Shown here one piece after another: positions 1 to 64,000 of a stretch of 64,000 nucleotides of DNA. Positions within the stretch are counted from its first letter, which is position 1. Each line of letters opens with the position of its first letter. The stretch comes from Selaginella tamariscina (taxonomy: Eukaryota > Streptophyta > Lycopodiopsida > Selaginellales > Selaginellaceae): contig PUQB01000377.1 of assembly GCA_003024785.1 (NCBI GenBank), positions 29,172-93,171 of the forward strand. The letters run 5' to 3'. Position numbers and translations under genes: made by a program. The notes under the pieces are model-generated. The model made no database searches. It had not been told where the DNA came from and was given only the letters and a program-made list of their open reading frames with translations.

Positions 1-2008
1 CTCCTTTCTATTGCCGCTTTCATCTTCGCACTCTGCAGAACTGCATCGGTGAGGTCTAACATTGTCACCTCTAGTAGTGGTACTCTTTTGGCCAATCTTG
101 CTCTTCTTGCTCTCGCGTGAATCACTTCAGCATTGTTTGTAGTTGGAACGCTCGCGAGTCCTTCTTCTATCATGTCTCCCAGTTCCACCATGGAGATGTG
201 GTCCTCATGCCTGATCCACTAAGACAGCCATGTCTTCAAAGCACGAATGTTTGACGCTCGTCCTTCCCAAAAAGACTCCAGAATTGCTAGTTGTTCTTTT
301 TTAGATTGTTCATTCAGTGCTGTAGGCCAGGCATGAGCAAGCTTCATGTGTTCTTCGCGGTGTTCTTTTGCGATCCATTTCTTTGTCACCTGACGCACGG
401 ATTGCATAAAGTGAACACTGCTTTCCCTTCTTTTCATCTTTGCTCCATTGTTGAATACTTGGCTCAAGGCTATCCATATGGCTCCAGCCTCATCCGACAT
501 GAAACCAGTAAAGTTTACATTCTCCAAACCATGTTTCTTACAAACCTCTAGCATTGTGTTCAAGAGCTTCAGCATTGCAACATTATCTTCACGGCACATA
601 TCTACGTAAGCTATAGTGACCATGGATCTGACACTGTAAGAGAGCATTAGATAACAAAGATTAGAAAGTGTTATGAAGAGTTCTACAACTTACAATGGGT
701 CATAAAGGTATATTCCAATTGTCGCCCAGTCTGTGTGTGGTTCAGAACAACTCATTGATCATGAAGGTCTTCTCCACTTTGACACCTTCTGATGTAGTCA
801 ACTCCTGAACTCGGTCCCTCAACTGTCATTTTGAAGATCAAAGGCTACTCATCAGCACCATGCAGTTCCATCCCTGGAACATGTATGACATGAATTAAAG
901 GTATTGGCAACTTTGTCTTCAACTCTAGAAGATCCTCGTAACCCTCTCTAAAGTGTGTCTCCTTCTGTCTTGATTGTGTAATCCAGTCCCGAGTCCTAAA
1001 GAAAAGGTCACGTCAGTGTGTCAAGATCTAAAGAAAAATACCTTCGATAGTTTGTAAGAGGTTCAAGTTTTGAGAATAAACTAGTGTAGGAGACTTTTCC
1101 TTCTTCTTTGAAAAGTTCTTCAAAGATGAGTTCACGTGCAGCTTGAAACTCAATCACTCGTTGATTGGTTCGCGGACTGCTCTTTACGACGTTGCTGACA
1201 CTAGCTCTGGCACACTGAACGCTTGAAGCTGACACTGAGGGCTGACTGGATGCTGATGAACACCTCTGTGAATGAACAACCTTGTAAAAGAAATGTCGTC
1301 TGGCAAAATGTAGTACACATAAGCCGGACAAGTGTGCACTAGCAATGGCTCCTCTCCACAATGCTTACACTTCATGCCTTTTACTTTGCCTGACTTACCT
1401 TCTCCACAACACCCTTGAAGTGACATTCATTTGCTTTCTTCTCAAAAGCCAAGTAGGGGCAAGTAAGATTGATGCATTTGAGATGTCCGACACATGAACT
1501 TCAACTGACTCACGCCGGAACATGCCAGTGTGTTGTGCTCGGTGTGTCTAATGGTAGCAGCCATCCTTGCGATTCATCCCAAGTACTTCTTTGTGCTTTC
1601 TTTCTTTGGAGGAAGTTCGTAAATGACATTTCCATTATATATCTCTAGTAGTTCAGAGACTCATTTAACTTCAGACAAACCAATGAGATCCTTCCCTATT
1701 TTACATTTGTCTGCTCTTAGAAGACACACCAGCATGGATTTCTCACGCTCCTTTGTCCGCAACCTGAACAACGGGCCCTTTGCCAGACACAATGTGTAAA
1801 AGACAAACTGGTTTGATGCATTGCCTTCTGGTAATAACTCCATATCTTCTCTAGAACTCGTAGAAACTGACATCAATTGAACCACATGTATACTGAACCA
1901 ACAAGGAATGGTGAAAACAAAGTGAAGATCATGTTCAAGCACAAAAGCATTTCCATCTTCATCGATTGGGAAATCTTTGTTAATGCCTTCATATGTAACT
2001 CTGGCCAT
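1..2008 (-). pseudogene. Mutator-like transposase (WRKY-GCM1/MULE type), decayed, partial
   Basis: The start codon is at 2,008, opening a 115-residue N-terminal segment that begins MARVTYEGINKDF. The frame then meets in-frame stops (after SEVK at 1,661 and again near 1,577) while recognisable coding similarity continues. The block at 1,184-1,426 carries a WRKY-GCM1-like zinc finger with paired cysteines and a terminal GVHQHP. The DDE core follows: SDEAGA (second Asp) near 500. A conserved phase-interrupting intron lies near 640-695. The same stops occur in the right-arm copy, so they predate the palindrome. A TGG-to-TAG change near 222 is shared by both arms but absent from the central copy. 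The C-terminal SWIM part lies outside the window. It cannot encode a full transposase. Confidence 0.85.
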
Positions 2009-2065
2009 GACAACGCAAAAAGAAAGCTCAGTGGTTTAGGAAAGTCAAGCAAAGAAAAAGATTAA

Positions 2066-2480
2066 ACAAACTCTCGTTTGCCAAAAAAATTATAATCGTT
2101 GATAATAAATGAACACACTTTTGTATATAATTAACTCTACGCTGCCCAGCTCACAATGTTCTTAATGTTGTCCTCTCTAGTATTATCGATGTAATTTAAT
2201 TATTACCTTTTATGATATGAAATATTTTCACCTTTACCAATTATTCACATATTTTAATAATAACCCTAAATTTTAATGCCACATTTATTCCGTAGGGTTT
2301 ACTGTTTTCATTGCGGCTAAGGTTTTTTGATAAATAGAGTTTACTGTTTCCATTGCGGCTAGGGTTTTTTCTATCTTAGATCTGATATCTAAAATTTCCT
2401 CCAAGGGGCCTAGAAAGAGTGGCGCCATCCATTTCGAGTCGATTCGTGTAGCACCCAAGTAAACCAGTTGAGATTTCTGT
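2066..2480. other. Upstream/leader region of the MULE transposase
   Basis: No gene is seen here. It holds the AT-rich upstream sequence of the transposase and, at about 2,295-2,385, two tandem copies of a roughly 46-bp block around a core reading tttactgtttccattgcggc. Matching blocks occur at about 32,765-32,850 and 57,590-57,675. Confidence 0.6.
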
Positions 2481-2489
2481 GCTGATTTA

Positions 2490-3012
2490 GATTGTCGGCA
2501 CCATCTTGCTTAGTCGGCAGCCACAAGGTTTGTTCAATTTCTTTTTCTTTAATTTGCGGCTCAAGTATCCATATCACATGTGTTTTTTTTATGCCAAAGT
2601 TAAAGGGTCCTTCCATTTTTACCGTGAGAGAGAGACGACACCATCCTAACTCAGTCGGCAGCCACAAGGTTTGTTCAATTTCTTTATTTTTTGATCTGCA
2701 GCTCAAGTATCCATATCACAATGTTTTTTTTTGATGCCAAAGTTAAAGGGTCTTCCCATTTGTGCCGTCTAAGAGAGAGACGGCACCATCTTGCTCAGTC
2801 AACAGCCACAAGGTTTATTTAATTTCTTTTAATGCCAGAGTTAAAGGGTCTTCCCATTTTGACCGTTTGAGAGAGACGGCACCATCCTGGGTTTGTTCAA
2901 TTTCTTTATTTTTTGATTTGCAGATCAAGTATCCATATCACATTGTTTTGTTTTTTTTTGTTATGCCAGAGTTAAATGGTCTTCCCATTTGTGCCACCTG
3001 AGAGAGACGGGC
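2490..3012 (-). repeat. 143-bp tandem array of the MULE (left copy)
   Basis: Three to four degenerate units, each with a CCTTGTGGCTG-type start, an inverted repeat around gccgtctctctcagacggc, a poly-A/T tract and a conserved tail. It is the mirror of 56,931-57,480, and the spacing between units is about 142-147 bp except for one short unit. It lies upstream of the transposase start. Confidence 0.85.
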
Positions 3013-3029
3013 ACAATTTTTTATATAAT

Positions 3030-3072
3030 GTATATATATATATATATATATTTATAGTATATATATATATAA
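3030..3072. repeat. TA microsatellite
   Basis: Two runs of alternating TA separated by a short break. It sits directly beside the truncated MULE end and matches the long TA run at 56,879-56,912 in the other arm. Confidence 0.8.
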
Positions 3073-4381
3073 TTCTGAAAGTTTCAATTTGTAAATTAAC
3101 TTGATACTTTGTCATTTTACCGTTTTATATTATGAGTCGCTCCTCTACTAAGGCAGGAGCACTAAAGAATGTTTGTCTGCGGGCCAGTGCTCTGTTTTTG
3201 ATATATATATATATATTAGTATATTGTATACATAATGCATCTGCTATGTGTTATTTGGTTGGTAGTTGATGTAGAATTGCAGATACATATTTTGAACGGG
3301 TAATATGGACTATTGTTGATGTTTCAATCGACAGCCTGCGTGAACATCCTCCAACATATCTACGGTGTAGATCTTGTCCGTCATTGAGAACTTACAAAAT
3401 GGTTTTCAAAGGTTCGTGTGTGTGTGCGTGTGTGCATATACACACATTATGTGTATGTAATCACGCCTGTGTTGTTGTTTCGTAGTTTCTGATGATTACC
3501 ATCTAATGAACTTTTAATTACCATAAATCCAAAAGCCTCTTACTAAATTTATTTGTAGTTATTCATGCACACAAGTAATTCTGAGTGAGACATTCCCTTC
3601 AAGTTTATGTGCAATCTCATATTGGATGGTATTATTTGGATTGGTACTGGATATTAAATGAACTGTTTTATCGGATGGCACAGGGAAAGCATTTTCCTCC
3701 TCTCAGACCGTATACTTTAAATATAAATGTGTGTGTGTGTGTGTGTATAAGAATGTACATGTATGTGCATGTTTATATGTAATGCACATACTAATGTTTG
3801 GTGGAAAACATTTAAAAAATACCTATGTCGAATTATATATATTTATCTATGTATATACGAGGTTAGAAGACTATATAGAAAACTTTATAGAAAACTTTTG
3901 ATATTATTTATTAATGTGATTCAAGGAAATGTTGCCTGACTAGAGTCCGTCGATCCATCTAAAAGTCGAGAATAGTTCTCAGCTATTTATATTGCTTACT
4001 AAGAAAGCATTCTTTACCTTAAAAGCATATAATATATATATATATATATATATTCTAACATAAAGGGTGACAATAATAGTAAGCTATAGTTCATTTGACG
4101 TTTGCAGGCACACATGCACTGTGTATGTGTGTCATGCAAAAGCTAATTGAGTGCTTAAGTATGTTAACGAAGGCTATTGTATGTGATTTGCGTTAATATG
4201 GTACTAATAATTATAAAGGAGATTTTATCCTCTTTTCTATGCCTGAGCTAATATAGAATCTTATTCATCTTCCATCACAAGTGGAAAAAAAATTAATTGA
4301 CATCTTATGTTCTCTAGGAGGACTTAAAACAAATCACATATGTTCTTCCTGTATGTTTTATTCTTTGCATCCTTGATTTAT

Positions 4382-4829
4382 TTAATATGAGCATGTTCCT
4401 GTTATGTCTTATTCCTCTAGACGTGTTGTTGCTGTCATTTCTCAGACGTACACGCATAGATTCTGAACCATCGTCAAAGGTAACTTCTCCTATAGGATTA
4501 ATCATATGAAAGACACACGTCCCATAGATTGTTGACTGCGTCCCACAAATCTGCAAACGTGGAATCATTTGGATCATATCTTCCACCAACTCCCTCGTGG
4601 TACTCAGTGACACGAACATACATTGATATGGGCCCTCTTCGACGAGTGTACTGACCTGGACGGCGATCAGTTGTAATGTCGTTAATAACCAGGGCAGAAC
4701 AATCACATAAATCATTTACATTAGTGCTTCTTCTTCCGTTGTAATAGCATCTTATCGTGCTGCTTTTACTGTATAAATTACACAAGTAAAAAACCATGAC
4801 AATGCGAAACTGTAAAGTTTGAAGCTCAT
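4382..4829 (-). pseudogene. Type B small secreted-protein gene (KP4-like, tentative), fossil
   Basis: Copy of the type B member of the family described at 17,838-18,341. The family's signal-peptide start, cysteine-bearing middle and acidic VTFDDG motif are recognisable. It looks broken, with about two or three breaks. It mirrors 55,112-55,558 and belongs to the same ancestral tandem duplication as the type A copy 1.4 kb away. A TATAAATA box lies just upstream, on the minus strand. Confidence 0.6.
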
Positions 4830-5049
4830 CTTTGCTTAGTCTCATATTACTATCTGTATCGATATTTATAGAATCATCTAGTACAAAAAAAAAACAAACG
4901 TGCTGTGTGCAACTGATGGTCGCAAGCTTCTAAGGTTGACTAATAGCATAGTTATTTGCTACGAACGTACAGGACAACATGTGCAACAGTTGATATCATT
5001 TAGAATAATGAAATAAGTTAATTTTTATTAACATTGGCATCGCATTGTT

Positions 5050-5240
5050 TAAACTATTAATATTTCCTCTATATAATTCTGGAAATGTATAAGCTAATCA
5101 CACTCGTAAGTTTCTCAACTTGTTTGGTTAGTGTACATGGCTAGTGTCTCAAGTATCTTAGCCTGCAATGCACATTTGTTTTGCTATATTATAGAATGCT
5201 ACGGTTGAAATAAGTGATATGTGTAGAATTGAACATGTTT
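5050..5240 (+). pseudogene. Head-to-head partner remnant upstream of type B
   Basis: Starting at 5,136 is an ATG followed by a hydrophobic signal-like segment, on the strand opposite the type B gene. Equivalent remnants begin at 13,116 (+), 19,551 (-), 38,481 (-), 46,632 (-) and 54,798 (-). All are short and broken. They are paralogous to the better preserved partner upstream of type A (see 7,005). Function unknown. Confidence 0.4.
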
Positions 5241-6245
5241 GATTTTGTATATGTGTGTGTGTGTGTGTTCAAATAAAATAATGTTGTATATTGAAAATTG
5301 AATTTCTATTTAAGTAATTAGTTATTGATATTGTGGATGTTAAGGAATTAAAGATCATCATTTAAATGTTTCAATCGACAACATCCTCCAATCTACGGTG
5401 TAGATTGCGTTCCTCTGGGTTTGTCGTTGAGGACTTACGAAATGATTTCTCAAAGCTTCGTGTTAAGTCCAGAATTGTTTGTTTTTTATTTATGCACACA
5501 AGTAAATTCTGAGTGAGCCATTCACTTGTGCAAGTACGTTTATTTACTTAATTTGTGGGTATGTGTCAAAACGTATACATAATAGAAAATGTATTATCGA
5601 AATTATTTTCATCTTCGAGTTCCTCTAGCCATAAGTACACACACACACACACACACATGTATGTGTAATCTAGTGTTGCACTACGACTTATGTTTGGAAT
5701 ATTGGATATGTTTTTTTGTATTATTAGAAAGGGAGAGAATTCTATTGTTTCAAAAAGTACCTATGTTTAGATTTTTCTATACTATATTTATGTATATGTC
5801 ATCAGTAGTATATGTATATACTAGGCTAAATGCAAGACTCTATATAATAAAATTTTAACATTTTTGCATCTGTAACTTTATTGAAAAAAATGATATTATC
5901 GCTTATTACGTAGAATATTAGAAACAGAACATATAATTACTAGATTGTGAGTGAAGAAAAATGTACGCTCCATCTAACACCAAACCTTCTCAAAATCGAG
6001 AATATTTCTCAGCTGTTGCCTCCGGTATATATAAATATATTCTCTAATATAGTGTGTCATGCAAAAGTTAAGTGCTATGGAGTTGTTTTAATATAATAGC
6101 GTAATATTATAAAGGAAATTTTAACTGAACACACCAACTACTCAAATTACACAAATTAATGCCTGAATTAATATAAGATTTTATTCTGCCGGAAGACCGA
6201 AAACAATTATACATAATATGTTTTTATTCTTTGCATCCTTGATCA

Positions 6246-6737
6246 TTAATATGAGCATGTTCCGTTATCCCAGCACTATATGTCTTATTTTGCGTCCTTG
6301 ATCAGTTACTAGACGTTGTTGTTGTTGTGGGTACTTGATCAACTCGTCTCTCAGACGTACGATTTCAACGCATAGAACCATCGTCAAAGCTAACATGTCC
6401 TCCAGGATAATTATATGCAGACATTCGTCCACAGTAACTGCACTCCAGAAATCTGCAAACGTAGAATCATTTGGATCATACCTTCCACCAGCTCCTCGTG
6501 AACTGAGTGACACTAACATACATTGATATGAGCCCTCTTCGACGAATGTACTGACGTGGAGTGCGCTCAGTTGTAATGTCGTTAATAAAGGGAAGAACAA
6601 TCACATAAATCATTTACATTAGTGCTTCTTCTTCCGTTTTCATAGCAGACTAGAGTGCCAGGACGTGGGGCTTTTACTGTATAAATTACGCAAGTAAAAG
6701 ACCATGCCAAAGCGAAAATGTAAAGTTTGAAGCTCAT
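6246..6737 (-). pseudogene. Type A small secreted-protein gene (KP4-like, tentative), fossil
   Basis: Closely similar to the whole copy at 36,708-37,220 and the mirror of 53,141-53,651. It looks broken, with a few breaks. The signal-peptide start, the DLCDCS-type cysteine pair and the C-terminal Asn-rich stretch are still recognisable. The promoter block with CAATAAATATCGATAC lies upstream. The opposite-strand partner remnant starts 268 bp away. Confidence 0.6.
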
Positions 6738-7004
6738 TTCTTGATATCATACTACTATCTGTATCGATATTTATTGTGGTTTTACGGACACTATTGTCCC
6801 TGTGTGGTCGTAGCAAATAACTATGCTGCTTAGAAGCTTTCTAAGAGTGGTGCGGTCGTCGGGTTGCACAGCACGTTTGTTTTTTTTGTAATAGGCCTTA
6901 GTGCATTTAACACTAGAGTATATAAAATGTTAATACATGCAATTCCCGCTGGTTTATTACAGATAATCACACTCGTAGTTCTCAAGCTGTTTTGGTTAAT
7001 TTAC

Positions 7005-7285
7005 ATGGCTAGTGTCTCCAAGTATGAAGGCCTGCTATGCACAATTGTTTTACTGTTCTTTCTTAGCAGTGTGAATGCTATCGTTGAAATAAATGATAGA
7101 GATTGATCAGGTGACTGAGCGTTGTTTAACTGTAAAACCTATGATAATGTGTTCTTATAAGAAGTGGAATGAGTTTAATTTCATTTACGATAGTTTTGTT
7201 AAGACCTGTGGAAGTACGATAAAACGAAGCATTCTATTGGCAGCTTTTACGATAGTATTCAGTTTTTATCTTCAATAAAAATGTT
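7005..7285 (+). pseudogene. Head-to-head partner of type A: signal-peptide-bearing small protein remnant
   Basis: The reading frame starts ATG at 7,005 with a clear signal-peptide profile (charged start, hydrophobic CTIVLLFFLSS, then NA as a plausible cleavage site). A cysteine-containing mature part follows. It looks broken, with about two breaks. Copies upstream of the other type A genes lie at 17,300-17,578 (-), 25,320-25,605 (-) and 52,570-52,868 (-). It is divergent from type A with about 270 bp between starts, so the two would share a promoter region. I do not recognise the family. It could be a distant relative of the A/B proteins, but that is inference. Confidence 0.5.
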
Positions 7286-7999
7286 TATTTATTTATAGAT
7301 CGGCCCCTCATGAGTTGCCATCATCAAGAAGTTGGCAAATCGAAAACATAATTAGACTATTTATCGCATAAAAGTGAGTAAATCTTAATTTTAATTTTCT
7401 TTCTAAATTTAAACTATACGAATGATTTATCAAAATCAGTTTAATAAATATAAATTTGTAAAAAGAGAAATATAATTATTTTGAAGCAAATCCCTCTATG
7501 ATGAAGTAAAATTAAAACATAAAAGAGATTCTGGAAGGACACATGCAATTGGTTTTGATTTCAATCAACTCCAAACAAATTTATAAAATATTGATATACG
7601 TATAACCGATTATTACCTTGTAACTAGAGTATATTACGTCTTCAAACCGAATCTTTCCGTATTTGACTCCACACATTAACCTTTTAAGGTAAGGTTCAGG
7701 GTTCTAGTACATATATGTAAATAAAAAAATAAAGGTTTTATTATATAAATTAAGTTAAATAAATGCAGGACAAGTATGCTAGAGACTGAAAAGTCTCTAG
7801 TTCTTTATTTTTCGACCCGCATAAGCTTTAACTTATATTCTTACACTTTGTGTTGTATTAACTTTTCAAGTATGTCACACCTTAAATTTAAATTTAAATA
7901 ATAAATTTATTCGTATTATACATTATTTTATTTAGGCATGTCACATGTAAAGAATTAATTAACTCATTTTGTATGTTTATTTGAATACACGTTATGCAA

Positions 8000-8067
8000 G
8001 TTTAAAGGTTAAGGCCTTGCACCAAACCTCTTCGTTTAAAGGTTAAGGCCTTGCACCAAACCTCTTC
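8000..8067. repeat. 34-bp minisatellite, two units
   Basis: Two perfect tandem copies of a unit beginning gtttaaaggttaaggccttg. The mirrored site at 51,733-51,834 has three units, so copy number changed after the arms were made. Confidence 0.9.
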
Positions 8068-9899
8068 TTTCATAATAAGTTACATGAATAACACTCTTAA
8101 TTAAATAGGGCACACATCTTAATTCATAATGTAAATATTGTTTATGTCATTATTTCATTGTAAGTGTGAATTTTTGACAATTAGGTTCCTTATAGTAGAT
8201 TCACAATGATGAATTTTAAAATTAACATTTGCAAACCATGTTTGTTATATCATGTGTACTCTTATATACAAGGAATTATATCAATAATTTATATTTTGGA
8301 AAATAATATTAAATATATATGTGATACTAAGATGGATGCGCACAATATAAGAACCAAAGCATAATGTCATTAATATATTAAATTATTTTTGATACTAATC
8401 ATTTATATTTGTGATATATTAAATTATAGCACTATCAAATTATATTTTAAAAAATATATGATATCAATGTATAAGAATTTTTAAAAATAAAAAAAGATAT
8501 TTATTTGCTTAAATACTACATATATAATGTATAAAAAATCAAAAGAAATGAAAAAGATTTTGATTTGCTACATACATATAAGCACATCACAAATGAAAAT
8601 GTATAAAACATGTTAACATTAAAACTTTCATATAATATATTTATATATCATTACTTTATACAATAATATATGTTTGAATTAGTCTATACCTTTTTATTTT
8701 GTGGTAAAACATTTATAAGTTTTAAAGCTATCAATAAATGATGTATCTTTTAGTTATTTAAATTTCTTAATAAATTTATAAATTTTATATTAATAAGTAC
8801 ATTCTCAATCAAATGTAGATTATTAAGTATTAAAAATTATAAATTAATACATCTTTGCACATAAAATAGTAGATGATATGCTTTACATTATTATCAACAA
8901 AAATAAATGTTACTTAAAAGTTTTACCTTTAAAATGAGGTGTTTTAATGTGTATATGTAATAAATAACATTTACACTTTATTAATATGTTTTATCACATT
9001 TTTATTACACAAGGACAACATGTTTTACACATTATTATCTTAAATATTCATCTTACATGATTTATTATTTCAATTGTTTATATGTTTAAATTACCCATAA
9101 TTTTAAGTTCACTAATATATATTACATTGTAATAAAAACATTGTTAGGATTTAACTCTTGCCAATTATAGTGTATGCATTCTCATTATATAACTTTTCTA
9201 ATGTATTTATTATTATTATTATTATATGTTTTAAACAAAAACATGTTAGTTTCAATGTAAATTGAATATAAACTTCATGCATCCATACATTTACATATTA
9301 AAGTATATACATATTAAATTCTATATATTATAAGATTTTAATTAAATGTTCTTCACAATAAGAAGATTTAAAAATTAAGAATTGTTATCTTAAAACTCTA
9401 CTCTCTTAAACAGTTTGTCATTTTCTTATAATTAATTTTTAATTTTATTTACAAATTAAAAACAATAAATCAAACCATGTGTAATTTTATGCTTAAAAGA
9501 AAGTATATAGATCCAAATTTATAGACTTGAATTACTTATTTATCTTACTTAAACATTTGATTAGTATTTCTTGATATTAATATATAACAAACAATTTACT
9601 TACCATTGATAATACAATTAAAGTAAGTAAGCTTCCTATAGTTTTTTTATCATTTATTTATAAACAAATATGTGTTAATAAACAATTAATGTATCTTAAA
9701 ATCAATCATTAAACTTAAAATTATTATTATTCATATCAGCATTTTACTAGAGTAGTAAAAAATGGTTTATTTAATTTTAATAAAAAAAAAATAAATAAAT
9801 CACTCTTACTTTATCTTTTAAACCATTCAACCTTTACATTTAATAAAAGCTTTGAACTTGATTCCTTATTTCTGCACATTTAATTTTTATATCGTTGTT

Positions 9900-10400
9900 T
9901 TTTTAGTGAGGCTTCAATTAAAGAAATGATATACACTCTATAGTCATTTGTAAAGATGTGATTAAATATTTATTCAGTTCGTCGCTTGTGAATTATTTTT
10001 TTGTAAATTTCACTACTTTTTATCAACACTTCCTTAATGTATTAGTCCTATATTTGTTTCTTATTTAATCCCTCAGTGTCTTGTATGCCGATATCTCTTT
10101 TAACTTCTTAGGGTTACCTCCATTGTAATTTTAGGACTCCCTAACCATTTGGTATCTTTCCATATTTTATAGTGAAACTCAACGATATACACTCCATAGC
10201 CATTTGTAAATATGCGATTAAATATTTTGTCTAGTTCGTCACTTATGAAGCTTCTTTTATAAATCTCACTACTTCCTATAACCACTTCCTCACTGTATTG
10301 ATTTTATATTTGTTTCTTATCTGGATACATCGTAATCTCGTATGCCTATGATATTTCCTTTTAACTTCGTAAGGTCACCTCCCTGTAATGGTGGTTATGT
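9900..10400 (-). repeat. About 225-bp tandem dimer in the spacer
   Basis: Two diverged tandem copies sharing GAAGTTAAAAGGAGATATC-like and AAGCTTCATAAGYGACGAAC-like blocks. One copy carries a 61-codon open frame (10,100-10,285, minus) containing KRSFISDELDKIF. Equivalent dimers are at 22,250-22,745 and 49,385-49,870, and a shortened copy is at 41,260-41,410. The open frame is not kept whole in the other copies, so I treat it as a remnant of unknown origin rather than a gene. Confidence 0.6.
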
Positions 10401-11940
10401 CTTAATTGATTTGTATATTTAATGTTTTTTACATATGGCACTTTTAATAGGCCTATTGGGAGTTATAAATTAATAATAAAGAAAATACATTAGGTCTACC
10501 AAACTAAAATAATGGAACCTAATGAAAAAATAAAACTTCAAAGTCACCCTTACTAAGGCTGTCAAATCAATTATCCGTTAGACACGGTACGATGGTAGTG
10601 GTGCAAGGGTTAATAATTTCTTTATCCTACTGGCAACTTTGAATTGGCCTTAATAAGAGATCTGATATGACCTTTTTATATAATAAATTTTTTATAATAT
10701 ATATATATATATATAAAATTTATAGTGTATATATATGATTATTCTGGAAGTTTCAATTTATAAATTAACTTGATACTTTGTCATTTTACCGTTTGGTATT
10801 ATGAGTCGCTCCTCTACTGAGGCAGGAGCACTAAAGAATGTTTGTCTGCGGTAGCCAGTGCTCTGTTTTTGATATATATATTTTTTATTTATTTATTTAT
10901 TTATTTATTAGTATTGTATACATAATGCATCTGTTATGTGTTACTTGGTTGGTAGTTGATGTAGAATTGCAGATACAGTTCGAACCCGAGAGATATATTT
11001 TGAACGGGTAATATGGACTATTGTTGATGTTTCAATCGACAGCCTGCGTGAACATCCTCCAACATATCTACGGTGTAGATCTTGTCCGTCATTGAGGACT
11101 TACAAAATGGTTTCTCAAAGGTTCGTGTGTGTGTGCGTGTGTGCATATACACACATTATGTGTATGTAATCACGCCTGTTTTGTTTCGTAGTTTCTGCTG
11201 ATTACCATCTAATGAACTTTTAATTACCATAAATCTAAAGCCTCTTACTAAATTTATTTGTAGTTATTCATGCACGCAAGTAAATTCTAAGTGAGACATT
11301 CCCTTCAAGTTTATGTGCAAGTAACCGTTTATTTGATGTGAACATTGGTACTTAATGTGTGTGTGTGTGTTTATCTGTACAAGTCAATGTATCTTTTAAA
11401 TGAACATATACAAAGAATGGCAGACAAAAGGGATTTTTATCACCTCTCCCTAACGTATACATAGTAGAGATTGTAAACTGATGGTACTATTTGGATTGGT
11501 ATTGGATATTGAATGAACTGTTTTATCGGATGGCTCCTCTCAGACCGTATACTTTAAATATAAATGTGTGTTGTGGTGTGTGTGTGTGTAAGAATGTACA
11601 TGTATACATGTATGTGCATGTTTTATATGTAATGCACATACTAATGTTTGGTGGAAAACATTTAAAAAATACCTATGTCGAATTATATATAGATTTTTCT
11701 ATATTTATCAACAGTAATCTATGTATATACGAGGTTAGAAGATTACTGTATATATAAAATTAATACATTTTTGCATCTGTAACTTATAGAAAACTTATGA
11801 TATTATTATAGATATTAGAACAGAACATATTAATTATTAGATAAGTTATTAATGTGAGTCAAAGAAATGTTGTCTGACTAGAGTCCGTCGATCTATCTAA
11901 AAGTCGAGAATAGCTCTCAGCTATTTATATTTTTTACCTT

Positions 11941-11999
11941 AAAAAGCATATATAAATATAATATAATATATATATAATATAATATTTATATATATATAA

Positions 12000-12034
<35 letters not shown>
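11941..12034. repeat. Long TA microsatellite
   Basis: About 90 bp of near-pure alternating TA and ATA blocks, mirrored at 47,721-47,818. It lies about 0.3-0.4 kb downstream of the type B copy. A similar but shorter tract sits at the same place in the other units. Confidence 0.9.
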
Positions 12035-12036
<2 letters not shown>

Positions 12037-12354
12037 TAACATAAAGGGTGACAATAATAGTAAGCTATAGTTCATGCAGGCACACATGCACTGTGTATGT
12101 GTGTCATGCAAAAGCTACTTGAGTGCGTAAGTATGTTAACGAAGGCTATTGTATGTGAGTTGCGTTAATATGGTACTATAATATTATAAAGGAGATTTTA
12201 TCCTCTTTTCTATGCCTGAATTAATATAGAATCTTATTCATCTTCCATCACAAGTTCTACTGTGGTAGAAAAAAAATTAATTGACATCTAGGAGGACTTC
12301 AAACAAATCACATATGTTCTTCCCGTATGTTTTATTCTTTGCATCCTTGATTTA

Positions 12355-12803
12355 TTAATATGAGCATGTTCCTGTTATGTCTTATTCCTTGCGTCCTTGA
12401 TCAGGTTAATAAACGTGTTGTTGCTGTTGTTGAGGTACTCGATCAACACATTTCTCAGACGTACACGCAGAACCATCGTCAAAGGTAACTTCTCCTATAG
12501 GATAATCATATGAAAGGCGCGTCCCAGAAATCTGCAAACGTGGAATCATTTGGATCATATCTTCCACCAACTCCCTGGTACTCAGTGACACGAACATACA
12601 TTGATATGGGCCCTCTTCGACGAGTGTACTGACCTGGACGGCGATCAGTTGTAATGTCGTTAATAACAGGGCAGAACAATCACATAAATCATTTACATTA
12701 GTGCTTCTTCTTCCGTTGTAATAGCATCTTATTCGTTTTTTACTGTATAAATTACACAGTAAAAAAACCATGACAATGCGAAACTGTAAAGTTTGAAGCT
12801 CAT
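12355..12803 (-). pseudogene. Type B small secreted-protein gene (KP4-like, tentative), fossil
   Basis: Mirror of 46,936-47,403. The family start, central NDLCDCS block and VTFDDG motif are visible. It looks broken, with about three breaks. A TATAAATA box and the ACAAACGTG...GTGCAACCCGA promoter block lie upstream, as in other B copies. Confidence 0.6.
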
Positions 12804-13329
12804 CTTTGCTTAGTCTCATATTACTTATCTGTATCGATATTTATAGAATATCATCTAGTACAAAAAAAAACAAACGTGTTGTGTGCAACCCGATGGTCGC
12901 AAGCTTCTAAGGTTGACTTATAGCATAGTTTTTGCTACGAACGTACAGGACAACATGTGCAACAGTTGATATCATTTAGAATAATGAAATAAGTTAATTT
13001 TTATTAACATTGGCATCGCATTGTTTAACACTATTAATATTTCCTCTATATAAATTCTGGAAATGTATAAGCTAATCACACTCGTAAGTTTCTCAACTTG
13101 TTTTGGTTAGTGTACATGGCTAGTGTCTCAAGCATCTTAGCCTGCAATGCACATTTGTTTTGCTATATTATATTAGCTTTGTGAATGCTACGGTTGAAAT
13201 AAGTGATATGTGTAGAATTGAACATGTTTGATTTTGTATATTATATGAGTGTGTGTGTTCAGATAAAATAATGTTGTATATTGAAAATTGAATTTCTATT
13301 TAAGTAATATAGTTATTGATATTGTGCGA

Positions 13330-13459
13330 TGTTAAAGGAATTAAAGATCATCATTTAGATGTTTCAATCGACAGCATCCTCCAACACATCTACGGTGTAG
13401 ATTGCGTTCCTCTGGGTTTGCCGTTGAGGACTTACGAAATGGTTTCTCAAAGGTTCGTG

Positions 13460-13475
<16 letters not shown>
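13330..13475. repeat. Conserved 140-bp downstream block with a 15-bp palindrome
   Basis: A short block repeated twelve times in the window (near 3,315, 5,360, 11,025, 13,340, 19,210, 21,505, 38,125, 40,495, 46,280, 48,640, 54,475 and 56,540). It centres on ATCTACGGTGTAGAT, a perfect 6-bp stem with a 3-bp loop, and usually abuts a GT/CA microsatellite and an ACACACATTATGTGTAT inverted repeat. Here one frame reads DVSIDSILQHIYGVDC, but the frame is not shared by all copies, so coding status is unresolved. It lies between the end of one 2-kb module and the start of the next. Confidence 0.65.
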
Positions 13476-13490
<15 letters not shown>

Positions 13491-14083
13491 TATACACACA
13501 TTATGTGTATATATGCACGCCTGTGTTAAGTCCAGAATTGTTTGTTTTGTAGTTGATCTAATGATTAACATCTAATAAACTTTTAATTACCATAAATTCA
13601 AAAGCCTCTTATTAAATTTATTTGTAGTTTATGATGTGTTATTTACAAGTTCGAGTGAGCCATTCACTTCCAAGTTTATGTGCAAGTAACCATTTATTTA
13701 CTTAATCTGTGGGTGTGTGTCAAAACGTATACATAATAGAAAATGTTGAGTTCCTCTAGCCATAAGTACACACACATATGTATGTGTAATCTAGTGTTGC
13801 ACTACGTCTTATGTTTCGAATATTGTATATGTTTTTCTGTATTATTAGTAAGGGAGAGAATTCTATTGTTTCAAAAAGTACCTCTGTTTAGATCTTTCTA
13901 TACTATATTTATGTATATGTCATCAATAGTCTATGTATATAAAATGCAAGAGTCTATATATAAAATTTTAACATTTTTGCATCTGTAACTTTATTGGAAA
14001 AAATTAATATTAACGCTTATTACGTAGAATTTTAGAAACAGAACATATAATTACTAGATTTGAGTGAAGAAAAATGTACACTC

Positions 14084-16873
14084 CATCTAGTTTTTGTGTA
14101 TCGTCTCTTCTTTGTTTGGTTTTACCCGTACTCGTTTAGCCTGTGTTACTGCATACGTTTCTGTTGAGGGTAATTCTGTATCTTCTTCCCATTTGCACTC
14201 GTGATTTTGCTCTTCATGGTCATCCTCTGGATCATTTTCTTGTTGAACTTCAATTCTCCATGTTGTTGGTTCTATGGGTGATGTTCCGATGTTAAATTCG
14301 CGTTGTGGACACTCTGGTGAATAATGTCCCAGCTCTCCACACGTGTAGCATCAAACATTGTTGAGTCTATTGCATTCAGTGGAATAGTGCCTTTCTCTCC
14401 ACATTTGAAGCATGTCACATTTGGATTCAGACCTCGTAATGCTGGTGGAGGTGGTATTGGTGGCAATAAAGGGGTCCCGTTTGTGCTGGGGCTGGTAATA
14501 GAGATTGTCCCCTCGCGGTATCTCTGTATTATTGTCTTGTCAATAAAATGCTCTGAATTCGCGGGGAAATCACCTTCCATTACCATTTCTTCGTTCTCCA
14601 TTATATGATCTTTGTGGATAATCATATGGGGTTGGCATTCCGAGATTGTGGATAGTCATATGGGTTCGCATTCCTGGTGTTGTCCCATCTGGGTCGTGGT
14701 GGTGGGTAGCCCTTAGTGCGTCCAATCATTGGTTGGGGTTTATATCCCGCACTTCGACATTGCTTTGCTTCATTTCCACACATTTGACACTTGGGTACTT
14801 TACATTCAGAAGCATTATGTCCTTCATTCTTGCATGTTATACAAAATATTACTTTGGATCTTGCCCATATCTTGTTCTCCTTTCAATATTGCCTTCTTAG
14901 TTCTCGTTCATCGTCATCTACGTATCTCGGAGGTATCAGTATTTCAATTTGTTTAGCTTCTTTGATTGCATCTCTTAGATCATGCGGTTTTATCAGTTGT
15001 ACTTGGAGCTGTAAATTGTCCCGTAGTCCGTTGATATACCTTTTCCTTGCCAATTTATCATTAACATCTCCCACCTCGCAGCGGTTGTGTATCCTCCAAA
15101 ATCTTCGCATGTAATCTTTCACCACCTCCATAGGACCTTGTCGTATTTCCTGTAATTGTACTGTCGGGTCTCGTTTGCGATATTTGCGTACATAGTAATT
15201 CCTGAACAGTGCAAGTAGTGTATCGTACTTGTCGATTGTGATGGCATTTTTGTAATACCAATCGCTAGCATCTCCCTTCAATGTAAATGGAAATATTCAG
15301 AACTTCTCGTATTCATCCTTGATTTTGTCAGCTTCACACGCCTTCTCAAATTGCTGTATATGACGATTCGTATCCTTGTTCTCTAGACCTGAAAAGGTAG
15401 ATGGTATAACTTTCCCCGTAATTGTTAGTGTTCCCATTTCGTCAGGTGCTTAATTGCCAACAGATCCCAGTTTCCTCGTGTTGGTACGTGTTTTTCGTGA
15501 TCGTAACTTTCCTAATTGTTGTCCTCTTCCTCCATAACCTCATCGTACTTTGTTTGCTGTTGCTCTTCTCGTCGAGCTTCAGTTTGCTCCTTCGCTCCTT
15601 CCTTCTCTGTTCTTCACGTTCCTCAAATTTTTTTGGGTCTCTATTACTGCTTGTCGTCGTAAGTATCGCTCCTTGCTCTCTCTTTGTTGTCTCTGCCTTA
15701 TCTCTTCATATCGTTGATGTTCTACAAGAATACGTTGGTAATCATCCATTCACTTACTACTAGATGCAGCAGATCCATTCTCATGCTATCTTTGTTGAGC
15801 GCTCTTTCGTCTCTGTGATAGTTGTCCCAATTGTATTAAGTACTCACTTCTGAGCCTATGAAAAGCCTCAAATTTCTTCTTCCGCCGTAATTTCTCTTCA
15901 AACTCCAACACTTCTTCGGGTATCGATCTACCCATCCTGGTACATTCTACAACACATTGTCAGTTACCTACTAATACGACCATCCCTCCGTGGTTGCCAT
16001 ATGCTAAACTGAGAAAATCCTACAGACTAAAATGTAGCAGTGGTCACACCGACGATAACCCGTATTAAGGGTCTATCGAAATAAAGAATAGGTCAGACTT
16101 CAGAAGGTCAAGAAAGGGTAAGGATGGCAAGGTTTGTAGTAGGTAGCAGTACTGCAGATCCATCACAAAACTGAGAAAAGAATAGTATACATCAGAACAG
16201 TAAGATAAGCAAGAGATAGTTGTATTGAGAGTGAAAAGAAACTCCGCACATGGCACATAGTACAACATTACAGTATACTTGGGATCCCGTTCTAGTTCTA
16301 ATATGGTCTATCTATACCCGTACTCTTGGTCCTGTACTAGCAGTTATAGTAATTACCTCTTAGCCTTATCCATTCAGTTACTGTAACTCCTTATCTTTAT
16401 CCGGGTATGCCGTACTCCGCCTCAAACAGTGTATTGAATTTGCCCATGAAATAAAACACATATAGGATCCTTCTACATGTCTAACTACGATCCTAACACA
16501 TTGAATGCCAGTCCCAATATATTTACATTTGATGAATCAAACCTAATGGCTCGCCTACCATTAAACCCTATCTTGAGGGGTTTAGGGACTTAAGGGTTAG
16601 GTAAACCCTAAGGGTGTTTCTAACTATATTTGATATGTAGAACTTATTAGAATCAACAAAAATCTAATATAAACATGAAAAATAAAGGAAAGTTTTTATA
16701 AGGTAAGTTTTGCCTTCACTTAGAGTTTTTTGAGATACTTAATAATAACAAATTGAATCATTTATAAGCACTAGGTGTTATTTCTCCTTATATTCAGAGA
16801 TTCGACAACATAATTCAAAGTATTAACAGTCAACTTTTAAAAATAAAAAATAATCATGGTAAAAACTATGACA
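14084..16873 (-). mobile_element. Ty3/gypsy LTR-retrotransposon fragment (LTR plus gag), left arm
   Basis: Fossil element read on the minus strand: one LTR at 15,958-16,873 (about 916 bp, starts TGTCATAG and ends CTGACA), then a gag region beginning at 15,935 that carries a Retrotrans_gag-type core (about 14,880-15,300) and CCHC-like zinc knuckles (about 14,380-14,850). No protease, reverse transcriptase or integrase is present and there is no second LTR, so it is truncated at 14,084, and the gag is broken in several places. The mirrored copy ends at the same point, so truncation predates the inverted duplication. Confidence 0.85.
15958..16873 (-). repeat. LTR of the gypsy fragment (left arm)
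   Basis: Bounded by TGTCATAG and CTGACA read on the minus strand, which form the short terminal inverted repeat typical of LTRs. It is related in its first 300 bp to the two solo LTRs at 27,360-28,339 and 29,595-31,358. Small open frames inside it (for example 16,065-16,268) are not genes. Confidence 0.75.
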
Positions 16874-17299
16874 TTGATGAAAAAACTCAAACTAAGGGCA
16901 TCTTAAGGGGAGATACCCTTGGGTGCAAGTAACTTGACTAATGTACTCTAAACAATCGGTTATACGCATATCAAATATTTCATAAAGTTGTTTGTGTGTT
17001 CGTTAAATCAAAACCAATTGTATATGTGTTCCTTCCATAATCTCTTTTATGTTTTATATTTTACTTTAATAAGGGGATCTGCTTCTTTCAAATTAATTAT
17101 ATCTCTCTTTTTCAAAATTTATAATTTATTAAAATTTCAAATTTAATAAACTGATTTTGATAAGTACGTTACTATAGTTTGAATTTTAAAAAGAAAATTA
17201 AAATTATTAAGATTTTACTCACTGTTTTATGCCATAAATAGTCAAAATTTATCCAACTTCTTCGATGAAGCAAACTCATGAGGCCAAATAAATAAACTT

Positions 17300-17578
17300 T
17301 TTATTTGAAGATAAAAAATGAATACTATTGTAATTCCCGTTAAAAGCTGCCAATGAATGCTCCGTTTTATTATCGTACTTCCACAAATCTTAACAAAACA
17401 CATGGTCGTAAGTGAAAGAATTAAATTCTTCATAAGAACAATAATCATAGGTTTTACAGTTAAACAATCAGTCATCGTCCCGGATCAATCTCTATCATTT
17501 ATTTCAACGATAGCATTCACACTGCTAAGAAAATACAGTAAAACATGGCAGGCCTTCATACTTGGAGACACTAGCCAT
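17300..17578 (-). pseudogene. Head-to-head partner remnant upstream of whole type A
   Basis: Same signal-bearing frame as at 7,005-7,285, read leftward from an ATG at 17,578. It is 260 bp from the type A start at 17,838. It looks broken, with more than two breaks. Confidence 0.45.
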
Positions 17579-17802
17579 GTATAGTTAACCAAAACTGTGA
17601 TTATCTGTAATAAATCAGCGGGAATTGCTATGTATTAACATTGTTATATACTCTACTGTTAACCAATGTCATACCAGTGTTGCGGGAATGCACTAAGGCC
17701 TATTACAAAAAAACAAACGTGCTGTGTGCAACCCGACGATCTTCTAAGCAGCATAGTTATTTGCGACCACCACACAGGGACAACATTGTCCGTAAAACCA
17801 CA

Positions 17803-17837
17803 ATAAATATCGATACAAGTAGTATGATATCAAGAAA
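17803..17837 (+). promoter_or_regulatory. TATA-like box and short leader of type A
   Basis: ATAAATA at 17,803-17,809 sits about 30 bp ahead of the start codon within the conserved ACCACAATAAATATCGATAC block shared by all type A copies. Type B copies have the better TATAAATA at the same place (for example 38,752-38,759). Confidence 0.5.
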
Positions 17838-18341
17838 ATGAGCTTCAAACTTTACATTTTCGCTTTGGCATGGTTTTTTACTTGCGTAATTTATACAGTA
17901 AAAGCCGCACGTCCTAGCACTCTAAACTGCTATAACAACGGAAGAAGAAGCACTAATGTAAATGATTTATGTGAGTGTTCTTCCCTGGTTATAAACGACA
18001 TTACAGCTGATCGCACTCCACGTCGGTACACTCGTCGAACAGGGCTCATATCAGTGTTTGTTCGTGTCATTCAGTATCACGAGGGAGCTGGTGGAACTTA
18101 TGATCCAAATAATTCTACGTTTGCAGATTTCTGGGATGCAGTCAACAGGCTGTGGGACACATGTCTTGCATATAATTATCCTGGAGGAGAAGTTACCTTT
18201 GACGATGGTTCTATGCGTGTTGAAATCTTACGTCTGAGAGATGAGTTGATCAAGTACCTCAACAACAACAACACGTCTAGTAACCTGATCAATCACGCAA
18301 GGAATAAGACATATGGGATAACGGGAACATGCTCATATTAA
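17838..18341 (+). CDS. Small secreted cysteine-containing protein, type A (KP4/Ecp2-like fold, tentative)
   Basis: A whole 167-residue frame without introns. Residues 1-23 form a signal peptide with core FALAWFFTCVIYTV ending in KA, so the product should be secreted. The mature part has cysteines at 31, 45, 47, 109 and 165, a DLCECSSLVINDI block, a GLISVFVRV strand-like run, a predicted helix around FADFWDAVNRLWDTC and a GGEVTFDDG strand. The order (Cys near the start, I-S-x-x-V, helix-Cys, G-x-x-T-F) recalls KP4 killer proteins, which are known as horizontally acquired genes in mosses; Ecp2/Hce2 effectors are an alternative. The similarity is by eye and weak. An Asn-rich stretch with N-glycosylation sites lies near 142-149. 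An AATAAA signal follows the stop. It differs from the copy at 36,708 by many amino-acid changes yet stays open. Confidence 0.6.
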   Translation: MSFKLYIFALAWFFTCVIYTVKAARPSTLNCYNNGRRSTNVNDLCECSSLVINDITADRTPRRYTRRTGLISVFVRVIQYHEGAGGTYDPNNSTFADFWDAVNRLWDTCLAYNYPGGEVTFDDGSMRVEILRLRDELIKYLNNNNTSSNLINHARNKTYGITGTCSY

Positions 18342-19871
18342 TGAATCATGGATGCAAAGAATAAAACATATAAGAAGATCATATGTATGTATGTATGGAA
18401 CCTTGAATAAAATCTTGTATTAATTCGGGCATTAATTTGTGTAATTTGTTAATATTACACTACATATTAAAACAACTCCATAGCACTTAGCTTTTGCATG
18501 ACACACATATATGTTAGAGAATATATACATATATATACCGGAGGCAACAGCTAAGAACTATTCTCGATTTTGAGAAGGTTTTGGTGTTAGATGGAGCGAA
18601 GTATATTAACCGAGAGATAAATATAACTAAAGTTTACCAAAACGTTTGAGAAGGTTTTGGTGTGCGTACATTTTTTTCACTCACAATCTAGTAATTATAA
18701 ATATTCTACGTAATAAGCGATAATATCATTTTTTCTAATAAAGTTACAGATGCAAAAATGTTAAAATTTTATTATATAGAGTCTTGCATTTAGCCTAGTA
18801 TATACATAGACTACTGATGACATATACATAAATATAGTATAGAAAAAATCTAAACATAGGTACTTTTTGAACAATAGAATTCTCTCCCTTTCTAATAATA
18901 TAAAAAAACATATACAATATTCCAAACATAAGTCGTAGTGCAACACTAGATTACACATACATGTGTGTGTGTGTGTGTGTACTTATGGCTAGAGGAACTC
19001 GAAGATGAAAATAATTTTCGATAATACATTTTCTATTATGTAACACCCACAAATTAAGTAAATAAACGGTTACTTGCACATAAACTTGAAGTGAATGGCT
19101 CACTCAGAACTTACTTGTGTGCATAAATAGCAAAACAAACAATTCTGGACTTAACACAGACGTGAATACATACTCATAATGTGTGTATACACACACACAC
19201 AAAAACACGAAGCTTTGAGAAACCATTTCGTAAGTCCTCAACGACAAACCCAGAGGAACGCAATCTACACCGTAGATGTGTTGGAGGATGCTGTCGATTG
19301 AAACATTTAAATGATGACCTTAACATCGCACAATATCAATAACTATATTATTTAAATAGAAATTCAATTTTCAATATACAACATTATTTTATCTGAACAC
19401 ACACACACACACACACACTCATATAATATACAAAATCAAACATGTTCAATTCTACACATATCACTTATTTCAACCGTAGCATTCACACAGCTAATATTAC
19501 AGCAAAACAAATGTGCATTGCAGGCTAAGAGATACTTGAGACATTAGCCATGTACACTAACCAAAAAAGTTGAGAAACTTACGAGTGTGATTAGCTTATA
19601 CATTTCCAGAATTTATATAGAGGAAATATTAATAGTGTTACGATGTCAATGTTAATAAAATTATTATTTCATTATTCTAAATGATATGTGGTTTTACTGA
19701 CAAGGTATTCAACTGTTGCACATGTTGTCCCTGTGTGTTCGTAGCAAATAACTATGCTATAAGTCAACCTTAGAAGCTTGCGACCATCGGGTTGCACACA
19801 GCACGTTTGTTTTTTTGTACTAAATGATATTCTATAAATATCGATACAGATAGTACTATGAGAAAGCAAAG

Positions 19872-20653
19872 ATGAGCTTCAGACTTTACAGTTTCGCAAT
19901 TGTCATGGTTTTTACTTGTGTAATTTATACAGTAAAAGCAGCACGATAAGATGCTATTACAACGGAAGAAGACTAATGTAAATGATGATGTGATTGTTCT
20001 GCCCTGGTTATTAACGACATTACAACTGATCGCCGTTCAGGTCAGTTACACTCGTTGAAGAGGGCCCATATCAATGTATGTTCGTGTCACTGGTACCACG
20101 AGGAGTTGGTGGAAGATATGATCAAATGATCCTACGTTTGCAGATTTCTGGGACGCAGTCAACAATCTATGGGACGTGTGCCTTTCATATGATTATCCTA
20201 TAGGAGAAGTTACCTTTGACGATGGGCTCACCTGCATAATACCGCCCCCCCCCCTAATTAGTTGGGGCGCCGCCTAAATATGATAGTGCCTAATTACAGT
20301 AAAGATGAAATATTATGATAATATACGCGTGGGCGGGACAATATACTTGTGCACACACGCATTAAAAATTAATTATGAACTTTTAATTTAAAAAATAAAT
20401 TATATACACACATACACATATGATTACATTGAGTGGAATTAGAGAACCGCCATATTTAGGCGGCGCCTCCTAAATTAGTGAATAATTAGGAGGGGAGGGC
20501 TGTATTATGTATTCTAGCCGACGATGGTTCAGAATCTATGCGTGTACGTCTGAGAAATGTATTGATCGAGTACCTCAACAACAGCAACAACACGTCTAGT
20601 AACCTGATCAAGGACGCAAGGAATAAGACATAACAGGAACATGCTCATATTAA
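19872..20653 (+). pseudogene. Type B small secreted-protein gene, fossil, split by a MITE
   Basis: A type B copy in the same orientation as the upstream type A, 2,034 bp from it. It looks broken, with several breaks, and in addition a 294-bp MITE sits in it (20,226-20,519). The TATAAATA upstream box is kept at about 19,835. Confidence 0.6.
20226..20519. mobile_element. 294-bp MITE with long terminal inverted repeats
   Basis: The termini are inverted repeats of about 60 bp: the left side has CATAATACCGCCC and GGCGCCGCCTAAATATG, and the right side is the complement with CATATTTAGGCGGCGCC. It is flanked by an 8-bp target duplication GACGATGG (20,218-20,225 and 20,520-20,527). It has no coding capacity. 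An 8-bp duplication fits hAT- or MULE-type MITEs. The equivalent site is empty in all other type B copies, so it is a recent, copy-specific insertion. Confidence 0.92.
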
Positions 20654-20939
20654 TAAATTAAGGATGCAAAGAATAAAACATACAGGAAGAACATATGTGA
20701 TTTGTTTTAAGTCCTCCTAGAGAACATAAGATGTCAATTAATTTTTTTTTTCCACCACAGTAGAACTTGTGATGGAAGATGAATAAGATTTTATATTAGT
20801 TCAAAAGAGGATAAAATCTCCTTTATAATATTACAATACCATATTAACGCAACTCACATACAATAGCCTTCGTTAACATATTAAGCACTCAAGTAGCTTT
20901 TGCATGACACACATACACAGTGCATGTGTGCCTGCAAAC

Positions 20940-21901
20940 GTCAAAAACTATATCTATATATATATATATGCTTTTTAAGGTAGAGAATGCTTTCTTAGTA
21001 AGCAATATAAATAACTGAGAACTATTCTCGACTTTTAGATGGATCGACGGACTCTAGTCAGGCAACATTTTCTTGAATCACATTAATAAATAATATAAAA
21101 GTTTTCTATATAGTCTTCTAACCTCGTATATACATAGATAAACATAGATAAATATATATAATTCGACATAGGTATTTTTTAAACGTTTTCCACCAAACAT
21201 TAGTATGTGCATTACATATAAACATGCACAAACATGTACATTCTTTTATATATATATATAGACACACACACACACACATTTATATTTAAAGTATACGGTC
21301 TGAGAGGAGGAAAATGCTTTCCCTGTGCCATCCGATAAAACAGTTCATTTAAGAATTTGCTTGTGTGCATGAATAACTACAAATAAATTTAGTAAGAGGC
21401 TTTTGGATTTATGGTAATTAAATAGATGGTAATCATCAGAAACTACGAAACAAACAACCAGGCGTGATTACATACACATAATGTGTGTATATGCACACAC
21501 ACACACACACGAACCTTTGAGAAACCATTTTGTAAGTTCTCAATGACGGACAAGATCTACACCGTAGATATGTTGGAGGATGTTCACGCAGGCTGTCGAT
21601 TGAAACATCAACAATAGTCCATATTACCCGTTCAAAATATATCTCTCGGGTTCGAACTGTATCTGCAATTCTACATCAACTACCAACCAAATAACACATA
21701 GCAGATGCATTATGTATACAATATACTAATATATAATATATATATATATATATCAAAAAAGAGCACTGGCCCGCAGACAAACATTCTTTAGTGCTCCTGC
21801 CTCAGTAGAGGAGCGACTCATAATATAAAACGGTAAAATGACAAAGTATCAAGTTAATTTATAAATTGACACTTTCAGAATTATTATATACACACTATAA
21901 A

Positions 21902-21940
<39 letters not shown>

Positions 21941-22000
21941 TATATAAAAAATTGTTATTATATAAAAAGGTCATATCAGATCTCTTATTAAGGCCAACTA
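20940..22000. other. Downstream flank of type B (R3)
   Basis: No gene seen. It holds TA and CA microsatellites (about 20,950-20,970, 21,248-21,280 and 21,910-21,940), the conserved 140-bp block (about 21,505-21,610) and a conserved hairpin-prone stretch AGTGCTCCTGCCTCAGTAGA near 21,790 that recurs in every unit. Confidence 0.6.
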
Positions 22001-24530
22001 AAAATTGCCACGTAGGATAAAGAAATTAATTAACCCTTGCACACTTGTCTAACGGATAATTGATTTGACAGCCTTAGTAAGGGGTGACTTTGAAGTTTTA
22101 TTTTTTCGTTACGTTCCATTGTTTTAGTTTGGTAGACCTCTTTAATAAATGTCATTTCTTTATTTATTAATTTATAACTCCCAGTAGGCATATTAAAAGT
22201 TGCCATATGTAAATATACAAATTAATTGGTGTAAGACATAACCATCCTTATAAGGGAGGTGACATTAAGAAGTTAAAAAGGAGATATCGCATGCATACAA
22301 GATTGTGAGGATCGAGATAAAAAAACAAATATAAAACCAATATAATAAGAAAGTGGTCAAATGAGGTAATGAGATTTACAAAGGAAGCTTCATAAGTGAT
22401 GAACTAGACAAAATATTTAATTGCATCTTTATAAATGGTTATGAAGTGTATATCGTTGAAGTTTCATAGAAAATGTGGGAAGACACCAAATAGTTAGGAA
22501 TCTTGAAATTACAATGGAGGTGACCCTAAGAAGTTAAAAGGAGATATCATAAGAATACAAGATTATGAGAGATCAAGATAAGAAACAAATATAAGACCAA
22601 TATATTAAGGAAGTGGTGATATGAAGTAGTGAGATTTACAAAGGAAGCTTTATAAGCGACGAATTGAACAAAATATTTTATCATATCTTTATAAATGGCC
22701 ATAGAGTGTATATCATTTCTTTAATTGAAGTCTCACTAAAAAAACAATACTATTAAAAGTTGAATATGTAAAATTAAAGAGCTTTTACTAAATATAAAGG
22801 TTGTAACAGTTTCAAAAGGTGAATGTAAGAGTGATTTATTTATTATTTTTTTATTAAAATTAATACTAAGCCATTTTTCATACTACTTGGTAAAATGCTA
22901 ATGAATAATAATAATTTAGGTTGATTTTAAGATACATTAATTATTTATTAACACATATTTGTTCATAAACAAATGATAAAAAGAAACTATGGGAAGCTTA
23001 TTTACTTTAATGTACTATTAATGGTAAGTAAATCGTTTGTTATATATTAATATCAAGAAATACTAATTAAATGTTTTAAGTAAGATAAATAAGTAATTCA
23101 AGTTTATAAATTTGGATCTACATATTTTCTTTTAAGCATATAATTAACATATGATTTTGATTCATTATTTTTAATTTGTAAATAAAATTAAAATTAATTA
23201 TAAGAAAATGCAAATTTGTTTAAGAGAGAAGAGTTTTAAGATAACAATTCTTAATTTCCAAATCTTCTTATTGTGAAGTTGCTCATTGAAACATCTAATT
23301 AAAAATTTATAATATATAAATTTAATATGTTTATTTAACATTGATATGATATACCTTAATATGTAATTGTATGAATGCATAAAGTTTATGTTTAATTTAC
23401 ATTGAAACCAACATGTTTTTGTTTAAAACATATAATAGTAATAATAATAAGTGTATTAAAAAGTTATGTAATGAGAATGCATACACTATAATTGGCAAGC
23501 CTAACAATGTTTCTATTTATGAAGTATTAACAACGTAAATATATATTAATGAACCTAAAAATTATATGTAATTTAAACATATAAACAATTGACATAATAA
23601 TCATGTAAGATGAATATTTAAGATAATAATGTGTAAAACATGTTGTCATTGTGTAATAAAACATATTAATAAAGTGTAAATATTATACTTGTTATTTATT
23701 ACATATACACATTAAAACACTCCATTTTAAAGTAAAACTTTTAAGTAACATTTATTTTTTATTTGATAATGATGTAAAGCATATCATCTACTATTTTATG
23801 TGCAAAGATGTATTAATTTATAATTTTTAATATTATAATCTACATTAATTGAGAATATACTTATTAATATAAAATTTGTAAATTTATTAAAAAAATTAAA
23901 TAATTAAAAGATACATCATTATATTGATAACTTTAAAACTTATAAATGTTTTTCCACAAAACAAAGAGCATAGACTAATTCAAACATATATTATTGTATA
24001 AATGAATGAGTTATATAAAATATTATACATGAAAGTTTTAATGTTTTATACATTTTCATTTGTGATGTGCTTGTATGTATGTAGTAAATCAAAATCTTTT
24101 TCATTCCTTTTGATTTTTATACATTATGTATGTAGTATTTAAGCAAATAAATATCTTTTTTTTTTTTTAAAAAATTCTTATACATTGATATCATATGTTT
24201 TAAAAAGTATAATTTGATAGCGCTATAACTTTATTAAAATTTAGTATATCACAAATATAAATGATTATTGTCAAAAATAATTTAATATATTAATGACCTT
24301 ATGCTTTGGTTGTTATATTGTGTGACATTCATCTTAGTATCACATATAAATTAATATTGTTTTCCAAAATATAAATTATTAATATAATTCCTTGTATATA
24401 AGAGTCACACATGGTATAACAAACATGGTTTGTAAATGTTTAATTGTCAAAAATTCACACTTACAATTAAATAATGATATAAACAATATTTACATTATGA
24501 ATTAAGATGTGTGCCCTGTTTAATTAAGAT
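22000..24530. other. AT-rich spacer of R3
   Basis: Very AT-rich sequence without a supported gene, matching 49,080-51,710 directly and 8,090-10,690 inverted. It contains a tandem dimer of about 225 bp (22,250-22,745) and a poly-T run near 24,160. Confidence 0.75.
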
Positions 24531-25092
24531 CCCTTGATGATGAAGTAAAATATAAAATATAAAAGAGATTCTGAAAGAACACATATGCAATTAGTTTTGA
24601 TTTCAATGAACTCACAAACAATTTATAAAATATTGATATACGTATAACCGATTGTTACCTTATACTAGTACATTACGTCTTCAAACCGTATTTGACTCCA
24701 CACATTAACCTTTTAAGGTAAGGTTCAAGGTCATTAATGTTCTAGTACATATATGTAAATTAAAAAAAATAAGGGTTTTATTATATAAATTAAGTAAAAT
24801 AAATGTAGGACAAGTATGCTAGAGACTAAGAAGTTTTATTCTTCGACCCAAAAAGCTTTAACTTATATCATTAAATTACACTTTTGTGTTGCATTAACTT
24901 TTCAAGACCTTAAATTTAAATTTAAATAATAAACTTATTGGTATTATACACTATTTTATTTAAGTATGTCACATGTAAAAAATTAATTAATTCTTTTTGT
25001 TTGGTCTTATTTAAACACACATTATGCAAGTCTAGAGTTAAGGCTTTGCACCAAACCTCTTCTTCCACAACAAGTTATACGAACAATACTCT
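24531..25092 (-). repeat. 560-bp micro-inversion in the spacer between R3 and R4
   Basis: This block reads in the same direction as 7,500-8,095 of the left arm, whereas the sequence on both sides of it (22,000-24,530 and 25,093-25,672) reads in the opposite direction. In the right arm the matching block at 51,705-52,350 is in normal order with its flanks. A local inversion in this unit is the simplest explanation. It carries only one copy of the 34-bp minisatellite unit. Confidence 0.8.
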
Positions 25093-25319
25093 GCTTTCAA
25101 AATAATTATATTTCTCTTTTTACAAATTTATATTTTATTAAACTGATTTTGATAAATCATTCGTATAGTTTAAAGTTTAGAAAGAAAATTAAAATTATTA
25201 AGATTTTACTCACTGTTTTATGCATAAATAGTCTAAATTTATGTTTTCGATTGCGCCAACTTCCTTGATGATGGCAACCCATGAGGGGCCAAATCTATAA
25301 ATAAATAAACATTTTTATT

Positions 25320-25605
25320 TGAAGATAAAAATTGAATACTATCGTAATTCCCACTAAAAGCTGCCAATGAATGCTTCATTTTTATCGTACTTCCACAGAT
25401 CTTAACAAAACTATGGTCATAAGTGAAAGTATTAAACTCATTCCCACTTCTTCATAAGAACAAATTATCATAGGTTTTACAGTTAAACAATGCTTCAGTC
25501 ATGGCAATCTCTATCATTTATTTCAACGATAGCATTCACACAGCTAAGAAAATACAGTAAAACAATTGTGCATAGCATGCCTTCATACTTGGAGACACTA
25601 GCCAT
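25320..25605 (-). pseudogene. Head-to-head partner remnant, separated from type A by the MULE
   Basis: Same frame as 7,005-7,285, read leftward from ATG at 25,605. It looks broken, with about three breaks. The MULE inserted 68 bp upstream of it, inside the region formerly shared with type A. Confidence 0.45.
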
Positions 25606-25722
25606 GTAGAATTAACCAAAACAGCTTGAGAACTTACGAGTGTGATTATCTGTAATAAATCAGTGGAAATTGGAGTGCCGCCATTTTGGAGGCTTGGGGC
25701 CCATGAGGCCTGGGCTCAAATA

Positions 25723-25743
25723 TTCTAGAATTCTAGAATATTC
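25723..25743. promoter_or_regulatory. GAAnnTTC array (heat-shock-element-like), left MULE end
   Basis: TTCtaGAA followed directly by TTCtaGAAtaTTC, giving one perfect three-unit heat-shock element plus a further pair. It lies 50 bp inside the left terminus and matches the arrangement at the right end. Confidence 0.65.
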
Positions 25744-27359
25744 TTTTGGGTACCAGTATTGGCCTCAGTCAGCAAAATTGTTTTTCTAGTAAAACCGTTG
25801 TATTTATACCTTATTCTTTTTTATATTAGCTTAATTTATTACTCAATACACACTAGCTCTTCATCTTAAGCAAAGTGCAGTTCTCGAACCACCAGCTAGG
25901 CTTGGATGTGGAGGTGTCTGAGTAAGTATTTTCTCTGGTCGAATGTTCTTTGCGAGCTTGTTTGTTGCCAACCTAGAGAGTTCGAAACTCTTCTTAGTTC
26001 CTATAATATTCCTTCTAAGTTCGACGGCAGCTAACAACGATGATCCGGTTCCGGAACCAATATCCCAAACAAGGTCGCCAGGTCTACTGAGATGCGACTA
26101 AAAGCTGCATGAGTCGAACACTCTTCAGTCGAATCATCATGTACAAACTTCCATTAGATAGACAAAGCAAAGTACTTCATTACCAAGCCTTTTGAAAATG
26201 GTCGGGTATTGACGAGGATCGTGTTTGTCAATGCCAAGGGTTTGGCTTCTTCGACTTCTTCTTAGAGCTTTGCAGCACCAAGAGAACCAACAAGTTATCT
26301 TGCCACATAGACCAAGTTAAACTTGAACATGAATAGCTAGCATACCTTAATTTTGTCACGGTATCCCTAGCCTCATGCACGGTAGATGTTGTTAAGTCCC
26401 TGCAACCTCCATGTTGATTACCACAACCGCCTGAATTATTGCCAAAACAGAAGAAGAAGTCACGAAGACGACCATGAAACCACTCGCTGCCAAGTGCATT
26501 CCACTGAACTGCAAGGCCTCCTCAAACTTCACTGGATCTAGCTGCACAATGTCCTTGTTGATGCTAGCACCTCCATATACAAGCTCATTGGGCAAGTTGA
26601 GGATGATGAGGTTGAAGCCGTATTCACCTGCCACTTCCTAGAACAGCGTTTGTGACTCAGGCGTATGTAGTTTGTCAACATGTTGTCAGAGCTTGGTGTA
26701 CACCTTTGTCTGGGAAGCACCCGGCTTGAAGAAAGACATGCTCATGAGTGTAAAGTCGATTGCCAGCGGAGGTGCCGTAGAAGAGCTTGGTCCCACTCTC
26801 GATCCCTTTGCAGGTGTAGATGTCTTTTGCACCATCTTCTTCATCTTGTTCTTCTTGATAGCCTCTACTTTGTCCGGCTCCCAAACAATCAATGGAAGAT
26901 CATTGGCATGCACATCGAACAGTGAGCTCTCTCAAGTTGGTGCTGCTGCGACAAACAGTCAAGCCAAAATGGAACATGCTTGTGTTCGAATGTTGTTAGA
27001 GCTCCTCTGCTCTTCGACCACATGTGAGGCTCGTTTGTATGATCTGTCCACAGCTTCATCGTCTGAGACGGTGCCATTTTCTTCACTAGTATGAACCTGC
27101 AACACAAAGTTAGTTAGTAGTAATGCTGGAATGAAAGCTTACCTCCATATCATCTGACGCGCAAACTCCTCATGCTCCAAAAACTCATTCGGCTCCATCG
27201 AATAAGTGAACCGTATGCAGTCATGGAAGGGCTGAAAGACCAGGCACTTGCTCCAAGTTCGCACTCGTCAAACTACTCATGAAGTTGACATTCGTTCCAA
27301 TTCTTCACCATCCTCTTGTAGTCCTTTAAAGGATCTGAATGGCTTTCTCACGCACAACT

Positions 27360-28339
27360 TGTCATATTTTTACTATGACTCAACCCTTTACTTTGGGGTT
27401 TGACTGTTGTTACCTACTGGATTATGTGACGAACCCTAGATGTAGAAGAAACAAGCCCGCATAGTGCACTTGGGTATTTAGTGATGGTCCGGCCAGGTGT
27501 CGTTAGGTATTTGCAAGAAACTCTAGGCGAAGCTGCACTTCCATTTAGAGAACCCTCCCCCGTTTTGACGTTCCAGGTTAGGGTTTTCGCAAATTATAGC
27601 TTGTCAAAATAAGGGTTAGGACACCCCTAGGGTTGACCTAACCCTAGGGTTGCCCTAACCTACGTCCTAAACCCCCCCCTAGGGGTTAGGTTTAGGATTA
27701 GGTTAGGACAACCATTTTCTCTAAGGGCTGGCATTTCCGTGCCAGCCCACTTACTCACTTAGGTAAACAGGGGGGGGGGGGGGGGGTTCGTCACATAAAT
27801 AAGGTAGAGTATATGTAGTGAGGCTTCCTGGGTTCAAGAGAGAGCTTGTTAACCTCCTACCGGTGCAAGCTAAGCTTGTGTCGTCAAGGTGCAACCCTCT
27901 GTTGTGCCGCCCAAACTTCCACACGACAGGGGTACAACCCACCCTAGGGTTAGACTATCCTTATCGTTGGCAGGATCTTGCCTTTGAGATAGGGGCACGT
28001 CACTTCCAAGGAGTTAGTCAGATTCTTTGGTCCAAAAACCTGCCCGCAAGCTCAAAGACATTGCTCGAGTTCACATTCCGCAAAAACTAGTGGTTGAGGC
28101 CTTGCTCCGGCCGCCTCAACCATGCCAAGCTAGGAACGACACCTAAAGCTCGGCTAGTCCGTGTATCCTGATTCACAAGGTGAGTCTCGTTCGTGGCTTA
28201 GTCAGTTAGGGGTTTGAGTTCCTAAAGCTTGGGTTCCTAATACGGGTTATTTACCAGATTCCATGGGGTTTCCAGAGAGGGGATTCCAGGGTTGGCACTT
28301 GGCAAGCCGCCTTTGTGGCACCAGGTAAAAACTCTGACA
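27360..28339 (+). mobile_element. Solo LTR 1 (gypsy-related), 980 bp
   Basis: Starts TGTCATA and ends CTGACA, with near-matching 5-bp flanks CAACT and CAACC. It looks like a whole solo LTR with no internal region. It is related to the LTR of the gag fragments. It lies within the methyltransferase-like gene, in opposite orientation to solo LTR 2. It contains CCTAGGGTT-rich stretches and a G17 run at 27,770-27,786. Open frames inside (for example 27,818-28,090) are not genes. Confidence 0.85.
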
Positions 28340-29594
28340 CAACCTTCCAATACAAGTCCAAGGTGAATCACTTGATCCACTCTTTGTCCTGCATGCCTGG
28401 TAGCCTAAGTGTCTGTTATTCTGCCTTGGATTCGAGATGAGTGAGCTTGTTCAAGTATCGGAGTCGCAACATGTTTGATATCTTTGCCTATGACATTGCA
28501 TACAGCTTCTCAATGCCCATCCAACAACATTGTTTATGAGAGATGTTCGTCACCTTCTAGAACCACTCCTCCCCCAGGGTCTATGATAGAGAGGAACTTG
28601 TGCATACGCTTGTCATGCTTTTTGTACACTAGCTGCTTCAGGTTCAGTTCAAGCTGTGGATTGCCTTTAGCACTGGTGACTACTCTGTTGAGATCATCGT
28701 CGATCTCGTTCTGCACATAGAATAAGTTAAAAATTTCTTTCTTATCAATCAAACCAAAGGTTACCTTGAAAAGAATCTTTGCGCAGATCAGGTTCGGAAG
28801 AGGATGCCAAGTCACCTTTCCTGATGCACTCTCTTCCACTTCTGCACCTCAAGACGATCAACCTTCATGAGCAACTCAAGGATTTTCTGAGTTCCTTCAG
28901 TACTAGTGCAACCGCCTTTACAGCGAGGAGAATATGTGATAGTGTTGTTTCCATAGATGTTGTTGAAGATCTGTTCATTGAAACTGTAAATCCAGACTCT
29001 CAACGAAAAGAAAAGAAAATACTCACATGTTTATCGATTGGAACATCGAAACCAGTTAACGATTGTCGAGGTTCTCTGTGGAGATGAAACTCGATCGAAT
29101 GTGAATAGCCCATCGTTGGTTGTCCTTTGTATCCTCTCGGTAGAGCTTTTGCAAAGCCTGTAGCTTATGGTTCCCATCCCAACAGCTGAACTTCCGGTTT
29201 GACAGCCTCGAAGCCCACTATTTGTATTCCGGTTGAGTAAGAGCTTGCTCAAAAGATTAGTGCTACTCGTATTGAACTGTGTCGCTCCAATAGCTCCTCA
29301 GTAGTGAGTAGATCTTCGATGGACAGAATGAACAAGGCCATGTTGCATAGTTAATCAGCCTTCTTCAACAATGACACCAGCATGTCCAAGTCCCCTAGGT
29401 TTACTCGTCGATCCACCTCGTTTGAATGCATTCTACAGATTAGCACATCATGAGGATCACCAAGTCCCTTGATTGTAATTTTGTCTAGCAGGTTCGCTGA
29501 GCTCTCCAAATGCAGGCTAGCCGATACGCTATATAACTCCTTCGGCTCCTTATCGCTCTTCGCCTTTCTTGCCTTTTGGATCAGCTTCCCACGG

Positions 29595-31358
29595 TGTTAG
29601 AGTTTTAACCAAAGGGCCAACACGTGGCAACACGTGGCTGCATTGGCCATTTGGCGTCATCACCCTGTGTGAGCAACGCTAAGTTTCCCAGAACAACCCC
29701 AACGACCCCTAGGGTTAGACTCTAATGCCCAAGTGGACAGGAGACTTAGGGTTTAGCCTAAGTCTCCCTAGAATGTATGCCCCCAACCCTTGAGGGATAA
29801 CCCTAGTTGACTTAGGGTTTAGCCTAAGTCTCCCTAGAGTGTCTACCCCCAAAACCCTTGAGGGATAACCCTAGTTGACTTAGGGTCTTGCCCTAGAAGA
29901 CCTAGACAGGCTCATGCCCTAACCCCCATCAAGGAGACGTGTGTTCCACACATACCCCTGACAGAGCTAAGGCATCGTCACTTACCCCTTGAGGAATCAC
30001 CCTCATCCGGGAGTACAACCCCTTTAGGGCACAAGGGGTACCCTGAACCACGACTAACCCCTAAGGGTTTGAGTGGCCAAGTTATACCCTAGACCTAGGC
30101 TAGTACTTAGTGAGGACACGAGTGTGCGCCGTAGGCGGACACGAGTGTTCTGCTAAGCAAACTCCCTAAGGCTAGGTTTGGGATAACCCTAAGCACATGA
30201 CCTTGCGAGTGCCTCACGAAAGGGCTCCTGCTAACATGTTTAGGTTGTTCAACCCTTGAATTCCAAGGAGAACACTCCCCTAGCCAAGTGTGCCAAAGCA
30301 CACCTAGTTATGAGACCTAACCTCCCTTGAGCGGATGCCCAAGGCTTAGCACCCTAGTGCAAGCACAAGCATGTCTGTTTGCTAGAGTATCCAACCCCTT
30401 GGCGACAAGCCCATGACATAACCCCAAAGGGCGTGCCTCAGGCGTTGTACCATGTGACGTTTAGCCCAGTGTCACATCTCCATGTGACACTGCCTTCCCC
30501 GATGTGGGCTATCATGCCATAGCCCTTAGATTCAAGAGTTGCACCAAGTGCCACAAACGTGGCTCCTAAATGCCAACTCTAGAACCCCTCAATACCCTCA
30601 GACTGTAAGGAAACCTGTCAATCAAGAACCCACACCCACAGTTGGACAAGGACACGAACGTGCCTGTTAGCTGTGAGTGTTGCTCTAGCTTTTGATGGAG
30701 GAGGAGGCTGGAGACAAGCCTCAACCTCTGCCTCTTGGAACGTGCATTCCGACAAGACCTCCCAGGCATGGATTCGCCAACGTTAAGGGTAAGCTACCCC
30801 GAAGGTGGGACGTACCCCTGGCATCTGGAAGTTAGGGCGGCACAACAGAGGGTTGTGCCTTGACGACACAAGCTAGAGCTTGCACCGGGAGAAGAGTAAC
30901 GAGCTCAGTCATGAACCCAGGAACCCTCACTCCTATATACTACCTTATTTATGTGACAGAGCCCCCCCCCCCTGTTTTCCTGTTTACATAAGTGGGCTAG
31001 CACTGAAATCTCATTCCCAGAGGGAACATACTTGGTGAGTTATCCATCGACCCCTAAACCCTAACCTGTCAAACCTGGGGGTATTTCTAAGCATATCCGA
31101 CATGCCGAACTCACCGGAACTAGCCATTAATCCAACCGGGACACGGAAAACGAGGGTAAGAGTTTTCTAGAAGGTAAGTGCTACCTTCGCTTAGAGTTTC
31201 TCGAGATATCTAAGGACAGCCGGCCGGACTACCCCTAAACACCTAAGTGCACTAAGCGGGGCTGTTTCTCACTACATCTAGGGCTTGTCAACATAGTACA
31301 GTAGGTAACAACAGTCAACGTCCAAAGTAAAGAGGAGTCATAGTAAAAAACTATGACA
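29595..31358 (-). mobile_element. Solo LTR 2 (gypsy-related), 1.76 kb
   Basis: Read on the minus strand, it starts TGTCATAG and ends CTAACA. It is flanked by a perfect 5-bp target duplication CACGG (29,590-29,594 and 31,359-31,363). Its first ~1 kb is the same family as solo LTR 1 in inverted orientation. It also contains two tandem copies of a ~68-bp CTTAGGGTTTAGCC block (29,745-29,885) and a C11 run (30,962-30,972). It looks like a whole solo LTR. Coding similarity of the methyltransferase-like gene resumes directly on both sides of the target duplication. Confidence 0.9.
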
Positions 31359-31765
31359 CACGGCCTCTTTTTGTTGACTGCCTCCTCCAAGTTGTCCTCG
31401 GTAAAAGAAGAAAGAGCTTTAACTACCTCTATCATTTGCACTTGCTCTTTCAGGATTGCAACCTCAGCGGATGAAGAAGGCAATTGTGACGAGCTCTCCA
31501 AGAAATCTGTGATGATTGATGGAGGCTGCTCCTGCTCAACTGGTACTTGAGGTTGAGTCACTGGAGGATCCTCCTTTGCTATATTAGTGGTTCTCCTCTC
31601 TTTCCTCGCTTGTGCTTCGATATCCTCTTCTCTTCTGTGGCTCTTCTTCAGGCACAATCTCTTATAGACGTTTTGAAGCTTTCACCATTTTGTAAACTCT
31701 GGAAAGCAAAACACAAGTCAATTTATTTGGAGACAAAAGGAAAACAAAAACCAAAGAATGACTAA

Positions 31766-32650
31766 CCTTGTGGCTGCCGACTCATGCTAGATGGTGCCGA
31801 CCTCTCAGTCAGCATAGAAAAATAGATGAGCAAAACCTGCCAACTGAGACCAGTTGGTTGCGACCCTCTCAGACGGCACAAATGAGATGATGTATGAAGT
31901 ATGCTGACTAAGCCAGGATGGTGCCGTCTCTCTCAGATGGCACAAATGGAAGACCTTTAACTTTGGCATAAAAAAAACAAAACAATGTGATATGGATACT
32001 TGAGCTGCAAATCAAAAAATAAAGAAATTGAACAAACCTTGTGGCTGCTGACTGAGCAAGATGGTGCCGTCTCTCTCAGGACAGCACAAATGGAACACCC
32101 TTTAACTCTGGCATCAAAAAACAAAACAATGTGATATGGATACTTGAGCTGCAAATCAAAAATAAAGAAATTGAACAAACCTTGTGGCTGCTGACTGAGC
32201 AAGATGGTGCCGTCTCTCTCAGACAGCACAAATGGGAACACCCTTTAACTTTGGCATCAAAAAAAAAAAAAACATTGTGATATGGATACTTGAGCGCAAA
32301 TCAAAAAATAAAGAAATTGAATAAACCTTGTGGCTATTGACTGAGCAAGATGGTGCCGTCTCTCTCAAATGGCACAAATGGGAACACCCTTTAACTCTGG
32401 CATAAAAAAAAAACATTGTGATATGGATACTTGAGCCGCAAATCAAAAATAAAGAAATTGAACAAACCTTGTGGCTGCCGACTAAGCCAGGATGGTGCCG
32501 TCTCTCTCAGATGGTAAAAATGAAAAGACCCTTTAACTCTAACATAAAAAAAAAACACGTTGTGATATGGATACTTGAGCCACAAATTAAAGAAAAAAAA
32601 ATTGAACAAACCTGGTGGCTGCCGACTGAGCAGGATGGTGCCGACAATCT
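31766..32650. repeat. 143-bp tandem array between the two MULE genes
   Basis: About six units, starting near 31,766 (partial), 32,038, 32,180, 32,326, 32,467 and 32,611, spaced 141-146 bp. Each unit carries GTGCCGTCT-ctctc-AGACGGCAC or a near variant, which can fold as a 9-bp stem with a 5-base loop, followed by a poly-A run and GTGATATGGATACTTGAG. The array lies between the divergent transposase and methyltransferase-like genes, where promoters would be expected. In the right-arm copy only about four units remain. Confidence 0.88.
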
Positions 32651-33131
32651 AAATCAACATAGAAATCTCGATTGGTTTACTTGGGTGCTACACGAATCAA
32701 CTCGAAATGGATGGCGCCACTCCTCTTAGGCCCCTTGGAGGAGATTTCAAATATCAAATCTAAGATAGAAAAAACCCTAGCCGCAATGGAAACAGTAAAC
32801 CCTATCTACCAAAAAACCTTAGCTACAATGAAAACAGTAAACCCTACAGAATAAATGTGGCATTAAAATTTAGGGTTATTATTAAAATATGTGAATAATT
32901 GGTAAAGGTAAAGATATTTTATATCATAAAGGAAATAATTAAATTACATCGATGATACTAGAGAGGATAGCATTAAGAACACTGTGAGCTGGATAGTGTA
33001 GAATTAATTATATACAAAAGTGTGTTCACGTTTATTATCAACGATTATAATTTTTTTGGCAAACGAGAGTGTGTTTAATCTTTTGCTTTGCTTTGCTTTC
33101 TTAAACCACTGAGCTTTCTCCTTGCGTTGTC

Positions 33132-36100
33132 ATGGCCAGAGTTACATATGAAGGCATTAACAAAGATTTCCCAATCGATGAAGATGGAAATGCTTTTGTG
33201 CTTGAACATGATCTTCACTTTGCTTTCACCATTCCTTGTTGGTTCAGTATACATGTGGTTCAATTGATGTCAGTTTGTACGAGTTCTAGAGAAGATGTGG
33301 AGTTGTTACCAGAAGGCAATGCATCAAACCAGTTTGTCTTTTACACATTGTGTCCGGCAAAAGGGCCCGTTGTTCAGGTTGCGAACAAAGGAGCATGAGA
33401 AATCCATGCTGGTCTATCTTCTAAGAGCAGACAAATGTAGGATAGGGAAGGATCTCATTGGTTCGTCTGAAGTTAAATGAGTCTCTGAACTACTGGAGAT
33501 ATACAATGGAAATATCATTTACGAACTTCCTCCAAAGAAAGAAAGCACAGAGAAGTACTTGGGATGAATCGCAAGGATGGCTGCTACCATTGGACACACC
33601 CGAGCACAACACACTGGCATGTTCCGGCGCGAGTCAGTTGAAGTTCATGTGTTGGACATCTCAAATGCATCAATCTACTTGCCCCTACTTGGCTTTTGAG
33701 AAGAAAGCAAATGAATGTACTTCAAGGGTGCTGTGGAGAAGGCAAAGACAACTAAGTCAGGCAAAGTAAAAGGCATGAAATGTAAGCATTGTGAGAGGAG
33801 CCATTGCTAGTGCACACTTGTCCGGCTTATGTGTACTACATTTTACAGACGACATTTCTTTTACAAGGTTGTTCATTCACAGAGGTGTTCATCAGCATCT
33901 AGTCAGCCCCTCAGTGTCAGCTTCAAAGTTCAGAGTGCCAGAGCTAGTGTCAGCAACGTGGTAAAGAGCAGTCCGCGAACCAATCAACGAGTGATTGAGT
34001 TTCAAGCTGCACATGAACTCATCTTTGAAGAACTTTTCAAGGAAGAAGGAAAGTCTCTACACTGGTTTATTCTCAAAACTTGAACCTCTTACAAACCATC
34101 AAAAGGTATTTTTCTTTAGATCTCACACTGACGTGACCTTTTCTTTAGGACTCGGGACTAGATTACACAATCAAGACAGAAGGAGACACTTTAGAGAGGG
34201 TTATGAGGGTCTTCTAGAGCTGAAAACAAAGTTGCCATCACGTCATACATGTTCCAAGGATGGAACTACATGGTGCTAATGAGCAGCCTTTGATCTTCAA
34301 AAATGTAGTTGAGGGACTACGTTCAGGAGTTGACTACATCAGAAGGTGTCAAAGTGGAGGAGACCTTCATGATCAATGGGTTGTTCTGGACCACACACAC
34401 CGTATACCAAACTGGGCGACAATTGGAATACACCTTTATGACTCATTGTAAGTTGTAGAACTCCTTATAACACTTTCTAATCTTTGTTATCTAATGCTCT
34501 CTTACAGTGTTAGATCCATGGTCACTATAGCTTACGTAGATATGTGCTGCGAAGATAATGTTGTAGTGCTGAAGTTCTTAAACACAATGTTAGAGGTTTG
34601 TAAGAAATAGGGTTTGGAGAATGTAAACTTTGCTGGTTTCATGTCGAATGAGGCTGGAGCCATATGGATAGCCTTGCGCCAAGTATTCAACAACGGAGCA
34701 AAGATGAAAGGAAGGGAAAGAAGCTGTTTGTTTCACTTTATGCAATCCATGCGTCAGGTGATAAAGAAATGAATCGCAGAAGAACACTGCGAAGAACACA
34801 TGAAGCTTGCTTGTGCCTGGCCTGCAGCACTGAATGAATAATCTAAAAAAGAACAACTAGCAATTCTGGAGTCTTTTTGGGAAGGACGAGCGTCAAACAT
34901 TCGTGCTTTGAAGACATGGCTGTCTTGGTGGATCAGGCATGAGGACCACATCTCATGATAGAACTGGAAGACATGATAGAAGAAGGACTTGCGAGCGTTC
35001 CAACTACAAACAATGCTGAAGTGATTCACGTGAGAGCAAAAAGAGCAAGATTGGCCAAAAGAATACCACTGCTAGAGGTGACAATGTTAGACCTCACCGA
35101 TGCAGTTCTGTAGAATGCGAAGGTGAAAGCGGCAATAGAAGGGAGGTATACAGGTCCTTTGAAGGAAACTCTGTTGAAACGAGTGCAACGCAAACTCTCT
35201 GAGGGGAAAAGTGTATCTCCATCAACAATTATCAATTTGGTGGAAGACAAGGAACACTTGACCAGCCCGGAGTTCACGAGTACCACTAACGTTCGAGTGT
35301 AAACTGTTAAGAGAATAGTCACAGGAACAGAACATCTGATGCTCGACATTCACATAGACATGATGTAGAGTACACAGAGCGGGTGGTCCAAAACAATAGG
35401 AGAAAGAGGTTAAGGTTTGAAGAGGTTTTGGAGAGAGAGATTGCATGGCCATCAAACGAATTGGATCATCCAGTAAGGTTAAGTGTTTGGGGATGAATCA
35501 TGAAGGAACTGCTTTGTGTGGAAAACCAATCAGTTATCCAAGCAGAGTGCCAGCACCAGGATTCTACAGAAAACGAATGTACAATGATGCCTTGGGGAAT
35601 GAGGAGTATGTACAACAAATGATGTGATTCTACCCAAGAAATTCAGGGTGTTTCACGTGGCCAAACGGCAAAATTCTTAGTCAAGAATTCTAGCACCACC
35701 AACGGTTTGGCCTGTGCTCAAGGAAATGAAGCTGATAAGTGAGGAGGTCAGAGAACTATAGGATGCAGGCTTTGTTCTGGAAGGTTTATAGGGGATGGAG
35801 GAAGAGTAGATGAGGGTCAGAAGGACAAAACACCATCACCACCATGTGGAGTGGATCTACAACAATTCCACCTTTCGAAGGATGTATGGTCCAGACTCCA
35901 ACAAGAATGCTTAAGGAACAAGAGAAGAATTTCCACAAGGCCAAGACATTTTTAGGTCGAGTGAGAAATGTTGAAGTGAAAACTAGAGGACAGAAGGAGG
36001 CTTTCATTGTGTCGACAGAAAATGACTCTGCAAAGGTGATTATTAGTACTTATTTACATGTAGTTGTTCTACCTTTCAGAAGAGCAAAAGTTGAGCCTAT

Positions 36101-36170
36101 GTGTACACATGTACTTGTTACAGCTGTGTGCTTGGCTTGAACCTGGACATCACATACTTTCTACAAAGGC
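33132..36170 (+). pseudogene. Mutator-like transposase (WRKY-GCM1/MULE/SWIM), central copy, decayed
   Basis: Collinear with the right-arm copy at 57,956-61,004. The start is ATG 33,132 (MARVTYEGINKDF). Recognisable parts are the LDHTHR first catalytic Asp region (about 34,390), the phase-conserved intron (34,450-34,507), the second Asp region here changed to SNEAGA, the C-x2-H block near 34,735, and the remains of the SWIM finger near 36,060-36,110. At least seven nonsense changes relative to the right-arm copy are C-to-T or G-to-A: CAG to TAG at 35,111, 35,759 and 35,789; CAA to TAA at 34,839 and 35,300; TGG to TGA at 34,770 and 35,624. The loss of the second catalytic Asp and the many stops make it inactive. 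Confidence 0.87.
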
Positions 36171-36408
36171 GATCGCTCAATGAGATGGAGGTCCACCATT
36201 TGCTAGTGAATTGCAGCATAATTCATGACCCACCAATGCTACAAGGATAAATAGTATATATAAATGCTTTGTTTGAATAGTAACTTATTGAATTTTTTTA
36301 TAAATTATTCAAAAAAAATTCTAAAAATTTAAATGATTTATTTGTTAGTCGGCAAATATTAAGCAAGTCGGCATATTAAAAAAACTTATATCCAAAAAAT
36401 ATTCTTAA

Positions 36409-36421
36409 GAATATTCTAGAA
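36409..36421. promoter_or_regulatory. Three-unit heat-shock-element-like array, right MULE end
   Basis: GAAtaTTCtaGAA, a perfect alternating three-unit element, within a GAATAT-rich tract (36,395-36,465) about 90 bp inside the right terminus. Confidence 0.6.
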
Positions 36422-36669
36422 TATACCTAGAATATCCGCGAATATACTAGAATATTTCGAAGCCTCCTGAGCCGGAGCCTCCTTTTCGCGGAGACCCCGG
36501 AAATTGCTATGTATTAACATTGTTATATATGCTAGATGCACTAAGGCCTATTACAAAAAAAACAAACGTGCTGTGTGCAACCCGACGACCGCACCACTCT
36601 TAGAAAGCTTCTAAGCAGCATAGTTATTTGCTACGACCACACAGGGACAATAGTGTCCGTAAAACCACA

Positions 36670-36707
36670 ATAAATATCGATACAGATAGTAGTATGATAT
36701 CAAGAAA
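36670..36707 (+). promoter_or_regulatory. TATA-like box and leader of type A (R4)
   Basis: ATAAATA at 36,671-36,677 in the conserved AATAAATATCGATAC block, about 31 bp before the start codon. The upstream 100 bp (ACGTGCTGTGTGCAACCCGA to CCACACAGGGACAA) is shared by all A and B copies. Confidence 0.5.
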
Positions 36708-37220
36708 ATGAGCTTCAAACTTTACATTTTCGCTTTGGCATGGTTTTTTACTTGCGTAATTTATACAGTAAAAGCCCCACGTCCTGGCACTCTACTCTGC
36801 TATGACAACGGAAGAAGAAGCACTAATGTAAATGATTTATGTGATTGTTCTGCCCTGGTTATTAACGACATTACAACTGATCGCACTCCACGTCAGTACA
36901 TTCGTCGAAGAGGGGTCATATCAATGTTTGTTCGTGTCACTCAGTATCACGAGGGAGCTGGTGGAAGATATGATCCAAATGATTCTACGTTTGCAGATTT
37001 CTGGAGTGCAGTTAACAATCTGTGGGACGAATGTCTTGCATATAATTATCCTGGAGGACAAGTTATCTTTGACGATGGTTCTATGCGTGTTGAAATCGTA
37101 CGTCTGAGAGACGAGTTGATCAAGTACCTCAACAACAACAACAACACGTCTAGTAACCTGATCAAGGACGCAAGGAATAAGACATATAGTGCTGGGATAA
37201 CGGGAACATGCTCATATTAA
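36708..37220 (+). CDS. Small secreted cysteine-containing protein, type A (KP4/Ecp2-like fold, tentative)
   Basis: A whole 170-residue frame with no intron. Signal peptide at residues 1-23, then a mature protein with cysteines at 31, 45, 47, 109 and 168, the DLCDCSALVINDI block, a GVISMFVRV run, the helix-like FADFWSAVNNLWDEC and GGQVIFDDG. An Asn-rich NNNNN stretch with glycosylation sites precedes the basic C-terminus. It differs from the 17,838 copy by substitutions such as PRPGT/ARPST and an in-frame change in Asn repeat length. AATAAA signals occur at about 37,240 and 37,281. Its upstream region was cut by the MULE about 200 bp before the start, so the partner gene is displaced, but the proximal promoter block is intact. 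The protein family call is by eye. Confidence 0.6.
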   Translation: MSFKLYIFALAWFFTCVIYTVKAPRPGTLLCYDNGRRSTNVNDLCDCSALVINDITTDRTPRQYIRRRGVISMFVRVTQYHEGAGGRYDPNDSTFADFWSAVNNLWDECLAYNYPGGQVIFDDGSMRVEIVRLRDELIKYLNNNNNTSSNLIKDARNKTYSAGITGTCSY

Positions 37221-38199
37221 TGGATCAAGGAAGCAAAGAATAAAACATATTATGTATAATTTGTTTTCTGTCTTCCGGCAGAATAAAATCTTATATTAAT
37301 TCAGGCATTAATTTGTGTAATTTGAGTAGTTGGTGTGTTCAGTTAAAATTTCCTTTATAATATTATGCTATTATATTAAAACAACTCGATAGCACTTAAC
37401 TTTTGCATGACACACATATATGTTAGAGAATATATATATATATATACCGGAGGCAACAGCTGAGAAATATTCTCGATTTTGAGAAGGATTTGGTGTTAGA
37501 TAGAGCGTACATTTTTCTTCACTCACAATCTAGTAATTATATGTTCTGTTTCTAATATTCTACGTAATAAGCGATAATATCAATTTTTCCAATAAAATTA
37601 CAGATGCAAAAATGTTAAAATTTTATTATATAGACTCTTGCATTTAGCCTAGTATATGCATAGACTACTGATGACATATACATAAATATAGTATAGAAAA
37701 ATCTAAACATAGGTACTTTTTGAACAATAGAATTCTCTCCCTTTCTAATAATACAAAAAAACATATATAATATTCCAAACATAAGTCGTAGTGCAACACT
37801 AGATTACACATACGTGTGTGTGTACTTATGGCTAGAGGAACTCGACATTTTCTATTATGTATACGTTTTGACACACACCCACAGATTAAGTAAATAAATG
37901 GTTACTTGCACATAAACTTGAAGTGAATGGCTCACTCAGAACTTACTTGTAAATAACACATCATAAACTACAAATAAATTTATTAGAGGCTTTTGAATTT
38001 ATGGTAATTAAAAGTTTATTAGATGTTAATCATTAGATCAACTACAAAACAAACAATTCTGGACTTAACACAGGCGTGCATACATACACATAATGTGTGT
38101 ATACACACACACACACACAAAAAAAAAAAAAAAAACACGAACCTTTGAGAAACCATTTCGTAAGTCCTCAACGACAAACCCAGAGGAACGCAATCTACA

Positions 38200-38481
38200 C
38201 CGTAGACGTGTCGGAGGATGCTGTCGATTGAAACATCTAAATGATGATTTTTAATTCCCTTAACATCGCACAATATCAATAACTATATTACTTAAATAGA
38301 AATTCAATTTTCAATATACAACATTATTTTATCTGAACACACACACTCATATAATATACAAAATCAAACATGTTCAATTCTACACATATCACTTATTTCA
38401 ACCGTAGCATTCACACAGCTAATATAATACAGCAAAACAACTGTGCATTGCAGGCTAAGAGATACTTGAGACACTAGCCAT
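38200..38481 (-). pseudogene. Head-to-head partner remnant upstream of type B (R4)
   Basis: ATG at 38,481 with a short signal-like segment reading leftward, 312 bp from the type B start. Broken; function unknown. The 140-bp conserved block lies at its downstream end. Confidence 0.4.
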
Positions 38482-38751
38482 GTACACTAACCAAAACAAG
38501 TTGAGAAACTTACGAGTGTGATTAGCTTATACATTTCCAGAATTTATATAGAGGAAATATTAATAGTGTTAAACAATGCGATGCCAATGTTAATAAAAAT
38601 TAACTTATTTCATTATTCTAAATGATATCAACTGTTGCACATGTTGTCCTGTACGTTCGTAGCAAATAACTATGCTATAAGTCAACCTTAGAAGCTTGCG
38701 ACCATCGGGTTGCACACAACACGTTTGTTTTTTTTGTACTAGATGATATTC

Positions 38752-38759
38752 TATAAATA
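38752..38759 (+). promoter_or_regulatory. TATA box of type B
   Basis: TATAAATA about 34 bp ahead of the start codon at 38,793. It is conserved in all six type B copies. Confidence 0.55.
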
Positions 38760-38792
38760 TCGATACAGATAGTAATATGAGACTAAGCAAAG

Positions 38793-39257
38793 ATGAGCTT
38801 CAAACTTTACAGTTTCGCATTGTCATGGTTTTTTACTTGTGTAATTTATACAGTAAAAGCAGCACGATAAGATCATGCTATTACAACGGAAGGAGGAACA
38901 CTTATGTAAATGATTTATGTGATTGTTCTGCCCTGGTTATTAACGACATTACAACTGATCGCCGTCCAGGTCAGTACACTCGTCGAAGAGGGCCCATATC
39001 AATGTATGTTCGTGTCACTGAGTACCACGAGGGAGTTGGTGGAAGATATGATCCAAATGATTCCACGTTTGCAGATTTCTGGGACGCAGTCAACAATCTA
39101 TGGGACGTGTGCCTTTCATATAATTATCCTATAGGAGAAGTTACCTTCGACGATGGTTCTATGCGTGCGCGTCTGAGAAATGTGTTGATCGAGTACCTCA
39201 ACAACAGCAACAACACGTCTAGAGGAATAAGACATAACAGGAACATGCTCATATTAA
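38793..39257 (+). pseudogene. Type B small secreted-protein gene, fossil
   Basis: Best-preserved type B copy. An open frame of 167 codons overlaps it but begins with a different, unrelated-looking N-terminus, because the family's signal-peptide frame is broken. It looks broken in about two places. The central NDLCDCSALVINDI, ADFWDAVNNLWDVC and GEVTFDDG blocks are intact. It is 2,085 bp downstream of the whole type A. Confidence 0.6.
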
Positions 39258-39594
39258 AAAATCAAGGATGCAAAGAATAAAACATACAGGAAGAACATAT
39301 GTGATTTGTTTTAAGTCCTCCTAGAGAACATAAGATGTCAATTAAGTTTTTTCCACCACAGTAGAACTTGTGATGGAAGATGAATAAGATTCTATATTAG
39401 CTCCGGCATAGAAAAGAGGATAAAATCTCCTTTATAATATTATAGTACCATATTAACGCAACTCACATATAATAGCCTTCGTTAACATACTTAAGCACTC
39501 AAGTAGTTTTGCATGACACACATACACAGTGCATGTGTGCCTGCAAACGTCAAACGAACTATAGCTTACTATTATTGTCACCATTTATGTTAGA

Positions 39595-39633
<39 letters not shown>

Positions 39634-39640
39634 ATATGCT
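39595..39640. repeat. TA microsatellite
   Basis: Alternating TA downstream of type B, at the same relative place as the long runs at 11,941 and 47,721. Confidence 0.8.
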
Positions 39641-40234
39641 TTTTAAGGTAAAGAATGCCTTCTTAGTAAGCAATATAAATAGCTGAGAACTATTCTCGAC
39701 TTTTAATGGATGGACGGACTCTAGTCAGGCAACATTTCCTTGACTCACATTAATAACTTATTAATAATTATATGTTCTGTTCTAATATTCTACTTAATAA
39801 GCAATAATATCAAAAGTTTTCTATAAAGTTACAGATGCAAAAATGTAATAATTTTATATATAGTCTTCTAACCTCGTATATACATAGATAAATATAGAAA
39901 AATCTAAATATAATTCGACATAGGTATTTTTTAAATGTTTTCCACCAAACATTAGTATGTGCATTACATATAAACATGCACATACATGTACATTCTTACA
40001 CACACACACACACACATACACATTTATATTTAAAGTAAACTGTCTGAGAGGAGAAAATGCTTTCCCTGTGCCATCCAATAAAACAGTTCATTTAATATCC
40101 AGTACCAATCCAAATAGTACCATCCAATATAAGAGTTACAATCTCTACTATGTATACGTTATGGAGAGGTGATAAAAATCCCCTTTTGTCTGCCATTCTT
40201 GAGTATATGTTCATTTAAAAGATACATTGACTTG

Positions 40235-40268
40235 TACAGACACACACACACACACACACACACACACA
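40235..40268. repeat. CA microsatellite
   Basis: About 15 CA repeats, one of many CA/GT tracts in the downstream flank of type B. Apparent His/Thr-rich or Cys/Val-rich open frames in the window come from these tracts. Confidence 0.85.
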
Positions 40269-40769
40269 TTAAGTAACAATGTTCACATCAAATAAACGGT
40301 TACTTGCACATAACTTGAAGGAATGTCTCACTCAGAATTTACTTGTGTGCATGAATAACTACAAATAAATTTAGTAAGAGGCTTTTGGATTTATGGTAAT
40401 TAAAAGTTCATTAGATGGTAATCATCAGAAACTACGAAACAAACAACACAGGCGTGATTACACATAATGTGTGTATATGCACACACTCACGCACACACGA
40501 ACCTTTGAGAAACCATTTTGTAAGTCCTCAATGACGGACCAGATCTACACCGTAGATATGTTAGGGGATGTTCACGCAGGCTGTCGATTGAAACATCAAC
40601 AATAGTCCATATTACCCGTTCAAAATATATCTCTCGGGTTCGAACTGTATCTGCAATTCTACATCAACTACCAACCAAATACATTTATCCCTATATATGC
40701 GCATATATATACATTAATCTACACATAACAGATGCATTATGTATACAATATACTATGTGTGTGTGTGTG

Positions 40770-40806
<37 letters not shown>

Positions 40807-40999
40807 CAAAACAGAGCACTGGCTACCGCAGACAAACATTCTTTAGTGCTCCTGCCTCAGAGATAAAACGGTAAAATGACAAAGTATCGAGCTAATTTAT
40901 AAATTGAAACTTCCAGAATTATATATATATATATATATACACTATAAATTTTCTATATATATACATTATATAAAATATTGTTATATTGTAGGATAAAGA

Positions 41000-42341
41000 A
41001 ATTAATTAACCCTTGCACCACTTCTACTAACATGGCTGCACGTTTACCAATATCCCAGCGGATAATTGATTTGACATGTGACTTTGAAGTTTTAGTTTTT
41101 CATTAGGTTTCATTATTTTAATTCGATAGGCCTCTTCGACAAATGTCCTTTTTTTTATTTATTAATTTATAACTCCCAATATGCCTATTAAAAGTTGCCA
41201 TATGTGAAAGACATTAAATATACAAATCAATCCATGTAACACATAACCACCTTTACAATGGAGGTGACCTTAAAAGTTAAAAGGAGATATCATAAACATA
41301 CAAGGTTGTGAGGGGTTAAGATAAAAGACAAATATAGGACTAATACAATAGGAGGTAATAATAAGAAGTAGTGGGATTTATAGTTTCTCTAATTGAAGTC
41401 TCACTAGAAAACAATGGTATTAAAAGTTAAGGGTGCAAACATAAGAAATCATTATTAAAATTAATATTAAACCATTTTTCATATTGCTTAGTAAAATGCT
41501 AATGAATAATAATAATTTTAGGTTGAATGATCGATTTTAAGATACATTAGTTATTTATTAACACATATTTGTTCATAAATAAATGACAAAAAATACTATA
41601 AAAAAAGCTCCGATGTATTTCTTTACTTTAATTGTATTATAGATGATAAATAAATCATTTGTTATATATTAATATTGAGAAATACTAACCAAATGTTTTA
41701 AGTGAGATAAATAAGTAATTTAAGTTCATAAATTTGGATCCACATACTTTTTTTTAAGCATATAATTAACACATGGTTTTGATTCATTATTTTTAATTTG
41801 TAAATAAAATTAAAATTAATTATAAGAAAATAACAAACTTGTTTAAGAGATGAGAGTTTTAAGATAATAATTTTTAATTTCCAAATCTTCTTATTGTAAA
41901 GTTGCTCATTGAAACATCTAATTAAAATCCTATAATATATAGAATTTAATATGTTTATTTAACATTTATATGTCATATACCTTAATACGTAAATGTATAG
42001 ATGCATAGAGTTTATGTTCAATTTACATTGAAACCAACATGTTTTTATTTAAAATATATAATAGTAATAACAATAAGATTAGAAAAGTTATGAAATGAGA
42101 ATACATACACTATAATTGGCAAGAGTTCGATCCTAACAATGTTTTTATTATAAAGTATTTAAATATATATTAATGAACCTAAAAATTATGGGCATTTTAA
42201 ACATATAAACAATTGAAATAATAAATCATGTAGGATGAATATTTAAGATAATAATATGCAAAACATGTTGTCCTTGTGTAATAAAAGTGTGATAAAACAT
42301 GTTAATAAAGTGTAAATATTATACTTATAAGGTTATTACAT
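41000..42341. other. AT-rich spacer of R4, truncated
   Basis: Matches the first part of the R5 spacer (49,100-50,830) and stops at 42,341. No gene seen. One shortened copy of the ~225-bp repeat is at 41,260-41,410. Confidence 0.7.
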
Positions 42342-42821
42342 ATAATTATTATGTGGGTAACTATTTGGTATATATTTCATGAATAAAACATGAAATAAAA
42401 TAATGATAAATACTTAAAAGATTTATTAATAATGTACAAATATCTTTATTATTATATGCATTCACTATGTGGTTTATTGGATTAATCCTCCTCTATTTAG
42501 CCTTAATCTTATGAATCTGTATAGAAAAATTAAATTATAATTACATTTATAAGAACATATTAATATTATTACCTTTCTTTTCTGCTTATTATATATAATT
42601 GTCACTCAATATCATTGTTTTTGTCTTTATTACCATTATTAATTGAGAAAGGAAAACTTAAATTGCACACACATTAATTATTATATTATATTATTATATT
42701 AACCACAACAATATTATATTCATCCCACACCAAAATTATATTTGGTATAAAGTTATCCCATCAATGCTACATCTATTAAATTGTCTACATCTACACCAAG
42801 GTTATATCCATTAAGTTGCCC
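42342..42821. other. Unique AT-rich block at the inner palindrome boundary
   Basis: About 480 bp with no match elsewhere in the window. Its right end runs into a decayed ~36-bp minisatellite (CACCAAGG...TTAAG...GCCCTTAG, about 2.5 units, 42,730-42,870) that extends into the arm. No gene seen. It may be the scar of the rearrangement that made the inverted repeat. Confidence 0.6.
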
Positions 42822-42885
42822 TTAGTCAAGTTACTTGCACCAAGGGTATCTCCTTAAGATGCCCTTAGTTGAGTTTTTTCATCAA

Positions 42886-43799
42886 TGCCATAGTTTTTAC
42901 CATGATTATTTTTTATTTTTAAAAGTTGAACTGTTAATACTTTGAATTATGTTGTTGAATCTCTGAATATAAGGAGAAATAACACCTAGTGCTTATAAAT
43001 GATTCAGTTTGTTATTATTAAGTATCTCAAAAAACTCTAAGTGAAGGCAAAACTTACCTTATAAAACTTTCCCTTTATTTTTCATGTTTATATTAGATTT
43101 TTGGTTGATTCTAATAAGTTCTACATATCAAATATAGTTAGAAACACCCTTAGGGTTTACCTAACCCTTAAGTCCCTAAACCCTCAAGATAGGGTTTAAT
43201 GGTAGGCGAGCCATTAGGTTTGATTCATCAAATGTAAATATATTGGGACTGGCATTCAATGTGTTAGGATCGTAGTTAGACATGTAGAAGGATCCTAGAT
43301 GTGTTTTATTTCATGGGCAAATTCAATACACTGTTTGAGGCGGAGTACGGCATACCCGGATAAAGATAAGGAGTTACAGTAACTGAATGGATAAGGCTAA
43401 GAGGTAATTACTATAACTGCTAGTACAGGACCAAGAGTACGGGTATAGATAGACCAGATTAGGACTAGAACGGGATCCCGAGTATACTGTAATGTTGTAC
43501 TATGTGCCATGTGCGGAGTTTCTTTTCACTCTCAATACAACTATCTCTTGCTTATCTTACTGTTCTGATGTATACTATTCTTTTCTCAGTTTTGTGATGG
43601 ATCTGCAGTACTGCTACCTACTACAAACCTTGCCATCCTTACCCTTTCTTGACCTTCTGAAGTCTGACCTGTTCTTTATTTCGATAGACCCTTAATACGG
43701 GTTGTCGGTGTGACCACTGCTACATTTTAGTCTGTAGGATTTTCTCTGTTTAGCATATGGCAACCACGGAGGGATGGTCGTATTAGTAGGTAACTGACA
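42886..43799 (+). repeat. LTR of the gypsy fragment (right arm)
   Basis: Same LTR as 15,958-16,873. The small open frame at 43,492-43,695 is conserved only because the LTR is. Confidence 0.75.
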
Positions 43800-45659
43800 A
43801 TGTGTTTGTAGAATGTACTAGGATGGGTAGATCGATACCCGAAGAAGTGTTGGAGTTTGAAGAGAAATTACGGCAGAAGAAGAAATTTGAGGCTTTTCAT
43901 AGGCTCAGAAGTGAGTACTTAATACAATCGGGACAACTATCACAGAGACGAAAGAGCGCTCAACAAAGATAGCATGAGAATGGATCTGCTGCATCTAGTA
44001 GTAAGTGAATGGATGATTACCAACGTATTCTTGTAGAACATCAACGATATGAAGAGATAAGGCAGAGACAACAAAGAGAGAGCAAGGAGCGATACTTACG
44101 ACGACAAGCAGTAATAGAGACCCATAAAAAAATTGAGGAAGAAGTGAAGAACAAAGAAGGAAGGAGCGAAGGAGCAAACTGAAGCTCGACGAGAAGAGCA
44201 ACAGCAAACAAAGTACGATGAGGTTATGGAGGAAGAGGACAACAATTAGGAAAGTTACGATCACGAAAAACACGTACCAACACGAGGAAACTGGGATCTG
44301 TTGGCAATTGAAGCACCTTGACGAAATGGGAACACTAACAATTACGGGGAAAGTTATACCATCTACCTTTTCAGGTCTAGAGAACAAGGATACGAATCTC
44401 ATATACAGCAATTTGAGAAGGCGTGTGAAGCTGACAAAATCAAGGATGAATACGAGAAGTTCTGAATATTTCCATTTACATTGAAGGGAGATGCTAGTGA
44501 TTGGTATTACAAAAATGCCATCACAATCGACAAGTACGATACACTACTTGCACTGTTCAGGAATTACTATGTACGCAATATCGCAAACGAGACCCGACAG
44601 TACAATTACAGGAAATACGACAAGGTCCTATGGAGGTGGTGAAAGATTACATGCGAAGATTTTGGAGGATACACAACCGCTGCGAGGTGGGAGATGTTAA
44701 TGATAAATTGGCAAGGAAAAGGTATATCAACGGACTACGGGACAATTTACAGCTCCAAGTACAACTGATAAAACCGCATGATCTAAGAGATGCAATCAAA
44801 GAAGCTAAACAAATTGAAATACTGATACCTCCGAGATACGTAGATGACGATGAACGAGAACTAAGAAGGCAATATTGAAAGGAGAACGAGATATGGGCAA
44901 GATCCAAAGTAATATTTTTGTATAACATGCAAGAATGAAGGACATAATGCTTCTGAATGTAAAGTACCCAAGTGTCAAATGTGTGGAAATGAAGCAAAGC
45001 AATGTCGAAGTGCGGGATATAAACCCCAACCAATGATTGGACGCACTAAGGGCTACCCACCACCACGACCCAGATGGGACACACCAGGAATGCGAACCCA
45101 TATGACTATCCCACAATCTCGGAATGCAACCCCATATGATTATCCACAAAGATCATATAATGGAGAACGAAGAAATGGCAATGGAAGGTGATTTCCCCGC
45201 GAATTCAGAGCATTTTATTGACAAGACAATAATACAGAGATACCCGCGAGGGGGACAATCTCTATTACCAGCCCCACCAAACGGGACCCCTTTATTGCCA
45301 CCAATACCACCTCCACCAGCATTACGAGGTCTAAATCCAAATGTGACATGCTTCAAATGTGGAGAGAAAGGCACTATTCCACTGAATGCAATAGACTCAA
45401 CAATGTTTGATGCTACCGTGTGGAGAGCTGGACATTATCACCAGAGTGTCCACAACGCGAATTTAACATCGGAACATCACCCATAGAACCAACAACATGG
45501 AGAATTGAAGTTCAACAAGAAAATGATCCAGAGGATGACATGAAGAGCAAAATCACGAGTGCAAATGGGAAGAAGATACAGAATTACCCTCAACAGAAAC
45601 GTATGCAGTAACAGGCTAAACGAGTACGGGTAAACCAAACAAAGAAGAGACGATACACA
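42886..45659 (+). mobile_element. Ty3/gypsy LTR-retrotransposon fragment (LTR plus gag), right arm
   Basis: Mirror of 14,084-16,873. LTR at 42,886-43,799 (914 bp, starts TGCCATAG and ends CTGACA), gag from ATG 43,823 with a charged N-terminus (MGRSIPEEVLEFEEK), a Retrotrans_gag core (about 44,480-44,880) and zinc-knuckle motifs such as CKNEGHNASEC and CFKCGEKG. No pol region and no second LTR. The gag is broken in several places. The element ends abruptly in the downstream flank of a lost type A copy. No primer-binding site could be assigned with confidence. Confidence 0.87.
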
Positions 45660-46935
45660 AACTAGATGGAGTGTACATTTTTCTTCACTCAAATCTAGTA
45701 ATTATATGTTCTGTTTCTAAATTCTCTACGTAATAAGCGTTAATATTAATTTTTCCAATAAAGTTACAGATGCAAAAATGTTAAAATTTTATTATATAGA
45801 CTCTTGCATTTTATAGTACATAGACTATTGATGACATATACATAAATATAGTATAGAAAATCTAAACAGAGGTACTTTTTGAACAATAGAATTCTCTCCC
45901 TTACTAATAATACAAAAAAACATATACAATATTCCAAACATAAGACGTAGTGCAACACTAGATTACACATACATGTGTGTGTGTGTACTTATGGCTAGAG
46001 GAACTCAACATTTTCTATTATGTATACGTTTTGACACACACCCACAGATTAAGTAAATAAATGGTTACTTGCACATAAACTTGAAGTGAATGGCTCACTC
46101 GAACTTGTAAATAAACATCATAAACTACAAATAAATTTAATAGAGGCTTTTGAATTTATGGTAATTAAAAGTTTATTAGATGTTAATCATTAGATCAACT
46201 ACAAAACAAACAATTCTGGACTTAACACAGGCGTGCATACATACACATAATGTGTGTATACACACACACACAAAAAAAAAAAAAAAAAACACGAACCTTT
46301 GAGAAACCATTTCGTAAGTCCTCAACGGCAAACCCAGAGGAACGCAATCTACACCGTAGATGTGTTGGAGGATGCTGTCGATTGAAACATCTAAATGATG
46401 ATTTTAATTCCCTTAACATCGCACAATATCAATAACTATATTACTTAAATAGAAATTCAATTTTCAATATACAACATTATTTTATCTGAACACACACACT
46501 CATATAATATACAAAATCAAACATGTTCAATTCTACACATATCACTTATTTCAACCGTAGCATTCACAAAGCTAATATAATATAGCAAAACAAATGTGCA
46601 TTGCAGGCTAAGATACTTGAGACACTAGCCATGTACACTAACCAAAACAAGTTGAGAAACTTACGAGTGTGATTAGCTTATACATTTCCAGAATTTATAT
46701 AGAGGAAATATTAATAGTGTTAAACAATGCGATGCCAATGTTAATAAAAATTAACTTATTTCATTATTCTAAATGATATCAACTGTTGCACATGTTGTCC
46801 TGTACGTTCGTAGCAAATAACTATGCTATAAGTCAACCTTAGAAGATCGGGTTGCACACAGCACGTTTGTTTTTTTTTTGTACTAGATGATATTCTATAA
46901 ATATCGATACAGATAGTAATATGAGACTAAGCAAG

Positions 46936-47403
46936 ATGAGCTTCAAACTTTACAGTTTCGCATTGTCATGGTTTTTTACTTGTGTAATTTATACAGTAAA
47001 AGCAGCACGATAAGATGCTATTACAACGGAAGAAGAGCACTAATGTAAATGATTTATGTGATTGTTCTGCCCTGGTTATTAACGACATTACAACTGATCG
47101 CCGTCCAGGTCAGTACACTCGTCGAAGAGGGCCCATATCAATGTATGTTCGTGTCACTGAGTACCACGAGGGAGTTGGTGGAAGATATGATCCAAATGAT
47201 TCCACGTTTGCAGATTTCTGGGACGCAGTCAACAATGTGGCCTTTCATATGAATTATCCTATAGGAGAAGTTACCTTCGACGATGGTTCTATGCGTGTAC
47301 GTCGAGAAATGTGTTGATCGAGTACCTCAACAACAGCAACAACACGTCTATAACCTGAATCAAGGACGCAAGATAAGACATAACAGGAACATGCTCATAT
47401 TAA
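46936..47403 (+). pseudogene. Type B small secreted-protein gene, fossil
   Basis: Mirror of 12,355-12,803. It looks broken, with about three or four breaks. A TATAAATA box is at about 46,895. The central block is recognisable. Confidence 0.6.
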
Positions 47404-47720
47404 TAAATCAAGGATGCAAAGAATAAAACATACGGAAGAACATATGTGATTTGTTTGAAGTCCTCCTAGATGTCAATTAATTTTTTTTCTTTCCACCACA
47501 GTAGAACTTGTGATGGAAGATGAATAAGATTCTTATAACTCAGGCATAGAAAAGAGGATAAAATCTCCTTTATAATATTATAGTACATATTAACGCAACT
47601 CACATACAATAGCCTTTCGTTAACTACTTACGCACTCAAGTAGTTTTGCATGACACACATACACAGTGCATGTGTGCCTGCATGAACTATAGCTTACTAT
47701 TATTGTCACCCTTTATGTTA

Positions 47721-47760
47721 GAATATATATAATATATATATATATATATATAATATATAT

Positions 47761-47818
<58 letters not shown>
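47721..47818. repeat. Long TA microsatellite
   Basis: About 98 bp of TA with occasional AATA interruptions, downstream of type B. It is the longest simple repeat in the window. Confidence 0.92.
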
Positions 47819-47819
<1 letters not shown>

Positions 47820-49079
47820 TTTTAAGGTAAAAAATATAAATAGCTGAGAGCTATTCTCGACTTTTAGATAGATCGACGGACTCTAGTCAGACAACATTTC
47901 TTTGACTCACATTAATAACTTATCTAATAATTATATGTTCTGTTCTAATATTCTAATAATATCATAAGTTTTCTATAAAGTTACAGATGCAAAAATGTAT
48001 TAATTTTATATATACAGTAATCTTCTAACCTCGTATATACATAGATTACTGTTGATAAATATAGAAAAATCTATATATAATTCGACATAGGTATTTTTTA
48101 AATGTTTTCCACCAAACATTAGTATGTGCATTACATATAAACATGCACATACATGTATACATGTACATTCTTACACACACACACACACACACACACATTT
48201 ATATTTAAAGTATACGGTCTGAGAGGAGCCATCCGATAAAACAGTTCATTCAATATCCAATACCAATCCAAATAGTACCATCAGTTTACAATCTCTACTA
48301 TGTATACGTTAGGGAGAGGTGATAAAAATCCCCTTTTGTCTGCCATTCTTGTGTATATGTTCATTTAAAAGATACATTGACTTGTACAGATAAACACACA
48401 CACACACATTAAGTACCAATGTTCACATCAAATAAACGGTTACTTGCACATAAACTTGAAGGGAATGTCTCACTTAGAATTTACTTGCGTGCATGAATAA
48501 CTACAAATAAATTTAGTAAGAGGCTTTTAGATTTATGGTAATTAAAAGTTCATTAGATGGTAATCAGCAGAAACTACGAAACAAAACAGGCGTGATTACA
48601 TACACATAATGTGTGTATATGCACACACGCACACACACACGAACCTTTGAGAAACCATTTTGTAAGTCCTCAATGACGGACAAGATCTACACCGTAGATA
48701 TGTTGGAGGATGTTCACGCAGGCTGTCGATTGAAACATCAACAATAGTCCATATTACCCGTTCAAAATATATCTCTCGGGTTCGAACTGTATCTGCAATT
48801 CTACATCAACTACCAACCAAGTAACACATAACAGATGCATTATGTATACAATATACTAATAAATAAATAATAAATAAATAAAAAATATATATATCAAAAA
48901 CAGAGCACTGGCTACCGCAGACAAACATTCTTTAGTGCTCCTGCCTCAGTAGAGGAGCGACTCATAATACCAAACGGTAAAATGACAAAGTATCAAGTTA
49001 ATTTATAAATTGAAACTTCCAGAATAATCATATATTACACTATAAATTTTATATATATATATATATATATTATAAAAAA

Positions 49080-52000
49080 TTGTTATTATATAAAAAGGTC
49101 ATATCAGATCTCTTATTAAGGCCAATTCAAAGTTGCCACGTAGGATAAAGAAATTATTAACCCTTGCACCACTACCATCGTACCGTGTCTAACGGATAAT
49201 TGATTTGACAGCCTTAGTAAGGGTGACTTTGAAGTTTTATTTTTTCATTAGGTTCCATTATTTTAGTTTGGTAGACCTAATGTATTTTCTTTATTTATTA
49301 ATTTAAACTCCCAATAGGCCTATTAAAAGTGCCATATGTAAAAAACATTAAATATACAAATCAATTAAGACATAACCACCATTACAAGGGAGGTGACCTT
49401 ACGAAGTTAAAAGGAAATTCATAGGCATACGAGATTACGATGTATCCAGATAAGAAACAAATATAAAATCAATACAGTGAGGAAGTGGTTATAGGAGGTA
49501 GTGAGATTTATAAAAGAAGCTTCATAAGTGACGAACTAGACAAAATATTTAATCGCATATTTACAAATGGCTATGGAGTGTATATCGTTGAAGTTTCACT
49601 ATAAAATATGGAAAGATACCAAATGGTTAGGGAGTCCTAAAATTACAATGGAGGTAACCCTAAGAAGTTAAAAGAGATATCATAGGCATACAAGACACTG
49701 AGGGATTAAATAAGAAACAAATATAGGACTAATACATTAAGGAAGTGTGATAAAAGTAGTGAAATTTACAAAAAAAAATTCACAAGCGACGAACTGAATA
49801 AAATATTTAATCACATCTTTACAAATGACTATAGAGTGTATATCATTTCTTTAATTGAAGCCTCACTAAAAAAACAACGATATTAAAAATTAAATGTGCA
49901 GAAATAAGGAATCAAGTTCAAAGCTTTTATTAAATGTAAAGGTTGTAATGGTTTTAAAAGATAAATGTAAGAGTGATTTATTTATTATTTTTTTTATTAA
50001 AATTATTACTAAACCATTTTTTATACTACTTAGTAAAATGCTGATATGAATAATAATAATTTTAAGTTTAATGATTGATTTTAAGATACATTAATTGTTT
50101 ATTAACACATATTTGTTTATAAATAAATGATAAAAAAAACTATAGGAAGCTTACTTACTTTAATTGTATTATCAATGGTAAGTAAATCGTTTGTTATATA
50201 TTAATATCAAGAAATACTAATCAAATGTTTTAAGTAAGATAAATAAGTAATTCAAGTCTATAAAATTTGGATCTATATACTTTCTTTTAAGCATAAAATT
50301 AACATGGTTTTGATTTATTGTTTTTAATTTGTAAATAAAATTAAAATTAATTATAAGAAAATGACAAACTTTTTAAGAGAGAGAGTTTTAAGATAACAAT
50401 TCTTAATTTTAAATCTTCTTATTGTGAAGAACATTTAATTAAAATCTTATAATATATAGATTTATATGTTTATTTAACATATATGTGATATACTTAATAT
50501 GTAAATGTATGGATGCATGAAGTTTATATTCAATTTACATTGAAACTAACATGTTTTTGTTTAAAACATATAATAATAATAATAATAAATACATTAGAAA
50601 AGTTATATAATGAGAATGCATACACTATAATTGGCAAGAGTTAAATCCTAACAATGTTTTTATTACAATGTAAATATATATTAGTGAACTAAAAATTATG
50701 GGTAATTTAAACATATAAACAATTGAAATAATAAATCATGTAAGATGAATATTTAAGATAATAATGTGTAAAACATGTTGTCCTTGTGTAATAAAAATGT
50801 GATAAAACATATTAAAGTGTAAATGTTATTTATTACATATACACATTAAAACACCTCATTTTAAAGTAAAACTTTTAAGTAACATTTATTTTTTAGTTGA
50901 TAATAATGTAAAGCATATCATCTACTATTTTATGTGCAAAGATGTATTAATTTATAATTTTTAATACTTAATAATCTACATTTGATTGAGAATGTACTTA
51001 TTAATATAAAATTTATAAATTTATTAAGAAATTTAAATAACTAAAAGATACATCATTTATTGATAGCTTTAAAACTTATAAATGTTTTACCACAAAATAA
51101 AAAGGTATAGACTAATTCAAACATATATTATTGTATAAAGTAATGAGCTATATAAAATATATATATGAAAGTTTTAATGTTAACATGTTTTATACATTTT
51201 CATTTGTGATGTGCTATATGTATGTAGCAAATCAAAATCTTTTTCATTTCTTTTGATTTTTTTATACATTATATATGTAGTATTTAAGCAAATAAATATC
51301 TTTTTTTATTTTTAAAAAATTCTTATACATTGATATCATATATTTTTTAAAAATATAATTTGATAGTGCTATAATTTAATATATCACAAATATAAATGAT
51401 TAGTATCAAAAATAATTTAATATATTAATGACATTATGCTTTGGTTCTTATATTGTGCGACATCCATCTTAGTATCACATATATATTTAATATTATTTTC
51501 CAAAATATAAATTATTGATATAATTCCTTGTATATAAGAGTTACACATGATATAACAAACATGGTTTGCAAATGTTAATTTTAAAATTCATCATTGTGAA
51601 TCTACTATAAGGAACCTAATTGTCAAAAATTCACACTTACAATGAAATAATGACATAAACAATATTTACATTATGAATTAAGATGTGTGCCCTATTTAAT
51701 TAAGAGTGTTATTCATGTAACTTATTATGAAAGAAGAGGTTTGGTGCAAGGCCTTAACCTTTAAACGAAGAGGTTTGGTGCAAGGCCTTAACCTTTAAAC
51801 GAAGAGGTTTGGTGCAAGGCCTTAACCTTTAAACTTGCATAACGTGTATTCAAATAAGACTATACAAAATGAGTTAATTAATTCTTTACATGTGACATGC
51901 CTAAATAAAATAATGTATAATACGAATAAGTTTATTATTTAAATTTTAAATTTAAGGTGTGACATACTTGAAAAGTTAATACAACACAAAAGTGTAATTT

Positions 52001-52214
52001 ACTGATATAAGTTAAAGCTTATGCGGGTCGAAAAGTAAAGAACTAGAGACTTTTCAGTCTCTAGCATACTTGTCCTGCATTTATTTAACTTAATTTATAT
52101 AATAAAACCTTTATTTTTATTTACATATATGTACTAGAACCCTGAACCTTACCTTAAAAGGTTAATGTGTGGAGTCAAATACGGAAAGATTCGGTTTGAA
52201 GACGTAATATACTC
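49080..52214. other. AT-rich spacer of R5
   Basis: No supported gene. It contains the ~225-bp tandem dimer (49,385-49,870), the 34-bp minisatellite (51,733-51,834) and the CTAGAGACT hairpin near 52,045. Confidence 0.75.
51733..51834. repeat. 34-bp minisatellite, three units
   Basis: Three perfect tandem units beginning gaagaggtttggtgcaaggc. The left arm has two units. Confidence 0.9.
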
Positions 52215-52569
52215 TAGTACAAGGTAATAATCGGTTATACGTATATCAATATTTTATAAATTTGTTTGTGAGTTGATTGAAATCAAAACCAATTGCATGT
52301 GTTCCTTCCAGAATCTCTTTTTATGTTTTATATTTTACTTCATCATAGAGGGATTTGCTTTCAAAATAATTATATTTCTCTTTTTACAAATTTATATTTT
52401 ATTAAACTGATTTGATAAATCATTCGTATAGTTTAAATTTTAGAAAGAAAATTAAAATTATTAAGATTTTACTCACTGTTTTATGCGATAAATAGTCTAA
52501 ATTTATGTTTTCGATTGTGCCAACTTCCTTGATGATGGCAACTCATGAGGGGCCAGATCTATAAATAAA

Positions 52570-52868
52570 TAAACATTTTTATTTGAAGATAAAAACTGAA
52601 TACTATCGTAAAAGCTGCCAATGAATGCTTCGTTTTTTATCGTACTTCCACAGGTCTTAACAAAACTACGGTCGTAAATGAAAGTATTAAACTCATTCCC
52701 ACTTCTTTATAAGAACACATTATCATAGGTTTTACAGTTAAACAACGCTTCAGTCATGGCCCCTGATCAATCTCTATCATTTATTTCAACGATAGCATTC
52801 ACACTGCTAAGAAAGAACAGTAAAACAATTGTGCATAGCAGGCCTTCATACTTGGAGACACTAGCCAT
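52570..52868 (-). pseudogene. Head-to-head partner remnant upstream of type A (R6)
   Basis: Best-preserved partner copy: ATG at 52,868, clear signal-peptide segment, then a cysteine-containing mature part extending to about 52,570. It looks broken, with about two breaks. 272 bp separate its start from the type A start at 53,141. Confidence 0.5.
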
Positions 52869-53140
52869 GTAGAATTAACCAAAACAGCTTGAGAACCTAC
52901 GAGTGTGATTATCTGTAATAAACCAGCGGGAATTGCTATGTATTAACATTGTTATATACTCTAGTGTTAAATGCACTAAGGCCTATTACAAAAAAAAAAC
53001 GTGCTGTGTGCAACCCGACGACCGCACCACTCTTAGAAAGCTTCTAAGCAGCATAGTTATTTGCTACGACCACACAGGGACAATAGTGTCCGTAAAACCA
53101 CAATAAATATCGATACAGATAGTAGTATGATATCAAGAAA

Positions 53141-53651
53141 ATGAGCTTCAAACTTTACATTTTCGCTTTGGCATGGTCTTTTACTTGCGTAATTTATACA
53201 GTAAAAGCCCCACGTCCTGGCACTCTAGTCTGCTATGAAAACGGAAGAAGAAGCACTAATGTAAATGATTTATGTTGATTGTTCTTCCCTGGTTATTAAC
53301 GACATTACAACTGAGCGCACTCCACGTCAGTACATTCGTCGAAGAGGCTCATATCAATGTATGTTAGTGTCACTCAGTATCACGAGGGAGCTGGTGGAAG
53401 ATATGATCCAAATGATTCTACGTTTGCAGATTTCTGGAGTGCAGTTAACAGTCTGGGACGAATGTCTTGCATATAATTATCCTGGAGGACATGTTATCTT
53501 TGAGGATGGTTCTATGCGTGTTGAAATCGTACGTCTGAGAGACGAGTTGATCAAGTACCTCAACAACAACAACAACACGTCTAGTAACCTGATCAAGGAC
53601 GCAAGGAATAAGACATATAGTGCTGGGATAACGGGAACATGCTCATATTAA
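53141..53651 (+). pseudogene. Type A small secreted-protein gene, fossil
   Basis: Very similar to the whole copy at 36,708-37,220. It looks broken, with a few breaks. The C-terminal half, including GGHVIFEDG and the Asn-rich stretch, is readable. Mirror of 6,246-6,737. Confidence 0.6.
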
Positions 53652-55111
53652 TGGATCAAGGATGCAAAGAATAAAACATATTATGTATAATTTGTTTTCT
53701 GTCTTCCGGCAGAATAAAATCTTATATTAATTCAGGCATTAATTTGTGTAATTTGAGTAGTTGGTGTGTTCAGTTAAAATTTCCTTTATAATATTACGCT
53801 ATTATATTAAAACAACTCCATAGCACTTAACTTTTGCATGACACACATATATGTTAGAAATATATTATATATATACCGGAGGCAACAGCTGAGAAATATT
53901 CTCGATTTTGAGAAGGTTTTGGTGTTAGATGGAGCGTACATTTTTCTTCACTCACAATCTAGTAATTATATGTTCTGTTTCTAATATTCTACGTAATAAG
54001 CGATAATATCAATTTTTTTCAATAAAGTTACAGATGCAAAAATGTTAAAATTTTATTATATAGAGTCTTGCATTTAGCCTAGTATATACATATACTACTG
54101 ATGACATATACATAAATATAGTATAGAAAAATCTAAACATAGGTACTTTTTTGAAACAATAGAATTCTCTCCCTTTCTAATAATACAAAAAAACATATAC
54201 AATATTCCAAACATAAGTCGTAGTGCAACACTAGATTACACATACATGTGTGTGTGTGTACTTATGGCTAGAGGAACTCGAAGATGAAAATAATTTCGAT
54301 AATACATTTTCTATTATGTATACGTTTTGACACATACCCACAAATTAAGTAAATAAACGGTTACTTGCACAAGTGAATGGCTCACTCAGAATTTACTTGT
54401 GTGCATAAATAGAAAAACAAACAATTCTGGACTTAACACAGACGTGATGTGTGTTACACACGCACACAAAAACACGAAGCTTTGAGAAATCATTTCGTAA
54501 GTCCTCAACGACAAACCCAGAGGAACGCAATCTACACCGTAGATTGGAGGATGTTGTCGATTGAAACATTAAATGTGATCTTTAATTCCCTTAACATCCA
54601 CAATATCAATAACTATATTACTTAAATAGAAATTCAATTTTCAATATACAACATTATTTTATTTGAACACACACACACACACATATACAAAATCAAACAT
54701 GTTCAATTCTACACATATCACTTATTTCAACCGTAGCATTCTATAATATAGCAAAACAAATGTGCATTGCAGGCTAAGATACTTGAGACACTAGCCATGT
54801 ACACTAACCAAAACAAGTTGAGAAACTTACGAGTGTGATTAGCTTATACATTTCCAGAATTTATATAGAGGAAATATTAATAGTGTTAAACAATGCGATG
54901 CCAATGTTAATAAAATTAACTTATTTCATTATTCTAAATGATATCAACTGTTGCACATGTTGTCCTGTACGTTCGTAGCAAATAACTATGCTATTAGTCA
55001 ACCTTAGAAGCTTGCGACCATCAGGTTGCACACAGCACGTTTTTTTTTTTTTTTTTACTAGATGATATTCTATAAATATCGATACAGATAGTAATATGAG
55101 ACTAAGCAAAG

Positions 55112-55558
55112 ATGAGCTTCAAACTTTACAGTTTCGCATTGTCATGGTTTTTACTTGTGTAATTTATACAGTAAAAGCAGCACGATAAGATGCTATTACA
55201 ACGGAAGAAGAAGCACTAATGTAAATGATTTATGTGATTGTTCTGCCCTGGTTATTAACGACATTACAACTGATCGCCGTCCAGGTCAGTACACTCGTCG
55301 AAGAGGGCCCATATCAATGTATGTTCGTGTCACTGAGTACCACGAGGGAGTTGGTGGAAGATATGATCCAAATGATTCCACGTTTGCAGATTTGTGGGAC
55401 GCAGTCAACAATCTATGGGACGTGTGTCTTTCATATGATTAATCCTATAGGAGAAGTTACCTTTGACGATGGTTCAGAATCTATGCGTGTACGTCTGAGA
55501 AATGACAGCAACAACACGTCTAGAGGAATAAGACATAACAGGAACATGCTCATATTAA
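55112..55558 (+). pseudogene. Type B small secreted-protein gene, fossil
   Basis: Mirror of 4,382-4,829. It looks broken, with about two or three breaks. It lies 1,971 bp downstream of type A, the usual spacing. A TATAAATA box is at about 55,071. Confidence 0.6.
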
Positions 55559-56874
55559 AAAATCAAGGATGCAAAGAATAAAACATACAGGAAGAACATA
55601 TGTGATTTGTTTTAAGTCCTCCTAGAGAACATAAGATGTCAATTAAGTTTTTTTTCCACTTGTGATGGAAGATGAATAAGATTCTATATTAGCTCAGGCA
55701 TAGAAAAGAGGATAAAATCTCCTTTATAATATTATAGTACCATATTAACGCAAATCACATACAATAGCCTTCGTTAACATACTTAAGCACTCAATTAGCT
55801 TTTGCATGACACACATACACAGTGCATGTGTGCCTGCAAACGTCAAATGAACTATAGCTTACTATTATTGTCACCCTTTATGTTAGAATATATATATATA
55901 TATATATATATATGCTTTTTAAGGTAAAGAATGCTTTCTTAGTAAGCAATATAAATAGCTGAGAACTATTCTCGACTTTTAGATGGATCGACGGACTCTA
56001 GTCAGGCAACATTTCCTTGAATCACATTAATAAATAATATCAAAAGTTTTCTATAAAGTTTTCTATATAGTCTTCTAACCTCGTATATACATAGATAAAT
56101 ATATATAATTCGACATAGGTATTTTTTAAATGTTTTCCACCAAACATTAGTATGTGCATTACATATAAACATGCACATACATGTACATTCTTATACACAC
56201 ACACACACACACACACATTTATATTTAAAGTATACGGTCTGAGAGGAGGAAAATGCTTTCCCTGTGCCATCCGATAAAACAGTTCATTTAATATCCAGTA
56301 CCAATCCAAATAATACCATCCAATATGAGATTGCACATAAACTTGAAGGGAATGTCTCACTCAGAATTTACTTGTGTGCATGAATAACTACAAATAAATT
56401 TAGTAAGAGGCTTTTGGATTTATGGTAATTAAAAGTTCATTAGATGGTAATCATCAGAAACTACGAAACAAACAACACAGGCGTGATTACATACACATAA
56501 TGTGTGTATATGCACACACGCACACACACACGAACCTTTGAGAAACCATTTTGTAAGTTCTCAATGACGGACAAGATCTACACCGTAGATATGTTGGAGG
56601 ATGTTCACGCAGGCTGTCGATTGAAACATCAACAATAGTCCATATTACCCGTTCAAATATGTATCTGCAATTCTACATCAACTACCAACCAAATAACACA
56701 TAGCAGATGCATTATGTATACAATATACTAATATATATATATATATATCAAAAACAGAGCACTGGCCCGCAGACAAACATTCTTTAGTGCTCCTGCCTCA
56801 GTAGAGGAGCGACTCATAATATAAAACGGTAAAATGACAAAGTATCAAGTTAATTTACAAATTGAAACTTTCAG

Positions 56875-56878
<4 letters not shown>

Positions 56879-56912
<34 letters not shown>
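56879..56912. repeat. TA microsatellite at the MULE junction
   Basis: A run of about 17 TA directly beside the truncated MULE end at 56,931. Confidence 0.85.
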
Positions 56913-56916
<4 letters not shown>

Positions 56917-56930
56917 TATATAAAAAATTG

Positions 56931-57480
56931 TGCCCGTCTCTCTCAGGTGGCACAAATGGGAAGACCCTTTAACTCTGGCATAACAAAAAAAACAAAACAA
57001 TGTGATATGGATACTTGATCTGCAAATCAAAAAATAAAGAAATTGAACAAACCTTGTGGCTGTCAACTAAGCCAGGATGGTGCCGTCTCTCTCAAACGGT
57101 AAAATGGGAAGACCCTTTAACTCTGGCATTAAAAGAAATTAAATAAACCTTGTGGCTGTTGACTGAGCAAGATGGTGCCGTCTCTCTTAGATGGCACAAA
57201 TGGGAAGACCCTTTAACTTTGGCATCAAAAGAAAAAAACATTGTGATATAGATACTTGAGCTGCAAATCAAAAAATAAAGAAATTGAACAAACCTTGTGG
57301 CTGCCGACTGAGTTAGGATGGTGTCGTCTCTCTCTCACGGTAAAAATGGAAGGACCCTTTAACTTTGGCATAAAAAAAACACATTGTGATATGGATACTT
57401 GAGCCGCAAATTAAAGAAAAAGAAATTGAACAAACCTTGTGGCTGCCGACTAAGCAAGATGGTGCCGACAATCTAAATCA
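56931..57480. repeat. 143-bp tandem array (right copy)
   Basis: About four units with starts near 57,054, 57,146, 57,293 and 57,435, carrying the same hairpin and poly-A structure as 31,766-32,650. The first unit is cut at the junction and one unit is shortened. Confidence 0.85.
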
Positions 57481-57955
57481 GCACAGAAATCTTGACTGGT
57501 TTACTTGGGTGCTACACGAATCGACTCGAAATGGATGGCGCCACTCTTCTCAGGCCCCTTGGAGAAATTTTAGATATCAGATCTAAGATAGAAAAAACCC
57601 TAGCCGCAATGGAAACAGTAAACTCTATTTATCAAAAAACCTTAGCTGCAATGAAAACAGTAAACCCTACGGAATAAATGTGGCATTAAAATTTAGGGTT
57701 ATTATTAAAATATGTGAATAATTGGTAAAGGTGAAAATATTTCATATCATAAAAGGTAATAATTAAATTACATCGATAATACTAGAGAGGACAACATTAA
57801 GAACATTGTGAGCTGGGCAGCGTAGAGTTAATTATATACAAAAGTGTGTTCATGTTTATTATCAATGATTATAATTTTTTTGGCAAACGAGAGTTTGTTT
57901 AATCTTTTTCTTTGCTTGACTTTCCTAAACCACTGAGCTTTCTTTTTGCGTTGTC

Positions 57956-60900
57956 ATGGCCAGAGTTACATATGAAGGCATTAACAAAGATTTCCCAATC
58001 GATGAAGATGGAAATGCTTTTGTGCTTGAACATGATCTTCACTTTGTTTTCACCATTCCTTGTTGGTTCAGTATACATGTGGTTCAATTGATGTCAGTTT
58101 CTACGAGTTCTAGAGAAGATATGGAGTTATTACCAGAAGGCAATGCATCAAACCAGTTTGTCTTTTACACATTGTGTCTGGCAAAGGGCCCGTTGTTCAG
58201 GTTGCGGACAAAGGAGCGTGAGAAATCCATGCTGGTGTGTCTTCTAAGAGCAGACAAATGTAAAATAGGGAAGGATCTCATTGGTTTGTCTGAAGTTAAA
58301 TGAGTCTCTGAACTACTAGAGATATATAATGGAAATGTCATTTACGAACTTCCTCCAAAGAAAGAAAGCACAAAGAAGTACTTGGGATGAATCGCAAGGA
58401 TGGCTGCTACCATTAGACACACCCGAGCACAACACACTGGCATGTTCCGGCGTGAGTCAGTTGAAGTTCATGTGTCGGACATCTCAAATGCATCAATCTT
58501 ACTTGTCCCTACTTGGCTTTTGAGAAGAAAGCAAATGAATGTCACTTCAAGGGTGTTGTGGAGAAGGTAAGTCAGGCAAAGTAAAAGGCATGAAGTGTAA
58601 GCATTGTGGAGAGGAGCCATTGCTAGTGCACACTTGTCCGGCTTATGTGTACTACATTTTGCCAGACGACATTTCTTTTACAAGGTTGTTCATTCACAGA
58701 GGTGTTCATCAGCATCCAGTCAGCCCTCAGTGTCAGCTTCAAGCGTTCAGTGTGCCAGAGCTAGTGTCAGCAACGTCGTAAAGAGCAGTCCGCGAACCAA
58801 TCAACGAGTGATTGAGTTTCAAGCTGCACGTGAACTCATCTTTGAAGAACTTTTCAAAGAAGAAGGAAAAGTCTCCTACACTAGTTTATTCTCAAAACTT
58901 GAACCTCTTACAAACTATCGAAGGTATTTTTCTTTAGATCTTGACACACTGACGTGACCTTTTCTTTAGGACTCGGGACTGGATTACACAATCAAGACAG
59001 AAGGAGACACACTTTAGAGAGGGTTACGAGGATCTTCTAGAGTTGAAGACAAAGTTGCCAATACCTTTAATTCATGTCATACATGTTCCAGGGATGGAAC
59101 TGCATGGTGCTGATGAGTAGCCTTTGATCTTCAAAATGACAGTTGAGGGACCGAGTTCAGGAGTTGACTACATCAGAAGGTGTCAAAGTGGAGAAGACCT
59201 TCATGATCAATGAGTTGTTCTGAACCACACACAGACTGGGCGACAATTGGAATATACCTTTATGACCCATTGTAAGTTGTAGAACTCTTCATAACACTTT
59301 CTAATCTTTGTTATCTAATGCTCTCTTACAGTGTCAGATCCATGGTCACTATAGCTTACGTAGATATGTGCCGTGAAGATAATGTTGCAATGCTGAAGCT
59401 CTTGAACACAATGCTAGAGGTTTGTAAGAAACATGGTTTGGAGAATGTAAACTTTACTGGTTTCATGTCGGATGAGGCTGGAGCCATATGGATAGCCTTG
59501 AGCCAAGTATTCAACAATGGAGCAAAGATGAAAAGAAGGGAAAGCAGTTGTCTGTTTCACTTTATGCAATCCGTGCGTCAGGTGACAAAGAAATGGATCG
59601 CAAAAGAACACCGCGAAGAACACATGAAGCTTGCTCATGCCTGGCCTACAGCACTGAATGAACAATCTAAAAAGAACAACTAGCAATTCTGGAGTCTTTT
59701 TGGGAAGGACGAGCGTCAAACATTCGTGCTTTGAAGACATGGCTGTCTTAGTGGATCAGGCATGAGGACCACATCTCCATGGTGGAACTGGGAGACATGA
59801 TAGAAGAAGGACTCGCGAGCGTTCCAACTACAAACAATGCTGAAGTGATTCACGCGAGAGCAAGAAGAGCAAGATTGGCCAAAAGAGTACCACTACTAGA
59901 GGTGACAATGTTAGACCTCACCGATGCAGTTCTGCAGAGTGCGAAGATGAAAGCGGCAATAGAAAGGAGGTATACAGGGTCAGGTCCTTTGAAGGAAACT
60001 CTGTTGAAACGAGTGCAACGCAAACTCTCTGAGGGGAAAAGTGTATCTCCATCAACAATTATCAATCTGGTGGAAGACGAGGAACACTTGACCAGCCCGG
60101 AGTTCACGAGTACCACTAACGTTCGAGTGCAAACTGTCAAAAGAATAGTCACAGGAACAGAACAGTCTGATACTCGACATTCACATAGACATGATGTAGA
60201 GTACACAGAGCGGGTGGTCCAAAACAACAGGAGAAAGAGGTTAAGGTTTGAAGAGGTTTTGGAGAGAGAGATTGCACGGCCATCAGACGAATTAGATCAT
60301 CCAGTAAGGTTAAGTGTTTGGGGATGAATCAAGAAGGAACTGCTTTGTGTGGAAAACCAATCGGTTATCCAAGCAGAGTGCCAGCACTAGGATTCTACGG
60401 AAAACGAATATACAGTGATGCCTTGGGGAATGAAGAGTATGTACAACAAATGATGTGGTTCTACCCAAGAGATTCAGGGTGTTTCACGCGGCCAAATGGC
60501 AAAATTCTTCAGTCAAGAATTTTAGCACCACCAACGGTTTGGCCTGTGCTCAAGGAAATGAAGCTGATAAGTGAGGAGGTCAGAGAACTACAGGATGCAG
60601 GCTTTGTTCTGGAAGGTTTACAGGGGACGGCAGGAAGAGTAGATGAGGGTCAGAAGGACAAAACACCATCGCTACCATGTGGAGCTAGATCTACAACAAT
60701 TCCACCTTTCGAAGGACGCATGGTCCGGACTCCAATAAGAATGTCTAAGGAACAAGAGAAGAATTTCCACAAGGCCAAGACGTTTTTAAGTCGAGTGAGA
60801 AATGTTGAAGTGACAGCTAAAGGACAGAAGGAGGCTTTCGTTGTGTCAACAAGAAATGACTCTGCAAAGGTGACTATCAGTATTTATCTTACATGCAGTT

Positions 60901-61004
60901 GTTCTACCTTTCAGAAGAGCAAAAGTTGGAGCCCATGTGTACACATGTACTTCGTCTACAACTGTGTGCTTGGCTTGAACCCGGACGTCACATACTTTCT
61001 ATAA
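57956..61004 (+). pseudogene. Mutator-like transposase (WRKY-GCM1/MULE/SWIM), right copy
   Basis: Least decayed of the 57-61 kb family. ATG 57,956 opens 115 codons to TGA 58,301; similarity continues past a second stop near 58,387. A WRKY-GCM1-like finger lies at 58,580-58,740 (HCGEEPLLVHTC, then GVHQHP). The catalytic region has the second Asp in SDEAGA (about 59,470), C-x2-H in SCLFHF (about 59,550) and the Glu in TTNNAEVIH (about 59,835). A GT-AG intron spans 59,272-59,331. A 4-base loss near 59,680 and a TGG-to-TAG stop near 59,750 break the core. A frame change lies between about 60,275 and 60,305. The C-terminal SWIM finger CSCSTF...SPCVH is intact and the frame ends at TAA 61,002. Likely inactive. 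Confidence 0.88.
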
Positions 61005-61247
61005 ATGCGATCGCTCAGTGAGATGGAAATCCACCGTTTGCTGGTGAATTGTAGCATAGTTCATGACTCACCGGTGCTACAAGGATAAATGGTATACATA
61101 AAAATGCTTTGTTTGAATAGTAACTTATTAAACTTTTTTATAAAGTATTCAAAAAAATTCTAAAAATTTAAATGATTTATTTGTTGGTCAGCAAATATTA
61201 AGCCAGTCAGCATATTAAAAAAACTTATATCCAAAAAATATTCTTGA

Positions 61248-61260
61248 GAATATTCTGGAA
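61248..61260. promoter_or_regulatory. Heat-shock-element-like array near the right MULE end
   Basis: GAAtaTTCtgGAA, three alternating units, in the same GAATAT-rich tract as in the central copy. Confidence 0.55.
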
Positions 61261-61374
61261 TATGCTAGAAATATACCTAGAATATCCATGAATATACTAG
61301 AATATTTCGAAGCCTCCTTTTTGCGGGGCACGGCGAAATTCGAGCGCAGGTCAACGAGCTTGACCTAGATTTGC

Positions 61375-61392
61375 GAATATTCTTGAATATTC
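61375..61392. promoter_or_regulatory. Four-unit heat-shock-element-like array
   Basis: GAAtaTTCttGAAtaTTC, a perfect alternating four-unit element. Confidence 0.65.
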
Positions 61393-61487
61393 CGTTGTTC
61401 CGTACGATTTGTCTAGATATCCTCGAATATTCTGTACGGAAATTTTTCGTACTGCCAAGTGTACACACAATTGGACCTTCCAAAATT

Positions 61488-61510
61488 TTCAAGAATATTC
61501 TAGAATATTC
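61488..61510. promoter_or_regulatory. Five-unit heat-shock-element-like array
   Basis: TTCaaGAAtaTTC followed by taGAAtaTTC with uninterrupted two-base spacing, giving five perfect alternating units. It lies close to a GC-rich MULE-terminus-like sequence. Confidence 0.7.
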
Positions 61511-61686
61511 TAGTGCGGCGGCCGCATACAAAATATGGTAGTATATTTTGTTGTATTTAAAGAAAATATATGTTAAATTACTTAAAAATATGCTAAGCAT
61601 AAAATTACCATTAAAATTTATATTAAAAATTATAAGTTTAAATAACAAATATAAAACCGAAGCTGTTTGAAAACAAACCAAACACA

Positions 61687-64000
61687 CTAAATAGATGGTG
61701 GAGGATGGAGGTTCCTTGGTAGCATCAATAAAGAACTTAGTTCACGGGGTGCAAGTGTACGACGTTGCAAATGCTTGACAACTCGAGGATCAGCTCCCAG
61801 TACACGCTTGTAAACAAAATACATATGTTTGCAAGGCACCCACTGACGACCATTGCAGAACTCCGAGCATGAACAAGATGGTGCGCTGCAAATGACAACC
61901 CAAGCAGATGTATGGTCGTTGTCACATACTCTGAAGCGAATGCATGTTGGAGGATCAACCACGTCAACTTCTGCGACATATGCTCCCAACGTCAAACATG
62001 CTTCAAAACTTACCTGTTGTTTCTTAGACATCCCTAAAGGTGTTCTTGTTGCACGACCACTTGCAGGAACAGGAGGTCCACGAAATTGTGCAGGGGGTGT
62101 TGAAAATCCAGTGACTCCAACAGGAACTGAAGGAACATGAGGTGTTGAAAAACCTGGCACTCCTGCATGAGCTGAAGGAAGCCCAGCTAGCATAAAACCT
62201 GATCTTGCCAGATCATTGATCTCCATTGCTATCAGCTTCGTGCCCACTTGAACTTTCCAAACCGAGGTAGAAGCTGGCGGAGAAACAATAGTTGGTCTTG
62301 GATGTCTGCTGCAAAGCATGTTTGTTGGACAAAAATACATCATTTGTGAGCGAAAGCATTCTTCACCAGTTTCTTTGTCATTGTATCTGATCCTTCCAAA
62401 AAAACAAGGAGCAGCCACTCGATTACCACTAGGACTGATCTTTTTGTCACAAGCACTCCACTGACCTCCTGAAGAGGGAAAGCCTGCCAGACATTTCACA
62501 GAACTTCTTTCACCACATCTTCTAATCGCCCATTGTCCAGGTGTAACATCTTGTTCTTCAACCAGAACATATTCTTCATGTTCTTCTGCAAGTTGAAAAT
62601 CCAATCGTCGCTTCCGTCTACACTGTGTTGGAATAACCTGTTCACTATAGAAGATGTCCGTCGGTGGGATCGTTCAGCCTCTGACCCCATATTTCTTTGC
62701 ACAGTGCGATGTTCAACATTCGTGGCAGCCACAAAAGCAGTATCCTGCATGCTTGATGGAGCAACATCTTCAACTAAGTCGATGATAACCTTTGCTGTAG
62801 GTGTTGTTGAGTTAGCATTTGACATTCTTCTCTCGAACCTTGCTGAGAGCTCCTCTGAAGTCGGCCCGGAACCACTATACCTTCCATCTCTAAAAGCCTT
62901 CACAAGAGCACATTGTCGCACTGATTCAGTCAGGTCGTGGATTGTAGCTTGGTACAATGAAATGTATTTTGAATCTCTAGCCCTCCTCCATCTTCCGTGA
63001 ACAGACTCCGACTGGTTTGTCATGGGCACAACCCTTGCAGCATTCTCCGGCATGCTTTCAAGAACAACATTTGAAATATGATTCTTCTGTCTTTCCCACC
63101 ATGAAAACCACGTCTGCATAACTCCAACATCCTTCACATTTTCATTCCAAAAGCGGAAAAGATTATTTTCAATTTCTTCACGATCAGTTGTTGATGTTGT
63201 TGGCCATGATCTCAAAAGTTGAAGATGTTGTTGTTGATGTTCAAGAGGGACCCACTTCCTTGTCACACGTTGTATGGCTTGTTCATAGTGAAAGATACAG
63301 CTCCGTTCACGTCCAGGAATTTCTTGGCCATTAAAGAACACATTCCTAATTGCTTGCCAGATCGCTCCTGCTTCATCGGACATAAACCCAGCGAACTGCA
63401 CATTGTAGATTCCCTTCTCGGAACAGACATCCAACATAGCAAAAAAACTTCTCCACAGCTCCAGCCGTTTGTCTCTTCATGTCACCATAAGCAATGGTGG
63501 ATAATCGGCGCACACTATAAAATAATCAAAGAGTTAAGCAAACAACAAAAAGATAACATCTTACTTTGGGTCGTAAACATGCAATGCCAGAGTGATCCAC
63601 TTATCAACAACACGGTGTGTGTGATCAAGTAGAACCCAACTCTTCTGCAAAGGGCCAAGAGGAGGTTGGCACATCCTTACATAATCGATTCCAGAACCTG
63701 GCCCTGAAACCGTCATCTTAAAAACTAATGCCTGGTCGTCTGAACCCGGAAATTCATCCCAGGATAGTGAATCACGTGGATGAATGGGATAGACAACCTT
63801 CGTTTCAGCTCCAATAATCCATCAATATTCTCTGGCATTTCAGCAGCAGTTCTCTTTGCGGACGCTACCCATTGACGAACTCTGCATCAAAGGTATTATC
63901 AAAGAATGCTCAGCACAAAGTAAAACTCTAATTGTACCTTCGATTGTTTGATAATGGCTGCAAATGATCCATGAGCTTATCCCAACTTCCAGGCTCAGAA
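61687..64000 (-). pseudogene. Second Mutator-like transposase (MULE/SWIM), nearly intact, 5' end outside the window
   Basis: Diverged relative of the 57-61 kb family. Exons read leftward from beyond 64,000. An intron with GTAC donor or similar lies near 63,880-63,940 and another at about 63,510-63,566 (GTAAGA...TTATAG), at the same place as in the other copies. The first Asp lies in LDHTHR (about 63,625). In the 62,496-63,437 frame the second Asp is residue 21 (SDEAGA), C-x2-H is Cys47/His50 (SCIFHY) and the Glu is residue 144 (TNQSESVHG). The C-terminal frame 61,687-62,604 has a full SWIM finger: Cys244, Cys246, Cys258 and His260. The frame is disturbed by only about three single-base indels: an A7 run at 63,441-63,447, one near 62,660 and one near 63,750. 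The A-run case could be a sequencing error. Confidence 0.87.

Follow-up and report, generated by a model that had tools for sequence, protein, structure and literature searches.

A putative amino-methyltransferase gene opposite the transposase of a high-copy MULE-like transposon family in Selaginella tamariscina, with a palindrome near the element ends

Results

A 10.8-kb insertion with two divergent genes

The window analyzed here, a 64,000-nucleotide stretch of Selaginella tamariscina DNA, contains a complete element of a transposon family that we call F1 (25673-36498, plus strand). The element measures 10,826 bp, counting two insertions nested within it, and is bordered on the left (25665-25672) and right (36499-36506) by the target-site duplication GGAAATTG. 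The ends resemble each other, with a local score of 51 compared to a best score of 34 among 200 shuffles. The window also holds an unoccupied paralogous site (52356-52935 / 52927-54400) where the target is present as a single copy; near 52927-52935 it reads GGGAATTG, one mismatch from GGAAATTG. The insertion is genuine, and a preliminary description of this DNA, which had proposed a single 10.8-kb insertion with a perfect 8-bp duplication and similar ends, is upheld by the paired duplication, the end score and the empty site.

The F1 copy in the window is dead, a state that the preliminary description had not mentioned, because two LTR-like insertions together with many stops and frameshifts disrupt both genes. 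Insertion A (27360-28339, plus strand, 980 bp) and insertion B (29595-31358, minus strand, 1,764 bp) both begin with TG and end with CA, are flanked by the duplications CAACT/CAACC and CACGG, respectively, and match each other at 82% over 791 aligned positions. Of the 20 long copies L009-L028, 19 have both insertion points vacant; the exception is L018, whose sequence stops short of them. Insertion A is also present in L002, which duplicates the window locus almost exactly (99%). A 144-bp tandem array lies between the two divergent genes (31902-32643).

Further elements are found downstream in the window. A second F1 copy (56924-61318, plus strand) retains the transposase half, with no left end seen, and is mirrored in an inverted arm at 1-3020. 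A second family, F2, is represented by right-end palindromes (five copies of GAATATTC, described below) and part of a transposase at 61375-63883 on the minus strand; the remainder of this transposase and the F2 homologue of the accessory gene lie outside the window, in L029. Another locus, L031, was considered as a third family and rejected by inspection, as it proved to be a second F2 copy, located in the mirrored flank.

The transposase is MULE-like

The broken transposase gene spans 33132-36250 on the plus strand, with its ends placed by eye from open copies, and its fragments run opposite to the second gene of the element. MULE transposons create target-site duplications of 8-11 bp, and their DDE transposases carry a C(2)H motif in a T-N-x(2)-E context. 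Duplications of 8-9 bp were present in 10 of 17 copies tested, representing nine distinct sites since L011 and L015 share one. By inspection, the transposases of F1, F2 and a third family, F3, contain the elements LDHT, FMSDE, RSCxFH and TN..E. The Pfam model of the MULE transposase, PF10551, aligned to the joined F2 exons over positions 2-96 of 99 at 13.9 bits (E 0.074, cut-off 27.6) and gave no match in F1 and F3; genome-wide it returned 148 matches, none of them listed on the contig of the window. The assignment as MULE-like thus draws on the length of the duplications, on the motifs read by inspection and on a single PF10551 alignment that scored below threshold. The preliminary description had called the protein a WRKY-GCM1/SWIM transposase. 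Plus-strand transposase fragments are indeed present, but the pieces scanned did not match the WRKY or GCM families, and a SWIM domain in the relative L012 scored 15.8 bits, under the cut-off of 19.6. An AlphaFold model of the F2 transposase fragment in the window was discarded (mean pLDDT 40.4).

Gene 2 resembles a beta-order amino-methyltransferase

The divergent gene, here gene 2, is encoded in pieces on the minus strand. An N-terminal exon (MVKASKRL..., 31364-31688) is followed by a broken, putative ParB/DndB-like domain containing CWDGNHK (29026-29593, 70-86% to L032) and by a middle part (28340-28743, resuming at 27142-27366 past insertion A) that matches L032 at 83-88% by tblastn. The broken motif-IV exon region (26395-27149) and the motif-I part (25864-26097) complete the gene. 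The sequences LIILNLP and then DIGSGTGSS, reported previously on this strand, were found in 26637-26395 and 26097-25864, and open F1 copies read LIILDLPN in place of LIILNLP.

The Pfam family PF01555 (N6_N4_Mtase) recognized the motif-I part of the window at 21.9 bits, below the cut-off of 26.7, while related copies exceeded it, with 38.6 bits for F1 gene 2 and 27.0 for F2; these alignments are confined to profile positions 164-220, the motif-I end, even with exons joined. The corresponding F3 exon was matched by phage methyltransferases in 277 records (best E 8e-7 among the best 20 of 277). In beta-order methyltransferases the canonical motif IV, (D/N/S)PP(Y/F/W), is placed ahead of motif I. 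Gene 2 has this order, and the canonical motif IV is absent in all three families, which read DLPN (F1, F3) or DPPT (F2). The amino-methyltransferase claim is supported for the motif-I half of the protein; its motif IV is noncanonical.

A motif IV without the usual aromatic residue, in a half of the protein that Pfam did not align, would also suit a degenerate methyltransferase that binds DNA and transfers no methyl group, shielding the element ends or displacing silencing factors. We regard this as unlikely, if the strongest of the competing explanations, given that motif I is well preserved (DIGSGTGSS in F1 and F3, DLTVGTGAS in F2) and that, when F1 and F3 are compared, gene 2 is best conserved in its motif-I exon, at 71% identity.

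A possible ParB/DndB-like N-terminal domain is an additional observation, absent from the preliminary description. Weak DndB matches appeared in Pfam (E 0.00099, below cut-off), NCBIfam (0.019) and PADLOC (0.0011), in each search with one of three members; the DndB match comes from the F2 homologue. The ParB-like exon found nothing ParB-like in the PDB, where a first search returned a single coiled-coil structure at E 0.42 and a second none, and in PHROGs it matched one unnamed family at E 0.0079 and another at 0.071. Alignments A1 and A3, used to scan contigs of viruses and prokaryotes, yielded no confirmed relative. Gene 2 thus appears to encode a beta-order amino-methyltransferase-type domain, fused to a domain for which these weak matches hint at a ParB/DndB-like fold.

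Gene 2 accompanies the transposase across copies and families

F1 is a high-copy family with hundreds of candidate places in the genome, and every one of the 150 places scored for the 90-aa methyltransferase exon, out of 1,125 candidates, was 100% identical. The gene-2 end led to 20 copies, not all of them independent, since some represent one insertion repeated in duplicated loci. Of these, 18 match the transposase half as well, L024 only in part. Working from the transposase end, where 40 of 793 candidates were scored, gene 2 was present in at least 23 of 40, comprising the window copy, one copy from an earlier search, 13 paired by eye with exon places and eight identified by blind probes. 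Three of the 40 were without it where it was looked for (two of the ten probed blind and one truncated copy) and the remaining 14 were left without a call. The blind 50-bp probes of transposase-end copies located gene 2 in 8 of 10.

A homologue of gene 2, likewise divergent from the transposase, is present in F2 and F3. Across F1 and F3 the gene-2 exons gave pS of 0.78-0.96 and pN of 0.21-0.33, compared to 0.77-0.85 and 0.13-0.29 for the transposase. These values, with their few amino-acid changes, show constraint on gene 2 between families. Two results speak against strong constraint: dN/dS between F1 and F2 fell no lower than 0.36-0.49 in the comparisons that allowed an estimate of dS, and within F1 a codon-position test revealed no consistent bias and no steady sign of selection.

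These data bear on whether gene 2 is a standard second gene of the family or was captured, the two options raised initially. The former fits best, considering how often transposase-end copies carry the gene and its homologues in F2 and F3. A methyltransferase captured once, by the window copy or by the family, as a Pack-MULE style passenger would be consistent with the bacterial-like sequence of gene 2, and nothing else was found in its favor. It is largely refuted and very improbable, as gene 2 recurs among F1 copies and occupies the same position opposite the transposase in three diverged families, under constraint. Capture by the window copy alone was rejected, since other F1 copies, F2 and F3 also carry the gene.

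A palindrome marks the element ends

The left end of the F1 element contains the palindrome GAATATTC (25736-25743), and a subterminal array of AATATTCTAG units at the right end (36398-36456) includes GAATATTC at 36409. This arrangement, newly seen here, has the palindrome at both ends and not inside in the one element examined per family: in F1, F2 and F3, all six ends carry it, with 18 terminal and no interior copies, the F2 and F3 ends having been set by eye after the palindromes were already noticed. Across 12 F1 copies we counted 37 terminal and no interior occurrences, and the exact sequence was not at the right end in three of the 12.

Close pairs of GAATATTC numbered 6,184 genome-wide, compared to 31 for a reversed control, and many of them belong to another, 13-kb element, F4, near both its ends. 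The 4.9 kb of F4 that were read contain no significant homologue of gene 2 (best tblastn E 0.059) or of the transposase (0.071). A methyltransferase suspected there by eye found no support: when five pieces were compared with two profiles by hhalign, the best result (piece 2517-2870 against the motif-I profile) scored 19.3 with a probability of 3.6%, and shuffling a different piece 100 times gave scores of up to 18.8. Because many pairs lie in F4, where no gene 2 was seen, GAATATTC is a candidate and not a proven target of the gene-2 enzyme.

The F4 pairs would also agree with GAATATTC belonging to the transposase or to a host factor, in which case gene 2 would act elsewhere, for example on host chromatin. 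This too we find rather improbable: GAATATTC is the top-ranked 8-mer common to the six F1, F2 and F3 ends and absent from their interiors, and the roughly 8 kb of F4 outside the portion read may hold a gene 2.

Discussion

The arrangement of a ParB-methyltransferase gene opposite a transposase has already been published for algal transposons. In the brown alga Ectocarpus, the 21.5-kb Sola1 element Sola1-1_Ec32 is described, in the available part of the report, as carrying a gene for a ParB-like protein with an N4C/N6A methyltransferase opposite its transposase, and the authors raise the possibility that eukaryotic transposons apply bacterial-type DNA marks of their own (PMC12477816). Among the matches listed by a literature search, with subscription papers and preprints mostly outside its scope, this was the only direct parallel. 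As in Sola1-1_Ec32, F1-F3 are eukaryotic DNA transposons with an opposite-strand accessory gene that combines an amino-methyltransferase-type domain with what may be a ParB-like part. They differ in their MULE-like transposase, 8-9 bp target duplications and hundreds of candidate places, and the available text on Sola1-1_Ec32 mentions no terminal palindrome (PMC12477816). The likeness is one of arrangement and domain description.

VANDAL transposons belong to the MULE class. In Arabidopsis, the VANDAL protein VANC is described as recognizing short motifs clustered in the non-coding DNA of its element, YAGTATTAY in the case of VANC21, and as countering silencing (PMC5735166). Gene 2 is comparable, by description, as a transposon-encoded accessory protein with a short candidate motif in its own element. 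Unlike VANC, which acts through loss of methylation, it has a methyltransferase-type domain, and the motif proposed for it is palindromic and lies close to the element ends.

Prokaryotic fusions of a ParB fold with N6_N4 methyltransferases, which appear to share the two-domain combination of gene 2, are reported to be enriched in phages and prophages, and a DndB-like protein is counted within the ParB fold in the portion of that study available (PMC12704722). Unlike these fusions, the N-terminal domain of gene 2 showed no close bacterial or viral relative in our contig scans. Eukaryotic 4mC enzymes of bacterial type that act on eukaryotic DNA include bdelloid N4CMT (PMC8885841) and Marchantia MpDN4MT1 (PMC8566409). 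Gene 2 resembles them, by description and not by sequence, as a bacterial-type amino-methyltransferase, whereas in the available text neither is described as transposon-borne.

The reading that we favor, with a probability of about 0.5, takes the window element as a dead copy of a high-copy, two-gene MULE-like transposon in which one gene encodes the transposase and the divergent gene a putative ParB/DndB-like, beta-order amino-methyltransferase accessory protein, which most likely binds the ends of its own element, with the GAATATTC arrays as the candidate site, and marks or occupies them. Ends treated in this way may escape silencing or be licensed for the transposase. Self-modification of the ends, already suggested in the preliminary description, is our working hypothesis for the marking step. 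A more specific and doubtful version would have the ParB/DndB-like methyltransferase recognize the terminal arrays and deposit 6mA or 4mC, with the families sharing the system and F4 using the mark in trans.

If this more specific version is correct, these elements would represent a self-marking system common to several transposon families of one genome. Hundreds of candidate places are available in S. tamariscina, along with a conserved gene and a single candidate site of 8 bp that clusters at the element ends.

The window insertion

The F1 insertion, a copy of a MULE-like DNA transposon family, occupies positions 25673-36498, with GGAAATTG duplicated at 25665-25672 and 36499-36506. The preliminary description had claimed an insertion with an 8-bp target duplication and similar ends, and this is borne out. 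Local alignment of the ends scored 51, whereas none of 200 shuffles exceeded 34, and a paralogous empty site within the window (25092-25672 resembling 52356-52935, and 36498-37950 resembling 52927-54400) keeps a single target copy, GGGAATTG. The window also holds an inverted duplication of 17 kb at 97% identity (1-16941 and 42822-59969). Blocks between its arms recur in several copies, for instance where small ORFs lie, one of them being 36693-37220 (175 aa, its start signal-peptide-like by eye).

Two insertions are nested in this copy. Insertion A (27360-28339, 980 bp) starts with TG, ends with CA and is flanked by CAACT and CAACC, while insertion B (29595-31358, 1,764 bp) lies in the opposite orientation, also runs from TG to CA and has CACGG on either side. 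A and B share 82% identity across 791 aligned positions and are probably solo LTRs of a single retrotransposon family. Both points are unoccupied in 19 of 20 long F1 copies fetched from the same genome (L009-L028), L018 stopping short of them; in L010, L013 and L019, related sequence is found beyond the element as well. Owing to A and B, together with stops and frameshifts in both genes, the transposase and the minus-strand accessory gene opposite it (gene 2) are in pieces. The locus L009 (C659:248841-258840) has an F1 element with the window's GGAAATTG duplication and flank, free of the nested insertions; L002 (C659:265368 on) is a 99% identical duplicate of the window locus and its F1 copy that contains A and stops before B. 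L009, L002 and the window thus represent a single insertion, either in loci that were duplicated or in different haplotypes. A 144-bp tandem array of 5.2 copies (31902-32643) lies between the divergent genes, where the matches of other F1 copies vary.

Transposase and gene 2 often occur together

A search of the 300.7-Mb genome with the left 1,128 bp of F1 yielded 581 candidates; 40 of these places were scored, the window among them, and all 40 matched. The transposase half was found in 18 of the 20 copies fetched from gene-2-end matches (L024 in part; not in L018 or L023), copies among which there is some redundancy: one left flank is common to L011, L015 and L018 and another to L013 and L022, and L009, with the window's own duplication, is not independent of the window. 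Element length was 7.4-8.1 kb, with L021 at 9.2 kb, in the 12 copies with both ends set, and target-site duplications of 8-9 bp were present in 10 of 17 copies tested, at 9 distinct sites.

Because these 20 copies had been selected by gene 2, a search was begun from the transposase end, and 40 places matching the right 1.2 kb were scored among 793 candidates. In the window, in one left-end-search copy and at 13 places from a methyltransferase-exon search, gene 2 lay at a suitable spacing and in the expected direction, the latter paired by eye at separations of 6.0-8.7 kb. Those 13 had been selected for the presence of gene 2, so the unbiased figure comes from blind 50-bp probes at the predicted gene-2 position, of which 8 of 10 matched in the correct orientation and 2 missed. 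The window's second F1 copy (56924-61318) lacks gene 2. The genome-wide look for other copies envisaged in the preliminary description gave, among the 40 transposase-ascertained copies, at least 23 with both genes and 3 lacking gene 2 where it was looked for, 14 being left unassigned.

A 90-aa methyltransferase exon was 100% identical at 150 of 150 scored places (1,125 candidates), which suggests that F1 amplified recently. Differences between the window and open F1 copies by codon position were mostly flat (22/20/17 in the motif-IV exon, 37/39/30 in the transposase), with 11/3/14 in the gene-2 middle exon, and this comparison gave no consistent sign of selection within F1.

Related families and selection

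Two related families have the same divergent arrangement. F2 (L029) straddles the window's right edge, with its transposase on the minus and gene 2 on the plus strand; over the longer pieces, this transposase shares about 42% identity with that of F1. Another F2 copy lies in the window's left flank (L031). F3 (L034) is 56-78% identical to F1 by piece in the transposase and 49-71% in gene 2. Together with the 18 of 20 copies and 8 of 10 blind probes, the divergent gene 2 of F2 and F3 favors a standard second gene over a captured one.

All three transposases contain, on inspection, LDHT, FMSDE, RSC.FH and TN..E, the pattern known from MULE transposases. PF10551 aligned over nearly its whole length with F2 exons at an E of 0.074, below the cut-off, and found no match in the F1 or F3 transposase; a SWIM-like stretch reached 15.8 bits (cut-off 19.6). 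We use the label MULE-like rather than MULE. It is very probable that the element is MULE-like and that the methyltransferase-type gene is its standard second gene. The genome has other MULEs besides, PF10551 matching strongly at 16 places (95 bits).

Constraint between F1 and F3 is visible in both genes. In gene 2, pS is 0.78-0.96 and pN 0.21-0.33; in the transposase, 0.77-0.85 and 0.13-0.29. Because pN stays this low while synonymous sites are saturated, purifying selection acted on gene 2, between F1 and F3 at least. Comparisons of F2 with F1 or F3 (pS 0.69-0.78, pN 0.44-0.63) are weaker evidence.

Separately, the 300-Mb assembly contains a RuBisCO large-subunit-like ORF (L035, C1148:647533-648459), possibly a plastid-to-nucleus transfer. 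Its best PDB match was 9chz (990.7 bits), ahead of 1wdd (967) and 1gk8 (946), from rice and Chlamydomonas; groups below scored at most 902, and 4f0h, from a red alga, 574. This ranking suggests a host of the green lineage, possibly close to land plants.

The gene 2 product

A largely open F1 copy, L032, has four gene-2 stretches on the minus strand, bounded as open reading stretches rather than splice-defined exons: ParB/DndB-like (3572-2826), middle (2546-1917), motif IV (1924-998) and motif I (884-498). PF01555 (N6_N4_Mtase) aligns with the motif-I stretch at 38.6 bits, above its cut-off of 26.7, and solved adenine methyltransferases such as MboIIA also match it (E 2.6e-5). For the F3 counterpart of this stretch, 277 phage records reach an E of 0.01 or lower, the lowest among the 20 matches listed being 8e-7.

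In the beta order, motif IV precedes motif I, and canonical motif IV is of the DPPY type. The amino-methyltransferase proposed initially stands as to its motif-I domain and IV-before-I order, but motif IV (LIILDLPN in F1, LVIFDLPN in F3, LVVIDPPT in F2) is canonical in none of the families and its half falls outside the Pfam alignment even with exons joined. For this reason we describe the product as methyltransferase-like, with putative catalytic activity. That gene 2 encodes a catalytically dead binding protein would fit this motif IV; we consider it rather unlikely.

WDGNHR is kept in the N-terminal stretch of all three families. DndB models from Pfam (E 0.00099, F2), NCBIfam (0.019) and PADLOC (0.0011, F2), which are not independent of one another, each match one of the three family members, and PDB searches returned no ParB-like match for this stretch. 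In published work, a DndB-like protein is placed in the ParB-CTPase fold and ParB-N6_N4_Mtase fusions are described as frequent in phages (PMC12704722).

A palindrome at the element ends

When all 8-mers were ranked by whether they occur in the outermost 250 bp of a single element from F1 (L025), from F2 and from F3, the palindrome GAATATTC came top, with 18 terminal copies at 6 of 6 ends and none in the interior on either strand; F1 ends were defined by target duplications and F2 and F3 ends by eye after the palindrome positions were seen. The F2 and F3 palindromes lie outside both genes whichever way ends are set. Across 12 F1 copies, exact GAATATTC occurred 37 times in the outer 200 bp per end (4,800 bp); the interiors (91,037 bp) had none and the flanks (23,191 bp) had 3. 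All 12 copies have it at the left end, and 9 of the 12 at the right. All 8 copies in the window fall at F1 or F2 ends (1.81 expected in shuffles), with none in the 43,078 bp of other sequence (1.7 expected).

Genome-wide, two copies of GAATATTC no more than 14 bp apart were counted at 6,184 places, the reversed pattern at 31. Among the first 100 of the 6,184, which are on contigs C1 and C2, about eight pairs of places are separated by 13-14.5 kb, judged by eye, and look like parts of another large element. One such 13-kb element (L038, L039; C1:899073-912442) has GAATATTC pairs near both ends and a NIF/FCP1-like phosphatase ORF (L038:663-1235, minus; PF03031 E 9.3e-11); in 4.9 kb read of one copy, no significant gene-2 or transposase homologue was found (best E 0.059 and 0.071). 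GAATATTC is thus strongly enriched across this genome and is a candidate, not proven, gene-2 target. The 13-kb element could speak for a palindrome unrelated to gene 2, a reading that we judge unlikely in view of its concentration at the ends of the elements examined from all three gene-2-bearing families.

A possible role for gene 2

The data establish a mobile unit of two genes, both constrained between F1 and F3, with a methyltransferase-like domain and a palindrome clustered at its ends. In our preferred model, the ParB/DndB-like domain would guide the gene-2 protein to the element ends, which the methyltransferase domain would mark or merely grip, and this may shield the element from silencing or regulate end recognition. 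We give this model a probability of about 0.5; it and the two alternatives are partly overlapping readings. The closest functional parallel is found in VANDAL transposons, whose VANC accessory proteins read short clustered motifs in their own element (PMC5735166), as is proposed here for gene 2. A gene coupling a ParB-like domain with an N4C/N6A methyltransferase lies opposite the transposase of Sola1 in the brown alga Ectocarpus (PMC12477816), so this kind of system is already known. Three aspects are new within the literature searched: its setting, a MULE-like lineage represented by three families in a single genome; its scale; and the palindrome near the element ends.
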